DNA of 64,000 bases. It comes from Candidatus Raymondbacteria bacterium RIFOXYA2_FULL_49_16. GTDB taxonomy: Bacteria > Fibrobacterota > OXYB2-FULL-49-7 > XYB2-FULL-49-35. A model generated the notes under the pieces. That model saw only the letters and a list, made by a program, of their open reading frames with translations, searched no databases and had not been told where the DNA came from. The DNA is taken from NCBI GenBank assembly GCA_001789205.1, contig MFYT01000023.1, forward strand, positions 83,003-147,002, written 5' to 3'. A program made the translations under genes and the position numbers. This document shows positions 1 to 64,000 of the stretch, piece after piece; positions within the stretch are counted from its first letter, which is position 1, and each line of letters opens with the position of its first letter.

Positions 1-1
1 C

Positions 2-397
2 AAAGGAACAGAGCCGCTTGCGGGCGTCTCCTGGGTCGAGGCGGTCATGCGGTGCCGGAGCGCGGGCAAGACCCTCTGCTCCCGGTCGCAGTGGCAGCAG
101 GCGTGCAGGGGAGGCGCGGGCGCGGCCTATCCCTACGGCCCAACCTACGATAAGAAAAAATGTAACAGCGAAGGATCGGGATTCACCCGGTCCGGGGAAT
201 ACAACGACTGTTCCAACGGCAACGGCGTCTACGACCTCACGGGCAATGCCTGGGAATGGCTACTCGACCGTAACGAGGGATACAACACTATTGCCGGCGG
301 TAATTACTATTACGGGAAAAACGCCGACTGCGGCGCCACCTTTCCCAATCTGCTTTCCGCCAAGGCGGGGGACATCGGGTTCAGATGCTGCAAATGA
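2..397 (+). CDS. Formylglycine-generating-enzyme (SUMF1/FGE-sulfatase) fold protein, C-terminal part
   Basis: The 5' end lies outside the window; the open frame enters at base 2 and gives the last 131 residues. The FGE-sulfatase fold is recognisable from 'AGVSWVEAV', 'AGKTLCSRSQW', 'YPYG', 'VYDLTGNAWEWLLD' and the terminal 'GDIGFRCC'. Family members either convert Cys or Ser to formylglycine in sulfatases or are non-catalytic envelope proteins such as GldK/GldJ types. The fragment does not decide which applies here: the terminal GFRC cysteine is present, but the usual RYR segment before it is not obvious. The stop codon overlaps the start of the giant TPR gene (ATGA), so the two are probably co-transcribed and translationally coupled. 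This makes an envelope-associated role with the downstream TolQR-like genes plausible. Confidence 0.85.
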   Translation, partial: KGTEPLAGVSWVEAVMRCRSAGKTLCSRSQWQQACRGGAGAAYPYGPTYDKKKCNSEGSGFTRSGEYNDCSNGNGVYDLTGNAWEWLLDRNEGYNTIAGGNYYYGKNADCGATFPNLLSAKAGDIGFRCCK

Positions 398-3300
398 AGC
401 GCCATATCTGTATCGCGCTGGTCGCGCTTTGCGGCGCGCTGGCGGCGCACGCGTACCAGATAATTAATTTTTCCCTGGACGAGTATGTCGCTCCCCTGCA
501 GCAGGGCAAGCTTATTCTTCCCGACGAATTCGCCGAGGTGCTGACGGAATACCGCGGCGGCAACTATCGTCTCTGCCTGCTCAAGCTCAAGGCGCTGGTC
601 GACATCGGGTTGCCCGATGATCGCATGGACACCTACCTCTTCGTTTCAGGGGAATGCTATCATCAGTTGCATCTTGACAAATTTGCCGCGCGCATGTATA
701 CACGCATGATTACGGAATATCCGGCAAGCCCTTACTACCCCTATGCGGCCTACCGGCTCCAGGAGGAGGCGTACAACCAGGACAACGACAATACGGCGAT
801 CGCCTACTACGCCCTCCTTGCCGGAAAATACAGAAACACCGAAGTGGGCGACGCCACGGTTTTTACCGAAAGCAAGCGGCTTTATAAAATAGGCAAGATC
901 CCCGAGGCGGACAGTTTGCTTGCCACGGTTTCAAAGAAAAGTGCGTTGGCCGTGCCGGCCACCTTTATCCGGGCGCTTTGCGCGGTCTATTCCGACGATA
1001 TTGAGCGCGCGCTGCTCCAGATGGATTTTGTGGTCAAACGCGCCGAACGCCCGATGCTGCGGGACGAGGCCACAGTGCTTCTGGCCGACCTCTACCATAA
1101 GCTCAAGCGTGATTCAACGGCGCTGCAGTTTTTAAACAAAGTAACCGGTTCGTCTGAAAAATATGGACAGGCGCTTCTGCTCGAGTGCCGCATCTTTTTA
1201 GGCATGGGTGATCACCGTACCGTAGTGGCGCTGGGTACCGAACTTCTCAACTATCGCGAGGGCAGGTACATGTTTGAGGCGGCCATTATTCTCGAGGAGG
1301 CCTACCTCAAGCTGCACGAAACCGACCGCATCAAGGAACTAAGGAGCTATCTCGAACTCACGGTGCGCAACAAGAAGATGGTGTTCGATATCTACCGTGA
1401 GATGGACGTGCTGACCGAGATGGAGAACGGACTCAACCATTTCTACCAAGAGCTCTACCCCAAACTTGCCACGCTGCCGTCCAAGCGTTCCGTGTCCGAT
1501 CTCCAGAACACTGGCCTTGAAAGAATCAATTCCATCAAGAAACGGAACATGGACCTTCTGCGGGGCCTTGACCGCCAGAGTTATGAAGTGGGCAGCTCGG
1601 GCTTCTACGACATCCGTTTTCTCGAGTTGCTCGAGAAGCAGAAACAGACGCTGACCCAGGAGGCCGGACAGCTCTCCAACCGCCTGGCTCTTGCAGCGGC
1701 AAAACGGGACTCCTCGACCAGGGCCGAGGAGGCGGAATTGGCGGTGCAGCGCGAAGAACGGGTCGACCGGATACAGCTCACCAAGGAGATCATGGAGGAT
1801 GTCCAGAAATACTGCATCGGCGAAAACTCAATCATCAAGAACACCGAGGACATTCAGGCGAAATACGTCGACTGGAGTGTACTGCGGCTTTTACGCATGA
1901 AGGAGCAGCTTAAAAACGTCTACCGGCAGATCTACAAGGTTGAGTTTGAACGGAAGAGCGCCGCTGACACGGTCCGCCTTGCCGACACCATGCATGCCCT
2001 TGAGACCGAGGCGCGCTACCTCGACGACATTATTAGCGCTGAGCGCGAGGCGCTCATCCAGAGTCTTTCCACCTTTATCAGACTGGCACCATCGGGGAAA
2101 TACAACGACCAGTTCCTCTTCCGCCTGTCCGAGATGTATTATGAAAAAGCGGCGGTCGAGTTCGACACGCGGCTGCGCGCCTACGAGGATGAATACACCC
2201 GGTTCGAAAAAGGGGAGATCCCAAAACCGCCGCCCTATCCGGAGTACGATTTTACCAGCGTGCTCAATGTGTACAAACGGATCCTGCAGTTCTATCCGAA
2301 CAGCTCCATCATCGACGACGTCCTGTATTTTACGGGTGTCTGCTACAAGCAGATGGACGATCTGGATCGCGCGAACGCGGCTTTCGAGGTGCTGGTGAAT
2401 CAGTATCCCAAGAGCAATTTTTACATCGACGCGCTCATGGAAGAGGGGACCTACTATTTCAACAATCCATCGGCCAGCGAGGACGGCGGGTACGAGAAGT
2501 CCATCGAGATATTCCAGAGCATCCTGAAACACCGCGAAAGCGAGAAATTTACCGAGGCGCTCTACCGTCTCGCCTGGTCCTACTATATGCTCGACCGTTT
2601 CGACGATGCCATTACTGTGTTCCGGCACCTTATCGATGAGATCGATCTCATGGAGGACTACGGTGCCGATGATTCGCGGAAGCGGGAAAATCCCCTGTTC
2701 AAGTCCGAGGCCATCGACTATATCTCAATCAGCCTCCGCGAAGTGGACGACCTGAAGAAGACACGCGGCTTTCTCACCATGATCGGGAACCGCGAGTATT
2801 CGAGCTTGGTCCTGCTCAAAATGGGCTCGCTCTACGAAGAGCAACTCGAATACGATAAGGCGATCGAATGCTACCAGACCATGCTCGCTGAATATCCGCA
2901 GTTCGGCGAGGTGCTCAACGGCCACATGGGTATCATCCGCTGTCTTGAACGCAAGGCGCGGTACGACGAGGCACAGGCGGAAAAAGAGAAATTCTTCACC
3001 CTCTATGCGCGTGGTACTGCCTGGCAAAAGAAGATGAAGGACACGGCGTGGACCAAGGCCGCTGATTCGCTCGCTATCCGCTGCATGCTCTCGGTGGGTC
3101 AGTACCACATCATGCTGGCGCAGAAGGGCGGCGGCAGGGTGCTTTATCAGAAAGCGGTGCGCAGTTACAACGATCTTGTGCAGATCTATCCCGACGAACC
3201 ATCATCGTACGAGGCGCTCTGGAACACGGGCATCATCCTCGAGCAGAACCTCGAGCAATTCGAGGAGGCGCGTACCGTATATATGAAGATCAGCCGCATC

Positions 3301-6243
3301 CCCGACACCCTGCACCGCCGCCAGGCGGCCATTAACGCCATTGCCGTGTCCCAGCGACTCGATGAAAACAATGTTGTGGATTCCACCGGGATGTCGCTCC
3401 GCGACAACAAGGTGCTTGAGGCGTGCCGCAGTTTTATCAAGCTCTTTCCCGCCGATTCCGAGGTGGTTTCTGTGGCCTATACAGCGGCCTCTATCTTTTT
3501 TAATAGAAAGCAATACGTCAAAGCTATCGAACTGTATAACAAGATTGTGGAGCGGCAGAAGCGGGAGGGCGACAAATTGTACTACGAGGCCCTTTTATAC
3601 AAAGGGCAATCGTATACAGGTCTGAAGGATTATTTCAACGCGGAAAAGACCTTCCAGGCACTCTACGCTGCGGCGCCCGACGGAGTAGGCGCCTATAAGG
3701 CGGAGGGTAAAAAGCGCATGGTTGAGTCGGCCTTCCAATACGCGGAAAAGGAAAAGGAGAAGCAAAACTACACGGCCGCCGCCGGGCTTTTTTTGGGCAT
3801 GGAGGAAAAATACCCGGACTTCGAGAATCTTGACATCGTGCTTTTTAACGCGGCCGACGCATTCGAGAAGATACCGGTATGGAAAGATGCGGCAGCCACG
3901 TACCGCCGGGTGGCGGAGAAATTCCCCGCGTCCAAGTACGCGGATGGCGCCTTGTTCAATGGCGCGGTCTGTTACGAGAATGACAGTCTTTATGGAGAGG
4001 CCATTAAAAACTACGAGTGGCTGCTTTCCAAATATCCCACGTCGGACAAGGCCAAAGACGCGCTCTACAATATAGGGCTCTGCTACGAGAAGCTCAAAGA
4101 TTACGAGAAAATGGCCGAGGCAAACGAACGGTATGCCGAGCGCTATCCCGACTCCAAAGACGTTGAGGACATGCTATTTGCTTCGGCGAAATTTTTCTAC
4201 AAAGCGGAGAAGATGGACCGGGCGCAGCGCGCGTTTGAAAGTTATATCAGCCGTTACCCGGGATCAACCGGGGAAATTGAGGCGCGGTACGCTCTTGCCA
4301 CTATCCTCTGGAAAAAGGGGGAACAGGCAACGGCCGAGCATGACCTTAGGAACCTCCTGCCGCGTAACACGGTGCTCGCGGCTGTGGGCAGAAATAACGA
4401 TTATTTCGCCGCGGAGGCCGCCTTCAGGCTCGCGGACATTGTGCGCGACCGGTACATGGCGGTCCGTCTGAAACTGCCTCAGAAGGCCCTTGACCAGTCG
4501 CAAAAGGAAAAAGCCGAACTGCTCAAACAGACCGTGGCGGCCTACGGCAAGGTGGTCTCCTTCAAGTCCGAGCGCATATTCGAGGCCGCGTACCGGATCG
4601 GCGAGGCCTACACCCATTTTGCCGATACGTATCTCGACCAGGAGCGCGATCCCAAACTCGAAGGGGTCAAGAAGATCATGTTCGAACGCGACCTGGGCTA
4701 TACCGCGGCCGATTTATATGAGAAATGCGTTGAACCGCACTTGGCAAACATCAAGCTGGCGCGAAACATCCCGCGCGATTCCTTGAAGCCCGAACAGGCC
4801 CAGTTTATTGACTTTTCTCTTGCAGACCTGCAAAGGACCATCCTCAAAATTGGATACCTGTGCAAGAAACCAGTCTACGATTTCCTTGCCGCGCCCGTGC
4901 CCGAACAGCTCAAGAAGCTGCCGGTCCAGTATTACCTTTACCGGCAGAAGCTCTTTGAGACCGTTGAGCCGCTTTATGTCAAATCAGCAGAGAAATACAG
5001 CGCCATGGTCAAGCTGGTCGCCGACAACAGCCTACCCGAGTCCCTCACTGTCGCGCTCAATGATTCCCTGGGCGCCATCCTCTACGAACGCGCCAAGAAC
5101 ATTGATGCCCTCGCGGTTGAGATGCTGAACAATCCCCAGTTGCCCAAGGACCTCGATCCCGCAGACCGGGAAGATATTATCTTCAACCTCGAAGACATGG
5201 CCTTTGAACTTCAGGACAAGGCGCTCTCAACCTACGAGGAGGGATTGAACTACTGTACTGACAACACCATCGAGAACGGCTGGAAAACCAAGATACTTAA
5301 CCGCCTGAAGGAGCTCGATCCCCAGAATTTTACACCCAAGGAGGTGCTGAAGACCGTGACCGTGGTTTCGGGCGCAGGTCCATGGTATGCGCGTTCAGAC
5401 ACGGCAAAGGAATGGACCGCGATCTTGGCCTTTGATGGCTCGTGGAAACCAGCGCAGGCAAGCGCGCCTTTGGTGGGCGAGCGGCCGTCAATTGCTGAGG
5501 CCATGCCCATGTGGGGCGATAGCGCCTCAAGCTGCACCTTCCTGAAACAGCTCATTGTTGTGCCGGGAAAGGTGACAAGCGCACTTGCGGTCATCACGGC
5601 AAAGGACAATTATAAATTCTATATCAACGGGACCTTCATCAAAGGCGACAAGGACAGCGTTGACGACTGGCTCCAGGTTGATTCCCTTGGCGTCACCTCA
5701 TATATGGCAGGCGGCGACAACGCGATTACCATATATGCCGATGCGAAAGGCGGGGAAAAAGCGGTCCTGTTCAGACTCATCTATACTATGGATACCACTA
5801 TAAAATTTGAGTCATCGCTTGCTGCAAGAGTATCACCGCCCCCCATGCCTGCGGTGCTTAAAACTGATACGGTTGCAGAGGCAATGCCCGCGGCTCCCGC
5901 ACCCATCCTTGCTCCTGCTCCAGCGCCAGCGCCAACGCCAGCACCTGCGCCAGTACCGGCTGCTCAGCCGCCTGCTCCAACTCCGGCTCCTTTGCCAGTC
6001 GCTGCAGCGCAGCCGGTAAAACGTTCCTATACCGAGGAATTCAAGAATTTTGGTGAGTTCATGCAAGCCATTGCACAGGCAGAAGAAAAAGAAAAGAAGC
6101 TCAACGAAGAGATAAAAGAGACACTGAACCGTATCAGAGGGTATAAATATCGCATCGAAAGCACAAACAACAAGATAAAAGCAGTGCAGAGCGACATGCG
6201 CATATATAAGAAGATATTGGAAAACAAGGAAATAGGACGGTAA
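394..6243 (+). CDS. Giant secreted TPR protein with jelly-roll, Pro/Ala linker and coiled-coil tail
   Basis: This 1,949-residue protein most probably starts at the ATG at 394, which overlaps the previous stop (ATGA) and opens directly into a signal peptide ending AAHA|YQ. An in-frame ATG at 385 is less likely. Most of the chain, to about residue 1,500, is tandem TPR/Sel1-like helical hairpins. Recurrent 'YP.S....A....G.CY....' patterns resemble YbgF, BamD and AgmK-type proteins. Residues about 1,665-1,804 look like a beta jelly-roll ('YKFYINGTFIKG', 'GDNAITIYAD'). A Pro/Ala-rich spacer at about 1,814-1,874 leads to a charged coiled coil at the C-terminus. With ExbB/ExbD/TonB-like genes downstream, it is likely a periplasmic scaffold of a proton-motive-force-driven envelope machine comparable to the myxobacterial gliding apparatus. 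That role is inference. Confidence 0.9.
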   Translation: MKRHICIALVALCGALAAHAYQIINFSLDEYVAPLQQGKLILPDEFAEVLTEYRGGNYRLCLLKLKALVDIGLPDDRMDTYLFVSGECYHQLHLDKFAARMYTRMITEYPASPYYPYAAYRLQEEAYNQDNDNTAIAYYALLAGKYRNTEVGDATVFTESKRLYKIGKIPEADSLLATVSKKSALAVPATFIRALCAVYSDDIERALLQMDFVVKRAERPMLRDEATVLLADLYHKLKRDSTALQFLNKVTGSSEKYGQALLLECRIFLGMGDHRTVVALGTELLNYREGRYMFEAAIILEEAYLKLHETDRIKELRSYLELTVRNKKMVFDIYREMDVLTEMENGLNHFYQELYPKLATLPSKRSVSDLQNTGLERINSIKKRNMDLLRGLDRQSYEVGSSGFYDIRFLELLEKQKQTLTQEAGQLSNRLALAAAKRDSSTRAEEAELAVQREERVDRIQLTKEIMEDVQKYCIGENSIIKNTEDIQAKYVDWSVLRLLRMKEQLKNVYRQIYKVEFERKSAADTVRLADTMHALETEARYLDDIISAEREALIQSLSTFIRLAPSGKYNDQFLFRLSEMYYEKAAVEFDTRLRAYEDEYTRFEKGEIPKPPPYPEYDFTSVLNVYKRILQFYPNSSIIDDVLYFTGVCYKQMDDLDRANAAFEVLVNQYPKSNFYIDALMEEGTYYFNNPSASEDGGYEKSIEIFQSILKHRESEKFTEALYRLAWSYYMLDRFDDAITVFRHLIDEIDLMEDYGADDSRKRENPLFKSEAIDYISISLREVDDLKKTRGFLTMIGNREYSSLVLLKMGSLYEEQLEYDKAIECYQTMLAEYPQFGEVLNGHMGIIRCLERKARYDEAQAEKEKFFTLYARGTAWQKKMKDTAWTKAADSLAIRCMLSVGQYHIMLAQKGGGRVLYQKAVRSYNDLVQIYPDEPSSYEALWNTGIILEQNLEQFEEARTVYMKISRIPDTLHRRQAAINAIAVSQRLDENNVVDSTGMSLRDNKVLEACRSFIKLFPADSEVVSVAYTAASIFFNRKQYVKAIELYNKIVERQKREGDKLYYEALLYKGQSYTGLKDYFNAEKTFQALYAAAPDGVGAYKAEGKKRMVESAFQYAEKEKEKQNYTAAAGLFLGMEEKYPDFENLDIVLFNAADAFEKIPVWKDAAATYRRVAEKFPASKYADGALFNGAVCYENDSLYGEAIKNYEWLLSKYPTSDKAKDALYNIGLCYEKLKDYEKMAEANERYAERYPDSKDVEDMLFASAKFFYKAEKMDRAQRAFESYISRYPGSTGEIEARYALATILWKKGEQATAEHDLRNLLPRNTVLAAVGRNNDYFAAEAAFRLADIVRDRYMAVRLKLPQKALDQSQKEKAELLKQTVAAYGKVVSFKSERIFEAAYRIGEAYTHFADTYLDQERDPKLEGVKKIMFERDLGYTAADLYEKCVEPHLANIKLARNIPRDSLKPEQAQFIDFSLADLQRTILKIGYLCKKPVYDFLAAPVPEQLKKLPVQYYLYRQKLFETVEPLYVKSAEKYSAMVKLVADNSLPESLTVALNDSLGAILYERAKNIDALAVEMLNNPQLPKDLDPADREDIIFNLEDMAFELQDKALSTYEEGLNYCTDNTIENGWKTKILNRLKELDPQNFTPKEVLKTVTVVSGAGPWYARSDTAKEWTAILAFDGSWKPAQASAPLVGERPSIAEAMPMWGDSASSCTFLKQLIVVPGKVTSALAVITAKDNYKFYINGTFIKGDKDSVDDWLQVDSLGVTSYMAGGDNAITIYADAKGGEKAVLFRLIYTMDTTIKFESSLAARVSPPPMPAVLKTDTVAEAMPAAPAPILAPAPAPAPTPAPAPVPAAQPPAPTPAPLPVAAAQPVKRSYTEEFKNFGEFMQAIAQAEEKEKKLNEEIKETLNRIRGYKYRIESTNNKIKAVQSDMRIYKKILENKEIGR

Positions 6244-6311
6244 TGTACTGTTTTCGAGTAGATTACTTGATAGTAGTTAAATAGATATTATATCTTTAAA
6301 CTGTCTTGAAG

Positions 6312-6614
6312 ATGGAATTATTATTATTTATGAGGATGCGCGCGGCAGGCCCGTTGGTATTTCTTGCAGTGCTGATGTTTGGATCTGTCTGTTTTGCGCA
6401 GAGGGCCCCAAGGACCATACGGCTTGAAACCGAACAGATCGAAGGAAAAATCAAAAAACCACAGGTGGCCCTCATTGCCCTTGAACGGCGGCCCCAGTTT
6501 GAACCCATTGTGCTTACCGAATCCAAGGAAAAAGCGGATATTTTAAAACAGGTTGATCCTGACGTGTTTGAAAACAGGGTCTTTGAAAAACCTTTTGCAG
6601 TAAAAGAAAAATAG
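6312..6614 (+). CDS. Small secreted or membrane-anchored protein of the TolQR-like operon
   Basis: This protein of about 100 residues has an N-terminal hydrophobic export signal ending near 'SVCFAQ', followed by a charged, helical C-terminal part ('EREQ'-rich, ending FAVKEK). No family is recognised. Possible starts are TTG 6306, ATG 6312 and ATG 6330. None has a good Shine-Dalgarno sequence, so 6312 is a choice between close alternatives. It lies between the giant TPR gene and the first exbB-like gene in the same direction, and is probably a periplasmic accessory of that complex. Confidence 0.6.
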   Translation: MELLLFMRMRAAGPLVFLAVLMFGSVCFAQRAPRTIRLETEQIEGKIKKPQVALIALERRPQFEPIVLTESKEKADILKQVDPDVFENRVFEKPFAVKEK

Positions 6615-6641
6615 CCATACGACAATTAGCCGGAGGAGTTC

Positions 6642-7409
6642 ATGAACGTTTTCCAGAAATTCATTGTTTCCTTTACGCCGACCGAACCCGGATACGGCTT
6701 CATGTGGATGCTGCTGCTGGTCTTTGTCTTCGCCCTGGCGCTTATTCTCGAGCGCGGCGTTTTCCTGCTCAGGCGCGCCAGCTTCAAACCCAACGCATTC
6801 ATGGGATCCATAATTGGCTGCGTCCAGAAGGAACAGGTCGACGAGGCGCTTAAAATCTGCGACCGCAATGGAAAAATGGCACTGGCCCAAGTTGTCCTTG
6901 CCGGACTGAAAAATATCGCTGGCGGCGCTGAGAAAATAAAAAACTCCATCGAGGAAGCCACCCTGAACGTTGTGCCGGTGCTTGAAAAACGGACCGGATA
7001 TCTTGCCATGATCGGCAATGTGGCCACCCTCATTGGCCTCATGGGCACCATCTACGGCCTCATCCTCTCCTTTGCCGCTGTTGGTTCGCCCGGTATTGAT
7101 CCGGCTGAAAAGAGCACCCTCCTGGCGCAGGGTATTTCAGCGGCCATGAACACTACCCTTGCCGGCCTTGCCATTGCCATTCCCTGCATCATGATTTTCA
7201 CCTTCTACCATTCAAAAACGCAAAAAATCATCGACGACATCGACGAACACAGCCTCAAACTGGTGAACATACTCACCGAACGCTCCTATAAGGTGCATAA
7301 GTATCATATCGGCGCCATGCAGCTCAAGGATGGGGTGGGTATCCATGTGACCCACAACAACATCAAGATATTCACAGACAACAAGCTGGTAAAAGAAATA
7401 ACCATCTAA
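6642..7409 (+). CDS. MotA/TolQ/ExbB proton channel family protein
   Basis: This 255-residue inner-membrane protein has the TolQ/ExbB layout: an N-terminal transmembrane helix (about 20-42), a cytoplasmic loop, and two closely spaced helices. The signature 'LIGLMGTIYGLILSFAAVG' and a following 'ISAAMNTTLAGLAIAIP' line the proton pore. A GGAGGA ribosome-binding site precedes the ATG. An extra tail of about 35 residues after the last helix ('HVTHNNIKIFTDNK') is not typical. ExbB proteins form pentamers around an ExbD dimer and turn proton flow into motion or force. It is followed at once by a tandem paralogue fused to an ExbD domain, so the operon encodes a double motor-stator set as in AglR/AglQ/AglS. 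Confidence 0.93.
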   Translation: MNVFQKFIVSFTPTEPGYGFMWMLLLVFVFALALILERGVFLLRRASFKPNAFMGSIIGCVQKEQVDEALKICDRNGKMALAQVVLAGLKNIAGGAEKIKNSIEEATLNVVPVLEKRTGYLAMIGNVATLIGLMGTIYGLILSFAAVGSPGIDPAEKSTLLAQGISAAMNTTLAGLAIAIPCIMIFTFYHSKTQKIIDDIDEHSLKLVNILTERSYKVHKYHIGAMQLKDGVGIHVTHNNIKIFTDNKLVKEITI

Positions 7410-7418
7410 GACGGCGCC

Positions 7419-8711
7419 ATGAATTTTTTCGAGCGATTTATCCAGACCTTCAACCCGTCCGAGCCGGGTTTTATATTCATGTGGATACTGGTTTTTATTT
7501 CAGTCTGCGCCGCAGTACTCATTCTGCGGCGCGCGCTTTTCCTTAGGCAAAGTGCCAACCTCGAAACAGCCGGGTTTATGAGCCGGATTTACCAGCTTAT
7601 TCAGGAACAGAAGTCTGACGAGGCAGTGCGACTTTGCGATTCCGCCGGAAAAAGGGCGCTTCCATGGGTGCTCAAGGGCGCCATTCTCAAGGCTGAGAGC
7701 GATGCCCGCGGCATTCAAACGGTCATTGAGGAGCGGATAGTTTCAATAATTCCCCGGCTCGAAAAAGAGCTGAATTATATTGCCACCATAGGCAATATCT
7801 CCACGCTGGTGGGCCTTATGGGTACCATCTACGGTCTCATCCTCGCCTTTGCGGCTGTGGGCTCTCCAGACATCGACCCTGCAATGAAGAGCTCCATGCT
7901 TGCGGACGGCATTTCCGCGGCCATGAACACTACCCTCCTGGGTCTTATCATCGCCATTCCCTGTATTTTGTCATACACCTATTTTAGGAACACCGTGGCC
8001 GCAATTGTAAACGAAATCGATAGATATACCGTGGGACTTGCCCACAAGCTCGCTCCTGATGAAGTTTTACACAAGGGATACAAGCCCTCAGAGCGTAAGA
8101 CAAAGGACGCCATTGATTCTGAACCAAACATGGTGCCCATCATGGGACTTATGGTCGTGCTGGTGCCCCTGTTGCTGTCCACTTCGGAATTCGTGAAAAT
8201 GGGAAGCGTGCCCATCAATCTGCCCCAAGCCGCTGACGGCGGCGAAGGGGGGAGCCAGGAGGAAAAGGCGCCGCCCAAAATGCTCAATCTGGGCATTGTG
8301 ATAACAGCCAAGGGCATCTCCCTCATGAGTTCGTACGACGATGCGACCAAGAAATCGGCCGCTCCTGAAGGCCAGGAGACACTGCCCGATATTCCGGTTC
8401 TCACACCTGGCGTCCAGGATTTCGAGGCCCTGAACAAAAAGCTGGCCGATATGAAGCTCAGGGTCCTTGGCGATCTTATTGGCCAGAAAAACCCGAAGTC
8501 GTTCGGCGCAGCCTACCACGCGTGGGCCGCGGAGGCTGAAAAAACTGATTTCTACGACTATAAGGACCATTACAATGTCAAGATACTCGCTGAAAACGCC
8601 ATCAGCTACCAGGCCGTGGTGCGTGTTATGGACGCGGCGAGGAAATATACCGACACGGACAGGGAGGAATACCTGCTGTTTCCGGTGGTTTCAATGGGAG
8701 TAATGAGGTAA
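7419..8711 (+). CDS. ExbB-ExbD fusion protein without the conserved ExbD aspartate
   Basis: One uninterrupted 430-codon frame. Residues 1-210 are a TolQ/ExbB protein clearly paralogous to the preceding gene (same 'LMGTIYGLIL.FAAVGSP.IDPA' pore segment). Residues about 235-260 form an ExbD-like transmembrane helix, and the rest is an ExbD-like periplasmic domain. In ExbD/TolR the helix normally begins 'P(L/M)(I/V)D', and that Asp carries the protons. Here the matching segment reads 'VPIMGLMVV', with Gly at about position 243. The fused ExbD part therefore probably cannot translocate protons and may be structural, with the separate ExbD downstream (Asp present) supplying the charge. The spacing to both neighbours is below 10 bp, so it is in the same operon. 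Confidence 0.9.
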   Translation: MNFFERFIQTFNPSEPGFIFMWILVFISVCAAVLILRRALFLRQSANLETAGFMSRIYQLIQEQKSDEAVRLCDSAGKRALPWVLKGAILKAESDARGIQTVIEERIVSIIPRLEKELNYIATIGNISTLVGLMGTIYGLILAFAAVGSPDIDPAMKSSMLADGISAAMNTTLLGLIIAIPCILSYTYFRNTVAAIVNEIDRYTVGLAHKLAPDEVLHKGYKPSERKTKDAIDSEPNMVPIMGLMVVLVPLLLSTSEFVKMGSVPINLPQAADGGEGGSQEEKAPPKMLNLGIVITAKGISLMSSYDDATKKSAAPEGQETLPDIPVLTPGVQDFEALNKKLADMKLRVLGDLIGQKNPKSFGAAYHAWAAEAEKTDFYDYKDHYNVKILAENAISYQAVVRVMDAARKYTDTDREEYLLFPVVSMGVMR

Positions 8712-8714
8712 ACC

Positions 8715-9233
8715 ATGGGGCTCAGATCATCCCGGAGAAGAAAGAGTTCGGCCGAGGCCAAGCTGAACATCACCAGCATGATGGACATGTTCACCATCAT
8801 TCTGGTTTTTCTCCTGAAGAATTTTTCGACCCAGGGTCAATTGGTCACCCCGGCAAAGGGTCTGAACATGCCCATTTCAACCATCGACTCATCAGCCGTA
8901 CAGGCGCTCGATGTCGAGATTTCCGTCAACCACCGCGATCCCAAGACCCGCAAGGTCGAGAAGGGAAAAATAAACGTTGAAGGCAAGACCGTGGTCTACC
9001 TCGACGAGATCAAGAAACAGGAAGGGTTCCTTATACCAACGCTCAAGGACGTACTCGACAAATATTATGAAGAGGCGGAAAAGGCTGCGACAATGTTCGG
9101 TCAAGAATTCAAGGGGCAGATCAATATCCAGGGCGATACGGCCATGGTCTATGATGTCCTTACCAAGGTGATGTACACCTGCGGTCAATCGGGCTTTCCC
9201 AATATGAAACTGGTCGTCTATCGAAAGGAATGA
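8715..9233 (+). CDS. ExbD/TolR family biopolymer transport protein
   Basis: This 172-residue protein has a short basic cytoplasmic N-terminus, one transmembrane helix beginning 'ITSMMDMFTIILVFLL', and a periplasmic domain. The Asp at about residue 24 matches the proton-carrying Asp of ExbD/TolR, unlike in the fused upstream protein. The periplasmic part contains the usual alpha/beta pattern ending 'GFPNMKLVVYRKE'. It starts 3 bp after the fusion gene, so the two are surely co-transcribed. It is probably the functional ExbD partner of both ExbB-type channels. Confidence 0.92.
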   Translation: MGLRSSRRRKSSAEAKLNITSMMDMFTIILVFLLKNFSTQGQLVTPAKGLNMPISTIDSSAVQALDVEISVNHRDPKTRKVEKGKINVEGKTVVYLDEIKKQEGFLIPTLKDVLDKYYEEAEKAATMFGQEFKGQINIQGDTAMVYDVLTKVMYTCGQSGFPNMKLVVYRKE

Positions 9234-9252
9234 CGCGCGAAGCGGTAATGAT

Positions 9253-10278
9253 ATGGACAATCTGACTTTTACAACTATGGGCATGTCAACGGCGCCTGGA
9301 CCTTTCCCCCGCGAGTTTGAGGGCGGTTTTTTCAAATCGCTCGACAGGAATTTCGTCCTTATCTTTCTGGGCTGTTTTCTCGTCTTTTTTACGCTTTTTT
9401 TTATCGGCACACTCACGGTCGAACCGCAGAAGGAGATGACTGTTGACCAGATCGCCGCGATCCAGGAGCGATACGCGAAACTGGTGCTCAACAAGGAGAT
9501 CCCAAAAAAAGAGAAAAAGGCCGAGGCGGCTGAACGCGTTACGGCGCAAGAGGAAGTCAAGAAGGAGGAGGTTGAAAAGAAAGAGGAGTCGGTCGCAGAG
9601 AAAGTTGAGCGCAAGGAGGCCACCAAGGTCGATCGCGCTAAAAAACGCGAATCCATGAAAAAACAGATCGAAAACGTGGGCCTTTTCGCTGAACTCACAG
9701 CGGCCGGCGGCTTTGGCAGCGGCGGTTCGCGCGCGGCCGTCAAAGACCTTATCAGCGATGCTGACGGCGCAGCTTCGCTTTCCGACCTCAGCCTGTCGAG
9801 CAAGTCCTTTGTGCAGAAAAAAGAGACCCAGCTTGGCTTGCGCGAACGGCGCGGTGAAAAGGCCGCGGGCGGTACTATTGAGGAATCGCAGCTTGCCGCG
9901 GCCAAGGGCGGCGAATTCGCGAGCGGCGGATCGGTCGCCGTAAGCAGCAGCGCTGTCGAAAACATCCAGGGCGACGGTGCAGCCGACGCCAATCGCGATG
10001 GCAAGGCGCTCCAGGTTGTGTTGCGCAAATACACACCGCGTTTGCAGCAGGTGTACGAGCGGTATCTGAAGCGGAATCCCGATCTTGCGGGAAAAATAAT
10101 TTTCAAGTTCACCATTGAATCGGACGGCTCGGTGACCGGGATCTCCATTATAAGTTCTGAACTCAACAATCCGACCCTCGAAGACGAACTGCTCAAGCGG
10201 ATCAGCAGGATACGGTTCCAGCCCGCTTCCGGCAGAATCACCATCGAATGGCCCATTGTCTTCAGTTCACAAAACTGA
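9253..10278 (+). CDS. AgmX/PglI-type TonB-like protein
   Basis: The 341-residue protein has a cytoplasmic N-terminus, one transmembrane helix (about 33-53), a long charged Glu/Lys periplasmic segment (about 75-140), a Gly/Ser-rich middle and a C-terminal domain (about 245-341). The C-terminal domain has the 'YER.LKRNP.L.GKI..KF.I...G.V' pattern and ends 'RIRFQPASGRITIEWPI'. This is the AgmX/PglI C-terminal domain, related to the TonB C-terminus, known from myxobacterial gliding and secretion proteins. It probably transmits force from the ExbB/ExbD motor across the periplasm. It lies 19 bp after exbD and 20 bp before the PilZ gene. Confidence 0.85.
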   Translation: MDNLTFTTMGMSTAPGPFPREFEGGFFKSLDRNFVLIFLGCFLVFFTLFFIGTLTVEPQKEMTVDQIAAIQERYAKLVLNKEIPKKEKKAEAAERVTAQEEVKKEEVEKKEESVAEKVERKEATKVDRAKKRESMKKQIENVGLFAELTAAGGFGSGGSRAAVKDLISDADGAASLSDLSLSSKSFVQKKETQLGLRERRGEKAAGGTIEESQLAAAKGGEFASGGSVAVSSSAVENIQGDGAADANRDGKALQVVLRKYTPRLQQVYERYLKRNPDLAGKIIFKFTIESDGSVTGISIISSELNNPTLEDELLKRISRIRFQPASGRITIEWPIVFSSQN

Positions 10279-10298
10279 GAAACAGGGAGAGCAGATTC

Positions 10299-10616
10299 AT
10301 GAAATTCAGAAAAGCCGAACGTACGATCCATCTTACGCCTGATGAAGGGTTGCTTGGCGACATCAGCGAGAGCGGCGCGTGCCTTAATCTCGACGCCATG
10401 GCCCAGTCAGGTTCCATTTTCAAGCTCGAACTCACGTCGCGCGATGAAGTCATCCAGGCGCATGCCAAAGTGGTCCACTGCCGCAAGTCTCCCTCGGAAG
10501 AGCGGTACAACGCGGGTGTCCAGTTCATCAATCTGCCCCGCGAAACAGCGGAAAAGCTGGCCGGTATGATAAGCAGCTATGGTCGCGGCGTGCCGATCAA
10601 GGCGAAAATTCTTTAA
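10299..10616 (+). CDS. PilZ domain protein (c-di-GMP receptor)
   Basis: The 105-residue protein is a stand-alone PilZ domain. Both ligand motifs are visible: RxxxR near the N-terminus ('FRKAER') and D/NxSxxG ('DISESGACL'), so c-di-GMP binding is likely. The start at 10299 follows a purine-rich GGGAGAG site; an upstream in-frame start would overlap the previous gene and add residues before the PilZ motif. Its place at the end of the TolQR-like operon suggests that c-di-GMP gates the machine, much as PilZ proteins control flagella and gliding. Confidence 0.88.
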   Translation: MKFRKAERTIHLTPDEGLLGDISESGACLNLDAMAQSGSIFKLELTSRDEVIQAHAKVVHCRKSPSEERYNAGVQFINLPRETAEKLAGMISSYGRGVPIKAKIL

Positions 10617-10619
10617 CGT

Positions 10620-11075
10620 ATGTCTTTCAAGTCCCTGCTTTTTGTCACGCTTCTTTTTTCCTGCGCCCTTGTTTCGGGATGCAGGAAAAAGACACCTGCG
10701 GTTGAATACTCGACCATTGTGCGGGACGTGCGTCCCGGGGCACTCCCGGTCTTGGCCGAAACGGCGGCCGTCCAGGACAACCATACCAGCGCGATTGCGC
10801 CCGTTATCTGCTTTATCGCCGACACTTCGTTCGCGGTCTTCGCGGGCGTTTCTGTGGCCTATGCGGACATGGCGCTTGGCGCGGAGATAGCGGCCAAGGA
10901 AGAAGGCTTGACTGTTCTTGTCAAGCGCGCCTTTGCTGGAAAATCGCTTCGCCAGATCGACGCAGGGCGCATCCGCGCGCAGCTCATTAAAGATTTTAAC
11001 GCGTTCCTTGCCTCAGGCAAGGTTTTGGACGTTGTGTTTACTAGGTTCGATATTGTACGGAAGGGCGCACCATGA
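10620..11075 (+). CDS. Lipoprotein with a FliL-like C-terminal segment
   Basis: The 151-residue protein has a lipoprotein signal peptide with lipobox 'LVSGC'. The C-terminal half ('LRQIDAGRIRAQLIKDFN' followed by 'GKVLDVVFTRFDIV') resembles the end of FliL, the stator-associated flagellar protein, where a helix is followed by '...V..VYFT.FVI'. This resemblance is by eye and moderate. The gene starts 3 bp after the PilZ stop and overlaps the secA start, so all are one transcription unit. A stator-associated role with the ExbB/ExbD proteins would fit but is inference. Confidence 0.7.
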   Translation: MSFKSLLFVTLLFSCALVSGCRKKTPAVEYSTIVRDVRPGALPVLAETAAVQDNHTSAIAPVICFIADTSFAVFAGVSVAYADMALGAEIAAKEEGLTVLVKRAFAGKSLRQIDAGRIRAQLIKDFNAFLASGKVLDVVFTRFDIVRKGAP

Positions 11076-14062
11076 TTGGCGGCATACTCTCATCCATCTT
11101 TGGTTCCAAACACCAGCGGTTCATCAAGAAATGCCTGCCGGTGGTCCAGATAGTCAACCGGTATTTCGAAGAGTACCAGTCGCTGAGCGAGGAAGTGCTC
11201 AAGGGGAAAACCGCGGAATTCCGCGACCGGCTTGCCAAGGGAGAAACCCTGGACCAACTGCTGCCCGAGGCCTTTGCCGTGGCAAAAGAGGCATGCAGAC
11301 GGTTCAAAGGAAAATCGTGGAACGTGGCAGGCCGGCCAACGACCTGGGACATGGTTCCCTACGACGTGCAGCTTATCGGCGGCATGGTGCTGCACCAGGG
11401 AAAGATCGCGGAAATGGCCACGGGCGAGGGTAAAACGCTTGTCGCTGTGCTCCCCGTATATCTCAATGCCCTAACCGGCCGGGGCGTGCATCTGGTAACC
11501 GTTAACGACTACCTTGCCCAGCGCGATGCCGAATGGATGGGTGAAATCTACAAGTATCTTGGCCTTACTGTTGGGTGCATTCTCAACAACATGGACAATG
11601 ACGAGCGACGGAAGAGCTATGCATGCGATATTACCTACGGCACCAATAATGAGTTCGGGTTCGATTATCTGCGCGACAACATGGCTGTTGACGCGGCTGA
11701 TATGGTCCAGCGGCCTTTTTTCTACGCCATTGTCGATGAGGTCGACTCAGTACTCATCGACGAAGCGCGCACACCGCTCATTATCTCGGGTGCGGTGAAT
11801 GTTTCCACTGACAAATACGACGAGATGAATCCCCTGGTCAAAAAACTTTTTGAGCGTCAGAACTACCTCAACAACCAGCTTATCACCGAAGCGCGCACGT
11901 TTATGGAAAAGGAGCCCCAGGACGAACAGACCAATTACGAGATTGGCAAGCGTCTGCTCCAGGTAAAACTAGGCGGGCCCGAGAACAGACAGCTGCTCAA
12001 GATGTTTCAGGAACCGGGCATGAAGCGGCTCTGCGACCAGGTGGAAAACAACTTTTTGCGCGATAAAAATCTCAACACGCTCGAAGAACAGAACTATTTC
12101 AATATCAATGAGAAGAACAACAGCGCCGATCTTACGGACAAAGGGCGCGAAATACTGGCGGGTACTCACGGCGATACAGACCTGTTCCTTCTGCCAGACC
12201 TGTCCGACGAACTGGTGAAAACCGACAACGACGAGTCGCTTGCCGAAACTGAAAAGCTGAAAAAGAAAGAGGAGCTGCACCGGAGCCACTCGGAAAAGAG
12301 CGAGCGGATCCACATTATTTCCCAGTTTTTGCGCGCCTACTCCCTTTTTGAAAAAGATGTCGATTATATGGTGCAGGAAGGCCGGGTCATCATCATCGAC
12401 GAACATACTGGCCGGCCGCTCGAGGGACGGCGGTATAGCGACGGCCTCCACCAGGCCATTGAGGCAAAGGAAAAGGTCAAGGTGCAGCGCGAAAGCCAGA
12501 CCCTGGCCACGGTCACCCTTCAGAACTACTTCCGGATGTACGAAAAACTGGCCGGCATGACCGGTACCGCCGAAACCGAGGAAGGCGAGTTCTGGGAGAT
12601 ATACAAACTCGACGTGGTGGTGGTGCCGACAAACGACAAGATACGCCGCGTCGACGGCAACGATGTCATTTATAAGACAAAAAGGGAAAAATACAAGGCC
12701 ATTATCGACGAGATACGCCAGTTAAACGAAGAGGGGCGGCCGGTGCTGGTAGGCACCATCAGCGTTGAAGTGTCGGAACTCATCGCCAACATGCTCAAGC
12801 GCCAGGGGATACGGTGTAATGTGCTGAACGCGAAGCAGCACGCGCGTGAAGCTGAGATTGTGTCTCTGGCTGGGCAGCGCTGCGCAGTCACCATTGCCAC
12901 GAACATGGCTGGCCGCGGCACGGATATCAAGCTGGGAGAGGATGTCGTAAAATACCTGGACGAAACAAAGAGCAAGGAAAAAGCCACCGGCGGCCTTTTT
13001 ATCCTGGGTACCGAACGGCACGAAGCGCGCCGCATCGACCGTCAGCTCCGCGGCCGGGCGGGCCGCCAGGGCGATCCTGGCGAGTCCAGGTTTTACCTTT
13101 CCCTTGAAGACGACCTCATGCGGCTATTCGGCTCCGACCGTATCACTGGCATTATGGATCGTCTGGGCATGAAGGAAGACGAACCCATCATTCATCCGTG
13201 GATAACCAAATCAGTCTCCCGTGCGCAGAAGCGCGTGGAAGCGCGCAACTTCGAGATCCGCAAGCACCTGCTCGAATACGACAACGTGATGAACATCATG
13301 CGTACCGAGATATACAAGCGCCGCAAGGCCGCCCTGCTTGGCGAGAATATCGACGAACACCTGAATACCATGCTCGGTGATTTTGTCGAGGAAACAATCC
13401 TGAAATACTGTGACCGGTCAACACCGCCCATGGACTGGGACTGGGACAATCTTAAGATGGACCTCATGCGCACCCTCTCGGTCATCCCCGAGGCGACCGC
13501 TGAAACCACCACACTCGAAGACCTTATGGAATCGGTCCTTTCCAAGTCAAAGACGCGGCTCGAGGAGAAAAAGAAAGTCATTGACCAGCTCGATCCCACG
13601 CTTTGGGAACGTATCAAACGCGTGCATATACTGCGCACCATTGATGAGTTCTGGAAAGACCATCTCTACGATATGGACTGCCTGCGCGAAGGCATTAACC
13701 TGCGCGCGTACGGCCAAAAAGACCCTCTCATCGAGTACAAGCGCGAAGGATTTGCCATGTTCGCGACCCTGATTTCCAGGCTCAATGGCACCGCCCTCGA
13801 GCGCATTTTCAATACCGCGGTACAGGTACAGGACGACCGCATGCAGCGCCAGGCTGTGGCAAACATGCGTTTTACAAAGAACGACGCGCCGACCCTGCGC
13901 GGGAGCGGGGCAGCGCCGTTGGCTGCGCCCAGCGCGGGACCGGGCGCACCACCCAGGCCCAATGAAAAGCCCAAACCCATTGTTGCCGCGAAACGAGTTG
14001 GCCCCAACGAGCCCTGTCCCTGCGGATCAGGAAAAAAGTATAAGAAGTGCCACGGCGGATAG
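11072..14062 (+). CDS. secA: Preprotein translocase ATPase SecA
   Basis: The 996-residue motor ATPase drives Sec-dependent export through SecYEG. Visible are Walker A 'MATGEGKT', the helicase box 'VDEVDSVLIDEARTPL', the Gly-rich 'NMAGRGTDIKLG' and 'QLRGRAGRQGDPG' motif VI, and a C-terminal zinc-binding SEC-C motif 'PCPCGSGKKYKKCHGG'. It is longer than E. coli SecA (901), partly because of an expanded segment after the first helicase domain, as is usual in FCB bacteria. Its ATG overlaps the upstream lipoprotein gene (ATGATTG / TGA), suggesting coupling to the envelope operon. Confidence 0.98.
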   Translation: MIGGILSSIFGSKHQRFIKKCLPVVQIVNRYFEEYQSLSEEVLKGKTAEFRDRLAKGETLDQLLPEAFAVAKEACRRFKGKSWNVAGRPTTWDMVPYDVQLIGGMVLHQGKIAEMATGEGKTLVAVLPVYLNALTGRGVHLVTVNDYLAQRDAEWMGEIYKYLGLTVGCILNNMDNDERRKSYACDITYGTNNEFGFDYLRDNMAVDAADMVQRPFFYAIVDEVDSVLIDEARTPLIISGAVNVSTDKYDEMNPLVKKLFERQNYLNNQLITEARTFMEKEPQDEQTNYEIGKRLLQVKLGGPENRQLLKMFQEPGMKRLCDQVENNFLRDKNLNTLEEQNYFNINEKNNSADLTDKGREILAGTHGDTDLFLLPDLSDELVKTDNDESLAETEKLKKKEELHRSHSEKSERIHIISQFLRAYSLFEKDVDYMVQEGRVIIIDEHTGRPLEGRRYSDGLHQAIEAKEKVKVQRESQTLATVTLQNYFRMYEKLAGMTGTAETEEGEFWEIYKLDVVVVPTNDKIRRVDGNDVIYKTKREKYKAIIDEIRQLNEEGRPVLVGTISVEVSELIANMLKRQGIRCNVLNAKQHAREAEIVSLAGQRCAVTIATNMAGRGTDIKLGEDVVKYLDETKSKEKATGGLFILGTERHEARRIDRQLRGRAGRQGDPGESRFYLSLEDDLMRLFGSDRITGIMDRLGMKEDEPIIHPWITKSVSRAQKRVEARNFEIRKHLLEYDNVMNIMRTEIYKRRKAALLGENIDEHLNTMLGDFVEETILKYCDRSTPPMDWDWDNLKMDLMRTLSVIPEATAETTTLEDLMESVLSKSKTRLEEKKKVIDQLDPTLWERIKRVHILRTIDEFWKDHLYDMDCLREGINLRAYGQKDPLIEYKREGFAMFATLISRLNGTALERIFNTAVQVQDDRMQRQAVANMRFTKNDAPTLRGSGAAPLAAPSAGPGAPPRPNEKPKPIVAAKRVGPNEPCPCGSGKKYKKCHGG

Positions 14063-14101
14063 CGGGTTGGACTTGGAATCAGAGCGTGATTGTATAGCGC
14101 G

Positions 14102-16666
14102 TCAGGACTCAACCGTATACCACACGGTAATCCCCCGTTTTTCTCTATTGATCAGGTTCCTTTTTATGAGATCGTGAACGGCCTTTTTTGCCGTTAAATA
14201 CGATATTCCCAATTCCTTTTGAACGTCCCTAATGGTGAACTTCTTTGATTGCATCTTCCTGTGTATCTCATCAGCGTAATCCACCCCCTGCGGTCTGGTA
14301 AGGTTGTATTTGCCTTTGTAGGCATTGATGGTGGCTTTAGAAACGCCGAAATACCGCGCCAGCGACTCGTTGCTCCGTCCAATAAACTCCATGGCGCCTA
14401 TAAAAGCATCTTTGCTTTTATAGTCCTTTTTACGGTCAGTTGCCGTCTCATCTTTCACTTGGTCGCGGGGCCTGTCTGAAAATTGCGGGTCAGACGGTCC
14501 AAAAGCCTGTACCTGCGGATTCGGGAGTATGCGCTTGAGATATTGGGGAAAGTTCTGCACCGATATCGAAGACGCTGAGGACGGTACGATGGTCCTGCTG
14601 AGCACATTGTACAGTTCGCGGATATTTCCGGGCCAGTGGTACTGCCCAAGAAAGGGGATCACTTCGTTTTCCATGACCGGGATTGGAAGGTTGTTATTCA
14701 CGCATATTTTTTTAATAAGATAGTCAGCAACGACATATATGTCCTCTTTCCGTTCCCTTAATGGGGGCAGGTTGATCTCCGCTACCTTGAGCCTGTACAG
14801 CAGATCTGACCGGAACAGCCCCTTCATGACCATTTCCTCTAAGTCCGCGTTCGTGGCCGCGATAAGCCGGACATCCGCGGTGATGACCTGGTTGCCGCCC
14901 ACCCTCTCGAGCTCCTTGGTCTGGATGAACCGCAGGAGTTTTGCCTGTACCCGCATGTTCAGATTGCCGATCTCGTCGAGGAACACTGTGCCTCTTTCCG
15001 CCTGCTCGAACTTGCCGGCCTTGCGCTGATCCGCGCCGGTAAAAGCGCCCTTTTCGTGGCCGAATAACTCGCTTTCAATAAGGGATTCGGGCAGGGTTGC
15101 GCAATCAATGTGCACAAACGGCCCCTGCTTCCTGTCACTTTCATTGTGCAGGGCGTGCGCCGCAAGGTCCTTGCCCGTGCCGGTCTCGCCGGTAATGAGC
15201 ACGGTCAGGTCAGTTGGGCCCAGGGAACGCACCTGTTCGGCAATGGCCTTTGCTGCGGCGCTTTTTCCGGCCATGCCGTGGAACAAACCTTCGGACCCGG
15301 CTAAAGACGCTTGCAGCCGGCTTATCTCTTTTTCATAATCATTGGCCTTCAATTCAAGCTTATGGAGCGCAGTGATGTTCCGGAGGCCGAACAACCGCAC
15401 CGCTTCTTCTTGCGCGCCAAGAAACAGGTGCGATGTGGGCCGTATTTCGCATTCGTAGAATTCGTCCGGATGGTTTTTAAGACGGACAAGGAACTTGGTC
15501 TCTGGAAGGGGTCTGCCATGGAGCGCGTTCGGCCTGACGTGGATTTTAATATCGGATATCTCGACAGGCTGTTCGGACATGAATCCCAACAAGGGAAGCT
15601 CACTCCCTCTTTCCAGGGGTGTGGGGTCGGCAAAGGAAAGGACCTCTTTACCATCAATGGAAAAACGCACGACAACTCTTGTCTTTTCAACGCAAAACAG
15701 CGCCCCTTTTGCCGCAGGCGCCATCACCGCCACAGTGTCGATGTTCCGCCTGATGCGCGTGTTCTTTGACGTATTTCCCACAAGATATCCCCGCTCTTCA
15801 GGCGCGGTAATGAAATCCGCGGTCCCGGCCATGATGAGGCGGATGTTGTTGACGCTCGGTCTGAAGCATACCCGCACATCGTGGCTATTGAAATCAAATC
15901 GCCTGTTCAGCAGGGCGTACGCCCGGGAGGCGCGCAGTTCCGTCAGAGTGACGCGGTCTTTTCCGGCAATCCGCCAGGTGCTGTCAGGATTTGTGTACGC
16001 GAACGGAGCTTTTGACGGCATGAATTCCGCTGGATCAAGGGCTTGCCAACCCTTGTCCATATCCAGCGCGGATTCCAGGGCCATGCGTTCAAGCGCTTTC
16101 CGATTTCCCTCGATTTTCGCATATGAATTTTCATCGAGGATGTCCCTGATGTTCGCCCCAAGCACGCGCCCGCCGTTCAGGACCGCCCCGATACGATTAT
16201 AAAACTTTAAGGTGTATTCGACGATATTACCCTTTTCGTCAACGAACGCGAAAAGTTCATTGAAATATTCCCTGAACTCCGATTCCGCTCCGCTTCTGTT
16301 GAACATGATGCTATACACTCGCACTTCCAGGTCCCTGTGCACTTCTTCGACTATAACGCGCACGCCTTCGGCCACAGCGGCCATTTCATATCCAACACCC
16401 TCCAGTATTTCTTTTATTCGGGAATGGTTGGTCATTATCCTTTGAGTGGATCTTCCGTCAGACCCGTGTCCGTTCATGCGCACGAAGAGATCCTCCATTT
16501 GCTTGCCCGCGATATCTTTTTCTGAAAATCCAGTACGTTCCTCAAATTCATCCGATGCATAGATTATTTTGCCGGTATTGTCTGTCGCGACAATCCCAAT
16601 GGCCCGCATTGCTTTAGCCATTTTCAGATAGGGAGATAATATGGATGGGATTAACTTCTTTTGCAT
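14102..16666 (-). CDS. Sigma-54-dependent transcription activator with PAS and beta-sandwich sensor regions
   Basis: The 854-residue protein has a PAS-like domain at about 18-65, a second PAS-like segment at about 130-185, a beta-rich region at about 228-378, an AAA+ domain at about 463-700, and an unusual C-terminus. The AAA+ domain has Walker A 'GETGTGKD' (493-500), the sigma-54 contact loop 'GAFTGA' (540-545) and Walker B 'VFLDEIGN'. Instead of a Fis-type helix-turn-helix, the end has one HTH ('[17 protein letters not shown]') followed by a winged-helix segment. The beta-rich region, ending '[11 protein letters not shown]', recalls laminin-G/DUF1080-type sandwiches and may sense sugar. There is no receiver domain. 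It faces a sigma-54 promoter, and two further such promoters lie nearby, so it probably controls the secreted enzyme genes. Confidence 0.9.
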
Positions 16667-16681
16667 ATATACTTATATTAT

Positions 16682-16807
16682 GTTATTAATATAATATTGT
16701 ATTGATAATTTATCAATTTAAAATTATTCTTAACCGATTAATTATTTTAAGCATAGCATACTATAAAACTATTAGTTATCAATAATTAAGCCGACGAATA
16801 ATCAAAA
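16682..16807 (+). promoter_or_regulatory. Upstream regulatory module A of the esterase gene
   Basis: This AT-rich block can be aligned end to end with 19072-19196, at nearly the same length to the -24 element (about 128 against 127 bp). It contains a perfect 17-bp odd palindrome at 16701-16717 and the palindromic TTAACCGATTAA at 16730-16741, centred about 74 bp upstream of the -24 GG. That is a typical distance for sigma-54 activator sites. Confidence 0.6.
16730..16741. promoter_or_regulatory. Candidate activator-binding palindrome (TTAACCGATTAA)
   Basis: The 12-bp site has the form TTAA-N-CG-N-TTAA. Related copies occur at 19124-19135 and 30133-30144, each upstream of a secreted-enzyme gene. 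The likely binder is either the neighbouring sigma-54 activator or the AraC-type regulator. This is inferred from position and recurrence. Confidence 0.45.
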
Positions 16808-16823
16808 TGGAATTATAATTGCG
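16808..16823 (+). promoter_or_regulatory. Sigma-54 (-24/-12) promoter of the secreted hydrolase gene
   Basis: TGGAATTATAATTGCG has the invariant GG-N10-GC arrangement (GG 16809-16810, GC 16821-16822), and TTGC stands at the right place for the -12 box. Transcription would start near 16834, leaving a short leader with a strong GGGGGAGG ribosome-binding site before the ATG at 16872. Confidence 0.75.
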
Positions 16824-16871
16824 TTAATAACTGAAATAGCGTCATATTTTTTAAAATGCGGGGGAGGTCTT

Positions 16872-18995
16872 ATGGGAAAATTTCCAGTCATAATCTTACT
16901 TCTAAATTTATGGTTCACGGCTTTCAGCGCAACACCAACAAATATTACGGGCTTTTTCCGTTCGGGCCAGGTTTTTCTTACCTGGGACGAAGTAACTGGC
17001 GGAGAAAAATATTGTATTTACCGCACCACCGCTTTCATAACGCCCGCGGGACTTGTGGATGGCAATAAAGTGTATGAAGTAATACAGGGATCATCGGGCA
17101 ATAAGGTGTTGAAAAAATATTTTGATTCTACCAGTAAAACAGATCTGGTCCCGCGCTGTATTGTCACGCGGAATGTCATTAACCCCATTGATCCTGCTAC
17201 GTCAGGAACCGCGACGCCAGTCCCTGAGGGCACAGGCATGATAGTGCTTACCACTCATAGTACGGGAACATACTATTACGCGGTTACCGCAGTTGTTGGT
17301 GGTACGGAGGAAAAAACCATTAACGGAAATATATCCGGCCCTATTTTTGAGACAGTCCAGGAACCTGCACCTGTTTTATACTGGCAGTCCAGCACCATGA
17401 ATGCCCGGTATTATCTCCAGTATCTTGATGTGGATTCGTGTAATCCCACTCTGAACAACATGTATGCGTGGCCTTACTGGATTGGCGTGAATCCCACCTA
17501 TAACAGCGAAACCAAACATGGCGATCTGTATCTGGCGGTTGACGGCCATCCCGGCGGTATCGGGGGCGCCAATAATGGCGGAGCGCTTTATTCGTACATT
17601 TCGGTCAATAGCGCTGATGTAAGTACCTGGTGGTTTGGCTATAGTTCGACTTTTAAATACGACACGAGCCACATCGAGTTTTCAAGTAACGACTCTATCG
17701 TGACGTCAGGTCCTATTGTAAACTATACCCAGGCGCGGATCATGAATTTCCTTAAGTGGATGATACAGACGGAACCCTATTATTCTTCACGAATAGACAC
17801 TAATCAAATATGGGTGCGGGGTGGTTCCATGGGAGGAATGGGCGCCATAAATTTCTGCCGTACGTATCCTGGCTTTTTTTGCCGCGGCGTGGCAAAAGTG
17901 GCGCCGACGGATTTTTTTGAAGCAGGCGTTTGGCAATATATCGGAGAAGGCGAACTGATCTGGGGCGCACGTGATAATGATGCCATGACCGTGGAGTTTC
18001 GGGGATGGCGCAGCGAATGGGCGCAGGAGTATTTTGGAGGCATGACTGTTCATGAATGGCTCAATGCCGAGGATATTTACGCCAATAACCAGGATGTGGA
18101 CTATCCCTTTTTATTCTCGGTCCATGGCGGGGCCGATGGTGCCGTTAACTATCCTGTACAGGGCCCAGGGTTGTACCTTGCCTTGAATGGGGCAAAACAT
18201 GGCTTTTGCGGCGGAGTGGCAGGCGCGGGCGGTCATAGTACGGGAGCTGCAGGATATTATCCGTATTGCGAGTATATGCAGCGATATTTGAAGAAGAGCT
18301 CTTCGTATCTGGCTATATCCAATGCAAGCGGCAATGCCGCACTGCCATTGCCTGATGTATGCGAAGACCAGATTTATAATTTAAACCAGCAGTTTATCTG
18401 GAGTTCCGCCGAATATAAAGTCGGCAATTATCAGAACCAGATTGATGAGCTCAACCGGTACGAGATCGTGATTGCCAGCACTGCTGGCGCTACTGTGGCG
18501 GACATTACACCCCGCAGACTGCAGAATTTCCGGATAATACCCGGTAATGAATATATTGTGAAAAAGACCGCCGTGAATGATGTTGATGCGGTAAGCCAGA
18601 TCGATACCATTACGGCTGATGAGTACGGGTTGGTGACTTTTACCGGGTTTGAGGTCGATTCCGGCGGGCCAAATACCGGTGGCTGCCGTTTTGTCATGGT
18701 CCCTGTTGAACCGATTTCTGATGTAACAGCCCAATTGTTGAAAAACGATGGGACGCTTGTTACGGTTTCCCCGAATCCATTCAACCCAGCGACCACAATA
18801 ACAATTACGAACGGTGAACAACGAGTCACGAATTTTGGTGTATATACGAGTAACGGAAAACTGGTCGCTGCTTTGAAGACTTCCGGTCATAAATCAATCG
18901 TATGGGACGCTTCCGGTCAACCCAGCGGGGTCTATGTGATAAAAGCAACCATCGGAAACAGGACTGTGTCCAAAAAAGCCATATTGATGAGGTGA
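16872..18995 (+). CDS. Secreted alpha/beta-hydrolase (esterase-like) with FnIII-like and C-terminal sorting domains
   Basis: The 707-residue protein begins with a signal peptide ending 'FSA'. An FnIII-like N-terminal domain follows ('GFFRSGQVFLTWDEV', 'YCIYRTT'), then an alpha/beta-hydrolase domain with nucleophile elbow 'RGGSMGGMG' (Ser319) and a late His-containing 'GAKHGFCGG'. The C-terminus ('VTVSPNPFNPATTITI', 'GQPSGVYVIKA') is the FlgD-like/T9SS type A sorting-type domain. The ribosome-binding site GGGGGAGG is strong. A paralogue of the same architecture is at 25525-27708. Neighbouring beta-helix and rhamnogalacturonan-lyase genes suggest an esterase acting on decorated pectin; the exact substrate cannot be read from sequence. 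It is transcribed alone from a sigma-54 promoter. Confidence 0.85.
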   Translation: MGKFPVIILLLNLWFTAFSATPTNITGFFRSGQVFLTWDEVTGGEKYCIYRTTAFITPAGLVDGNKVYEVIQGSSGNKVLKKYFDSTSKTDLVPRCIVTRNVINPIDPATSGTATPVPEGTGMIVLTTHSTGTYYYAVTAVVGGTEEKTINGNISGPIFETVQEPAPVLYWQSSTMNARYYLQYLDVDSCNPTLNNMYAWPYWIGVNPTYNSETKHGDLYLAVDGHPGGIGGANNGGALYSYISVNSADVSTWWFGYSSTFKYDTSHIEFSSNDSIVTSGPIVNYTQARIMNFLKWMIQTEPYYSSRIDTNQIWVRGGSMGGMGAINFCRTYPGFFCRGVAKVAPTDFFEAGVWQYIGEGELIWGARDNDAMTVEFRGWRSEWAQEYFGGMTVHEWLNAEDIYANNQDVDYPFLFSVHGGADGAVNYPVQGPGLYLALNGAKHGFCGGVAGAGGHSTGAAGYYPYCEYMQRYLKKSSSYLAISNASGNAALPLPDVCEDQIYNLNQQFIWSSAEYKVGNYQNQIDELNRYEIVIASTAGATVADITPRRLQNFRIIPGNEYIVKKTAVNDVDAVSQIDTITADEYGLVTFTGFEVDSGGPNTGGCRFVMVPVEPISDVTAQLLKNDGTLVTVSPNPFNPATTITITNGEQRVTNFGVYTSNGKLVAALKTSGHKSIVWDASGQPSGVYVIKATIGNRTVSKKAILMR

Positions 18996-19071
18996 TTCGC
19001 ACGCACCCGCATAAGGGGCCGTTAATCAAGATATAGGCTGTTTTCAGGTAGAATGACAGTGATTGATACTT

Positions 19072-19196
19072 TGTTAGTAATATAATAATAATGTTTTGAT
19101 ATATTATGAATTTACAATTATTTTTAAACGGTTAATTATTTAAGGTAATTTCTTGTAAAACTAAAAGATATATATCATTAAGCACGAACAATCAGG
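19072..19196 (+). promoter_or_regulatory. Upstream regulatory module B of the beta-helix operon
   Basis: This module is alignable along its whole length with module A (16682-16807). Shared blocks include TGTTA.TAATATAATA, AATTATT.TTAA.CG.TTAATTATTT, TAAAACTA and ATTAAGC.CGA. The flanking coding sequences are unrelated, so conservation is confined to the intergenic DNA. The TTAA-N-CG-N-TTAA palindrome lies about 70 bp upstream of the -24 GG. Confidence 0.6.
19124..19135. promoter_or_regulatory. Candidate activator-binding palindrome (TTAAACGGTTAA)
   Basis: This is the second copy of the TTAA-N-CG-N-TTAA motif, in the same relative position to a sigma-54 promoter as the 16730 copy. Confidence 0.45.
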
Positions 19197-19212
19197 TGGA
19201 ATAGTAATTGCT
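19197..19212 (+). promoter_or_regulatory. Sigma-54 (-24/-12) promoter of the beta-helix operon
   Basis: TGGAATAGTAATTGCT has GG at 19198-19199 and GC at 19210-19211 with exactly ten bases between, and TTGC in the -12 box. It is nearly identical to the 16808 promoter. The predicted start, near 19223, also argues that the gene begins at 19271 and not at the in-frame ATG at 19208. Confidence 0.75.
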
Positions 19213-19270
19213 AAATGCTTGTGAAACTCAGTTATTTCCGCGTAAAAAAATAAAAAAGGGGGGGGCGTTT

Positions 19271-20809
19271 ATGAGAATTGATTCAATGTACGGGATTAAA
19301 ATACTAATACTTACATGTGTTTTTTCAGCGCAAATCGGAGCATATACCACATTTGACGGTAAAACCGTTCCCCCTCTTCCAGCTCCGGTAAACCCAACTA
19401 TGTGCAGCACAACTATTCAGCTGTATATGGCCTTGCGGACCCAGGGGCCCAATAAAACCATTGTTTTAAAAGACGGCGCATACGACATTGCAACCATTGA
19501 ACCCTTGCGGATAGATTCCATTGGCGTCACCATCCGCGGCCAATCAGGCGACCCCACCAAGGTTGTCATTAGCGGGAAGGGATTTGAAAACTGCGACTAT
19601 CCTGACGAGGAAATGTTCCAGCTAGCCGCGGACAGCATCGTCTTCGCGAACGTTACCATTGCCGAATCGCGGTGCCACGGCATAAAAATACTGGTTGACG
19701 GCGTCGACAATGTCCGGCTGCATAATGTCCGTTTTTTCAATATAGGCGAACGGTGCATCAAGGGAGGGCTGGGCGGATACGGGTGGAATATCGGCTACTG
19801 CCATTTTGAAAATACCAAGGTTCCGGTAAATGACACGTGCCGCAAAGACCATATCGATGGAAATTATATCGCTGGTATGGACATCATGAACTCTGACTCA
19901 TGGGTTGTCCACGACTGCCTTTTCCGCAACATACGGGGGGCTACAGGCGGCGGCAGAGGCGCTATTTTTTTCTGGGGAGGCACTGATGGGCGGCAGAATA
20001 AAAACGTGACAGTCGAACGTAATACGTTTTTTGGATGCGACCGGAGTATTTGCTTTGGAAACGCTTCGGGCGCGGTTGATGTTACGGGCGGCGCTATCCG
20101 CAACAACTTTATCGTGCGCGGGGCGGACAATGGCATTGAAATGGAGCATTCGTCTTCGGTAAAGATTTACAACAATACGCTGTACAGCACAAATCCAACA
20201 TTTACCATGGCAGTGCAGTTCAGCGCTAATGATACTGCTAACGAATTCAGGAATAATATTATTTTTGGAAATATTTCCGGAAGCGTACAGACCATGTCGA
20301 ATAACATCACAAAAAACACCGCTGGCGATGCGAACACAAACTGGTTTGTCAGCCGTTCCGACGCAAACCTGCATCTTACGGGCAATGCGACTCAGGCCAT
20401 TAACCAGGGCGCCAACGGCCTTGTGGCAGACGACTGGGACGGGCACGCAAGGGTTGACGCTACTTGCGATGTTGGCGCTGACGAGTACAACTCTGTGCTG
20501 GTCGAAAACCGGCCCGCTGAATCTGAAGAAACCCTGACGCTTTCCATTTTTCCTAATCCCTTCAACCCAGCCACAGCGGTCAAATTTTCCATTGCCGGCA
20601 TTACAAAAGAAGCTGTTCGCCTTGCGGTGTACGACCTGAAGGGTGGTCTGGTCAAGGTCCTGATGCATCGCGTGTCTGGCAAAGGGCCCTATACCGTGGC
20701 ATGGGACGGGACTGACGGGAAGGGTGCGCAGGTCAGCGGCGGCGTATATGTCTGCACATTGACCGCCGGAAGTATGGTCCTTGCCCGGAAGATGTTCCTA
20801 GTCAGATAA
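19271..20809 (+). CDS. Secreted right-handed beta-helix protein (pectate-lyase-like) with sorting domain
   Basis: The 512-residue protein starts at the ATG at 19271, after an AAGGGGGGGG ribosome-binding site; an in-frame ATG at 19208 lies upstream of the predicted transcription start. The signal peptide ends near 'IGAYT'. The body is a parallel beta-helix: 'TIVLKDGAYDI', 'VTIRGQSGDPTKVVISG' and then repeated '.V...NT.F..C' turns ('NVTVERNTFFGCD', 'VKIYNNTLYS'). This is the fold of pectate lyases and chondroitinase-B-like lyases, but no catalytic set can be assigned by eye. The C-terminus carries 'SIFPNPFNPATAV' and 'GGVYVCTL', the sorting-type domain. A paralogue is at 22411-23958. It is the first gene of a three-gene operon with 22-28 bp gaps. 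Confidence 0.85.
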   Translation: MRIDSMYGIKILILTCVFSAQIGAYTTFDGKTVPPLPAPVNPTMCSTTIQLYMALRTQGPNKTIVLKDGAYDIATIEPLRIDSIGVTIRGQSGDPTKVVISGKGFENCDYPDEEMFQLAADSIVFANVTIAESRCHGIKILVDGVDNVRLHNVRFFNIGERCIKGGLGGYGWNIGYCHFENTKVPVNDTCRKDHIDGNYIAGMDIMNSDSWVVHDCLFRNIRGATGGGRGAIFFWGGTDGRQNKNVTVERNTFFGCDRSICFGNASGAVDVTGGAIRNNFIVRGADNGIEMEHSSSVKIYNNTLYSTNPTFTMAVQFSANDTANEFRNNIIFGNISGSVQTMSNNITKNTAGDANTNWFVSRSDANLHLTGNATQAINQGANGLVADDWDGHARVDATCDVGADEYNSVLVENRPAESEETLTLSIFPNPFNPATAVKFSIAGITKEAVRLAVYDLKGGLVKVLMHRVSGKGPYTVAWDGTDGKGAQVSGGVYVCTLTAGSMVLARKMFLVR

Positions 20810-20831
20810 GGTTGAACCCGGAGGGGGGGGC

Positions 20832-22382
20832 GTGAAACGTATTGTAGTGGCTCTCATAGCTGGATTGTTTTTAATACCGGGTCCTGTTCAGCCAGACTCT
20901 TCCTTGCTTCTTTTGCCCTCGGATCTTGAGTATCTGGGCGCATTTCGCTTGCCATCTGAAAGTGACGGAAATACCAGCTGGAATTCGGGTGGGAAGGGAA
21001 TGACCTATTATCCCGCAGGAGATGTCAGCGGCCCGGACGATGGCTATCCTGGTTCTATTTTTGGCATCGGTCATTCTGTGAAGGGCGGTGTGTCTGAATT
21101 CAATATTCCTGTTCCTGTAATTTCACCTAACAAAATCCTGGGTGATCTGAATACAGCGCAGACCCTTCAGGGGTTTTACGATATCACCGAAGGCCGCCAT
21201 GGCACCGACAACTACGTACTCAAGGGTATCGAATATCTTCCTGCCCAGGGAGAAATGACAGAGGATAAGATCCACTGGTGCATGGAAGAATATTATATAC
21301 CGCCATTTGATAAGCCTTCGCACAGCTGGGCCTCATTGGATCTGTCGAATCCCCGGACCCCAGGGCTCTGGCACATTGGCCAACCAGGGGAGTTCCATAT
21401 GGGAACAACAAGCCGTTATATATTCGAGATCCCAAAGGCTTGGTCTGATGTGAATACGCCGGGTAAACTTTTAGTTACCGGCAGGTTCCGCTCCCAGGCG
21501 GGCAGTTTCGGTCCAACACTATATACCTATGGTCCATGGAACAATGGTAATCCTCCTTCGGACAGCGCCTATCTGGATGCGATTGAAATGCTTCGATATC
21601 CGCAACCAGGCCAGATGTTTAACGGATGGTCGTCTGATACAACTTTTGGATTTCATAATGCGGATGATTGGGAGGATGGTGCATGGCTCACTGCTTCGGA
21701 CAAGGCAGCGGTGATCATCACAGGGACCAAGGCCCTTGGATCCATTTGCTATGGAACACCGGATGTAACAGTGGAGTGCGACATGTACTGCGGAGGCAAG
21801 GGGTATCAAGCGGATGATTATGCTGCCTGCATTCTATTCTACAATCCCGACGATCTCGCCGCCGTGGTTCACGGGGAAATGCAGAAAAACGAACCCCAAC
21901 CCTATACCTGGGTATTCATGGACTCGCTTATGTTTATGAGTGGATGCACCAGGAGCACCTTGGCCGGTACTGCCTATGACCGCGCACATAACCTGCTCTA
22001 TATTTCCGAAATTGGTGCTGATACCCTTCCCGGCACCTATGATACCAGGCCATTGATCCATGTATGGCGGGTGAGCAGTCCTGGTGTGGCTGCGGCGCCA
22101 GGAGCAACGATGCGGGTCAAAGATCTGAATGTCTCAACCTGGCCAAACCCGTTTAACAAGACCGCACATATCATGATCAGCAATCGGTCGGCGATACGTA
22201 TCAGCCGGGTCGGACTATTTTACACAAACGGCAAGCTGATGCACACGAAAAGGATTTTCGATTATCATGCGCCGGTCGTGGAAATCACGTTCGACGCGAC
22301 AAGTCAACCAGCAGGCGTCTATATTCTGAAGATAAACGCGGGTTCCCAAACAGTGACGAGGCGTATCACGCTTTTAAAATGA
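20832..22382 (+). CDS. Secreted protein of unknown function with C-terminal sorting domain
   Basis: The 516-residue protein starts with GTG after GGAGGGGGGGG. A signal peptide is followed by 'LLLLPSDLEYLGAFRLP' and 'SIFGIGHSVKGGVSEFNIP'. The aromatic- and Gly-rich middle could be a beta-propeller, but no family or catalytic motif is recognised. The C-terminus has a divergent sorting-type domain ('STWPNPFNKTAHI', 'GVYILKI'). It is sandwiched between two paralogous beta-helix genes and shares their operon, so a role in binding or processing the same polysaccharide is likely. Confidence 0.8.
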   Translation: MKRIVVALIAGLFLIPGPVQPDSSLLLLPSDLEYLGAFRLPSESDGNTSWNSGGKGMTYYPAGDVSGPDDGYPGSIFGIGHSVKGGVSEFNIPVPVISPNKILGDLNTAQTLQGFYDITEGRHGTDNYVLKGIEYLPAQGEMTEDKIHWCMEEYYIPPFDKPSHSWASLDLSNPRTPGLWHIGQPGEFHMGTTSRYIFEIPKAWSDVNTPGKLLVTGRFRSQAGSFGPTLYTYGPWNNGNPPSDSAYLDAIEMLRYPQPGQMFNGWSSDTTFGFHNADDWEDGAWLTASDKAAVIITGTKALGSICYGTPDVTVECDMYCGGKGYQADDYAACILFYNPDDLAAVVHGEMQKNEPQPYTWVFMDSLMFMSGCTRSTLAGTAYDRAHNLLYISEIGADTLPGTYDTRPLIHVWRVSSPGVAAAPGATMRVKDLNVSTWPNPFNKTAHIMISNRSAIRISRVGLFYTNGKLMHTKRIFDYHAPVVEITFDATSQPAGVYILKINAGSQTVTRRITLLK

Positions 22383-22410
22383 GCGCCCACATTTTCGGGG
22401 AGGTATTCTT

Positions 22411-23958
22411 ATGAATCGCTTTATTTCTTTCGCGGTGATGAGCGCCGCAGTATTGTCTCACGCCTATGTTACCTACGACGGAAGGACTGTGCCGGACCTT
22501 CCTTTGCCATCAGATACGGTAAACGTGAGCACAAACCTCCAATTCCATATGGCCCTGATCGCCCTGACACCAGGCCAGACCATCCTTCTTGCTGATGGCG
22601 CCTATGATATGGCGAACTACGAGCCCTTAACACTGAACGACTCAAATGTCTGCATCCGCGGGGCGTCAAACGATCCAACCAAGGTCATTATCACCGGGCA
22701 TGGATTCTCAAATAATTACAATGTGGACGAGGAACTCTTTGTGTTGAATACGAGCCATGTCACCTTTGCGTATATCACCATATCCGAATCACGGTGCCAC
22801 GGAGTTAAGTTCCAAAGCGGCAATAACGACCGTACCATTTTCCATTGCGTTCGTTTCATAAATATAGGCGAACGCAAAATCAAAGGTCCGAGTTCGACAA
22901 ATGCGTTGGCATGCACTGTCAGATACTGCCATTTCGAGGACTTGGAACTGCCCGCCACAGACCGGTGCGTGGGCACCCCGTGCGAAGGCTTTGATGAAGG
23001 GGGTAATTACATCGCTGGTATGGACATCAGAAACGGCGACAGTTGGGTGATGGAGAACAATTGCTTTGTTAATATCCGCGGCGCAACAGGCCAGGGGCGG
23101 GGCGGCATTTTCCTCTGGAACTCTACCGTGAATATGATCGCGCAGGCGAACACCTTCATCAACTGCGATAAAAGCATCTGTTTCGGCAACCCGTCAGGCG
23201 TTTCGACATCGGTAGACGGTGGCTATATCAGGAACAACATGATTTATCCCGGCATTGCCATGGGCATAGAAATGTATGACTGTAATAATATCAAGGTTTT
23301 CAACAACACGACGTTCAGCTCGCTGAACACGAGTTCGGGTGCGCTATTTTATACCCGGAGCCAGAACTGCCAGATAAAGAACAACATATTTTATGGCGGT
23401 TTAAACCTGACGGGTAATTCACCGGATACGGCCAAAAACATAACAGTAACGAGGAGCAACAAGGCGGTTATTGGCCGTTGGTTCCAGGGCGATGTTTCCG
23501 CTGGAAACCTGCACCTGGTTTCGGACACATCCTCGGCTATAAACAACGGCGTCAATCTTTCGGACGTCACATTGGACTGGGACGGCCTTGCGCGCGATAG
23601 CCAGAACGATATTGGCGCCGACGAATATTCGAACAATCCGGTAGCCGTTGACGTTTCAGCGGCGATCAAAGGGGAGACCTATCTGAGCAATGCGCACCCC
23701 AACCCGTTCAATCCATCGACGGTCATACGTTATGGGATATCAAAGCGTGAAAGTTTCTGTCCGTTTTCTATCACGGTGCTGTCTGCGGATGGGAAAGAGG
23801 TCAGAACGCTTGTCGAAGGAATCATGATAGGCGGCAATTACGCGGTCAAATGGGACGGCGCGGACAACACCGGCAACCAGGTCGCAAGCGGCCGCTATAT
23901 CATTCGCCTGCAGGCTGGGAATAATATTAAAACGGTAATTGCGACTACTCTCAGATAA
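22411..23958 (+). CDS. Secreted right-handed beta-helix protein (pectate-lyase-like), paralogue
   Basis: The 515-residue protein has a signal peptide ('MNRFISFAVMSAAVLSHAY') and a parallel beta-helix body, and is closely parallel to the 19271-20809 product. Shared landmarks are 'VTYDGRTVPDLPLPS', 'ILLADGAYDM', 'SRCHGVKF', 'RFINIGERKIKG', 'DKSICFGNPSG' and the terminal 'GADEY'. The C-terminal sorting domain reads 'AHPNPFNPSTVIRY' ... 'ASGRYIIRL'. It is the third gene of the sigma-54-controlled operon, 28 bp after its neighbour. The pair probably arose by duplication and diverged towards related substrates. Confidence 0.85.
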   Translation: MNRFISFAVMSAAVLSHAYVTYDGRTVPDLPLPSDTVNVSTNLQFHMALIALTPGQTILLADGAYDMANYEPLTLNDSNVCIRGASNDPTKVIITGHGFSNNYNVDEELFVLNTSHVTFAYITISESRCHGVKFQSGNNDRTIFHCVRFINIGERKIKGPSSTNALACTVRYCHFEDLELPATDRCVGTPCEGFDEGGNYIAGMDIRNGDSWVMENNCFVNIRGATGQGRGGIFLWNSTVNMIAQANTFINCDKSICFGNPSGVSTSVDGGYIRNNMIYPGIAMGIEMYDCNNIKVFNNTTFSSLNTSSGALFYTRSQNCQIKNNIFYGGLNLTGNSPDTAKNITVTRSNKAVIGRWFQGDVSAGNLHLVSDTSSAINNGVNLSDVTLDWDGLARDSQNDIGADEYSNNPVAVDVSAAIKGETYLSNAHPNPFNPSTVIRYGISKRESFCPFSITVLSADGKEVRTLVEGIMIGGNYAVKWDGADNTGNQVASGRYIIRLQAGNNIKTVIATTLR

Positions 23959-24047
23959 TAGCAGTCTGGCAAATACCTGTTTCTCAATAAACGCCCAGTT
24001 CATTCTTGTTATAATATAATTAGATATTAACATAATAATGCTAATAT

Positions 24048-24064
24048 ATTGATATAATATCATT
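24048..24064. promoter_or_regulatory. Candidate operator: near-perfect ATTGATAT-A-ATATCATT palindrome
   Basis: This 17-bp odd palindrome has one mismatch between arms and is centred about 74 bp upstream of the -24 GG at 24130. It resembles the perfect 17-bp palindrome at 16701-16717 (ATTGATAA-T-TTATCAAT). It may be an activator or regulator site, but AT-rich DNA makes chance palindromes more likely. Confidence 0.35.
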
Positions 24065-24128
24065 AAAGCATATTTTATTTATCAGAGTATAGTAGGTTAG
24101 CTATTGATAATAAATTAGATAAGAAGAA

Positions 24129-24144
24129 AGGCGCCAGATTTGCT
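24129..24144 (+). promoter_or_regulatory. Sigma-54 (-24/-12) promoter upstream of the small ORF and CBM9-like gene
   Basis: AGGCGCCAGATTTGCT has GG 24130-24131 and GC 24142-24143 with ten bases between. Its GGCGCC...TTTGCT is close to the textbook TGGCACG-N4-TTGC. The transcript would start near 24155 and cover the 53-codon ORF and the CBM9-like gene. Confidence 0.65.
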
Positions 24145-24175
24145 TATTCCATTATAAATAATTAATCTACGACAT

Positions 24176-24337
24176 ATGAAAAATGCCAGTAATTCATTAC
24201 TTAAAGAGTACCTGAGGTTGTGTGATCAGGATTTCAACAGAATGGACAAGGCCGCCTTTATCAGGGAGCAAAAGGTGCTGGAAAAATTAATTGAAAAAAT
24301 CCAACGCCGTGAAAAAGAGGAGTACGGAAAACCATAA
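24176..24337 (+). CDS. Small charged helical protein (53 aa), putative
   Basis: ATG at 24176 to TAA at 24337 encodes 53 residues. It is rich in Lys, Glu, Arg and Leu with heptad-like spacing ('EQKVLEKLIEKIQRR') and probably alpha-helical. No signal peptide is visible. It is the first open frame after a good sigma-54 promoter and lies 47 bp before the CBM9-like gene. There is no strong Shine-Dalgarno sequence. It could be a leader peptide, a small regulator or a chance ORF. Confidence 0.45.
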   Translation: MKNASNSLLKEYLRLCDQDFNRMDKAAFIREQKVLEKLIEKIQRREKEEYGKP

Positions 24338-24384
24338 CGCAGTCATCGTAAGCATGTTACCCAAACACAAAAGGAGTGTATTGT

Positions 24385-25452
24385 ATGAAAAAAATCATCA
24401 CCTTTACATTGATCGCATGCGCGGCCATGCTGGCTTTTGGCCAAAAAGACACTTTGAAAGTATACAAGATCGACGCCACGGTCGCAGATGGCGTTCCTGT
24501 GATGGACGGCGACCTTTCCGACTGGGACCAGGGGTATAATGCCGGTGGGTTTGAAAATGACAACAACCTATACTATGTGACCACCAGCGACATGTCCGGA
24601 TGGACAGGTATAACAACCGATTTCCAGGCAAGCGTATATCTGGCGCATGACGGCACCTATTTATACATTGGCTGGGAAACAACCCTGGACGACGACAATA
24701 TGTCCGGTACGTATACCAATAGCCTGTGCGATAGAATCCGGATCAGCTTTGGCGCAAAGGACGACCGGGTCTATGTCCTTAACCATACACTGCTTCAGGA
24801 TTCCAACCCGCAGTTTCGTGCTTATAATTACGACACCCAGGTCGGCATCAGCGTAGGAAGCGGCGCTACGTTGCCGAAATATGAAATCCGGTTTTTAATA
24901 GACGAAATCCGTTTCTATTTCCCCACTACGAATCCGCCATTCGCGCTTTTAAGCATTGGTACGGAGGATGCTGATGACGCTGGTAGTAATTATCTTGGGC
25001 TTGGCGCGAACTATTCGGGAGACAAACATGATGACGTGACCAATCCATGGGACAACAGCGCGAACTATCCCATTGTGCAGTTTCTTGATGAATACGCTCC
25101 GGGAGTTAGCGTTGAATCTGCCGCAAATGGATCCGCTGAAGGCATGTTGATTTCGGCCTGTCCCAATCCATTCAACCCTTCAACAAAAATAGCCGTCTGT
25201 TTCTCCAATAGCGGCGCAGGGCGGGTGAACTCATTGTCCCGCATTCCGGGTGCACAGAAGGTGGAACTCGTCATTTATGACATGAACGGGAAAAATGTCT
25301 TTCACCAGGAAACCCGGACTTCGCAGCTTGCGGCCGGCATAACCTGGGACGGCAGGGACTTACGCGGCACTAGCGTTTCATCCGGAGTGTATGTCGTGTC
25401 CGTGTCGGCTGGCGCAAAGACGCTGCAAAAGAAAATAATATTGAACAGATAA
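24385..25452 (+). CDS. Secreted CBM9-like carbohydrate-binding protein with sorting domain
   Basis: The 355-residue protein starts at ATG 24385, 8 bp after AAGGAG; an in-frame GTG at 24376 overlaps that site. The signal peptide ends 'MLAFGQ'. The domain at about 20-230 has the family 9 carbohydrate-binding pattern: 'IDATVADGVPVMDGDLSDW', then 'ASVYLAHDGTYLYIGWE' and 'DRIRISFGAKDDRVYVL'. The C-terminus is the sorting-type domain ('ISACPNPFNPSTKIAV', 'VSSGVYVVSV'). The protein probably binds polysaccharide at the cell surface or in the medium and supports the neighbouring lyases. A convergent terminator follows. Confidence 0.82.
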   Translation: MKKIITFTLIACAAMLAFGQKDTLKVYKIDATVADGVPVMDGDLSDWDQGYNAGGFENDNNLYYVTTSDMSGWTGITTDFQASVYLAHDGTYLYIGWETTLDDDNMSGTYTNSLCDRIRISFGAKDDRVYVLNHTLLQDSNPQFRAYNYDTQVGISVGSGATLPKYEIRFLIDEIRFYFPTTNPPFALLSIGTEDADDAGSNYLGLGANYSGDKHDDVTNPWDNSANYPIVQFLDEYAPGVSVESAANGSAEGMLISACPNPFNPSTKIAVCFSNSGAGRVNSLSRIPGAQKVELVIYDMNGKNVFHQETRTSQLAAGITWDGRDLRGTSVSSGVYVVSVSAGAKTLQKKIILNR

Positions 25453-25462
25453 AAAAACGAAA

Positions 25463-25503
25463 GCCCGGGGCGCTGTTTTCGCCAATGGCGCAGCGCTCCG
25501 GGC
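25463..25503. terminator. Bidirectional terminator between convergent genes
   Basis: Arms 25463-25475 and 25491-25503 are complementary over 13 bp with one G-T pair (GCCCGGGGCGCTG / CAGCGCTCCGGGC), and the loop holds a small cgcc-aat-ggcg hairpin. On the minus strand the stem runs into a T-rich tract (TTTCGTTTTTTT), so termination of the minus-strand operon is best supported. Confidence 0.8.
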
Positions 25504-25524
25504 CCCTCCTTTCACCAGTAGTGC

Positions 25525-27708
25525 TTATCTTGCCAGTATCATCTTCTTATTCAGTTTTTTTCCATCGACAATCACCATTGCAATATATACACCCGAGGCC
25601 ACCTGAGCGCCAGCGTTGTTTAGGCCATTCCATTCTACATTCGCATTGCTGAACACCCGTGTTTTTATTGGTATTGTCCTTACTGTTTGGCCGTTCATAT
25701 TGCAGATATATAAACAACCTGAGGTTATTACGCTGAATTTCGTTCCAATATTGATTTTTATCATAGTAGTGGGATTAAACGGATTGGGTGCTACACTTAT
25801 GATATCCTCTCGACCTAATGGCTGAACATCGCCCTTTGAAATGGTCTGAGGTTCTCCGCATGGATAATTTTGACCCCGTGAATTTAGCGTGACCTTTGCA
25901 ATTGCGCCGGAAAGACGTATGGGCACATCCGGGACAAGCAGAAGATCCAGGCTGTCTGCCGTAATGGTTCCGGTTGTTTCAACGGATTCCGAAGCATCCA
26001 TTATTTCATACGTAAAAACATCATCTTCGCATACTTCAAGCGTCTGAAGATTGCGCGGTGTTATGTCCACGGTATAGGTCTCCTGGCAATTGTTGGAACA
26101 GTTACACACATTAATGATGGGAATACTCCATGACGTTGATGTCTCCTCGATCCTCTTGCCGCTTAGGACAGAATGTTCCTGTGTTCCCCATTCAACGTTG
26201 AGCATGTATGTACGGCAGGTAGGACAGGCATGATCGGCGGCGTTATACGCGCATCCCTCCCTGGCAGGTACATTGGAAAACCCGGGCCGGCTTTCGTCCC
26301 AGCGCATATAATTTATCATTCTGCTGCCATAACCCGAAGCATCGTTCCATGCGTGTCCACCCGGAGTTGCCGCATATCCATAGGAATGACGTGAATCCTT
26401 GAGATAATCTTCAAAAGGTTGCCCCTGTGAACTAAAGGGGATTGATTCGTCATCATAGGTATGCCATCCATTAATGAGGCCAAAACTTTTATAGGTATTA
26501 AGCTTCATAAAATGGACTACATCACGGGCATCGTACACGTTCATACCGGTGAATTGTGTGACCCAATCGAGTCCGGCATAATCGGGATCGTTGAAAGGCA
26601 GGAATTTTACCGGATTTGCATTGCTTACAGCTCCGTAATTGCTGAAAATCGACGCTCCCCACATAAAAATTCCCTGATCAGTGTACACGCTGTCATAATT
26701 CGTTAATCCATGGCATGCCCACATGGAGGTAACGAATGAGGGATAGGCCATAAGCAGTCCAAATCCGCCTGATGCACCCATGGAGTTGCCGTTAAAGTAA
26801 TATTTTGGTTGTGTGATATGATATGCCCGCCTGGCCCATAAAGCGACCTGGATATGGCGGTATTGTATATAATTCGTAATAGTATCTTGCATGCTTTGAG
26901 ATGCGGTGCCGGATTCACCGTCCCAATCCAGGGATTGGTGATATCCGAAATACCAGGTGGGCTGGCCATTGCCGGAAAGATCTCCGCAGCCGTAATTAGA
27001 ATAGTCTGATGAAGCAAGCACGGTTGTGCTGATGCCGTCATAATGCGCACTGGGCATATTACCACCGTTTGAAAACGCAGACCTTGTTATGACAAATGGA
27101 AAAGCATAACCGAGATAATTTTCCCGGTATAGCTCATAGTCGAGCCACATGGTATAATAATCACGCATACTGCCCACATAATATCTGACAGCGCCGATAG
27201 GTTGCTTTTGCTCGTTAATGGGACCGCAGCTGTTGCCGGATGTTATGGCGGCTTCCTCCACGCTGCCTGAAGAAACCGTGGTTATCGCATAATAATAGTC
27301 CGCTTGCGCGGCTTCCTTCACGGTCCATACAAAAAGGCCTGTGGTGGTGCCAAGCTGCGTTCCCCTACCGCTGGACACGGGCTGAATGATACAACGACTG
27401 ATGACCGCGTTCTGATAATCAGTGTCGGTTTTTTTATCCATCAGACTGCTGTCTGTTTTATGCATTTCCCTGAAATAGCTTGAACCTTCCTTGATTTCAG
27501 CTATGCATGTTGCCGATAAAAGATTACCACTGGTGATTTGCGCCGTGTTCCGGTAAATCCGGTACGTTTCCCCGGATTGACCATTGTCCTCCTCCCAGGT
27601 CAGGAATGTCTGGCCTTCCCTGAAAAAACCGGCAAGTCCTGTTGGCTGCGCGGCATTGGCAGCGCACAGCGCCGCAAAGACGCATATCGCGATATTCTTT
27701 ATTTTCAT
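25525..27708 (-). CDS. Secreted alpha/beta-hydrolase (esterase-like), paralogue, with sorting domain
   Basis: The 727-residue protein starts at 27708 behind AAAGGAGG. The signal peptide ends 'CAANAA'. The N-terminal FnIII-like domain ('GLAGFFREGQTFLTWEE', 'YRIYRNTAQIT') and the hydrolase elbow 'FNGNSMGASGGF' (Ser309) match the 16872-18995 protein. A Cys cluster follows ('HACPTCRTYML', 'NVCNCSNNCQ'), which is unusual and could form disulfides or bind metal. The C-terminus has 'ISVAPNPFNPTTMIKI' and 'VASGVYIAMV'. It lies 25 bp after the lyase-like gene and ends at a terminator. It is probably an esterase acting on the same decorated polysaccharide. Confidence 0.83.
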   Translation of the reverse strand: MKIKNIAICVFAALCAANAAQPTGLAGFFREGQTFLTWEEDNGQSGETYRIYRNTAQITSGNLLSATCIAEIKEGSSYFREMHKTDSSLMDKKTDTDYQNAVISRCIIQPVSSGRGTQLGTTTGLFVWTVKEAAQADYYYAITTVSSGSVEEAAITSGNSCGPINEQKQPIGAVRYYVGSMRDYYTMWLDYELYRENYLGYAFPFVITRSAFSNGGNMPSAHYDGISTTVLASSDYSNYGCGDLSGNGQPTWYFGYHQSLDWDGESGTASQSMQDTITNYIQYRHIQVALWARRAYHITQPKYYFNGNSMGASGGFGLLMAYPSFVTSMWACHGLTNYDSVYTDQGIFMWGASIFSNYGAVSNANPVKFLPFNDPDYAGLDWVTQFTGMNVYDARDVVHFMKLNTYKSFGLINGWHTYDDESIPFSSQGQPFEDYLKDSRHSYGYAATPGGHAWNDASGYGSRMINYMRWDESRPGFSNVPAREGCAYNAADHACPTCRTYMLNVEWGTQEHSVLSGKRIEETSTSWSIPIINVCNCSNNCQETYTVDITPRNLQTLEVCEDDVFTYEIMDASESVETTGTITADSLDLLLVPDVPIRLSGAIAKVTLNSRGQNYPCGEPQTISKGDVQPLGREDIISVAPNPFNPTTMIKINIGTKFSVITSGCLYICNMNGQTVRTIPIKTRVFSNANVEWNGLNNAGAQVASGVYIAMVIVDGKKLNKKMILAR

Positions 27709-27733
27709 ACCAACCTCCTTTAGAATCGTTTTG

Positions 27734-30067
27734 TCATTTTAATAACGTTATTCGAAGCGTATATTCTTGGTTTCCGGTTTTCACTTTTATCAGATACGTT
27801 CCTGATGGAAATCCATGTGCGTCCCATATACTTTTATTGCGATTTAAAGCGTCCGTTATTGCATGGACGCGTTTTCCATGGATATCGTATATGTTTATTT
27901 GCACTGGTCTTTTGGCGTTTTTTGCCGAAAAGACGATCACGGGGTTGAATGGGTTTGGATAAGCGCATATGTCAAAATCTTGCGCTGGCGGTTGAGGATA
28001 CTGCTTACCGTCAACAGCGGCGGACAAGCTCCACGTACAGGGGTCTGCCAGAGTGAGCCAATCGCGAGAATCAAAATAAGCGCATTCAGGGTTAGACCAT
28101 CCGCGCGGACCCGCAAACCCTCCAACCGTGTCCAAATAATCGTACACAAATTGATACGCCTCATCGCTTTTCGGCATGCCGGCGCGTTTGGCAATGGCTA
28201 GCGCATATATAAGATATCCTATCCATTGTGTCTCCATTTTATTGTCCCGACCCATCTCTACGGCAACATAGCTGTCTGTCTGAGTGGTCATTATACGGTA
28301 TGCATCAGCCCAATTGTCCGGGATCCTGTAACCTTTTTGACAACTGGTACTGCATTGGAAATCAATGTAATGTGAAAAATAATTCACCGCGTCCCATTTG
28401 TTGAAATCCGGGTGGTTGACGCATACACCCACAGGGAGTCGTAGCATGAAATCCCGCCATTGGGACGCTCCGGCAAAGCCCAGACGCGCAAGCTGGTCAG
28501 CCACATCGAGGATGAAATAGTTGTTCTCGTACATGCCGCCCCTATTTTCCACTAAATAAAGGCCGAATTGATTATTCATATCAACACGCGCAATATGACA
28601 AAGCGCGGAATCAATGGTTCTATCAATGCAGTCCTTGAAATACGCTTTGTCCGAATGATTGTCCGGTAACGTCACCCACGAATCCAATATTTCCCGCAAG
28701 TGCATGGCGTTTTCCCGGTTTCGCCCGCACACTATTCCATTGCTGTTCCTTCCTTCGTACCAGAGGCTATAGGCAGCCCAATAAAGCTGTTCTTCCATGT
28801 AGTAATAATCGCCGGTGATAATATAAGGGACAAAAGGAAAAGAGGGCGGATATCCCCAGCTGACAGTGTATGGATGGCGCATATCTCCGTACGGACAATC
28901 GAAGAAGGCGTACCCCACGTCCCAGCCATGGTCGCACAGCCAAGGGAATTTTCCTGGAAAATCCCGCAATTGCAGTATCCGGCCGTTTTCCTTGTTACGG
29001 CCGTGCACGGGAAAGCTTGCCGCTTGTTCTCCTGCGCAGAGCATGACCTCTTCATTCCGCCAATCCATTGAATAGAGATAATCGGTTGTCCAGCTTGGGA
29101 AGATTTTCCTGTCATCGCGTCCTGCGCACTCGATCAGGTTCCTGAAAATGACGCCATTTTCAAGAATGTCATTTCCATCAGCCGTCCCATTTAAAAATGA
29201 TGCGTATCTGCCGGCAATTTTATTTTCTTCTATGCCTTTCGTGTAATCATATGGAGGCAGGTATCCAGTGGATATCAAATAGGTAACATTAAACTTGATC
29301 TGCGACCGGGATGGCTTGTTTCCAAGCCAGAACACTCTGCGCCACCGCGAATCACGCCAGTGACGCACTGAATCCCGGCTGAATGCATTTATTGGTGAAG
29401 CATTGCCAAGAAAAAGGTCAACATCGTAATAGGCTGCGCCACGGTTGCAATGCCATACATTTTCCGCAACAACAGATACCCGTATGCCGTTCCAGCCTGG
29501 ATAACAGCGGACCTGGTATTGGACATTGATGTTTTCGCTGGGGTTTAGGTTCGTGTCGTTCAGTAAAAACTCCGTACATAAACCGCCGGAAAGCCACGTT
29601 TCGAGCGAAGAGGCGTTTTGGACTATCTGCCGCGCTGAAATTGATGTAAGGCTATCTATGGCCGACAAGCCGCTATCACGATAAAATTTAAACTCAAGGC
29701 GTGCGTCAAAATCATGGAAAAGGAGCGAATCCTTATTCCACTCATCATTGCCCTGCATCGGGCTGCCATCAGATAATTCTATGGTTTGCTCGCTATTTGC
29801 AGTGAGTAAAGGTATGATCAAAGAGATGATCCCATACCGCACCGAACCATCGTCGTACCGGTTTTTAATATCCATCTGGGCCGGAACATCCAGCCCATTA
29901 ATCCGCGCTATAATTGAAGACTGCACATGGCCTTTGATAAAAGGATGGCCAAAGGTGACCGGATAATGGGGTGTGGTAACGCCCGCGAGTTCCTTGATGG
30001 AGATTTCAGTAACTTTGGCATAAATTGGAAAAAAGGCTAGAATGAAAAATAATAAAGAAAGTCTCAT
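27734..30067 (-). CDS. PL26-like exo-rhamnogalacturonan lyase with sorting domain
   Basis: The 777-residue protein is read from ATG 30067, which opens into a signal peptide ('MRLSLLFFILAFFPIYAKV'); a further 18 upstream in-frame codons would bury that signal. The N-terminal segment 'HYPVTFGHPFIKGHV' ... 'MDIKNRYDDGSVRYGIISL' is the RIFT-barrel start typical of the PcRGLX/PL26 exo-rhamnogalacturonan lyase family. The middle is rich in Trp, Tyr and His, as expected for an (alpha/alpha) toroid lyase. The C-terminus is the sorting-type domain ('CAYPNPFNPVIVF', 'FPSGTYLIKV'). It lies between the AraC-type regulator and the second hydrolase in one minus-strand operon. Family membership is by motif recognition; the substrate is inferred. 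Confidence 0.72.
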   Translation of the reverse strand: MRLSLLFFILAFFPIYAKVTEISIKELAGVTTPHYPVTFGHPFIKGHVQSSIIARINGLDVPAQMDIKNRYDDGSVRYGIISLIIPLLTANSEQTIELSDGSPMQGNDEWNKDSLLFHDFDARLEFKFYRDSGLSAIDSLTSISARQIVQNASSLETWLSGGLCTEFLLNDTNLNPSENINVQYQVRCYPGWNGIRVSVVAENVWHCNRGAAYYDVDLFLGNASPINAFSRDSVRHWRDSRWRRVFWLGNKPSRSQIKFNVTYLISTGYLPPYDYTKGIEENKIAGRYASFLNGTADGNDILENGVIFRNLIECAGRDDRKIFPSWTTDYLYSMDWRNEEVMLCAGEQAASFPVHGRNKENGRILQLRDFPGKFPWLCDHGWDVGYAFFDCPYGDMRHPYTVSWGYPPSFPFVPYIITGDYYYMEEQLYWAAYSLWYEGRNSNGIVCGRNRENAMHLREILDSWVTLPDNHSDKAYFKDCIDRTIDSALCHIARVDMNNQFGLYLVENRGGMYENNYFILDVADQLARLGFAGASQWRDFMLRLPVGVCVNHPDFNKWDAVNYFSHYIDFQCSTSCQKGYRIPDNWADAYRIMTTQTDSYVAVEMGRDNKMETQWIGYLIYALAIAKRAGMPKSDEAYQFVYDYLDTVGGFAGPRGWSNPECAYFDSRDWLTLADPCTWSLSAAVDGKQYPQPPAQDFDICAYPNPFNPVIVFSAKNAKRPVQINIYDIHGKRVHAITDALNRNKSIWDAHGFPSGTYLIKVKTGNQEYTLRITLLK

Positions 30068-30132
30068 GATAGCCCCCGGTATATTAAATAGCCCCCTGTC
30101 CTTTTCCTTTTTTCCTGACAATTGCCTGATCG

Positions 30133-30144
30133 TTAATCGTTTAA
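30133..30144. promoter_or_regulatory. Candidate operator palindrome (TTAATCGTTTAA)
   Basis: This is the third copy of the TTAA-N-CG-N-TTAA motif, 66 bp upstream of the lyase-like gene start on the minus strand, in the 194-bp gap after the AraC-type gene. No clear -24/-12 element was found here, so binding by the AraC-type regulator with another sigma factor is possible. Confidence 0.35.
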
Positions 30145-30261
30145 TAATATAATGGCGTATGTATCAACGAAATAGCCTTTTACGGCAAAAAACGCTATCC
30201 TAATGGAAAAAGCGCTGATGTTAAGGGAAATTCCGTACTTTTTTAGAAAAGAAGGCTTTTT

Positions 30262-32253
30262 TCAGCCCCTGCGGTAGTCTTTTGGGGTCTTTCCAGTGAT
30301 CTTTTTAAAGTTACGAAGGAAGATGATGGGATCGCTAAAGCCCACTTCATATGCTATTTCAGAAATGGATTTTCCAGTCAATTTCAGCAGTTCAGAGGCC
30401 TTTTGAATACGGTATTCCCTGAGACGCTGCACAATGGAGATGCCGCGTACTTCCTGATAAATGTCCGATGCGCGGCGCTCACTTAAAAAAACATGCCGTA
30501 CGAGTTGTTCCCTGTCCATGTTCGCGTCAGAATATTTTTCAGCAATACAGGCGTCGATCTGGTCCGCGATTTTCCGCCACTGCTCAGGTATTTGTTGTTC
30601 CCCTGGTTTTTTCCTACGCCAGACCCAAAAGATCGCGATCAACACGCATGCAAGCGTTAGAACAGCCAAAAGCGGCAGAATACGGCGAAAGAACATTGAT
30701 AGAGGAGGGTTGGAAAGGAGAAAATAGAGTGAAGAAAACCGGCTAAGGGCCGAAGTATCCTGGCAGACCATGTTCGCGTGGATAGCCCAAACACCGGGTA
30801 GCATTTTAGAGATAGTGTGAATTGATACCTGTGCGGATCCGCTTTCAGGGCAAAATATAACTTTATCCAAGAGCAGTACTTGCATTGGCAGGGATTGATC
30901 CCCGGCAACGGCCACGGTGGTCCTGTTTTTGCCTTGTTGGCATTTATAGAAAACGGAATCACCTGATGAAATACTGTAAACGTAGTTGGAGGACTCGTCA
31001 AATACTCCGAACCTGTCTTGTTTTTCGCTGGTAAATGATTCAGAGCAGAGGTTCAGGTCAATATAGGCTTCTTTCTTACAGGGGGGGAATGTAAAAAGGA
31101 GAACAAGCGTGTCTCCGGACCTGATGCGGTTGCCAGGACCCGCGGGCATGGTAAGCGCCATTTGATCGCTGGAAGAAAGCCTGCTGAACATCAGACTGCT
31201 GGAAGATTTCCCCGTGAAAAACAGGCGCTTCTTGGACCAAGGGCCTCTTGATTCCGGCGCGTCGATAAACCGGCCCGCATAGCGATATTCCGCGCCCTGC
31301 GGAAAAGGACGGGCGAATGTAAAAGGCCCGCCAACAGCGAATACGCTATCACGCACAATTTTACCGGCAGAGTCAACCCGGATTTCACACCATCGTATCC
31401 GTGTTCCGGGTACTGCGCTAATCATAAACTCAGGCCGGTGTTCTTCGAGGTAGCAAAACGGGACCGGGCTGACGAATCCGGGAGTACGCAAGATCGGAAT
31501 AAAACGCTGCTCAGAGATGACGATATTATCCACATCCATCGCGGTCAAAGGCAGCTGTGAAGCTTGCGCAATCCCAAAGGCCCATGATTTTAAAAACATA
31601 GGCTGACTCGACAGCTTCATTGTTCCGCATCCAACGAACATTGTATCAATGAACAGGGAATCAATTATTGAATCGCTCCGAAACGCCATGAACAGGGCCG
31701 CGTGATACCATCGCAAGGCTTCAAGGGGAACATTGTCTTTTACACCGATGGTTTTCGCGCTGCTGTCAAACGCGGGCCGTTGAAGCGTTTGAAGGTATAT
31801 GCGGCCATCAGCATGTTTCTGAAAAAGAAGCACTGGCGTGTGAAAGTGGTTTCCTGACACTGGCGCCAGAAGGAATTGAGCGATTCTGACATATGGATTG
31901 CCTTGGGTGATAGCCGCGGTGTCCGCCAGGATAATCCTGAACCAGAATTGGCAGTAGATGCCTTTTTCGAACTGCGGGGAATGTATGGGCCAGTGGATAC
32001 TTTTTTCGAGAAAGCGTCCTTCTCCTGTGAGTATGCGCAGCCCGCCGTTGCCCTCAAACGCATGCTGGCTGTCAACCGATGCCCATGATGTAATGGAATC
32101 GCCCGTATTCGCATTCCACTGGTTCAGGGACTCTTTTGATTCGAAATCCTCTGAAAAAATGATTATTGCGGACGCTGAGTTGAAAAGGAGCGCCATCAGG
32201 ACGGCAATCAGCAACAATGTACAATTGCGCGGTAAACTCATGCTTGGATGCAA
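30262..32253 (-). CDS. Membrane-anchored one-component AraC-family regulator
   Basis: The 663-residue protein has a signal or anchor segment (about 10-29) and a long extracytoplasmic region. That region begins with a concanavalin/LamG-like beta-sandwich ('FSEDFES..LNQW', 'GIYCQFWFRI', 'AMDVDNIVIS') and continues with an FnIII/Y_Y_Y-like part. One transmembrane helix follows (about 523-545), with a basic stop-transfer 'WRRKK' and a cytoplasmic AraC DNA-binding domain (about 585-663: 'SISEIAYEVGFSDPIIFLRNFKK', shown here as a broken motif, ending TGKTPKDYRRG). No kinase or receiver lies between sensor and DNA-binding domain. It probably senses an oligosaccharide in the periplasm and activates the downstream lyase/esterase genes. 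The start lies near a divergent AT-rich region; no strong ribosome-binding site was seen. Confidence 0.85.
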   Translation of the reverse strand: MHPSMSLPRNCTLLLIAVLMALLFNSASAIIIFSEDFESKESLNQWNANTGDSITSWASVDSQHAFEGNGGLRILTGEGRFLEKSIHWPIHSPQFEKGIYCQFWFRIILADTAAITQGNPYVRIAQFLLAPVSGNHFHTPVLLFQKHADGRIYLQTLQRPAFDSSAKTIGVKDNVPLEALRWYHAALFMAFRSDSIIDSLFIDTMFVGCGTMKLSSQPMFLKSWAFGIAQASQLPLTAMDVDNIVISEQRFIPILRTPGFVSPVPFCYLEEHRPEFMISAVPGTRIRWCEIRVDSAGKIVRDSVFAVGGPFTFARPFPQGAEYRYAGRFIDAPESRGPWSKKRLFFTGKSSSSLMFSRLSSSDQMALTMPAGPGNRIRSGDTLVLLFTFPPCKKEAYIDLNLCSESFTSEKQDRFGVFDESSNYVYSISSGDSVFYKCQQGKNRTTVAVAGDQSLPMQVLLLDKVIFCPESGSAQVSIHTISKMLPGVWAIHANMVCQDTSALSRFSSLYFLLSNPPLSMFFRRILPLLAVLTLACVLIAIFWVWRRKKPGEQQIPEQWRKIADQIDACIAEKYSDANMDREQLVRHVFLSERRASDIYQEVRGISIVQRLREYRIQKASELLKLTGKSISEIAYEVGFSDPIIFLRNFKKITGKTPKDYRRG

Positions 32254-32295
32254 AATAACTATTTAAGCCATAAAATAGGTAGCTGGTTCAGGGTT

Positions 32296-32727
32296 TTATT
32301 TAATAAAATATCCAACAAGCTTCCAGGTATCGTCCTCTTTGAGCACAACGACTGTTTCAACAGCCTCTTTTTTATTCTCAAACGATGCTTTGAATTCTAT
32401 TTGAGCGTAGCGGCCGTCCGGCGCTCCGGGTGCCTTGTCCATGGTTTTGGACGATACGAGTTCCCGCGAAACGCATGTTCCCAGGGGCTTCCGGACAGCA
32501 GTGAGCATCTCAGCCCATTTTTCATCAGAACCCAGCGCGGTCTTGAAATAGGGGGCCGCCGCATTGTACGATCCGGCATAATCCTCTTTATCAATTGCGG
32601 TGACGATGGTTTGGGCCGATTGAATGGCTGAATCATCGGCCTGAGGGTTGCTTTTTTCTTTGCCGCACCCAATGATGGGCGGTAATAGAAGCAGGGTGCT
32701 GATAAGCATAAGGGCTGTTTCTTTCAT
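32296..32727 (-). CDS. DUF4019-like lipoprotein
   Basis: The 143-residue protein has a lipoprotein signal peptide (lipobox 'PIIGC'), then a domain matching DUF4019 in outline: 'AQTIVTAIDKEDYAGSYNAA', 'KWAEMLTAVRKPLG' and the terminal 'VVVLKEDDTWKLVGYFIK'. The function of this family is unknown. A GGAGAA ribosome-binding site precedes the ATG. It lies between the AraC-type gene and the restriction locus in the same direction, but probably belongs functionally to neither. Confidence 0.82.
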   Translation of the reverse strand: MKETALMLISTLLLLPPIIGCGKEKSNPQADDSAIQSAQTIVTAIDKEDYAGSYNAAAPYFKTALGSDEKWAEMLTAVRKPLGTCVSRELVSSKTMDKAPGAPDGRYAQIEFKASFENKKEAVETVVVLKEDDTWKLVGYFIK

Positions 32728-32822
32728 GACAGGTTCTCCTTTTGATATTTTGAATATGAACGGTCCTTTATTTTACCTCATCCTTTGAGGCCAATAGCTG
32801 TTTTTGTCGTGCCATTCATTGA

Positions 32823-35800
32823 TTATTTGCCTTTCGTCATCTCATCAGCAATCAACTCAGCTTGCTTCAGGACCGTTTCAGTTGCGAGCATCTGCATATC
32901 CGGCGGATAACCGTATTGCCTTAAAATTCTTTTTACAATAACTTTCAGCTTCGCCTTCACGCTTTCTTTGATTGTCCAATCAATTGAAGCGTTTTCCCTG
33001 ACCTTTTCAAACAGGACAACTGCCAATTCACGCAATTTATCCTTTTCCATCAATTGTTGTGCGCTCTCATTGTTGGCAATTGCCGTGTAAAAGGCATATT
33101 CATGATCGGACAGCCCCATTTCCTTAGGCTCCTTGTCCATTTCCTTGATTTCTTTGCTCAACTTGATGAGCTCGTTAATGACCTCTGCTGCTGTCAGGAT
33201 TTTATTATGGTATTTTTTGATTGAATTTTCAAGCATTTCCATCAAAGTCCTGCCCTGCACCAAGTTTTTTCTGGTGCGAGCCTTGATTTCGTCATTAAGC
33301 AGCTTTTTAAGAACTTCAAGGGCAATGTTCTTATGCTCCATGTTACGGACTTCGAGAAGGAATTCCTCTGAAAGAATGGAAATGTCAGGCTTTTTTATAC
33401 CTGCGGCATCGAATACATCTATAACCTGCTCGGTTACGAGCGCCTTGTCGATGACCTGCCGGATTGCGGTTTCTATCTCTTCGTCTGTTTTGCCTGAATC
33501 GGTCCAGTCAAATTTGGCCAGTCTCGCTTTCACTGCCTGAAAAAACGCGACTTCATCCTTGGCATCCATTGCCTGCTCATGAGGAATTGCGATTGAGAAG
33601 GCCTGGGAGAGCGCCGTTACTTCATCAATGAACCGTTTTTTGCCATCATCCAACCCAAGAATGTGCTCTTCCGCTGCCAGAATAAATGATAGCTTTTTGC
33701 TGGTGTTGGCTTCAAAATAGTCCTCGTAAGCAAAACCGTGGAACATCTGTGAAATTATCTCAATCTTTTCAAGCATAAGCTGGACAGCTTTTGCCTGCAT
33801 AACAGCCGGGTCGCCCTTGCCGCCGCTATTTGAGTAGAAAGACAGGGCTTTTTTAAGATCAGCCGCAATGCCGAGATAATCAACGATAAGACCGCCTGTT
33901 TTGTCCTTATAAACCCGGTTCACGCGCGCGATCGCCTGCATGAGGTTATGCCCCTGCATTGGCTTGTCAATATACAGCGTATGCAGGCATGGGACATCAA
34001 AACCAGTAAGCCACATATCACAGACAATGACGAGTTTGAGTTCGTCTTCCGGGTCCTTCATTCTGTCGGCCAATGCACGCCGCTGTTCTTTTATGGTGTG
34101 GTGCTTTGAAATTTCCGGGCCATCGGACGAAGCCGAGGTCATGACCACTTTCAAGGCGCCTTTTCTCAGGTCGCTGTTGTGCCAAAGGGGCCGTAGTTTT
34201 ATAATTTCAGCATATAATTCGGCAGCGATACGGCGGGACATGGTTACAATCATGCTCTTGCCATCAAATACTTCCTGCCGCAGTTCAAAATGGGTAACAA
34301 TATCCAATGCCACCCGCCGTATTCTGTCTGCGCTGCCGATGAGCGCTTCAAGCTGTGTCCATTTAGCCTTGGCCTTCTGGGTCTCTGTCAGTTCGTCCTG
34401 CTTAAGTTCTTCATCAAGGTCGGATACAAGCTTTTTGCCTTTTGCGCTCAGGCCAATTTTTGCCAGGCGGCTTTCGTAGTATATACGCACTGTTGCGCCA
34501 TCGGTCACGGCCTGCGCAATATCGTAGATATCAATGTAATTACCGAAAACAGCCGGAGTGTTGATGTCGGTACTTTCAATTGGAGTGCCGGTAAATCCAA
34601 GGTATGTCGCATTTGGCAACGCGTCACGCATGTATTTTGCATACCCGTAGGCTATTTTTTTACCTACAACACTTCCGTTTTTGTCTTTTGCATCAACGGT
34701 TTTTGCCTTAAAGCCATATTGCGTGCGATGGGCTTCGTCTGCAATTACAATGATGTTTTTTCTATTAGAAAGCTGTTCGTAAACATTGCCTTCATCGGGA
34801 AAGAACTTTTGAATTGTGGCAAATACAATCCCGCCTGAAGCGACCTTCAAGAGTTCTTTCAGTTTGTCCCTGCTTTCCGCCTGAACCGGTTCCTGGCGAA
34901 GAAGCTGTTTGGAAGATGCGAAGGTATCAAAAAGCTGGTCATCCAGGTCATTTCTGTCAGTTATCATCACAATTGTAGGATTATCCATTGCCAAAACGAT
35001 TTTTCCAGCATAAAAAACCATGGAAAGAGATTTGCCGCTGCCCTGCGTATGCCAAACAACGCCGCCTTTTTTGTCTCCAATAGGCTGCGTCTCGGTACTG
35101 GGCAACCCATAGGTTGCAGGTGGTTCCATTACCATACCGGTGACTTCGACAGGCTCAGCCACCGGTCTTTTATCGGGCGCTGAGCTTGCCGAAGTGCCCG
35201 CATACCCTGATGCCCTGAGTGTGGATTCCACAGCCAGATTAACGGCATAATACTGGTGATACGCCGCCAGTTTTTTAACGGTTTCTATGGTAATAATGCC
35301 GGTATCTTTATCTTCTTTTCTGGCTTTTTCAAATACTATAAAATGTCGGATAAGGTCTAAAAGTGTGGTTTTGCACAGCATACCTTTTATCAGCGTTTCC
35401 AGTTGTCCGATAAGCGGGGATGCTTCCAGTTTGCCGTCCGAAGTTTTCCAAGCCATAAAACGGCTGAAACCAGCGGAAATGGTCCCAGCCCTTGCTTCCA
35501 AACCATCGGATATGACAGTAAAGCCATTATAAGTAAACAGAGTGGGAATGGCCTGTTTATAGGTTTGGATTTGTCTGAACGCCGAATGGATAGTAGCGTT
35601 TTCATCCGCAGGGTTTTTCAGTTCAATTACTACGAGAGGTAATCCATTTACGAAAAGAATGACATCGGGTCGTTTATTGACATTGTTTTCAATAACCGTA
35701 TACTGATTCAAGACAAAAAAATCATTTTTATCAGGGTTGGTAAAATCAATAAGCCACACCAGGTCGCCCCGGTTATTGCCGTCTTTTTGATAGCTTACCT

Positions 35801-36098
35801 TGATACCTTCGGTAAGCATCCGGTGGAAGGCTTCGTTGTTCGCTATAAGTTCTGGCGAATTGAGGCGGAGTAACTGTTTTATGGCATCTTCCCGTACTTC
35901 TGCGGATAATTTTGGATTAATTCTGGCAACTGCGGCGGTAAGTCGTTCAAGGAGGATGACATCTTCAAAGGACTGACGTTCCGGGGTTTGGCTGTCCGGC
36001 GCAATATCCGGGCCATAGATGTACTGATAGCCCGATTTTTCGAGAAGTTCTAGGGTGAATCGTTCTATTTCGGATTCTGTAATTCTATTTTTCGACAT
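32823..36098 (-). CDS. hsdR: Type I restriction enzyme R subunit
   Basis: The 1,091-residue protein is the DNA-translocating and cleaving subunit of a type I restriction system. The N-terminal nuclease shows 'NKRPDVILFVNGLPLVVIELKNP' as split elements (RPDVILFVNG, VVIELKNP). The motor has Walker A 'VVWHTQGSGKS', 'VIADEAHRTQYG', 'YLGFTGTPIE' and a late 'QAIARVNRVYKDK'. Between the nuclease and the Walker A box lies an insert of about 45 residues (residues about 292-337), part of which is encoded by an inverted-repeat element at 35143-35195 kept in frame. The start overlaps the RhuM gene by 14 bp. Confidence 0.96.
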   Translation of the reverse strand: MSKNRITESEIERFTLELLEKSGYQYIYGPDIAPDSQTPERQSFEDVILLERLTAAVARINPKLSAEVREDAIKQLLRLNSPELIANNEAFHRMLTEGIKVSYQKDGNNRGDLVWLIDFTNPDKNDFFVLNQYTVIENNVNKRPDVILFVNGLPLVVIELKNPADENATIHSAFRQIQTYKQAIPTLFTYNGFTVISDGLEARAGTISAGFSRFMAWKTSDGKLEASPLIGQLETLIKGMLCKTTLLDLIRHFIVFEKARKEDKDTGIITIETVKKLAAYHQYYAVNLAVESTLRASGYAGTSASSAPDKRPVAEPVEVTGMVMEPPATYGLPSTETQPIGDKKGGVVWHTQGSGKSLSMVFYAGKIVLAMDNPTIVMITDRNDLDDQLFDTFASSKQLLRQEPVQAESRDKLKELLKVASGGIVFATIQKFFPDEGNVYEQLSNRKNIIVIADEAHRTQYGFKAKTVDAKDKNGSVVGKKIAYGYAKYMRDALPNATYLGFTGTPIESTDINTPAVFGNYIDIYDIAQAVTDGATVRIYYESRLAKIGLSAKGKKLVSDLDEELKQDELTETQKAKAKWTQLEALIGSADRIRRVALDIVTHFELRQEVFDGKSMIVTMSRRIAAELYAEIIKLRPLWHNSDLRKGALKVVMTSASSDGPEISKHHTIKEQRRALADRMKDPEDELKLVIVCDMWLTGFDVPCLHTLYIDKPMQGHNLMQAIARVNRVYKDKTGGLIVDYLGIAADLKKALSFYSNSGGKGDPAVMQAKAVQLMLEKIEIISQMFHGFAYEDYFEANTSKKLSFILAAEEHILGLDDGKKRFIDEVTALSQAFSIAIPHEQAMDAKDEVAFFQAVKARLAKFDWTDSGKTDEEIETAIRQVIDKALVTEQVIDVFDAAGIKKPDISILSEEFLLEVRNMEHKNIALEVLKKLLNDEIKARTRKNLVQGRTLMEMLENSIKKYHNKILTAAEVINELIKLSKEIKEMDKEPKEMGLSDHEYAFYTAIANNESAQQLMEKDKLRELAVVLFEKVRENASIDWTIKESVKAKLKVIVKRILRQYGYPPDMQMLATETVLKQAELIADEMTKGK
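35143..35195. repeat. Palindromic repeat element inside the hsdR reading frame
   Basis: Arms 35143-35159 (ACTTCGACAGGCTCAGC) and 35179-35195 (inverse of ACTTCGGCAAGCTCAGC) match at 15 of 17 positions around a 19-bp loop. The sequence type (TTCGACAAGCTCAG family) recurs as interspersed palindromes in many bacterial genomes. Here it encodes part of a nonconserved spacer in HsdR and keeps the frame open. Confidence 0.75.
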
Positions 36099-37110
36099 CT
36101 TTTTTTCCCATTATGCGCTTGATTTCTTTATCAAAATCCGAGACAAAGTTTTTATCCTGTATCTGCCGGTATGTTTCATATTCCTGCTCGGCCTTGAGCT
36201 TTGCTTCCAACGCAGTTACTTTGCCGTTGTCCTTCAATATCGGGTAGTTCGACAATTCCAGAATTCTATGGAGAAATTTTACCCAATCTTTCATGGTCAT
36301 AATAATTTTTCGCGACGCATTATTTTCCGCCAAATCCAGATATGCGGAGACAATCCGGTTCAATTCCTTAATGTGCTGTTCGTTCAGGTAATTTTTTGCC
36401 ACCGTGACATCAGATTTCAATATTTTGCCATCCAACCCTTGTTTCCAGGTGGTTAGACCCATATAAAGCTTTGTGGCATCGGCGGAGGTATAAATAAGTT
36501 CCGCAGCGGTTTTTCCGGTTATGGCCCAATGAAGTTTGTTTTGAACGATAGCGAAGAAATCCTTAGTTATAGGCGCATTTTTATCATAGTCCGCGGAGAG
36601 AGCGAAGATGTCGGTAATTTTCTGATAGAACCGGCGTTCACTGGCCTGAATTTCACGGATTCGTTCAAGGAGTTCTTCGAAATAATCCTTGCCGAAAACC
36701 CTGTTACCCTGTTTCAGCCGTTCATCGTCCAGCACAAATCCCTTTATAATGTATTCTTTGAGTGTCTTTGTGGCCCAGATACGGAATTGTGTTGCCTGGT
36801 AGGAGTTAACCCGGTAACCGACTGCGATAATTGCATCGAGGTTATAGTAATTGGTTTTATACTGTTTTCCATCAGCGGCAGTTGTTTCCAAAATGGAAAT
36901 AACTGATTTTTTCTGTAACTCGTTTGATTCGAATATGTTATTGAGGTGCTTATTGATGGCTGGGACTTTAACCCCGAATAATTCGGCTAAAGCCTTCTGC
37001 GTGAGCCAGACGGATTCATCTTGAACAAAGACTTCGACCCTAACTTTACCATCAACTGTAGTATAGAGAAGAAAGTTAGCTTGAGGGGCTGGGAGGTTTG
37101 ATTTATTCAT
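36085..37110 (-). CDS. RhuM family protein
   Basis: The 341-residue protein matches the RhuM (virulence protein) family: 'VWLTQKALAELFGVKVPAINKHL', 'VISILETTAADGKQYKTNYYNLDAIIAVGYRVNS' (seen as split motifs), 'QFRIWATKTLKEYIIKGFVLDDERL' and a C-terminal Fic/DOC-like helical part. RhuM genes are frequent passengers in type I restriction loci; their molecular role is unknown. The C-terminal 14 bp overlap hsdR, and the GxxExxY gene lies 11 bp upstream. Confidence 0.9.
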   Translation of the reverse strand: MNKSNLPAPQANFLLYTTVDGKVRVEVFVQDESVWLTQKALAELFGVKVPAINKHLNNIFESNELQKKSVISILETTAADGKQYKTNYYNLDAIIAVGYRVNSYQATQFRIWATKTLKEYIIKGFVLDDERLKQGNRVFGKDYFEELLERIREIQASERRFYQKITDIFALSADYDKNAPITKDFFAIVQNKLHWAITGKTAAELIYTSADATKLYMGLTTWKQGLDGKILKSDVTVAKNYLNEQHIKELNRIVSAYLDLAENNASRKIIMTMKDWVKFLHRILELSNYPILKDNGKVTALEAKLKAEQEYETYRQIQDKNFVSDFDKEIKRIMGKKDVEK

Positions 37111-37121
37111 GCAGGAATTCT

Positions 37122-37568
37122 TTATCTTTCATTTGTTTTTGTCAGTATGGAAATCCCAAGAGCGGTTGCTCGAACCGGTTGATTGAATTTGGAATTTATC
37201 AGCCGCTTGAATTCCAGGCTTTTTGAACCGAAGTTTATCAACAACCCGACTTCCAGATTGTACGCTTCCAGATAGTTAATGGCTTGCGCCAGGTGAACGT
37301 CTTCTAATTTTGTGATGCTTTTAATTTCAACGGAAACAACCTCGTCGATTAAGAAGTCGACCCTGCGCGTACCGATTTGCCGCTGTTTATAATAAATCGG
37401 CATTTCGTGTTCCCTGCTGAACGGGATGGCATTGTCCACAAGCTCAATCTTCAACGCCCTCTGATAAACCACTTCCTGAAAACCATTGCCCAGCGCCTTG
37501 TGAACAGCCATTGCACACCCGATAATCTTGGATGTAAGTTCCGAGTACTTGTAGCGTTCGTCTATCAT
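37122..37568 (-). CDS. GxxExxY family protein
   Basis: The protein of about 148 residues carries the family-defining 'GNGFQEVVYQRAL' (GxxExxY). It also has 'VDFLIDEVVSVEIKSI', reminiscent of a PD-(D/E)xK-like nuclease core, and 'HLAQAINYLEAYNLEVGLLINFGS' (read in parts). The start is taken at ATG 37568 (MIDERYKYSEL); an in-frame ATG at 37580 is possible. The function is unknown. The upstream side carries an inverted repeat (37582-37684) of the type often seen beside this family. Confidence 0.88.
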   Translation of the reverse strand: MIDERYKYSELTSKIIGCAMAVHKALGNGFQEVVYQRALKIELVDNAIPFSREHEMPIYYKQRQIGTRRVDFLIDEVVSVEIKSITKLEDVHLAQAINYLEAYNLEVGLLINFGSKSLEFKRLINSKFNQPVRATALGISILTKTNER

Positions 37569-37581
37569 GATAAAAACCACT

Positions 37582-37684
37582 GTCTGAACCGTTGATTAAG
37601 CTGATTAATCTGATTACCTTGATTTAATACCACTATTTTCACAATCATCCCAATCATTAAATCAGCTTAATCAGTGGTTCAGAC
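37582..37684. repeat. Inverted repeat between GxxExxY gene and hsdS
   Basis: Two 25-bp arms (37582-37606 and 37660-37684) are inverse copies with two mismatches, separated by 53 bp of TGATTaa-type short direct repeats (GATTAAGCTGATTAATCTGATTA). The second arm encodes the last residues and stop codon of HsdS. Similar 'CTGAACCACTGATTAAG...' palindromes occur next to GxxExxY genes in other bacteria; that link is from memory, not a search. Confidence 0.75.
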
Positions 37685-38777
37685 ATTTTACTTCCCCATT
37701 CATTAATTTTGGCAATAAAGTATCGCGCATTTTTTCGAGTATCCTGATTTGTGCATGATTGGATTTAATTTTATTTAGCCATCCATCGCATAGTCGGGAG
37801 GCGGCATGCAACAATTCATCGGAAGGAGCCTTTATTTCTAAATCACGTAATTGATCGAAAGTTATTTGCGGGAATGTACCGGATCGTGCTTCGGCCAAAG
37901 TCTGAAGCCATTCTGTGGTCTTTTTATTTGTCAGGTAGAAATACACAAATGCTTGACTTAAAATCCCTTTTGAACGTAAGACCATGAGCTTGGTGGAAAC
38001 GACATAGTCGCTTGCCTCAAAATCAATATAAGCATATCGTCCGTTCGCTGGTCGTATTTCACTAAATAGTATATCATCCTTCTTTATAGATTTTTTTGCC
38101 TGCCCAGGAAGATTTTTGACGCTTTCATAATGAGTATTTAGAACATCACCCAAATAAATATCTGATGTGTTTAAAAAAATAATTCCCGGTTTTGGAAAAG
38201 TATGCGTAATCGAAACGGTTTCTATTAGATCGCCTAAGAAAATTTGTTTCTCATAACTAACTTCCGCCTCCTCCACAAACCACTGCCTGAACAGCGTTTC
38301 CGCCATGGCTTCCAGCGTTTTGTTTTGCCGATGGAGTAGGTCTATTTTGTCGTCGAGACTGGAAAGGACTGAGGCGATGGCGTGTTGTTCAGGGAGAGAG
38401 GGGAGAGCAAGACCTATTTCGTATATTTCATAACGATCCGTTGATGGGATAGCAGAGCCACTATCCATCGCATTAATATCTTGCGTTAAAAGAAAATTGT
38501 AGAGAAAAACCAAATCAATGTCTGTGGTTTTCGGCTTCACATAAAAGGCGGTATCAATTACAGAGAATGGGACCCGAGAAAAATGAACACCTCTATAAGC
38601 ACCTTTTCTCCCAATAATAATACTGGGGATTGGGCTTAAAAAAGAATTTGCGTAGCCGATTTTGCCATTGGTGCCATATACGGGATACACACCTTGACAA
38701 TCATGATAACCTTGTAATGATTTCCCATATTCCAAGGTTATGAGATCCCCTAACCTACATTCTTTCCACTCAGTCAT
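37671..38777 (-). CDS. hsdS: Type I restriction-modification specificity subunit S
   Basis: The 368-residue protein has two target-recognition halves. The first begins 'EWKECRLGDLITLEYGKSL', and each half is followed by a conserved helical spacer ('LPEQHAIASVLSSLDDKIDLL', read in parts, and 'IRILEKMRDTLLPKLMNGEV'). It selects the bipartite DNA sequence methylated by HsdM and cut by HsdR. The start overlaps the upstream 85-codon gene by 8 bp, and the stop lies inside an inverted repeat arm. Confidence 0.95.
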   Translation of the reverse strand: MTEWKECRLGDLITLEYGKSLQGYHDCQGVYPVYGTNGKIGYANSFLSPIPSIIIGRKGAYRGVHFSRVPFSVIDTAFYVKPKTTDIDLVFLYNFLLTQDINAMDSGSAIPSTDRYEIYEIGLALPSLPEQHAIASVLSSLDDKIDLLHRQNKTLEAMAETLFRQWFVEEAEVSYEKQIFLGDLIETVSITHTFPKPGIIFLNTSDIYLGDVLNTHYESVKNLPGQAKKSIKKDDILFSEIRPANGRYAYIDFEASDYVVSTKLMVLRSKGILSQAFVYFYLTNKKTTEWLQTLAEARSGTFPQITFDQLRDLEIKAPSDELLHAASRLCDGWLNKIKSNHAQIRILEKMRDTLLPKLMNGEVKCLNH

Positions 38778-39027
38778 CTCTATTCACCCTTTGCAACACA
38801 ACCGCCTCAAACGCTTCCATGTCTCGATCTCGCGCAATCTGAAACTCGCCATCCTCCCACCAGCTTTCAGGATCATGTTTCATTTTCAGAACACTTGGAT
38901 GATGGAAATTCTCGAAGCCTGTCTTGTATCCGCTGGTAAGGACCGGCATATCGGGAGGGAACGATTTCAAGACATCGATCAATTTTCCTACCGTGAAATA
39001 GAATTTGTCGGAAAAGGCGTCCTTCAT
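38770..39027 (-). CDS. Small protein of the type I restriction locus (85 aa)
   Basis: The 85-residue acidic protein begins 'MKDAFSDKFYFTVGKLIDVL' and contains 'DMPVLTSGYKTGFENF'. No family name can be given. It overlaps hsdS by 8 bp and follows the ORF6N gene by 70 bp, so it is probably translated from the same mRNA. Confidence 0.75.
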   Translation of the reverse strand: MKDAFSDKFYFTVGKLIDVLKSFPPDMPVLTSGYKTGFENFHHPSVLKMKHDPESWWEDGEFQIARDRDMEAFEAVVLQRVNRDD

Positions 39028-39097
39028 TTTCTACTCTCATATCCCCAAGGTATTTGGGCAACAAGCTGTTGCCCAATTGAAGGAGAAATTATTATCA

Positions 39098-40036
39098 TTA
39101 TAAATTCACCTTCTTTAATCTCTCCAGCATATCCATGGCGTTTATATCCATTTTCGAAAATGCGAACCACCTTTTCCCCAGGTCCTTTAAAGAAGCGCCA
39201 AAATGGTATAACTCTGTTTCATCCAGAATCAGGAATCGATCGTGCGAAATGCCAAATTCTTTCAAGACTATTGGCGGATATTGTTCGTTGAATTTCACCG
39301 CATCTGATACAAGCTGCCGCGAGATGTTCTTCGTGAAGATTGCAACCGTGACCCCTTTATTTCTCTTCGCAAATAATGCCAACACTCTATCGTCCACATA
39401 GTTGTCAATCAGTGCAATCGACTTTTTCGCCGAACGGACAAGGCTTGAAATGAATTGCCAGGCGTCAAAAACCTGGCCGTTGTAGAAAACGCCCTGTTTT
39501 GGTTTTATCTCTTTCGCTTCTATGGCGTTGAATATCTTTTTAAACTTCTCGTCGCTGTCCTGCTTGTGTTCAAGTTGTTTTCTTTCTACAGTATTAAGCC
39601 GTTGAAAAACCTGGGCGTTTGCAGCGATGAATTTGCGCATGACGATAAATGCATTTATAATTTGAATGCTTACTTTAACGGCGGTTTGGCTCCGCAAAAC
39701 TGCCGAAAGCATGGCAACGCCCTGTTCGGTGAATGCATAGGGTAGATATTTGCGATGCCGCCCTCGCTTGTTTAAGGTGCCAGATTGGAACCTTAAAGAG
39801 TTCGCTTTTTCTATGGTCACAAATTGTGACCTTAAAGAATCGTATTCGTCAGTGGTCAGTTGAAACATGAATAGATCGGGAAATCTTTCGAGATTGCGTT
39901 TTACCGCCCGATTTAAGGTTTTTACTTCCGTTTTATATAATACGGCCAGATCGGTATCGAGCATGGCCTGAACTCCGCGAATTGAATAAATGCGGTTATG
40001 TATGGTGTCAACTTTCATAATGTTTTTTGTGGTCAT
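39098..40036 (-). CDS. ORF6N-domain protein with C-terminal phospholipase-D-like region
   Basis: The 312-residue protein has an N-terminal ORF6N DNA-binding domain ('[19 protein letters not shown]', '[14 protein letters not shown]', '[15 protein letters not shown]'), a coiled linker, and a C-terminal segment with '[17 protein letters not shown]' and '[19 protein letters not shown]'. The last is like a single PLD-type HxK module with Arg in place of Lys. ORF6N proteins are phage- and plasmid-derived and common in restriction loci. The start overlaps the hsdM stop by 4 bp, so it is coupled to it. Confidence 0.88.
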
Positions 40037-41562
40037 GCCTTAACCCTCTTCAAATTCTCCAATATCGCCTTATTCAGCCTCTCCTCTTCTTTAAGCTGTT
40101 CCTCGAACTCCGCCTTCAGCTTGGTAAACCGCTCGTTAAAATCAAAATCATCCTCATCATCAGGCAGGCCGACATAACGCCCTGGCGTGAGTACATAATC
40201 CAATTCCCGTACCCGTTCAATGGACGCCGAATTACAAAAACCTTTAATGTCCTCATATTTGCCCTTAGGTTTCCTCCACGCATGATACGTGCCGACAATT
40301 TTCTGGATATCTTCCGCCGAAAGTTCCTTTGTTCTGCGATTTATCAAATGCCCTTCGTTTCTGGCATCTATAAATAGGATTTCATCCGTGCGGTTACGAA
40401 ATCCGCCATTGGCCTTATTCCTGCTTAAAAACCAGAGACAAGCGGGAATCTGCGTGTTCAGGAATAATTTGGCTGGCAAATTGATGATACAATCAACCAA
40501 TCGGGCTTCAATCAAAGCCTTGCGGATTTCACCTTCACCGGAGGTCTTGGAAGTGAGTGAACCTTTTGCCAGAACAAAGCCGGCAATCCCGCTCGGACTC
40601 AGGTGATATAAGAAGTGCTGGATCCATGCGTAATTAGCGTTTCCTGTCGGTGGCATGCCATATTTCCATCTGCCATCTTTGCGGAGCAGGTCACCGCTCC
40701 AGTCACTGTCGTTAAATGGGGGATTAGCTATGACAAAATCCGCTTTTAAGTCTTTGTGAGTATCATTCAGGAAAGAGCCTTCATTGTTCCACCTCACTTG
40801 CGAGCTGTCTAAACTACGGATGGCAAGGTTCATTTTCGCCAGGCGCCATGTGGTTTGGTTACTTTCCTGTCCAAAGATGGAAATATCATTGGTTTTACCC
40901 TGGTGACTTGCGACAAACTTTTCAGATTGGACAAACATACCGCCCGAGCCGCAGCAGGGATCAAAAACCCGGCCTTTGTGAGGTTCAAGCATTTCTACCA
41001 GGAGTTCAACAACGCTTCGGGGGGTATAGAATTGCCCACCCTTTTTACCTTCGGTAAGTGCGAATTCACCAAGGAAATATTCGAATACATGCCCAAGAAG
41101 GTCTGCGCTGCGGGCCTTGGCATCACCAAGGGCAATATTACTGACAAGGTCTATGAGGCCGCCAAGATTGGTTGGGTCCAGGTTTCCGCGCGCAAAAACT
41201 TTTGGTAATACATCTCTCAGAGAAGGGTTCTCGCGTTCAATGGCATCCATCGACTCATCGACGGTTTTTCCAATGGTCGGCTGTTTTGCGTGGGATTTGA
41301 GGAAACTCCAACGTGCGGTGGGAGGAACAAAAAAGACATTTTCAGCTTTATATTCGTCTTTATCCTCTGGATCAGCGCCTTTATATTCGCCCTTGCCGCT
41401 CTTTAGCTTGTCGTGCAATTCCTCGAAAGCATCTGAAATATATTTGAGGAAAATAAGGCCTAAAACAATGTGCTTATATTCCGCGGCATCGATATTTTTC
41501 CGGAGTTTGTCCGCGGCTTTCCAGAGTTGTTTTTCAATCGGTTCGGTGGGTTCTGTTTTCAT
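40033..41562 (-). CDS. hsdM: Type I restriction-modification methyltransferase subunit M
   Basis: The 509-residue N6-adenine methyltransferase has an N-terminal helical domain ('[20 protein letters not shown]'), the S-adenosylmethionine motif '[13 protein letters not shown]' and the catalytic '[11 protein letters not shown]' (NPPF). It is the first gene of the locus: hsdM, ORF6N-PLD, 85-aa, hsdS, GxxExxY, rhuM, hsdR, all on the minus strand. The length and motifs are complete, so modification should be functional. Confidence 0.97.
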
Positions 41563-41870
41563 AGATTTGGTTTCATCTTAAGGTGGGTTCCATTTTCTCC
41601 GCCATGGATGGCAGGTGATTCTTTTAGGCGCGGCTTTTTCATTGATTCATAAGGAAATATAACCTTTTGCACCTGTTGGCAAATAGCACAAAAGAATTGA
41701 TTTTCTTTGGCGATGAACTTCTTGTTAGTATCCTTATGTAAATATAGGGAGAGCAAGAATTTGTTGACGGTCGTGGCGTATTGGGCCGATTTCCTCTGTT
41801 ATGCGAGGGGAAAAACCATGGATCATCCTGTTTGAAAAAATTATATTAGAAAAAAAAGGAAAAATATTCC
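41563..41870. other. 308-bp divergent intergenic region
   Basis: This stretch separates hsdM (leftward) from the aldo/keto reductase gene (rightward) and should hold both promoters. A TTGACG at 41763-41768 could be a -35 box, but no matching -10 is clear. A minus-strand frame (41559-41756, TTG start, 65 codons, one CxxC) ends in a 4-bp overlap with the hsdM start. It has no recognisable family and is not called as a gene. No RNA gene or terminator was seen. Confidence 0.5.
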
Positions 41871-42833
41871 ATGCACTACAGAACCCTTGGCCGCACAGGC
41901 CTCACAGTATCGGAAATCGGTTTGGGAACCCTGGCAATTGGCGGACCCTGGTCATTCGGCGGATTTGAATTCGGCAGGGGACAGGTCGATGACAAAAACT
42001 CCCTGAAAATGATCTCCATTGCCCTGGACGCTGGGGTCAATTTCATTGATACCGCGGATATCTACGGATATGGCAAGAGCGAGGAGATTATCGGCAAGGG
42101 CATTGAGGGAAAACGCGAAAAGACCGTGATATGCACCAAGGTGGGCAACCGGGGGACTGAGCGCGAATGGTTCAAGGATTTTTCACCCGCATGGATAAAG
42201 GCCGCGTGCGAACAGAGCCTCAAACGCTTGAAGACAGATTACATTGACGTCTACCTGCTCCATTCTCCTGACGAGGATTTTATTTTCCGCGATGACCTGT
42301 TCACTGCTTTCAACGAACTGAAGAAAGAGGGAAAGATAAGATTTTACGGCTGCTCCGTGGTCTCCCCGAAACAGGGTGTGGATTTCCTCTCATCCGGATA
42401 TGGCGATGTCATTGAAACCTTTTACAATATCTGCGACCGTGCGGCCCTGGACGATCTTTTTCCCGCGGCGCAGCACGCGGACGCGGGCATTGTAATCAAA
42501 GCGCCGCTTTGTTCGGGCCTGCTCACGGGAAAATACACTAAAAACACCAGCTTTGACCCCAGCGATTTCAGGAGTGAGTTGTATCCCCGCGAACGTCTTG
42601 AGAAGATCATCAATGTGACCGATTATGCGCGGCCCTTTGCGGACAGGGCCGGTCTTTCGCTTTCCCAGTTTGCCCTGAAATACTGCCTTACGCGCGATGA
42701 GGTGTCAACTATTATTCCAGGGGGAAAGACCGCGGGCCAGGTCCTTGAGAATGTGCGTGCCAGCGATGGCGGCGATTTGCCTATTGCAACGCTTGAACAG
42801 ATTGAAGAGGCGATAAAAGATTATCTGAAATAG
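41871..42833 (+). CDS. Aldo/keto reductase
   Basis: The 320-residue NAD(P)H-dependent oxidoreductase of the aldo/keto reductase superfamily has a (beta/alpha)8 barrel. It begins 'MHYRTLGRTGLTVSEIGLG' and has 'FIDTADIYGYGKSEEIIGK' with the catalytic Asp and Tyr, 'VICTKVGN' with the Lys, 'DVYLLHSPD' with the His, and a late 'LTRDEVSTIIPGGKTAGQV' cofactor segment. The substrate is unknown. It stands alone between the restriction locus and purA. Confidence 0.93.
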   Translation: MHYRTLGRTGLTVSEIGLGTLAIGGPWSFGGFEFGRGQVDDKNSLKMISIALDAGVNFIDTADIYGYGKSEEIIGKGIEGKREKTVICTKVGNRGTEREWFKDFSPAWIKAACEQSLKRLKTDYIDVYLLHSPDEDFIFRDDLFTAFNELKKEGKIRFYGCSVVSPKQGVDFLSSGYGDVIETFYNICDRAALDDLFPAAQHADAGIVIKAPLCSGLLTGKYTKNTSFDPSDFRSELYPRERLEKIINVTDYARPFADRAGLSLSQFALKYCLTRDEVSTIIPGGKTAGQVLENVRASDGGDLPIATLEQIEEAIKDYLK

Positions 42834-42864
42834 CCGCACAAGTCAGCCATAATCCGCAGCGTCT

Positions 42865-44148
42865 TCAGAAGTCGCTGTTGACAATGGTCTGGTCGCGTTC
42901 GGGGCCAACCGACACCAGCGACATAGGCACTCCCACCAACTGTGACAGGCGTTCAAGATAGCGCTGCGCTTTTTCCGGAAGATCGCTGAATTCCCTTGCC
43001 GCGCTGGTGCTGCAATTCCACCCGTCCATTTCTTCATATACCGGCGTGACAGCAGCGCATTCGTCGATGTTTCCCGGAAAGGTGTCGATTGTTTCCCCAT
43101 TGAGCGTATAGGATGTGCAGATGCGCATTTTTGGGAAGCTGTCGAGTACATCGAGTTTGGTGATGGCAAGCGAGGTAAAGCCATTGAGCTGGTGCGCCTT
43201 TTTCATCTGTACTGCGTCAAACCATCCGCAACGCCGCGGCCTGCCTGTGGTGGCGCCATATTCGCCGCCAACGTTTCTGATTCGTTCGCCCATTTCGTCC
43301 GTAAGCTCGGTAGGGAAGGGGCCATTGCCTACCCGGGTTGTGTATGCTTTGGTTATGCCAATGACCGAATGGATGTGGGTTGGGCCAATGCCGCTGCCGC
43401 AGCATGCTGATCCGGCTATTGTATTTGATGATGTCACAAAGGGATAGGTGCCATGGTCAACATCGAGCATGGTCCCTTGGGCGCCTTCGAAAAGCAGGTT
43501 TTTTCCATTTTGGGCAGCCTTGGCCAGGAACACTGAGGTATCAGTGATATAGGGCTTTAACTGTTCGCCAAAAGCGAGGTAGTCAGCGATCAGTTTTTCC
43601 GCGTTAAAAGGTTTTTCACCAAATACCTTTGTGATGAGCGCGTTTTTCTCCTCAAGGTTCATGGTCACCTTTTCACTCAGAGCGTGTACTGAAAGAAGAT
43701 CGCCAACGCGGATGCCCCATCTGCCAACTTTGTCCATATAGGCAGGTCCAATGCCTCTGCCAGTGGTGCCGATTTTACTGTTGCCCCTCATTTTTTCCCG
43801 CAACTGGTCCAGGGCAATGTGGTAGGGCATGACAATGGTGGCGCGGTCGCTTAGGAAGACGCGGCCAGCGTAGTCGAGTCCTTTGTCAGAGATCTCCTTG
43901 AGCTCTTTGAGGAACTGGGCCGGGTCGAGGACAACGCCATTGCCGATGACGCATTCTTTTCCCGGATGCATGATGCCAGCGGGAATGAGGTGGAAGATGA
44001 ATTTGGTACCTTTAACTATAACCGTATGGCCGGCGTTTGCGCCGCCCTGGAAACGGACCACTATGTCCGAGTGTTCAGTCAAATAGTCGACGATTTTCGC
44101 TTTACCTTCATCGCCCCATTGCGCGCCGATAATAATCCGGTTTGCCAT
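42865..44148 (-). CDS. purA: Adenylosuccinate synthetase
   Basis: The 427-residue enzyme joins IMP and aspartate with GTP to adenylosuccinate, the first committed step to AMP. Signatures seen are 'IIGAQWGDEGKAKIVDYL' (catalytic Asp and Lys-rich loop), 'RFQGGANAGHTV', 'GRGIGPAYMDK', 'FEGAQGTMLDVDHGTYPFVTSSN' (read in parts) and 'GRPRRCGWFDAV'. The length is normal. It is transcribed convergently to the aldo/keto reductase and divergently from the phosphodiester glycosidase gene. Confidence 0.98.
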   Translation of the reverse strand: MANRIIIGAQWGDEGKAKIVDYLTEHSDIVVRFQGGANAGHTVIVKGTKFIFHLIPAGIMHPGKECVIGNGVVLDPAQFLKELKEISDKGLDYAGRVFLSDRATIVMPYHIALDQLREKMRGNSKIGTTGRGIGPAYMDKVGRWGIRVGDLLSVHALSEKVTMNLEEKNALITKVFGEKPFNAEKLIADYLAFGEQLKPYITDTSVFLAKAAQNGKNLLFEGAQGTMLDVDHGTYPFVTSSNTIAGSACCGSGIGPTHIHSVIGITKAYTTRVGNGPFPTELTDEMGERIRNVGGEYGATTGRPRRCGWFDAVQMKKAHQLNGFTSLAITKLDVLDSFPKMRICTSYTLNGETIDTFPGNIDECAAVTPVYEEMDGWNCSTSAAREFSDLPEKAQRYLERLSQLVGVPMSLVSVGPERDQTIVNSDF

Positions 44149-44318
44149 ACCATTCCCCTTGTGCTGGAAACGTGTTTAATAATGTCGAGTGTAAAAATTG
44201 AAGGAAAAGGCCCAATCTTTACACTAAAAACTAATTATTGAAGAACAGAGGTGTCAAATTAATTAACCGGCCAATAATTTCCTTTTTTCCAGCGGTTCAA
44301 TCTAATATCTTATATCCT

Positions 44319-45161
44319 ATGTTTAAAGCAGCGCTGGTTATTGCAGTGTTCCTGTGCGCGGAGGAACAATACTTTATCGTGCCGGAAGCGGGCGCTTCAC
44401 GGCCAATTGGCGCGTCCGTTGTTGAACAGGAGTCGTTCACTGAAGCTGACGCGGTCATGGCGGACGCTGTTGCCTGGGAACAGCTCGAAAAGGGGCTTTC
44501 AATCGGCACGGTCTCGCTCATGCGTGCGGATACCACGGGGTCAAAGATCACGCTCCTCAAAATAGACACTGCTTTTTTTGGATTCAAGGTGATTGGCGAG
44601 CCTGGAACCGGCCAGGACATTGACGATCTGGTCACAGGAGCGCGGTGCGCGGCTGGCATCAATGGCGGATATTACTATTTCAAAAATGACCAGGGGCTCA
44701 AAATGCCCCTGGGGCTTGCGGTGCAGGACAGCCGGGAAATTTCAGCGTACAAGGGTAACTATTCAGGCTGTTTTTTCGCCTCGCAACAAGGAACGGGCAT
44801 TGCCGCGGGAACAGCCTGCAGTGAGTGCAAGACAGGTCATGCGCTTCAGTCGTTTCCCCTGGTCATTCGAAACGGGAAGATACCGCCCCATCTCAAGGAA
44901 GAGGGGTCCAGACTCCACATACATACCCGGTCGCGGCGGTCGGCCGTGGGCGTAACTTGGAAAGGGCACATAGTTTTTTTAAACACAGTCCGCGAAATCA
45001 GCTTTTTTGAACTTGCCTTTTGCGCAGGCGCCCTGGGTCTCAAGGACTGCCTTACTCTCGATGGCGGCGGATCGAGCCAGATGGCGGTCTTCTCCAAGCG
45101 TACCATCGTTGTCCCGGGCCTTGAAAAGGTGCCTCTCGCAATCGGCGCATACAGGAAATGA
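44319..45161 (+). CDS. Phosphodiester glycosidase (NAGPA-type) family protein
   Basis: The protein of about 280 residues begins with a hydrophobic export segment from ATG 44319; a TTG at 44238 would add 27 residues before it. The NAGPA-like domain shows 'CAAGINGGYYYF', 'FPLVIRNGKIPP', 'RSAVGVTWKGHIVFL' and 'CLTLDGGGSSQMAVF', the family's conserved Asp-Gly-Gly-Gly motif. The fold cleaves GlcNAc-1-phosphodiesters or acts in exopolysaccharide processing in bacteria. Its stop is followed at once by a short membrane-protein gene, so the three genes to 45906 may form an operon. Confidence 0.85.
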   Translation: MFKAALVIAVFLCAEEQYFIVPEAGASRPIGASVVEQESFTEADAVMADAVAWEQLEKGLSIGTVSLMRADTTGSKITLLKIDTAFFGFKVIGEPGTGQDIDDLVTGARCAAGINGGYYYFKNDQGLKMPLGLAVQDSREISAYKGNYSGCFFASQQGTGIAAGTACSECKTGHALQSFPLVIRNGKIPPHLKEEGSRLHIHTRSRRSAVGVTWKGHIVFLNTVREISFFELAFCAGALGLKDCLTLDGGGSSQMAVFSKRTIVVPGLEKVPLAIGAYRK

Positions 45162-45172
45162 AAGGAGTCTTT

Positions 45173-45472
45173 ATGCAAGAGCAGGAAAAAGACGACAAAG
45201 AGAAAACGAGCGTCATTGGGCATGAATTCGACGAATTTCTCGCTCCCACAAAGAGGAGCAAGGCGCTGACGTGGAGCCTCTGGCTGCGTGTCGGTGGTTT
45301 TTTGCTGCTTGCCATGGCCCTTGTTGTCATGGTGCTTTGGCAGCGCGGACAGATAAATCCACTTTATCAGAAAGCCTCGTTCGGCATGGCCATAGCCGGG
45401 ATAATCATCTATTTCTCGGGCCGTATCATGGCCTTCATGGAAATACGCAAGCGCAGCAATAGAAACGTATGA
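45173..45472 (+). CDS. Small two-helix membrane protein
   Basis: The 99-residue protein is read from ATG 45173, 5 bp after AAAGGAG; an earlier in-frame ATG (45158) overlaps the previous stop. The N-terminus is charged (about 1-35). Two transmembrane helices follow ('VGGFLLLAMALVVMVLW' and 'FGMAIAGIIIYFSGRIMAF'). No family is recognised. It overlaps the next gene by 4 bp (ATGA). Confidence 0.7.
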   Translation: MQEQEKDDKEKTSVIGHEFDEFLAPTKRSKALTWSLWLRVGGFLLLAMALVVMVLWQRGQINPLYQKASFGMAIAGIIIYFSGRIMAFMEIRKRSNRNV

Positions 45473-45906
45473 GTCCTTTCCGCCATGCAGCGGCCTCCAT
45501 TGTCTTTGCCGGAGGAACCTATGCGGCGACAAGGTCTTTGACGCTTGCGGCGGTTACCCTGGCAACCGGGGTTTTTCTCGATATTGACCATATTCCCGAA
45601 TACCTGCTTTTGCACGACAGATCGCTGAATCCGCGGCGCTTTCTGGATTCGGAGATGCATCTTTCCTCAAAACATTCATTTCTTTTTTTTCACGGGTTTG
45701 ATCTAATAACCTTGGTTTTCTTCATTTTTTATTCAGCGGGTTTCAGGCAGGCTGCCTGGGCAGGCTATATTGGCGCAGTGCAGCACCTGGTTTTTGACAC
45801 GCTTATAAATCCTGTAAAAAGCCCTTTTACCTATTTTCTTTTTTTCAGAATTGCAAAGCGGTTCAGGACCGAAAAACTCTATTTCAGAAAGAGCGTTCGC
45901 TTATAA
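45469..45906 (+). CDS. YdjM-like membrane-bound metal-dependent hydrolase
   Basis: The 145-residue membrane protein has hydrophobic helices and a 'FLDIDHIPEYLLLH' motif with acidic and His residues. A later 'HSFLFFHGFDL' and 'HLVFDTLINPV' also occur, as in YdjM/YbcI-type predicted metal-dependent hydrolases. The true activity of the family is not established. It starts inside the stop of the previous gene (ATGA), so the two are coupled. A weak hairpin and T-rich stretch follow at about 45910-45945. Confidence 0.65.
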   Translation: MSPFRHAAASIVFAGGTYAATRSLTLAAVTLATGVFLDIDHIPEYLLLHDRSLNPRRFLDSEMHLSSKHSFLFFHGFDLITLVFFIFYSAGFRQAAWAGYIGAVQHLVFDTLINPVKSPFTYFLFFRIAKRFRTEKLYFRKSVRL

Positions 45907-46104
45907 ATAATGCCTTGTTCAGGCAATATTTGCATTCTTTTTTATTGATTTGCCCTTGCGAGTCTTTATAGTCATTTTACCGCATAAGCGATTGTAATAA
46001 AACAACATACAATAATATCCCAGACAATAAAAGGGGCGCGGCATGTTTTTTGGTTTTATATGCCGTTAGGGATAGGTGTATCAAAATTAGAAAAAGGGAT
46101 ATAT

Positions 46105-46713
46105 ATGGGAGCTCGTTTCTGTTTTTTCTGCGTCTTTTTCTTTTCCGTTTTTACCATTATTCATGCGGCTGATAGCGTCACTGTTTCTGATCCTGGCTTT
46201 GACATGGCAAAGCTCAAGGCTGAAATTGAGGCAGGCAATGTCACGGTAGCAAAACAGCCAGGCCAGTACAAACCGAGCGGTTCAAAAGAGGCCATGCTTA
46301 TTTCGCTCAAGATGCTGGTCTACGTGAGCCTTATTGCCGCGGTCCTCTATGTTGTTCTGCGCATTGTAAAAAAGAACAGCGCAGGAGGCGCGTATAAGAA
46401 GGGAAAGGGAAACAGCAGAAACATTGAAATTGTGGAGCATGCCTTTATACGGGAGAATAAATCCGTGGGCCTGGTCAAGGTACTCGACCGTGTGTTGGTG
46501 CTTGGGGTCACGGAAAAAGGGATCAATCTTCTTACTGAATTCAACGATGCTGAATCAGTGTCCCGGATAATGCATAACAACCAGGAAACCGCGTCAAAGG
46601 TCGGGGCCCAGTTTGCGGCGTCGGTCAATGGTTTTCTGGAAAAATTTTCGAAAAAGGGCGCTGTAAAAACAGCTGAAGAGTTCCAGCTTGGGCTGCAGGA
46701 ATCGAAGGTTTAA
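46105..46713 (+). CDS. fliO: Flagellar biosynthesis protein FliO
   Basis: The 202-residue protein is read from ATG 46105 (signal peptide 'MGARFCFFCVFFFSVFTIIHA'), after AAAAAGGGA; an upstream in-frame ATG at 46060 lacks such a site. One transmembrane helix ('LVYVSLIAAVLYVVLRIVKK') is followed by the FliO cytoplasmic domain ('IEIVEHAFIRENKSVGLVKVLDRVLVLGVTEKGINLL', seen in parts). It stabilises FliP in the flagellar type III export gate. It is the first gene of the flagellar operon, and its end overlaps the fliP leader. Confidence 0.85.
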   Translation: MGARFCFFCVFFFSVFTIIHAADSVTVSDPGFDMAKLKAEIEAGNVTVAKQPGQYKPSGSKEAMLISLKMLVYVSLIAAVLYVVLRIVKKNSAGGAYKKGKGNSRNIEIVEHAFIRENKSVGLVKVLDRVLVLGVTEKGINLLTEFNDAESVSRIMHNNQETASKVGAQFAASVNGFLEKFSKKGAVKTAEEFQLGLQESKV

Positions 46714-46717
46714 CCGT

Positions 46718-47470
46718 ATGAAAAACAACAAGTTGCGGCTTGCCATCCTTGCTATAGCCATTGTTTTGATGGCTGCTTCAAGCGGGTCGGCGCAGATCCT
46801 TCCCAAGGTGACGTTGGGGTTTGATCAGGCAAAGACCCCGCAGGATGCGGCAGTCACACTCGAGATACTGTTCCTGATCACCATTCTGACGCTTGCGCCG
46901 TCGATCCTGATCATGATGACATCGTTCACGCGCATTGTCATTGTGCTTTCGTTTCTGCGCAAGGCGCTTGGAACAACCACAGAGCCGCCCAACCAGGTGA
47001 TCGTGGGCCTTTCGCTCTTTCTTACCTTGTTTATCATGATGCCGGTGCTGACGCAGATAAACGACAAGGCGCTCCAGCCCTATCTTGCGGAGCAGATCGA
47101 CTACAAAGTGGCGCTCAAGGAGGCCATGTCACCCCTGCGGCTCTTCATGCTCAAGCAGGTCGAGGAAAAGGACATAGCCTTGTTTGTGCGCATCTCAAAA
47201 ATGGAGATCCCTCGCACTGTTGACGATTTGCCCAACACGGTCATTATTCCCGCGTTCATTATCAGCGAACTCAAAAAGGCTTTTATTATCGGTTTTTTGC
47301 TGTATATACCTTTCCTTGTCATTGATATGGTGGTAGCCTCGCTTCTCATGTCCATGGGCATGATGATGCTGCCGCCCATCCTGATTTCCCTGCCATTCAA
47401 GCTGATTCTTTTTGTACTGGTCGATGGCTGGCACCTTATTGTCCAGCAGGTTGTGACCAGTTTCGCGTAA
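46718..47470 (+). CDS. fliP: Flagellar export gate protein FliP
   Basis: The 250-residue protein has a cleavable signal peptide ('LAIAIVLMAASSGSAQ') and the typical FliP sequence: 'LTLAPSILIMMTSFTRIVIVLSFLR', 'PPNQVIVGLSLFLTLFIMMP', 'IPAFIISELKKAF' and 'SMGMMMLPPILISLPFKLILFVLVDGW' (read in parts). It forms the core pore of the flagellar type III export gate with FliQ and FliR. The start at 46718 is preferred over an in-frame start inside fliO. Confidence 0.96.
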   Translation: MKNNKLRLAILAIAIVLMAASSGSAQILPKVTLGFDQAKTPQDAAVTLEILFLITILTLAPSILIMMTSFTRIVIVLSFLRKALGTTTEPPNQVIVGLSLFLTLFIMMPVLTQINDKALQPYLAEQIDYKVALKEAMSPLRLFMLKQVEEKDIALFVRISKMEIPRTVDDLPNTVIIPAFIISELKKAFIIGFLLYIPFLVIDMVVASLLMSMGMMMLPPILISLPFKLILFVLVDGWHLIVQQVVTSFA

Positions 47471-47483
47471 ACGGAGGTGCTGT

Positions 47484-47753
47484 GTGACTACCGCAATGGT
47501 GATTGATGTGGGCCGTGACGCTCTATTGACAACGCTCATGGTATCGGGCCCCATGCTTCTTGCAGGCCTTGTTATCGGCCTTATCGTGGGCATTTTTCAG
47601 GCAGTGACCCAGATTCATGAAATGACCCTGACATTTATCCCGAAAATCGTGGCAGTGGGCCTGGTCATGCTTTTTACCCTGCCCTGGATGCTGAACAAGT
47701 TCATGGATTTCACCTATAGCCTGATACAAATGATTCCCATTGTGGCCCACTAA
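47484..47753 (+). CDS. fliQ: Flagellar export gate protein FliQ
   Basis: The 89-residue protein with two transmembrane helices has the FliQ pattern 'VIDVGRDALLTTLMVSGPML' and 'AVTQIHEMTLTFIPKIVAVG', and ends with a hydrophobic helix. It belongs to the export gate ring. Its stop overlaps the fliR start (TAATG), so they are coupled. Confidence 0.95.
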   Translation: MTTAMVIDVGRDALLTTLMVSGPMLLAGLVIGLIVGIFQAVTQIHEMTLTFIPKIVAVGLVMLFTLPWMLNKFMDFTYSLIQMIPIVAH

Positions 47754-48538
47754 TGCAGAACATAGGCGACCTTACCGTAGATCAGATCCTTTGTTTCCTA
47801 ATGGCGTTCATCCGCATCGCCACCATGGTCGCTGTTTTTCCCGTTCTGGGATCGCGCAATGCACCAGTCATGGTCAAGGCCGGGCTTTCCCTTATCCTCG
47901 CGATCATTCTTTTTCCTCTGATTCCCACTGGCGTCATTGAACTGCCCACAGGACTCTTGTCCTTTTCCATTGTGGTGGCAAAGGAGATGCTCATAGGCCT
48001 TATCCTTGGATACGCGGGTAGCCTTATCTTTGCGGTGCTCAATTTTGCCGGACGCATGCTTGACCAGCAGATGGCCTTTGCCATGGCAACCATGGTCGAC
48101 CCGGTCACTGATTCGCCAAGCACCTTGATCGCGCAGCTCAATATAATACTTTTTTCCATTATTTTTTTACTCATTGGCGGCCACCACATGTTCATTGAAG
48201 CGCTTGCCTACAGCTTTACCGCGATAAACATCACCAATGTGCATTTCGCGGCAGGGCCCACTGTTGCCAAGCTTACCCAAATGACCGCGGACATTTTTGT
48301 CCTTGGATTCAGAATGGCCTCGCCGGTGTTCGTTTCACTGCTGATCACTGATATTTCACTGGGCATCATTGCCCGGACCGTGCCCCAGATGAATGTCTTT
48401 ATCGTCGGTCTTCCTCTCAAGATAGGTTTGGGCCTTGTGCTGCTTATCATCTGCCTTCCATCTTTCGTCAATTTTTTTGAAGGTATGGTGCTGCAGCTTA
48501 AGAAAGACGTGTATACGCTCATCCAATTCATGACATAA
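47753..48538 (+). CDS. fliR: Flagellar export gate protein FliR
   Basis: The 261-residue polytopic membrane protein has FliR motifs 'FIRIATMVAVFPVLGSRNAP', 'VVAKEMLIGLILGY' and 'AGRMLDQQMAFAMATMVDP'. It completes the FliPQR gate. The ATG shares bases with the fliQ stop, and flhB follows after 13 bp. Confidence 0.95.
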   Translation: MQNIGDLTVDQILCFLMAFIRIATMVAVFPVLGSRNAPVMVKAGLSLILAIILFPLIPTGVIELPTGLLSFSIVVAKEMLIGLILGYAGSLIFAVLNFAGRMLDQQMAFAMATMVDPVTDSPSTLIAQLNIILFSIIFLLIGGHHMFIEALAYSFTAINITNVHFAAGPTVAKLTQMTADIFVLGFRMASPVFVSLLITDISLGIIARTVPQMNVFIVGLPLKIGLGLVLLIICLPSFVNFFEGMVLQLKKDVYTLIQFMT

Positions 48539-48551
48539 AGGACCACGCATC

Positions 48552-49610
48552 ATGGCTGAAGAAGAAAAAACCGAAGAACCGACCTCGAAACGGCGCGGTG
48601 AAGCGCGGTCCCAGGGGCAGGTCGCGAAGAGCGTTGAAATAAATTCCACGGCCATTTTGATCGCTGGCATCTACGCAGTGTATATCTACCGGTGGGACCT
48701 CTTTGACGGGCTTTCCACGATGATGAAACTTGTCTTTCAAAATGTGAATCATTTCAACCCATCGATCAATGAGATGGTCCATTATAGTATTGTGGGTGTT
48801 ATCTGGATGGCAAAGCTTATTGGTCCCATTTGCCTCATCCTTCTATTGGTGGGTGTAGCGGCAAATTATCTGCAGATCGGATGGCTTTTTACGCTAAAGC
48901 CCATTACCCCTGATATCAGCAAGGTGAGTCCAATTAAAGGGATTAAAAATCTGTTTTCAATGTCAAAGGTCTTTGACCTGGTCAAGAACCTGGCAAAACT
49001 TGGTATTATCGGAGGAGTGGCATATTATACGGTTAAGGATTTCATGGGTGTTTTTATAATGCTTGTTTATTGTTCTCCTGCTCAAATACTTGAAGTATTA
49101 CTTTCAGTCATACTGAAACTTGGCATAAGAATTGCGTTAGTGTTACTGTTGCTTTCCATTATTGATTTTATTTACCAGAAGCATAGACACAACAAGCAAC
49201 TGAAAATGAGCAAACAGGAAGTAAAAGAGGAACGCAAGCAAACTGAAGGAGATCCTCAGGTGAAGGGCAGGATCAGATCGTTACAGATAGAAATGGCGCG
49301 GCGGCGCATGATGGGTGAAGTGCCTAAAGCCACTGTCGTTATTACAAATCCGACGCATATTGCCATTGCCCTAAAATATGAAATGGGCGTGGATAAGGCG
49401 CCTGTTGTGCTTGCAAAGGGCAAGAGGAAGATAGCTGAGAAGATCAAGGAAATCGCTCGGGAATACGGCATTCCCATTGTTGAAGACAAGCCTTTGGCCC
49501 GTGCCATGTACGACGTACTTGAATTGGGTTCTGAGGTTCCCCAAGCATTTTTTACCCCGGTTGCTGAAATTCTTGCCTATGTTTACAGGCTCAAAGGAAA
49601 GGTCGCATGA
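48552..49610 (+). CDS. flhB: Flagellar export switch protein FlhB
   Basis: The 352-residue protein has four transmembrane helices and a cytoplasmic autocleaving domain. The N-terminus 'EEKTEEPTSKRRGEARSQGQ' and the cleavage motif NPTH (266-269) are both present, so the substrate-specificity switch should work. Codon use from about 49,000 onward is a little more AT-rich, but the reading frame is intact. Confidence 0.97.
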   Translation: MAEEEKTEEPTSKRRGEARSQGQVAKSVEINSTAILIAGIYAVYIYRWDLFDGLSTMMKLVFQNVNHFNPSINEMVHYSIVGVIWMAKLIGPICLILLLVGVAANYLQIGWLFTLKPITPDISKVSPIKGIKNLFSMSKVFDLVKNLAKLGIIGGVAYYTVKDFMGVFIMLVYCSPAQILEVLLSVILKLGIRIALVLLLLSIIDFIYQKHRHNKQLKMSKQEVKEERKQTEGDPQVKGRIRSLQIEMARRRMMGEVPKATVVITNPTHIAIALKYEMGVDKAPVVLAKGKRKIAEKIKEIAREYGIPIVEDKPLARAMYDVLELGSEVPQAFFTPVAEILAYVYRLKGKVA

Positions 49611-49621
49611 CCTTACATATC

Positions 49622-51364
49622 ATGAAAAACAGAAAAATCGTAAAAAATACACTAGGGGCAGTATTAGCTGTAATATCCATACTATTATTTTCGTGCTCCA
49701 AGGATTCTCCCACAGGACCTGAAGAGGCGCCCTTTGTGCATATCACATGCACAAAAAATTCTTTTTCCGGTCAGGCAATCACTTTTTACGCCGTATTTTC
49801 GACACCGGTTGTCGAGAACACTATTGAATGGCATCTCTCGGGCAGGGAGGAGTACCGCGCTTCAGTTCCAATAACCGGCCTTCGCCGTATTACCCGCGAC
49901 ACTCTTGTTGTTAACTGGAACAATATCACTGCCCCCTATGTTGGCCAGAACGCCGCAGATACCGTGTATGTGTTCATGAAAAACAGTAACGAGGTGTCGA
50001 ACCAGATCGTCATTTCCCTGAAAAACCATGTGCCAGTGCTCGATAGTGTTAAAATGAACCGTATTTTACTGGGACGCAATACCACTGAGGACACTATAAA
50101 TATCATCCGCGTCCATATGAATCCTACAGTCGGCTGTACGCTGAGCCTTTTCATCCATGACGTTGACCAGGACCACCCCTCGTTTTTCATCAAGGACCTG
50201 CCAGATCTCATTAATCCGAACCAGGCCATGGACAGCGTCTGGGTATTACCGCGCCAGGAATTTGACACAGTGCGTACCGGCCAGCTGCTTTTTACCGACG
50301 GCAAGGGCGGCATGCGTTCATATCCCTTCGAGATCGTGGTATACAGCGAAGTGCATTCCGTATGGGTGGCCTCGACCTATGGGCCCAACTCTGTTTCACC
50401 CCTAAGCAAGATCACCAACAGCGGCAAAAAGCTTTTTACCCTCAACCGCTTCCAGCAGGTGAAGTTTCTTGAGGTCTTTCCCACAAATAAAAACGGCTCC
50501 GAGGCGGTCTGGGTGCTTGACCGCACCATACCAGCGACAAAGACACAGCTTGTCTCCGACACCCTGTTTATCCTCGACGATGACGGCAGGGTCCTCAAGT
50601 CAGTGGGCGGGTTCAAGGAACATGTGCGCTGTTTTACCATAAATAAAATAGACAATATCGCCTATGCCGTTGATAGCAACACCGTGAAGCGCATCACCCA
50701 GGACGGCAAACTAACCACTGATTTCACCTTGGCGTCCGGCCGCATAGAGGCCATGGACGTGAACCAGTACAATCCTAACACCTACTGGATCGGGATTGCC
50801 GTGACCAGCGGAGTCCAAACCAAGCGGTATATCTGCCGCGTGCTCGACAAGGCAATTGTGGACACAGTAAATTATGATTCGCTCGATAAAGTGGTCGGCA
50901 TTGCGGCCGCCACGCGCAACAATATTTACTGGGTCGCGGGCGATGGCGCCATTCTTTTAGTCGACATGACCGCCGATACCGTGATCGCGGAAATCACCGG
51001 CTTCAGGAGTCCGCAGATTGTGGCGAACCAGGTGCGCGATTCCCTTTATTGCTGGGTCGCGGACGTTGGCAACAACCGAGTCGTGCGTTTGACCGCGAAC
51101 GCGATCAGCGGAAGCATGAGCGTGGACGATGGGTTCTCATCAGGGCTTTTCATTACCACCAGCGGCACACTTTTCGAACAGCCGCGCGCCATTGCGCTCG
51201 ACTATTCCGCGAACCCGCCTGTACTGTGGGTGGCTGATTATGGAAATTATCGTATCGTAAAAGTCAACGCGGTCAACGGCATCGTGATCGGGAGCCAGAT
51301 CGACCTGTTCGACCTTGAACTGGAAAACTCGGATGCGATATCGGTGAACGTGGGTATTTTCTAG
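49622..51364 (+). CDS. Beta-propeller (NHL-like) lipoprotein inside the flagellar operon
   Basis: The 580-residue protein is read from ATG 49622, which gives a lipoprotein signal with lipobox 'LLFSC'; an in-frame ATG at 49607 overlaps the flhB stop. After Ig-like segments (about 40-230), the C-terminal half contains repeated strands such as 'WVADVGNNRVVRL' and 'LWVADYGNYRIVKV' with 'QPRAIALD' between them, which are NHL-type beta-propeller blades. It sits between flhB and flhA, usually adjacent genes, and is co-directional with 57 bp to flhA. It may be a surface or outer-membrane protein linked to the flagellum, or simply a passenger. Confidence 0.8.
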   Translation: MKNRKIVKNTLGAVLAVISILLFSCSKDSPTGPEEAPFVHITCTKNSFSGQAITFYAVFSTPVVENTIEWHLSGREEYRASVPITGLRRITRDTLVVNWNNITAPYVGQNAADTVYVFMKNSNEVSNQIVISLKNHVPVLDSVKMNRILLGRNTTEDTINIIRVHMNPTVGCTLSLFIHDVDQDHPSFFIKDLPDLINPNQAMDSVWVLPRQEFDTVRTGQLLFTDGKGGMRSYPFEIVVYSEVHSVWVASTYGPNSVSPLSKITNSGKKLFTLNRFQQVKFLEVFPTNKNGSEAVWVLDRTIPATKTQLVSDTLFILDDDGRVLKSVGGFKEHVRCFTINKIDNIAYAVDSNTVKRITQDGKLTTDFTLASGRIEAMDVNQYNPNTYWIGIAVTSGVQTKRYICRVLDKAIVDTVNYDSLDKVVGIAAATRNNIYWVAGDGAILLVDMTADTVIAEITGFRSPQIVANQVRDSLYCWVADVGNNRVVRLTANAISGSMSVDDGFSSGLFITTSGTLFEQPRAIALDYSANPPVLWVADYGNYRIVKVNAVNGIVIGSQIDLFDLELENSDAISVNVGIF

Positions 51365-51420
51365 TCCGGCATCGGGAGTGCCGGCCTGGATTGGTTTAGA
51401 AAAATATTGGGAGAACTTCT

Positions 51421-53499
51421 GTGAACGCATTGGATACCACTCAGGGTATTATCCAGAGAATCATCCGGAGCACGGATTATCTCATCGCCGCTGGCGTGGT
51501 GGGCGTCATTATCCTCATGCTGGTGCCGCTACCGACATTTTTACTCGATATACTTCTTTCCGCGAACATCGCGCTTTCCATCACCATACTCATGGTGTCC
51601 ATGTACACCAAGCGGACCACGGACTTTTCTGTTTTTCCCGGACTGCTCCTGGTCATCACCCTGTTCCGCCTGTCCATGAACGTGGCAAGCACGCGTCTGA
51701 TCCTCGCTGAAGGCGAAGCGGGCGCGGTCATCCACGCGTTCGGCACTTTTGTGACCAAGGGCAACGCGGTGGTCGGATTCATCATTTTTCTTATTCTGGT
51801 AATCATTCAGTTCGTGGTCATCACCAAGGGCGCCACGCGTATCGCGGAAGTGGCGGCGCGTTTCACCCTTGATGCTATGCCCGGCAAGCAGATGGCCGTG
51901 GACGCTGACCTGAATTCAGGGCTCATTACCGAAGCGGAAGCGCGCGAACGCCGCGACCTTATCCGCCGCGAAGCTGATTTTTACGGGGCCATGGACGGCG
52001 CCAGCAAATTCGTGCGCGGCGACGCGGTCGCGGGCCTTATCATCACCGCGGTCAACATCATCGGCGGTTTTATCATCGGCATCCTCGAATTCGACATGAC
52101 ATTCATGCAGGCGATCAAGACCTATACGCTGCTCACCATAGGCGAGGGCCTGGTGAACCAGATGCCCGCACTTATAGTCAGTACTTCAGCAGGCATCATT
52201 GTGGCGCGCGCAGCGAGCGAGTCAAACCTCGGCGGCGAAATAACCAAGCAATTGCTCCAGAGTCCAAAAGCGCTCATTATCGCGAGCGGTATCATGGGCC
52301 TTTTGGCCGTTGTACCCGGACTGCCCACCATCCCGTTTCTCCTTCTTGCGCTGGTCGCCGGTTTTGCCGGCTTCTTCGCAAGCCGCGGTACGCTGCTTCC
52401 CAGCGACGCGCCCACGGCTGTGGAAGAGAAGGAGACCAAGCCCGAGGAGCGGGTCGAGGATTACCTCAATGTGGACCAGATGGAGATGGAAATCGGCTAT
52501 GGCCTCATACCCCTGGTCGATGTGTCACAGGGAGGAGACCTGCTCGAACGAATCACCATGATCCGGCGGCAGTGCGCCACTGAACTGGGCATCATTGTGC
52601 CGCCCATCCGCATCCGCGACAATATCCAATTGAAACCAAACGAATACCGTATAAAGATCAAGAACGTCGAGGTGGGCAAGGGCGAACTCATGAGCGGGTC
52701 GTATCTTGCCATGAACCCGGGTACAGTGAGCAGGGAGATCCGCGGCATCAAGACCAAGGAACCCGCGTTCGGCCTGCCCGCGCTCTGGATCACAGAATCG
52801 CAGAAGGAAGAGGCGGAGCTTGCCGGGTACACGGTTGTGGAGCTGCCAGCGGTCATTGCCACGCAGCTCACTGAAATCATCAAAGGCAATGCCGGCGAGA
52901 TCCTCACGCGCCAGGACGTCAAGCGTCTCATCGACAACGTGAAGCATTCGAACCAGACGGTTGTCGACGAACTGATCCCGGGCAAAATGTCAGTGGGCGA
53001 CGTACAGAAGGTGCTCCAGAACCTGCTGCGCGAAAAGGTCTCCATCAGGGACCTCGCCACGGTGCTCGAGGCCATTTCCGACAATGTGGAAAAGACCAAA
53101 GATGTGGAAGTCATTACCGAATATGTGCGCAACAGCCTTGCGCGTCAGATATGCGACCAGTATCGCCAGGCGAACAACACCATCTCGGTCATCACCCTCG
53201 ATCCCAAGCTCGAACAGCTGCTCGAGGTGTCGATGCAGGGGACCGACCGGGGCAGCAAGCTGGTGCTCCGTCCCGAGGTGGCCACCCGCGTCATTGAGGC
53301 TGTGGGCGAGGAGACCGCGCGCGTCATGTCGCAGAACGAGCAGCCCGTGGTGCTTACGTCGCCGCTGGTCCGCTCCCAGTTCCGCAAACTTGTCGAGGCG
53401 TCGTATCCGCACGTCGCGGTCGTTTCGTACAATGAAATAGTGCACGGCATAAACATACGCTCACTTGGGATGATAAGGATGGATGGCCATGAAAATTAA
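51421..53499 (+). CDS. flhA: Flagellar export apparatus protein FlhA
   Basis: The 692-residue protein starts with GTG. It has eight transmembrane segments in the first half with the FHIPEP signature region ('RTTDFSVFPGLLLVITLFRLSMNVASTR', seen in parts, and 'GDAVAGLIITAVNIIGG'). The large cytoplasmic half binds substrate-chaperone complexes and forms a nonameric ring. The end overlaps the flhF start by 11 bp. Confidence 0.97.
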   Translation: MNALDTTQGIIQRIIRSTDYLIAAGVVGVIILMLVPLPTFLLDILLSANIALSITILMVSMYTKRTTDFSVFPGLLLVITLFRLSMNVASTRLILAEGEAGAVIHAFGTFVTKGNAVVGFIIFLILVIIQFVVITKGATRIAEVAARFTLDAMPGKQMAVDADLNSGLITEAEARERRDLIRREADFYGAMDGASKFVRGDAVAGLIITAVNIIGGFIIGILEFDMTFMQAIKTYTLLTIGEGLVNQMPALIVSTSAGIIVARAASESNLGGEITKQLLQSPKALIIASGIMGLLAVVPGLPTIPFLLLALVAGFAGFFASRGTLLPSDAPTAVEEKETKPEERVEDYLNVDQMEMEIGYGLIPLVDVSQGGDLLERITMIRRQCATELGIIVPPIRIRDNIQLKPNEYRIKIKNVEVGKGELMSGSYLAMNPGTVSREIRGIKTKEPAFGLPALWITESQKEEAELAGYTVVELPAVIATQLTEIIKGNAGEILTRQDVKRLIDNVKHSNQTVVDELIPGKMSVGDVQKVLQNLLREKVSIRDLATVLEAISDNVEKTKDVEVITEYVRNSLARQICDQYRQANNTISVITLDPKLEQLLEVSMQGTDRGSKLVLRPEVATRVIEAVGEETARVMSQNEQPVVLTSPLVRSQFRKLVEASYPHVAVVSYNEIVHGINIRSLGMIRMDGHEN

Positions 53500-54748
53500 A
53501 AAATTCAAAGCACAGACTGTCAAAGAAGCGCTTCTTCTGGTCAAGGCCGAACTCGGCCCCAACGCTGTTATCCTGAATTCGCGCAGGCTCAAAGGCCCGC
53601 TGCTTCCCGCATTCGGGAAGGATTCGTACGAGGTCACGGCCGCTCTCGATGAATCGGCCTATGCCATGCCCGAACAGGCCTGCGCGGATGAAGGCGTGGC
53701 CACCAGGCCGGCGAAGAGCGTCCAGGCCTATGCGCCCCGTAAGGTGGAAACGGCAGTGGCGATCGCGGAACTCGACCGGGAAAAAAAGGAGAAAGTCCTT
53801 CCCAGCGGACTCTCCTTCGAACATTTTGCCCCACCCGCGCCCCCGGCCAATACCGACGGCAATTTTAGCGTCTTGCGCCAGGACATAGATACAATGCGCG
53901 GCGCACTCACGTCGCTTGTCACTTCGTTGCCCGATGCGGCTGATCAGCGTCTGGGCAAGGGACTGCGCGCGATCAAAAAGGAGCTTGAGGAGAGTGAAGT
54001 GCACGCGGCCCATATCGATGAGATTATCACCGCCATCAGGCAGCGCAGCAGCGACGAGGACACGGGAAGTATTTCCCGCATGTTCAGGGAAGCGCAGGTC
54101 ATGATAGAGAAGGGAATCACGGTTTCGGGATACAGCGCCGCGCAGAAAAAGGGGCGGGCGCTCAAAATCGCCATGATCGGACCAACAGGCGTGGGAAAGA
54201 CCACCTCGATCGCAAAACTTGCGTCGCACTTTAAGCTCAAGGAAAAACTGAATATAGCGCTTGTGGCGGCGGACAACTACCGTATCGCCGCCATCGAACA
54301 GATACAGACGTTCGCGGCCATTGCCTCAATACCCGTGGAGATCGTCTTCAACGAGGAGGAAATGGAGCGGGCGCTCAAGAAATTCTCCGGGTTCGATATG
54401 ATTTTCATCGACACTGCCGGACGGAGCCAGCGGAACGCGGAGCACATGAGCGACCTTAAGCGCATGATGGCCGCGATCCACGCTGACGAAGTCCATCTGG
54501 TGCTCTCCATCACCACAAAGCAGAGCGACCTCAGGGAGATCACCCGCAGGTATGCGGACGCGTCGTACGACCGGATCTTGTGCACCAAGCTCGATGAAAC
54601 AGAGCGGTTTGGCCCCCTCTACAACTTGTGCCGTGATACGGGTATGCCCCTGTCGTATATTTCCACGGGCCAGAATGTGCCCGACGACATTGCAGCGGCA
54701 ACGTCTCACGCCTTGGCCCGCCTCATTATCGGCGGAGGTGACGCATGA
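53489..54748 (+). CDS. flhF: Flagellar SRP-like GTPase FlhF
   Basis: The 419-residue protein has an N-terminal FlhF-specific region ('MKIKKFKAQTVKEALLLVKA', 'LGPNAVILNSRRL') and a C-terminal NG GTPase domain with 'GPTGVGKTTSIAKLA' (about residue 231), 'DTAGRSQRNAEHM' and 'TKLDET'. It sets the site and number of flagella. An in-frame ATG at 53483 adds two residues. The last bases overlap flhG (ATGA). Confidence 0.95.
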   Translation: MKIKKFKAQTVKEALLLVKAELGPNAVILNSRRLKGPLLPAFGKDSYEVTAALDESAYAMPEQACADEGVATRPAKSVQAYAPRKVETAVAIAELDREKKEKVLPSGLSFEHFAPPAPPANTDGNFSVLRQDIDTMRGALTSLVTSLPDAADQRLGKGLRAIKKELEESEVHAAHIDEIITAIRQRSSDEDTGSISRMFREAQVMIEKGITVSGYSAAQKKGRALKIAMIGPTGVGKTTSIAKLASHFKLKEKLNIALVAADNYRIAAIEQIQTFAAIASIPVEIVFNEEEMERALKKFSGFDMIFIDTAGRSQRNAEHMSDLKRMMAAIHADEVHLVLSITTKQSDLREITRRYADASYDRILCTKLDETERFGPLYNLCRDTGMPLSYISTGQNVPDDIAAATSHALARLIIGGGDA

Positions 54749-55647
54749 TAGACCAGGCACAGGGACTCCGTACGCTCGCGGCGCACACAGCAGCCGCTGA
54801 TCATGCGCGCCTCGACACCATACTGACTGAGACGCGGTGCACTGGTGCGCAGCGCGCCTGCACCACCATCGCGGTCACATCGGGAAAGGGTGGAGTGGGA
54901 AAGACCAATGTGAGCATTAATTTGGCGCTTGCCCTGGCCAGCCTCAACAAGCGCGTCATTCTTTTCGACGCTGACCTTGGCCTTGCCAATGTCAATATCC
55001 TCCTGGGCATGAACCCCGCTTTTTCGCTACTCGACGTGGTCGAGGGACGCGCGGCTATCCGCGACGTACTACTCGACGGCCCCGGCGGCATCAGCGTGGT
55101 ACCGGGCGGCTCGGGCATTGAAAAAATGGCGAACCTCGATTCGGTCGCCTTTATGAAACTGGTGCGCGAGCTCGAACAACTCGAACGTATGTGCGATTTC
55201 CTTATTTTTGACACGGGCGCCGGCATTGGACACATAGTAAAAACCTTCGTCAAGGCGGCTGACCGCAAGATCGTCATTGTGACGCCCGAACCATCGTCGC
55301 TTGCCGATGCCTATGCGGCGGTGAAAATGGCAGTCAATGCGGGCGGCGGCGACATCGCGGTCATCGCGAACATGGTCCGCTCGGAACAAGAAGGACTAGA
55401 CACCTTTAAGCGTCTTGCGGCGCTCACCCGCAGATTTTTGGGGAAAATCCCCATCTATCTTGGGGCGCTTCCCTATGATAAAAATGTGGGCAATGCTGTA
55501 CGCAGGCAGTTCCCGCTTTTTCTCGAAAACCCCCGCGCAGCCTTTTCCCATACGCTGTTGAAAATAGCCTACCGTTTCGCCGGCCGGAAGGACAACGAGG
55601 CGAGCGGTTTCTTTGTACGTCTTGCGGAGTTCTTTAAAAGGACCTGA
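54745..55647 (+). CDS. flhG: Flagellar number regulator FlhG (MinD/ParA-like ATPase)
   Basis: The 300-residue protein has the deviant Walker A 'TSGKGGVGKTNVSINLALAL', 'ILFDADLGLANVNILLG' and 'TPEPSSLADAYA', diagnostic of the FlhG/FleN/YlxH subgroup of MinD ATPases. It pairs with FlhF to limit flagellar number. It overlaps flhF by 4 bp. Confidence 0.95.
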   Translation: MIDQAQGLRTLAAHTAAADHARLDTILTETRCTGAQRACTTIAVTSGKGGVGKTNVSINLALALASLNKRVILFDADLGLANVNILLGMNPAFSLLDVVEGRAAIRDVLLDGPGGISVVPGGSGIEKMANLDSVAFMKLVRELEQLERMCDFLIFDTGAGIGHIVKTFVKAADRKIVIVTPEPSSLADAYAAVKMAVNAGGGDIAVIANMVRSEQEGLDTFKRLAALTRRFLGKIPIYLGALPYDKNVGNAVRRQFPLFLENPRAAFSHTLLKIAYRFAGRKDNEASGFFVRLAEFFKRT

Positions 55648-55649
55648 TC

Positions 55650-55952
55650 ATGGCGACGCTATCACGTAAAATCGCGCAATTCCTGAGCCTTTTCGTCTTT
55701 TTCACACTGCTCATCGTGGGCATTGTCTCGGACGAGTCGTTCTCGTTATCCCATTTCCCCATTATAGGGTTGAAAGCATTCACCGGATATGTTATTTTCT
55801 GGTTGTTCGGACTCATCATTTCCGACATCGTGTTAAAGGCGATAGTGACATCGGTCGAGGACAAGGATCTTGACAAGTGGGAGGGCGGCATGCTCGACAA
55901 CTTCTCCAAAGACAAGAACGAGGAACTGCAGCGGGTGCAGGCCCGTAAGTAG
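55650..55952 (+). CDS. Small two-helix membrane protein between flhG and fliA
   Basis: The 100-residue protein has two transmembrane helices ('FLSLFVFFTLLIVGIV' and 'AFTGYVIFWLFGLIISDIVL') and a charged cytoplasmic tail. No family is recognised. It starts 2 bp after the flhG stop and precedes fliA, so it is certainly in the operon. Confidence 0.75.
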   Translation: MATLSRKIAQFLSLFVFFTLLIVGIVSDESFSLSHFPIIGLKAFTGYVIFWLFGLIISDIVLKAIVTSVEDKDLDKWEGGMLDNFSKDKNEELQRVQARK

Positions 55953-55990
55953 ACCGGACGATAGCGCACCTGAGCGGAACATAAAAATAT

Positions 55991-56770
55991 ATGGAACAGA
56001 AAAATAAAGATGTCGACCGTCTCTGGGACGAATACCTGAAGACGCGGAGCAAGACCGCTAAGGACAAACTCCTGGTCGAATATTCATCACTGGTAAAATA
56101 CACTGCCCAGCGCATGGCCATCAACCTGCCCAAGTCGGTCGATGTCAACGATCTCATGGGCGCGGGCGTGGTGGGACTCATCAAGGCCGTCGAAGCCTTT
56201 GATATGGCGCATGAAGTGAAATTTGAGACCTTTGCCACCCACAAAGTGCGGGGCGCCATTCTCGACGAACTCCGTTCCCTCGACTGGGTGCCGCGTTCGG
56301 TACGCCAGAAGGCGCGGTCGCTCCAGCGCGTGTACGCAAAGCTTGAAAACGACCTTGGCCGCATGCCCTATGACGATGAGGTCATGGCTGAAATGAAGAT
56401 AGGCCAGAAGGAATTCGAGGACATGCTTTCCGAGGTCACACCTACCACCATCATCTCGCTCGAGGAGGCCATGCCCGAAAAACCGGGCGGCGACAGCAAG
56501 CAGATCACCCTTATTGACGTCATCGCTGATCCCAACGGCACCAATCCGCTCAAAGAGATGGGTTTTGCCGAGACAAAAAGGATCCTCAAGGAGACCATCG
56601 CGGCGCTTCCCGAAAAGGAGCGCCTGGTCATCGCGCTCTACCACTATGAAGAACTCACCCTCAAGGAAATCGGCGAGGTGCTCAACATCTCGGAATCGCG
56701 CGTCTCTCAAATCCATTCAAAGGCCATCATCAAGCTTCGCAGCAGGCTTATCAAACGCATGAACGAATAG
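55991..56770 (+). CDS. fliA: Flagellar sigma factor FliA (sigma-28)
   Basis: The 259-residue sigma factor has regions 2, 3 and 4: 'DLMGAGVVGLIKAVEAFD', 'FETFATHKVRGAILDELRSLDWVPRSVRQKAR' (read in parts) and 'LPEKERLVIALYHYEELTLKEIGEVLNISESRVSQIHSKAI' (read in parts). The 'LDWVPRSVR' is typical of sigma-28. It directs late flagellar and chemotaxis genes. Confidence 0.96.
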   Translation: MEQKNKDVDRLWDEYLKTRSKTAKDKLLVEYSSLVKYTAQRMAINLPKSVDVNDLMGAGVVGLIKAVEAFDMAHEVKFETFATHKVRGAILDELRSLDWVPRSVRQKARSLQRVYAKLENDLGRMPYDDEVMAEMKIGQKEFEDMLSEVTPTTIISLEEAMPEKPGGDSKQITLIDVIADPNGTNPLKEMGFAETKRILKETIAALPEKERLVIALYHYEELTLKEIGEVLNISESRVSQIHSKAIIKLRSRLIKRMNE

Positions 56771-56789
56771 CTTTTTGCGGGAGCATAGC

Positions 56790-57086
56790 ATGCGGCAGAT
56801 TGATTTTCAAGACAGCGTATACCGGACCCAGCCCACTGAAAAGATCCAGGCGCGCCAAAACCAACAGCCGGTTGAAGGTTTTTACCTCAATCAGATGAAA
56901 AAGGGGGTTGAGGACGAGACCAAGCAGAACACCGTGGTTGAAACCGAAGATATGCGCGGAAAAATAACCGAACGGGAAAAACGCGAACAGGAACGCCGCG
57001 AACGGCAGCGCCGCCGCCGCGAACGCGAGGCGGCCTCGCGCGACGACCACGCGGCAGGCGACCATTTAATTGACATTGAAGCGTGA
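56790..57086 (+). CDS. Short highly charged protein downstream of fliA
   Basis: The 98-residue protein begins 'MRQIDFQDSVYRTQPTEKIQ' and has a strongly charged middle (Glu/Arg helix, about 50-82) and an acidic end. No family is recognised. It overlaps the HDOD gene start (GTGA) and follows fliA by 19 bp. FliA operons of other bacteria hold similar small unknown proteins in this place. Confidence 0.65.
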   Translation: MRQIDFQDSVYRTQPTEKIQARQNQQPVEGFYLNQMKKGVEDETKQNTVVETEDMRGKITEREKREQERRERQRRRREREAASRDDHAAGDHLIDIEA

Positions 57087-58042
57087 CACCGCGCGCAGGC
57101 ACCACCGTGGTCCCAATCCCCCCTCTCTATTCCCGCCGCACCACCGCAAGCATGGGCAAGGTCCAGCGGGTCCGTTTTGTGGCCGAGCGTGTCATCGGCA
57201 TTCCCACGCTGCCCACCATAGCGGCCAAGCTTATGGAGCTGGTCGACAACCCCAAGGTCTCGGCCGAGTCCCTTGCACGGCTTATCCAGGGTGACCAGGC
57301 GCTTACCGCAAAGATACTCAAGCTGGCCAACAGTGTCTATTTTGGCATGCAGCGGGAGGTGTCCACCGTGCCCCACGCAGTAGTGGTCATCGGGTTTAAC
57401 GCAGTCAAGGACATGGGACTCTCGGTCAGCGTGCTCGATACCTTCAAGAACCCCTCGGGCAACGAATATTTCGAACTCTCCCGGTTTTGGGAGCACGCCA
57501 TAAGTGTTGGCGTGGGCGCCCAGATGCTCGCGAAGCGGTTCAAACCAGAATACGCAGCGGTCTCGTTCGTCGCCGGACTGCTACACGATATCGGCAAAGT
57601 GGTGGTCAACCAGTATATGAATGATGATTTCAACGAGATCATGGATCGCGTGCATACTGACAATATGGACCTGCTCGAGGCCGAGAAGACGGTGCTCGAT
57701 ACTACGCACGACCGCATCGGTGGCTGGCTCGCCGACCGCTGGAACCTGCCGTTTCCCATTGTTGAGGCCATTGAATTCCACCACAACCCGTATCTTTCCG
57801 CCAACCACCAGACGCTTGCCGCGCTGGTCAAACTCGCCGATTACCTCGGCCGGCGCACACGCATTGGCGTCTCCGGGAACAAGAAGGCGCCTTTGCTTTC
57901 AGACGAGGATACTGTATTTCTGGAAAAGGAGGGCATAGGGGCTAATGAAAACAGCCTGCAGGAGCTTTCCGAGGAGTTTCTGCTCTCCCTCGACCAGGCG
58001 CAGACGTTCATATCACTGTTACACGGAGCTGCCGGCGATTGA
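57083..58042 (+). CDS. HDOD domain signalling protein
   Basis: The 319-residue protein contains one HDOD domain (about 30-240): 'IPTLPTIAAKLMELVDNP', 'LARLIQGDQALTAKILKLANS', 'AVVVIGFNAVKDMGLSVSV' and 'FVAGLLHDIGKVVVNQY'. HDOD proteins lack intact HD hydrolase activity in most cases and act in signalling and motility. The GTG at 57083 overlaps the previous stop; an ATG at 57152 is an alternative. Confidence 0.9.
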   Translation: MTPRAGTTVVPIPPLYSRRTTASMGKVQRVRFVAERVIGIPTLPTIAAKLMELVDNPKVSAESLARLIQGDQALTAKILKLANSVYFGMQREVSTVPHAVVVIGFNAVKDMGLSVSVLDTFKNPSGNEYFELSRFWEHAISVGVGAQMLAKRFKPEYAAVSFVAGLLHDIGKVVVNQYMNDDFNEIMDRVHTDNMDLLEAEKTVLDTTHDRIGGWLADRWNLPFPIVEAIEFHHNPYLSANHQTLAALVKLADYLGRRTRIGVSGNKKAPLLSDEDTVFLEKEGIGANENSLQELSEEFLLSLDQAQTFISLLHGAAGD

Positions 58043-58066
58043 CCGGCGTTATTGCAAGGAGGACCC

Positions 58067-58324
58067 ATGGATACGCGAGAAATACGATGTCCCTGCTGCA
58101 ACGCGACGCTGATCGTCAAAGCGGGAACATCCGAAATACTCCAGGCCACACCATTCAAGAAGGGACCGGCTGAGTTCAACGATTTTCTCCAGAAGCAGAA
58201 AGGACGGACCGAGGAGCTGGCGCGGAAATTCGAGGCGGTCAAGGAAAAGAGCAAGACGCGGCTTCAATCTATTGAGGACAAAATCCGCTACGCGAAAGAG
58301 CGGCACGACAGTCAGGACGAATGA
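58067..58324 (+). CDS. Small zinc-ribbon protein
   Basis: The 85-residue protein is read from ATG 58067 with a perfect AAGGAGG. An N-terminal CPCC zinc-ribbon-like knuckle ('REIRCPCCNATLIVKAGT') is followed by a charged coiled coil ('EELARKFEAVKEKSKTRLQ'). Only one Cys pair is seen, so metal binding would need dimers. It is the last gene of the flagellar operon, directly before the terminator. Confidence 0.7.
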   Translation: MDTREIRCPCCNATLIVKAGTSEILQATPFKKGPAEFNDFLQKQKGRTEELARKFEAVKEKSKTRLQSIEDKIRYAKERHDSQDE

Positions 58325-58343
58325 AGATTCCCGTTTAAAAAGC

Positions 58344-58378
58344 AAAAGCCCCCGCAGGCGCTGCCTGCGGGGGCTTTT
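58344..58378. terminator. Strong bidirectional Rho-independent terminator
   Basis: A perfect 16-bp stem (AAAAGCCCCCGCAGGC / GCCTGCGGGGGCTTTT) with a 3-base loop is followed by T's. The left flank is A-rich, so it also serves the minus-strand gene at 58397-58456. It closes the flagellar operon. Confidence 0.95.
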
Positions 58379-58396
58379 TACTTTTGTGCGGCTCGA

Positions 58397-58456
58397 TTAT
58401 TTTTTCTTCGAGCTCTTCTTCGCTTTTTTCTTAGCAGCTTTTTTCTTAGCGGCCAT
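58397..58456 (-). CDS. 19-residue Lys/Ala-rich basic peptide
   Basis: An ATG at 58456 is preceded by AAGGAGG at the correct distance. The frame encodes MAAKKKAAKKKAKKSSKKK and ends with TAA at 58397, 19 bp before the shared terminator. The composition recalls the C-terminal tails of histone H1-like bacterial proteins. Its tiny size means that ORF callers omit it. The combination of a good ribosome-binding site, complete frame, 5' hairpin and terminator argues for real expression; a decayed end of a longer gene is the alternative. Confidence 0.65.
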   Translation of the reverse strand: MAAKKKAAKKKAKKSSKKK

Positions 58457-58471
58457 TAAAGCCTCCTTGAA

Positions 58472-58509
58472 AGTTAAGGTTGAGGGAGCAGTAAAAACTG
58501 CTCTTAACT
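58472..58509 (-). promoter_or_regulatory. Hairpin in the leader of the basic-peptide gene
   Basis: An inner stem GAGCAGT-AAAA-ACTGCTC (58486-58503) is enclosed by AGTTAAG / CTTAACT (58472-58478 and 58503-58509), with an unpaired bulge. It lies 16 bp upstream of the start codon on the minus strand. It could be an mRNA leader structure or a regulator site. Confidence 0.4.
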
Positions 58510-58617
58510 GATAAATAAAATATTTCACGGTAAAAAATCAAAGAAAATATTGAAAAAATGGATTTTATTTCAAGACATCGGTCAATGCTGGCGCGGCCCT
58601 GCAACGGGTGTTATGTA

Positions 58618-58647
58618 TTGACTCCCCATTCGCCAAAGGAATATTTT
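58618..58647 (+). promoter_or_regulatory. Putative sigma-70 promoter of the V-ATPase operon
   Basis: TTGACT (58618-58623) is followed after 18 bases by TATTTT (58642-58647), and transcription would start near 58655. The rest of the 58510-58693 gap is AT-rich and shows no gene. Confidence 0.35.
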
Positions 58648-58693
58648 CTTAAGTCTTATACATCCAACCCCATTTTTTCCAGGGAGAATCGCC

Positions 58694-59308
58694 ATGGAAA
58701 CCAAAATAGCCGAATTAACCAGGGCCTTGTACCAGGAAGGCGTTGAAAAAGGAGAGAAAAAGGCTCTTGATATTACCGCGGAGGCGAAAATAGGCGCCGC
58801 GCGTATTGTCGCTGATGCGGAGCAGGAGGCCGCACATCTCAAGGCCAAGGCGGAAAAGGAATGCGCTGAACTCAGACGCACTGTCGACGCTGAGATTAAA
58901 CTGTCAGCCTCCCAGGCGTTCAATAGTTTCAAACAGCAGGTCCTCGACAGTCTTGTTGCCAAGGCTGTGGACGGCTCTATTGCGAAAAGCATGGCCGACC
59001 CCGGCACGGTCGCTGATTTCATCAAGACCGCGCTCCAGAATTGGAAGGTTGCCGCAAGCGAGGCGCCCGATTTTGCGGTCATGCTCCCCGAGGCAAAGAA
59101 AGCCGAACTCGATACAGCGGTGCGCACGGCCCTGTCCCAGACGCTTTCCAAGGGTGTTGAGATGCGGTTTTCCAAAACCATAAAGGCGGGTTTCCGCATT
59201 GGGCCAAAGGACGGTTCGTTCGCGGTCAGCTTCACGGAAGATGATTTTAAGGAATTTTTCAATCAATATGTCAGACCAAAGGCACGGAACTATCTTTTTG
59301 GGGAATAA
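58694..59308 (+). CDS. atpE: V-type ATP synthase subunit E
   Basis: The 204-residue peripheral stalk subunit has an N-terminal alpha-helical part ('GEKKALDITAEAKIGAARIV', 'AEQEAAHLKAKAEKECAEL') and a C-terminal mixed domain ('GFRIGPKDGSFAVSFTEDDFKEFF', read in parts). It is the first gene of the operon; AGGGAGA precedes the ATG. Confidence 0.85.
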   Translation: METKIAELTRALYQEGVEKGEKKALDITAEAKIGAARIVADAEQEAAHLKAKAEKECAELRRTVDAEIKLSASQAFNSFKQQVLDSLVAKAVDGSIAKSMADPGTVADFIKTALQNWKVAASEAPDFAVMLPEAKKAELDTAVRTALSQTLSKGVEMRFSKTIKAGFRIGPKDGSFAVSFTEDDFKEFFNQYVRPKARNYLFGE

Positions 59309-59314
59309 GCGCGC

Positions 59315-60145
59315 ATGTCACAAAGTTACTATTACCTGGTAGCGGGACTGCCCGACTTGGCCCTCGATGAGAAACGGCAGGTCCCCGCTATTGCCGAGTT
59401 CCTTTCCCAGACCGAAGAGGAATTGGATCCCGGGGACCGGGCGCTGGTGTCGTTGCTGCGCTGCCCGTTTGACAACGCAAACCTCATCACGCTTCTCGAA
59501 AACAGACGGCGGCCTTTTGATCAGCGGGGTCATTTCACCAGAGACGAACTCGAGACGGAGATCAAGAACCCGTCAGCGCTGCCCGAATATATGATTGATT
59601 TTCTTTCCGCGCACAAAGAAGGCAGGCAGCTCTTTCCGGGCCTTTCGTCCGAGGACCAGCTTGCATGGCTTTTTTACGACACTGTTTCAGACCACGCCAA
59701 CCAATTCATCCGGGAGTGGTTTTTATTCGATCTAAACCTCCGGAACGCGCTTACCGCGCTTAACTGCAGGGAAAACGCCGCGGCCGCGGGTTTGCCCGCG
59801 TCCGAACTCATTGAAAAGGCGGTCATCTGCCGCAACGAAGTCGCGGAGCTCCTGCGCCGTAGCAACGCCCCCGATTTTTCGCTTGGCACCATATTCCGCG
59901 AGATTGAGGAAATTCTCTCGTTTCCCCGGGAGCGGCTGGCTGATTTCGAAAAGAGCATCGACCTTCTGCGGTGGCGCGTTCTCGACGAACTGGTTTTTCT
60001 GCGGGCGTTCGCGATTGACGCCATACTCGCGTTTATTATAAAACTCGACATTGCGCACCGCTGGCTCCGTCTCGACCCAGCGGAGGGACGGCGCATGCTC
60101 GACGGCCTTGTCAGCGGGGTCAAATCAGGACTTGTCATTTCATAA
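59315..60145 (+). CDS. DUF2764 protein (V-ATPase subunit C-like)
   Basis: The 276-residue protein begins 'MSQSYYYLVAGLPDLALDEK', typical of DUF2764. The family replaces subunit C/AC39 in V-type ATPase operons of Bacteroidota and spirochaetes. It is mostly helical and probably links rotor and membrane ring. It lies between the E and A subunit genes. Confidence 0.85.
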   Translation: MSQSYYYLVAGLPDLALDEKRQVPAIAEFLSQTEEELDPGDRALVSLLRCPFDNANLITLLENRRRPFDQRGHFTRDELETEIKNPSALPEYMIDFLSAHKEGRQLFPGLSSEDQLAWLFYDTVSDHANQFIREWFLFDLNLRNALTALNCRENAAAAGLPASELIEKAVICRNEVAELLRRSNAPDFSLGTIFREIEEILSFPRERLADFEKSIDLLRWRVLDELVFLRAFAIDAILAFIIKLDIAHRWLRLDPAEGRRMLDGLVSGVKSGLVIS

Positions 60146-60163
60146 TAATCACAGGAGATATCC

Positions 60164-61924
60164 ATGAGCACCAGGGGAAAGGTTACCGGCATTGTCGCCA
60201 ACCTCGTGACCATCGAAGTCGATGGCCCAGTGGGGCAAAACGAGATCTGCTACATAGACTACCTGGGCACAAAGCTCATGGCAGAGGTCATCAAGATTGG
60301 CGGCAAAAACGCCTATGTCCAGGTCTTTGAAAGCACGCGCGGCCTTTTTGTTGGCTGCACGGCCGAATTTACGGGTCACATGCTCGAAGTGACGCTTGGA
60401 CCAGGCATGCTTTCCCGCAACTATGACGGACTGCAGAATAATCTCAATACCATGGACGGCACCTTTCTCCAGCGCGGCCAGTATACGGCCGCGCTCGATG
60501 ACACCACCCTGTGGGAGTTTAAACCTTTGGCAAAAGTCAATGATATTGTCCAGTCCGCTGACTGGCTGGGAGAGGTCACGGAGGGATGGATCAACCACAA
60601 GGTCATGGTCCCCTTTACCTTTGCCGGCACCGGAACAATCAAGAGCATTGCGCCGGCCGGAACATACAAAGTGCACGATACTATTGCCGTGGTAACCGAT
60701 AGCGAAGGCGTTGAGCGCAAACTTGACATGACAATGAAATGGCCGGTAAAGATCGAAGTGCGCACCTATGAGAACAAGCCCAGGCCATTCAAGATTTTTG
60801 AAACCGGCATCCGTTGCATCGATGCCATTAATCCCATGGTCGAAGGCGGCACAGGTTTTATCCCCGGCCCTTTTGGTTGCGGTAAAACCGTTCTTCAGCA
60901 CCTGCTGGCAAAACACGCCGAGGCGGACCTTATCATTGTGGTGGCCTGCGGCGAACGCGCCAATGAAGTGGTGGAAATTTTCACCGAATTTCCAGAACTC
61001 GACGACCCGCGCACGGGCCGCAAGCTTATGGAACGCACCATCATCATCTGCAATACCTCCAACATGCCTGTTGCGGCGCGCGAAGCCTCGGTCTATACCG
61101 GCATGACCATTGCAGAGTACTATCGCGCCATGGGACTCAAAATCCTCCTGCTTGCCGATTCCACTTCGCGCTGGGCGCAGGCGCTCCGCGAAATGTCCAA
61201 CCGCATGGAAGAACTGCCCGGTCCTGACGCGTTTCCCATGGACCTGCCGGCCATTATCTCCAACTTCTATTCTCGCGCCGGCTATGTCAATCTGCGTAAC
61301 GGCACAACAGGTTCCATCACCTTTATCGGTACGGTCAGTCCCGCGGGCGGCAATCTCAAAGAGCCGGTCACCGAGTCCACCAAGAAAGCTGCGCGCGCGT
61401 TCTACGCGCTTGCCCAGAGCCGCGCTGACAGCAAACGATATCCCGCCATTGATCCCATTGACAGTTATTCCAAATATCTCGAATACGCCGAGGTGGTCGA
61501 ATACTTCGACAAAGCGCTTGAAAAGGGATGGGTCGACAAGGTGCTCAAGATGAAGGACATGCTTTTACGCGGCAAAGAGGCGCGCGACCAGATAAATATC
61601 CTGGGCGATGACGGCGTGCCCGTGGAATACCATATCACCTTCAACAAGGCCGAGATCATCGATTTTATCATACTGCAGCAGGACGCGTTCGACACAATTG
61701 ACCAATCGACAAGTCTTGACCGGCAACGATATATGGTCAACAAAGTGCTCGATATTGGCGCGACCGCTTTTGCCTTTGACAATTTTGACGAGATCAGCGC
61801 CTATTTCAAGAAGGTCATCAATCTGCTCAAACAGATGAATTATCAGGAATATAAAAGCGAGACGTTTGGCTCCTTTGAAAAAGAACTCGAGAAACTCCTT
61901 TCTGAAAGGAGGAAAGCAGCATGA
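60164..61924 (+). CDS. atpA: V-type ATP synthase subunit A (catalytic)
   Basis: The 586-residue catalytic subunit has Walker A 'GPFGCGKT' (about 235), 'GERANEVVEI', 'LADSTSRWAQALREMSNRMEE' (read in parts) and 'PGPDAFPMDLPA'. The non-homologous insert of V/A-type A subunits is present between about 110 and 200. A GGAGAT site precedes the ATG. The stop overlaps the atpB start. Confidence 0.97.
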   Translation: MSTRGKVTGIVANLVTIEVDGPVGQNEICYIDYLGTKLMAEVIKIGGKNAYVQVFESTRGLFVGCTAEFTGHMLEVTLGPGMLSRNYDGLQNNLNTMDGTFLQRGQYTAALDDTTLWEFKPLAKVNDIVQSADWLGEVTEGWINHKVMVPFTFAGTGTIKSIAPAGTYKVHDTIAVVTDSEGVERKLDMTMKWPVKIEVRTYENKPRPFKIFETGIRCIDAINPMVEGGTGFIPGPFGCGKTVLQHLLAKHAEADLIIVVACGERANEVVEIFTEFPELDDPRTGRKLMERTIIICNTSNMPVAAREASVYTGMTIAEYYRAMGLKILLLADSTSRWAQALREMSNRMEELPGPDAFPMDLPAIISNFYSRAGYVNLRNGTTGSITFIGTVSPAGGNLKEPVTESTKKAARAFYALAQSRADSKRYPAIDPIDSYSKYLEYAEVVEYFDKALEKGWVDKVLKMKDMLLRGKEARDQINILGDDGVPVEYHITFNKAEIIDFIILQQDAFDTIDQSTSLDRQRYMVNKVLDIGATAFAFDNFDEISAYFKKVINLLKQMNYQEYKSETFGSFEKELEKLLSERRKAA

Positions 61925-63243
61925 AGACCAAGGCTTTCCAGCGCATCTATACCCGTATCGAGAACATTACCAAGGCGACCTGTACGGTCCTGGCGGACGG
62001 CGTTGCCAACGAGGAGATGGCCTATGTCGACTCGCGGCCTGCCCAGGTGGTCAAAATCGCGGGAAACCGCATCACGCTGCAGGTCTTTCCCGGGACCCAG
62101 GGCATTGCGACCAACGCTGAAGTGGTTTTTATGGGAAAACCGCCGACCGTAACGGTAAGCGACGCCATGCGCGGCCGTTTTTTCAACGCCTATGGCCAGC
62201 CCATTGACGGCGGTCCTGCCATTGAGGGTGAAGAGCGCGAGATCGGCGGTCCTTCGGTAAACCCGGTGCGCCGCAAGCAGCCCTCGGAACTCATTGCCAC
62301 TGGAATTGCGGGTATCGATCTGAACAATACGCTGGTCACAGGCCAGAAAATCCCCTTTTTCGCTGATCCCGATCAACCGTACAACATTGTCATGGCTGAT
62401 GTCGCTCTTCGCGCAAAAGCCGACATCATCATTCTTGGCGGCATGGGCATGCCTCACGACGATTATCTGTACTACAAGACCCTGTTCGACAACGCGGGCG
62501 CGCTGGACCGCATCATCTCATTCATGAACACCACTGACAATCCTCCGGTCGAACGTCTGTTGGTGCCCGATATGTGCCTGACCACGGCTGAATATTTTGC
62601 GGTCGAGAAGAATGCCAAGGTCCTGGTGCTGCTTACCGATATGACGCTTTTTGCCGATGCGCTTGCCATTGTCTCGAACCGCATGGACCAGATCCCTTCA
62701 AAGGACTCAATGCCTGGTTCACTCTACAGCGATCTTGCCAAGATATATGAGAAGGCAGTACAGTTTCCTGATGGTGGTTCCATCACCATCATTGCGGTCA
62801 CCACTCTTTCCGGCGGCGATATCACGCATGCCATTCCCGACAACACGGGATATATCACCGAAGGCCAGCTCTATCTGCGGCGCGATACCGACATCGGCAA
62901 GGTCATCATCGACCCGTTCCGCAGCCTTTCACGCCTGAAACAGCTGGTCATAGGCAAAAAATCGCGAAAGGACCATCCGCAGGTCATGAACGCGGGCGTG
63001 CGCCTCTATGCTGACGCGGCCAATGCCAAGACCAAGCTCGAAAATGGCTTTGATCTCTCTGACTACGATAAGCGGGCCCTCGATTTTGCGCATGAATATT
63101 CGCGCGAGCTCCTGGCAATCGATGTAAATATTGACGTGGACAAAATGCTTGATACCAGCTGGGCGCTCATGGGCAAGTATTTTTCAAAGGACGAAGTGGG
63201 TATCAAACAGGAGTTTATGGACAAGCATTGGGCGGGAAAGTGA
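61921..63243 (+). CDS. atpB: V-type ATP synthase subunit B
   Basis: The 440-residue subunit is paralogous to A but lacks a P-loop, as expected ('TGQKIPFFADPDQP'). It shows 'LLTDMTLFADALAIVSNRM', 'MPGSLYSDLAKIYEKA' and 'GDITHAIPDNTGYITEGQ'. It overlaps atpA by 4 bp (ATGA). Confidence 0.97.
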   Translation: MKTKAFQRIYTRIENITKATCTVLADGVANEEMAYVDSRPAQVVKIAGNRITLQVFPGTQGIATNAEVVFMGKPPTVTVSDAMRGRFFNAYGQPIDGGPAIEGEEREIGGPSVNPVRRKQPSELIATGIAGIDLNNTLVTGQKIPFFADPDQPYNIVMADVALRAKADIIILGGMGMPHDDYLYYKTLFDNAGALDRIISFMNTTDNPPVERLLVPDMCLTTAEYFAVEKNAKVLVLLTDMTLFADALAIVSNRMDQIPSKDSMPGSLYSDLAKIYEKAVQFPDGGSITIIAVTTLSGGDITHAIPDNTGYITEGQLYLRRDTDIGKVIIDPFRSLSRLKQLVIGKKSRKDHPQVMNAGVRLYADAANAKTKLENGFDLSDYDKRALDFAHEYSRELLAIDVNIDVDKMLDTSWALMGKYFSKDEVGIKQEFMDKHWAGK

Positions 63244-63253
63244 CCCTTCCCCG

Positions 63254-63271
63254 CTGGACTTTCCAGTCCAG
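63254..63271 (+). repeat. Small hairpin after atpB
   Basis: CTGGACT-TTCC-AGTCCAG is a 7-bp perfect stem, 11 bases past the atpB stop. No T-run follows, so termination is unlikely. Confidence 0.5.
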
Positions 63272-63275
63272 TCGA

Positions 63276-63299
63276 CCCTCCCCTTAAAAAAGGGGAGGG
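63276..63299 (+). promoter_or_regulatory. Hairpin enclosing the atpD ribosome-binding site
   Basis: A perfect 10-bp stem (CCCTCCCCTT-AAAA-AAGGGGAGGG) has the purine-rich Shine-Dalgarno sequence of atpD in its 3' arm, 11 bases before the ATG. Folding would hide the ribosome-binding site and could lower subunit D synthesis relative to A and B. The stem could also be a mobile CCCTCCCC-type repeat. Confidence 0.6.
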
Positions 63300-63310
63300 G
63301 GAAAAATTAT

Positions 63311-63913
63311 ATGGCGTTAAAATTTCAGTACAATAAAACTTTCTTGCACCAGCTGGGCAAAGAACTGCGGGTGAGGGAAAATGCGCTGCCCACATTGCAG
63401 GCTAAGGAATCCGCCTTGCGGTTCGAGGTTAAAAAGGCAAAGCAGGAAGTGCGTGAACTTGAGGCTGAATACGCGAAGCGCAACGCAGCGATCGAGGCCA
63501 CTTATCGTCTCTGGGGCGAGTTCCCGAAAAACCTTGTCACGGTTGAGAAGGTGCATATGGGTGTGCGCAAGGTGGCGGGGGTGAAGGCGCCCGTGCTCGA
63601 AGGCGTCTCTTTTACGATAGAGCCGTACAGCATGGTCTCCATGCCTTCCTGGGTGCCTGCGGGTGTCACTATTATAAAGGAACTTGCCGTGCTTGTCATC
63701 AAACGGGAGATCGCCGAGAAAAAGATGCTGCTCCTCGAATATACGCGGCGCAAAACAACCCAGAAGGTCAATCTGTACGAGAAAGTGCAGATTCCCGCCT
63801 ACCGCGAGTCAATCCGCAAGATAAAGCGTTATCTCGAGGACGATGAGAACTTGGCGAAATCGTCCCAGAAAATCCTCAAAGTACGCATTGCCGAAGCAGA
63901 GGCCGCTGCATGA
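63311..63913 (+). CDS. atpD: V-type ATP synthase subunit D
   Basis: The 200-residue central-stalk subunit has long N- and C-terminal helices ('FLHQLGKELRVRENALPTLQ', 'VNLYEKVQIPAYRESIRKIK'). Start ATG 63311 is preferred over in-frame codons that overlap atpB, because it follows the GGGGAGGGGG site. The stop overlaps the subunit I start (ATGA). Confidence 0.93.
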   Translation: MALKFQYNKTFLHQLGKELRVRENALPTLQAKESALRFEVKKAKQEVRELEAEYAKRNAAIEATYRLWGEFPKNLVTVEKVHMGVRKVAGVKAPVLEGVSFTIEPYSMVSMPSWVPAGVTIIKELAVLVIKREIAEKKMLLLEYTRRKTTQKVNLYEKVQIPAYRESIRKIKRYLEDDENLAKSSQKILKVRIAEAEAAA

Positions 63914-64000
63914 TAGTCAAAATGAGGAAAGTTTCGGTATTGCTCCACCACAAGGCGCGGGAGGAGTTTCTTGCGGGCCTGCAGGAAGTGGGCGTTGTGC
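63910..64000 (+). CDS. atpI: V-type ATP synthase subunit I, N-terminal part
   Basis: The ATG at 63910 overlaps the atpD stop. Thirty residues are seen before the window ends, beginning 'MIVKMRKVSVLLHHKAREEF' and continuing into a 'LQEVGVV' helix. This matches the start of V/A-type subunit I (a-like stator) proteins, which begin 'MIVPM.KV...'. The 3' part lies outside the window. Confidence 0.85.
   Translation, partial: MIVKMRKVSVLLHHKAREEFLAGLQEVGVV

Follow-up and report, generated by a model that had tools for sequence, protein, structure and literature searches.

A repeated sigma-54 activator and promoter module predicted to control clusters of secreted proteins with T9SS-type sorting tails in a Candidatus Raymondbacteria genome

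How secreted polysaccharide-degrading proteins are controlled in bacteria of this kind is largely an open question. Polysaccharide utilisation loci of Bacteroidota are governed by hybrid two-component systems, ECF sigma factors or AraC-type regulators. For Fibrobacter succinogenes, cellulase regulation was named as an unanswered question in the genome paper, and a sigma54-like regulator near a GH9 cellulase (Fisuc_0397) is annotated as a two-component response regulator (PMC3079729). The locus considered here lies in a 64-kb stretch of a Candidatus Raymondbacteria genome (the window), where a first-pass annotation placed three sigma-54 promoters, P1 to P3, ahead of secreted-enzyme genes. Does sigma-54, acting with a dedicated activator, switch on these genes? 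Our analysis indicates that the window very probably holds one copy of a repeated module in which a receiver-less activator and sigma-54 promoters switch on a cluster of secreted proteins. The locus first described is real, but it is one case of a system found at no fewer than eight loci in this genome and at many in G001, a comparison genome that belongs to another family of this order.

All three sites are present where they had been reported, on the plus strand, and the 16-mers of P1 (TGGAATTATAATTGCG), P2 (TGGAATAGTAATTGCT) and P3 (AGGCGCCAGATTTGCT) each contain GG-N10-GC with TTGC. The motif alone does not exceed chance: TGGCACNNNNNTTGCW with up to two mismatches matches the window 25 times, against 36.9 matches expected from shuffled sequence. 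The evidence must therefore be contextual, drawn from position and recurrence. This lack of enrichment over the whole window, together with the AT-rich gaps and a TATAAT inside P1, would fit an alternative in which the GG-N10-GC sites arose by chance, a housekeeping or ECF sigma factor transcribes the genes and the activator acts elsewhere.

The components that a sigma-54 system needs bear on this alternative. An rpoN gene, on whose presence the original proposal depended, has one match in the 5.43-Mb genome of 112 contigs; its product is intact, with a glutamine-rich N-terminal region and an RpoN-box-like ARRTISKYRE. G001 carries rpoN as well. The activator gene previously noted beside P1 encodes an AAA+ domain (PF00158, E 3.3e-68) with an intact GAFTGA motif, and no receiver domain of the two-component NtrC type was found in it, in the L032 activator or in the others examined. 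Seven paralogues elsewhere in the genome can be aligned to the window activator well beyond the AAA+ domain, two of them partially (L037, where a contig end cuts the gene, and L038, the most divergent); about 20 ordinary sigma-54 activators match it mainly within that domain. Near-identical activator C-termini at contig ends (L029, L030), and the missing C-terminus of the L037 activator, raise the possibility that assembly has merged a ninth copy into another.

All eight activator genes are divergent to secreted-protein operons, and every intervening gap contains a sigma-54-like site oriented toward the targets; the one at L034, GAGCATGCTTTTTGCA, lacks the G at -25. The first large target gene encodes a T9SS-type tail in seven of the eight loci. 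The exception is L036, whose first promoter precedes a gene without such a tail: genes for 595-aa and 171-aa proteins come first, followed by a T9SS operon with a promoter of its own.

We scored these gaps with a promoter matrix that is our own approximation of the published sigma-54 consensus and was not trained. Across 13 activator/target gaps (eight here and five in G001) the summed best score was 146, compared with 36.4±10.4 in 1000 dinucleotide shuffles (maximum 75.6); changing the spacer by one or two bases reduced it to 21-33, and the opposite strand gave 52. When all dinucleotide pairs were ranked at spacings of 3-20, GG-N10-GC came first of 4608, occurring in 11 of the 13 gaps where 3.0 were expected. 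An out-of-sample set was obtained with A7, a profile of an insert in the activators that is described below: it recovered 13 further G001 stretches, seven of which have an activator and an intact divergent gap. These seven gaps summed to 88.6 against 24.4±7.6 for shuffled sequence (maximum 51.1), with the matrix fixed beforehand and the gaps defined after their neighbourhoods had been seen, so that the choice was not blind. The best sites of two members, L120 and L121, are imperfect; in the first set of 13, the gap adjacent to the L076 activator of G001 has no site.

A genome-wide search for such promoters before genes with the same sorting domain had been suggested at first pass. Our matrix scan covered sampled stretches comprising 401 gene calls, in which a site scoring at least 10 preceded 8/11 T9SS-tailed genes near activators, 1/29 other T9SS-tailed genes and 8/124 other genes. 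Of the 17 sites listed, all contain TTGC and 16 retain GG, counts that are not independent evidence because the matrix partly determined which sites were chosen. Enrichment that is specific to spacing and strand, in the 13 gaps and again in the seven untouched ones, and the contrast with other T9SS genes make coincidental sites a very remote prospect. Sigma-54 control of the cluster, as first proposed, is well supported at the sequence level by rpoN, the GAFTGA motif, the spacing-specific sites and their conservation, across two families, in the paralogous loci and the second genome. Coordinates of the predicted elements are given in Table 1.

Table 1. Predicted features of the sigma-54-associated cluster, in window coordinates
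Feature	Position	Strand	Remarks
Sigma-54 activator, 854 aa	14102..16666	-	PAS; sensor ~128-446; AAA+ with GAFTGA; HTH + winged-helix-like C-terminus
Candidate operator-like block before P1	16722..16747	+	Probable activator binding site; two genome matches only
P1, sigma-54 site	16808..16823	+	Predicted start ~16834
Secreted protein, 707 aa, T9SS-type tail	16872..18995	+	TIGR04183 above cut-off; PF18962; hydrolase-like GGSMGG motif (by eye)
Candidate operator-like block before P2	19116..19141	+	
P2, sigma-54 site	19197..19212	+	Predicted start ~19223
Secreted right-handed beta-helix protein, FlgD_ig/T9SS-type tail	19271..20809	+	PF13229, PF13860; start moved from 19208
Secreted protein, 516 aa, T9SS-type tail	20832..22382	+	TIGR04183 above cut-off; operon of 19271
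Secreted protein, 515 aa	22411..23958	+	PF13860; choice_anch_Q below cut-off; operon of 19271
P3, sigma-54 site	24129..24144	+	Predicted start ~24155; probably under a different activator
53-aa protein, predicted helical hairpin	24176..24337	+	Directly behind P3; six-copy family
Secreted protein, ~358 aa, T9SS-type tail	24376..25452	+	TIGR04183 above cut-off; resembles first large gene of L033

The gene order behind the promoters differs in part from the initial reading, in which each site preceded a secreted-enzyme gene or operon. This holds for P1 and P2; behind P3, a 53-aa open reading frame that had been overlooked comes first and the gene for the secreted 358-aa protein second. The start of the second secreted-protein gene was also revised, as the TTG at 19208 falls inside the P2 promoter and the ATG at 19271 is the most likely start. 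TIGR04183 identifies the sorting tails of the 707-, 516- and 358-aa proteins, and those of the beta-helix protein (533 aa) and the 515-aa protein, which are homologous by eye, match only FlgD_ig; export of the tailed proteins would be by a T9SS. The description of the locus as pectin-type is not established: searches of Pfam, NCBIfam and the PDB assigned none of these secreted proteins to a pectinase class and gave only generic beta-helix and sorting-tail matches. The secreted proteins probably degrade polysaccharide.

Other genes of this kind occur nearby and elsewhere. At 25525-32253 the window contains a cluster of two T9SS-tailed genes on the minus strand; an AraC-type regulator of 663 aa is encoded upstream of them, and no sigma-54 site there scores 9 or higher. 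In some sigma-54 clusters (L032:12577-14784, L034:11541-13898) the first large gene encodes a T9SS-tailed protein with leucine-rich repeats. In L093, on contig C9 of this genome, a good sigma-54-like site (TGGTATATATATTGCT) precedes a T9SS gene (open reading frame at 15086) whose cluster has no activator of the family nearby. Further along the window, at 46688-57000, a run of flagellar export genes recognised by eye (FliQ, FliR, FlhB, FlhA, FlhF-like, FliA-like) suggests a motile cell.

We then asked which activator serves which promoter. When up to three mismatches are allowed, a 26-bp block, AATTATTYTTAAMCGRTTAATTATTT, is found at just two places in the genome, exactly before P1 and P2; a reversed control has no match. 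The block lies about 75 bp upstream of the -24 element, a position typical of enhancer-binding proteins, and we accordingly regard it as a candidate operator. Pairwise comparison of the 115 bp upstream of each site gave z scores of 25 for the L075 pair of G001, 12.8 for P1 and P2, 9.2 for the L036 pair and 5.9 for L034/L036a. All remaining pairs reached at most 3.5, and similarity is confined to the same cluster or to close paralogues. An operator common to different activators was looked for across the upstream regions and not found.

P3 stands apart. The first-pass annotation implied, without stating it outright, that the adjacent activator controls all three promoters, and P3 does lie less than 7.5 kb from that gene, with a compatible -24/-12 element. 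Joint government of P1, P2 and P3 by this single local activator is nevertheless improbable given the region upstream of P3, which lacks the AATTATTYTTAAMCGRTTAATTATTT block and is no more similar to those of P1 and P2 (z 1.6 and 1.0) than shuffled DNA would be. These differences suggest that P3 probably answers to an activator other than the one encoded at 14102-16666.

The 53-aa protein encoded behind P3 belongs to a family associated with these promoters. Related proteins of 53-70 aa are encoded close behind the site and before a T9SS gene at six loci (P3 of the window, L032, L033, L034, L036 and L037), and a profile built from the six retrieves exactly those six in the genome, so that here the family occurs only behind such promoters. 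Pfam yielded no match above cut-off. Structure prediction from the single sequence gave a helical hairpin (pLDDT 81.5), and our guess is that the protein could be a feedback partner of the activator. In G001, other small open reading frames separate the sigma-54 site from the T9SS gene: L120:6679-7032 looks STAS-like and L118:7797-8066 PilZ-like, both judged by eye.

What the activators sense is suggested by a region spanning residues 128-446, which is common to all eight and shared more distantly with about 10 AraC-type regulators and three SpoIIE-type proteins. Several of these AraC and SpoIIE genes, too, are neighbours of T9SS clusters; the SpoIIE-type phosphatases are at L039:14214-16373, L055 and L057, and the copies at L039 and L090 (L055) adjoin T9SS genes. 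Within or after the second PAS-like region, the activators have an insert of about 180 aa. Against Pfam the insert has no match above the curated cut-off; PF06439 appears weakly in 3/12 members (best E 0.092), with no other family, and PF06439 by itself matches nothing in the genome. The insert profile also picks up Ser/Thr kinases from other families of the phylum, and in these (L107, L109, L112) PF06439 passes its curated cut-off over the same residues. Through this transitive profile match, the insert is probably a distant ConA-like domain. Ser/Thr protein kinases from these other families (L107, L108, L109, L112) combine a related ConA-like domain with TPR or LRR repeats.

ConA-like domains are often carbohydrate binders. 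When the flanks of the insert were joined as a split-PAS test, the single match was marginal (PAS_9, E 0.1); the insert may interrupt the second PAS fold or follow it. A structure predicted from the single sensor sequence (319 aa) had a pLDDT of 31.6, and PDB searches with the sensor and insert profiles returned chance-level matches only. Among 168 genomes of the phylum, the present one alone matches the full sensor profile strongly; G001 matches it more weakly, and one further weak match is part of a kinase-like open reading frame; the insert profile alone has matches in 13 genomes of the phylum.

The sensor module may define a novel class of carbohydrate sensor acting inside the cell. Alternatively, the promoters could be true sigma-54 promoters whose activators respond to a PAS-type cue such as redox or energy, in which case the clusters would follow physiology and not substrate. 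PAS domains are indeed recognised in these proteins, and in the activators themselves the ConA-like assignment stays below cut-off; we consider such a cue unlikely, though a serious contender, given the kinship of the insert to PF06439 domains and its presence in regulators of the AraC and SpoIIE types that neighbour T9SS clusters. Returning to the carbohydrate-sensing reading, we tentatively speculate, at somewhat short of even confidence, that polysaccharide fragments are read by an interchangeable cytoplasmic lectin-like (ConA-type) sensor, situated in or behind a PAS fold and coupled to three outputs (sigma-54 activators, AraC-type and SpoIIE-type proteins), and that each secreted-protein cluster of this order has an activator, an operator and a sigma-54 promoter of its own, where hybrid two-component or ECF control is used elsewhere.

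We propose that RpoN-RNA polymerase would wait in a closed state at P1 and P2 while the divergently encoded activator senses an intracellular signal, probably a polysaccharide breakdown product bound in the ConA-like/PAS sensor region. At each promoter the activator would bind its own operator, about 95-100 bp ahead of the start site, and its GAFTGA AAA+ motor would open the promoter, leading to production of secreted proteins with T9SS-type sorting tails. P3 would be a similar promoter, probably under a different paralogue. With its own DNA-binding end and operator for each paralogue, every cluster could be addressed separately.

Receiver-less, PAS-containing sigma-54 enhancer-binding proteins form a general class with cytoplasmic PAS domains, an AAA+ domain with GAFTGA and a C-terminal DNA-binding domain. 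The activators described here share this layout and add the insert; most members end in an HTH and winged-helix-like region, not the usual Fis type, although L079 of G001 has a Fis-type HTH. Levan and cellobiose use in Bacillus and Clostridium is controlled by PRD-containing sigma-54 activators of the LevR/CelR type (PMC3162934, PMC6615313, PMC10864463). The present system resembles these in pairing sigma-54 with a dedicated activator for carbohydrate use. LevR and CelR, however, have PTS regulation domains, for which Pfam scans of the window and L032 activators found no match, and act mainly on PTS uptake and catabolic operons; here there are PAS domains and a ConA-like insert, secreted T9SS-tailed targets and one activator per cluster. 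Like Fisuc_0397, the activators are sigma54-like regulators near secreted enzymes, but Fisuc_0397 carries a response-regulator annotation and they lack a receiver domain. In the literature covered, from which subscription papers were mostly absent, we came across neither sigma-54 control of T9SS cargo nor this sensor, and could not find a description of an activator with a probable sugar-sensing domain in this arrangement.

As in Bacteroidota polysaccharide utilisation loci, the clusters appear to be of substrate type, each with its own adjacent regulator; unlike those loci, control here would pass through a sigma-54 promoter and an enhancer-binding protein. Because a sigma-54 promoter stays silent in the absence of its activator, the clusters could be kept tightly off until a cue arrives. 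A sigma-54 system organised cluster by cluster predicts which activator pairs with which cluster, and supplies start sites and operators for the control of secreted polysaccharide-degrading proteins in these bacteria.
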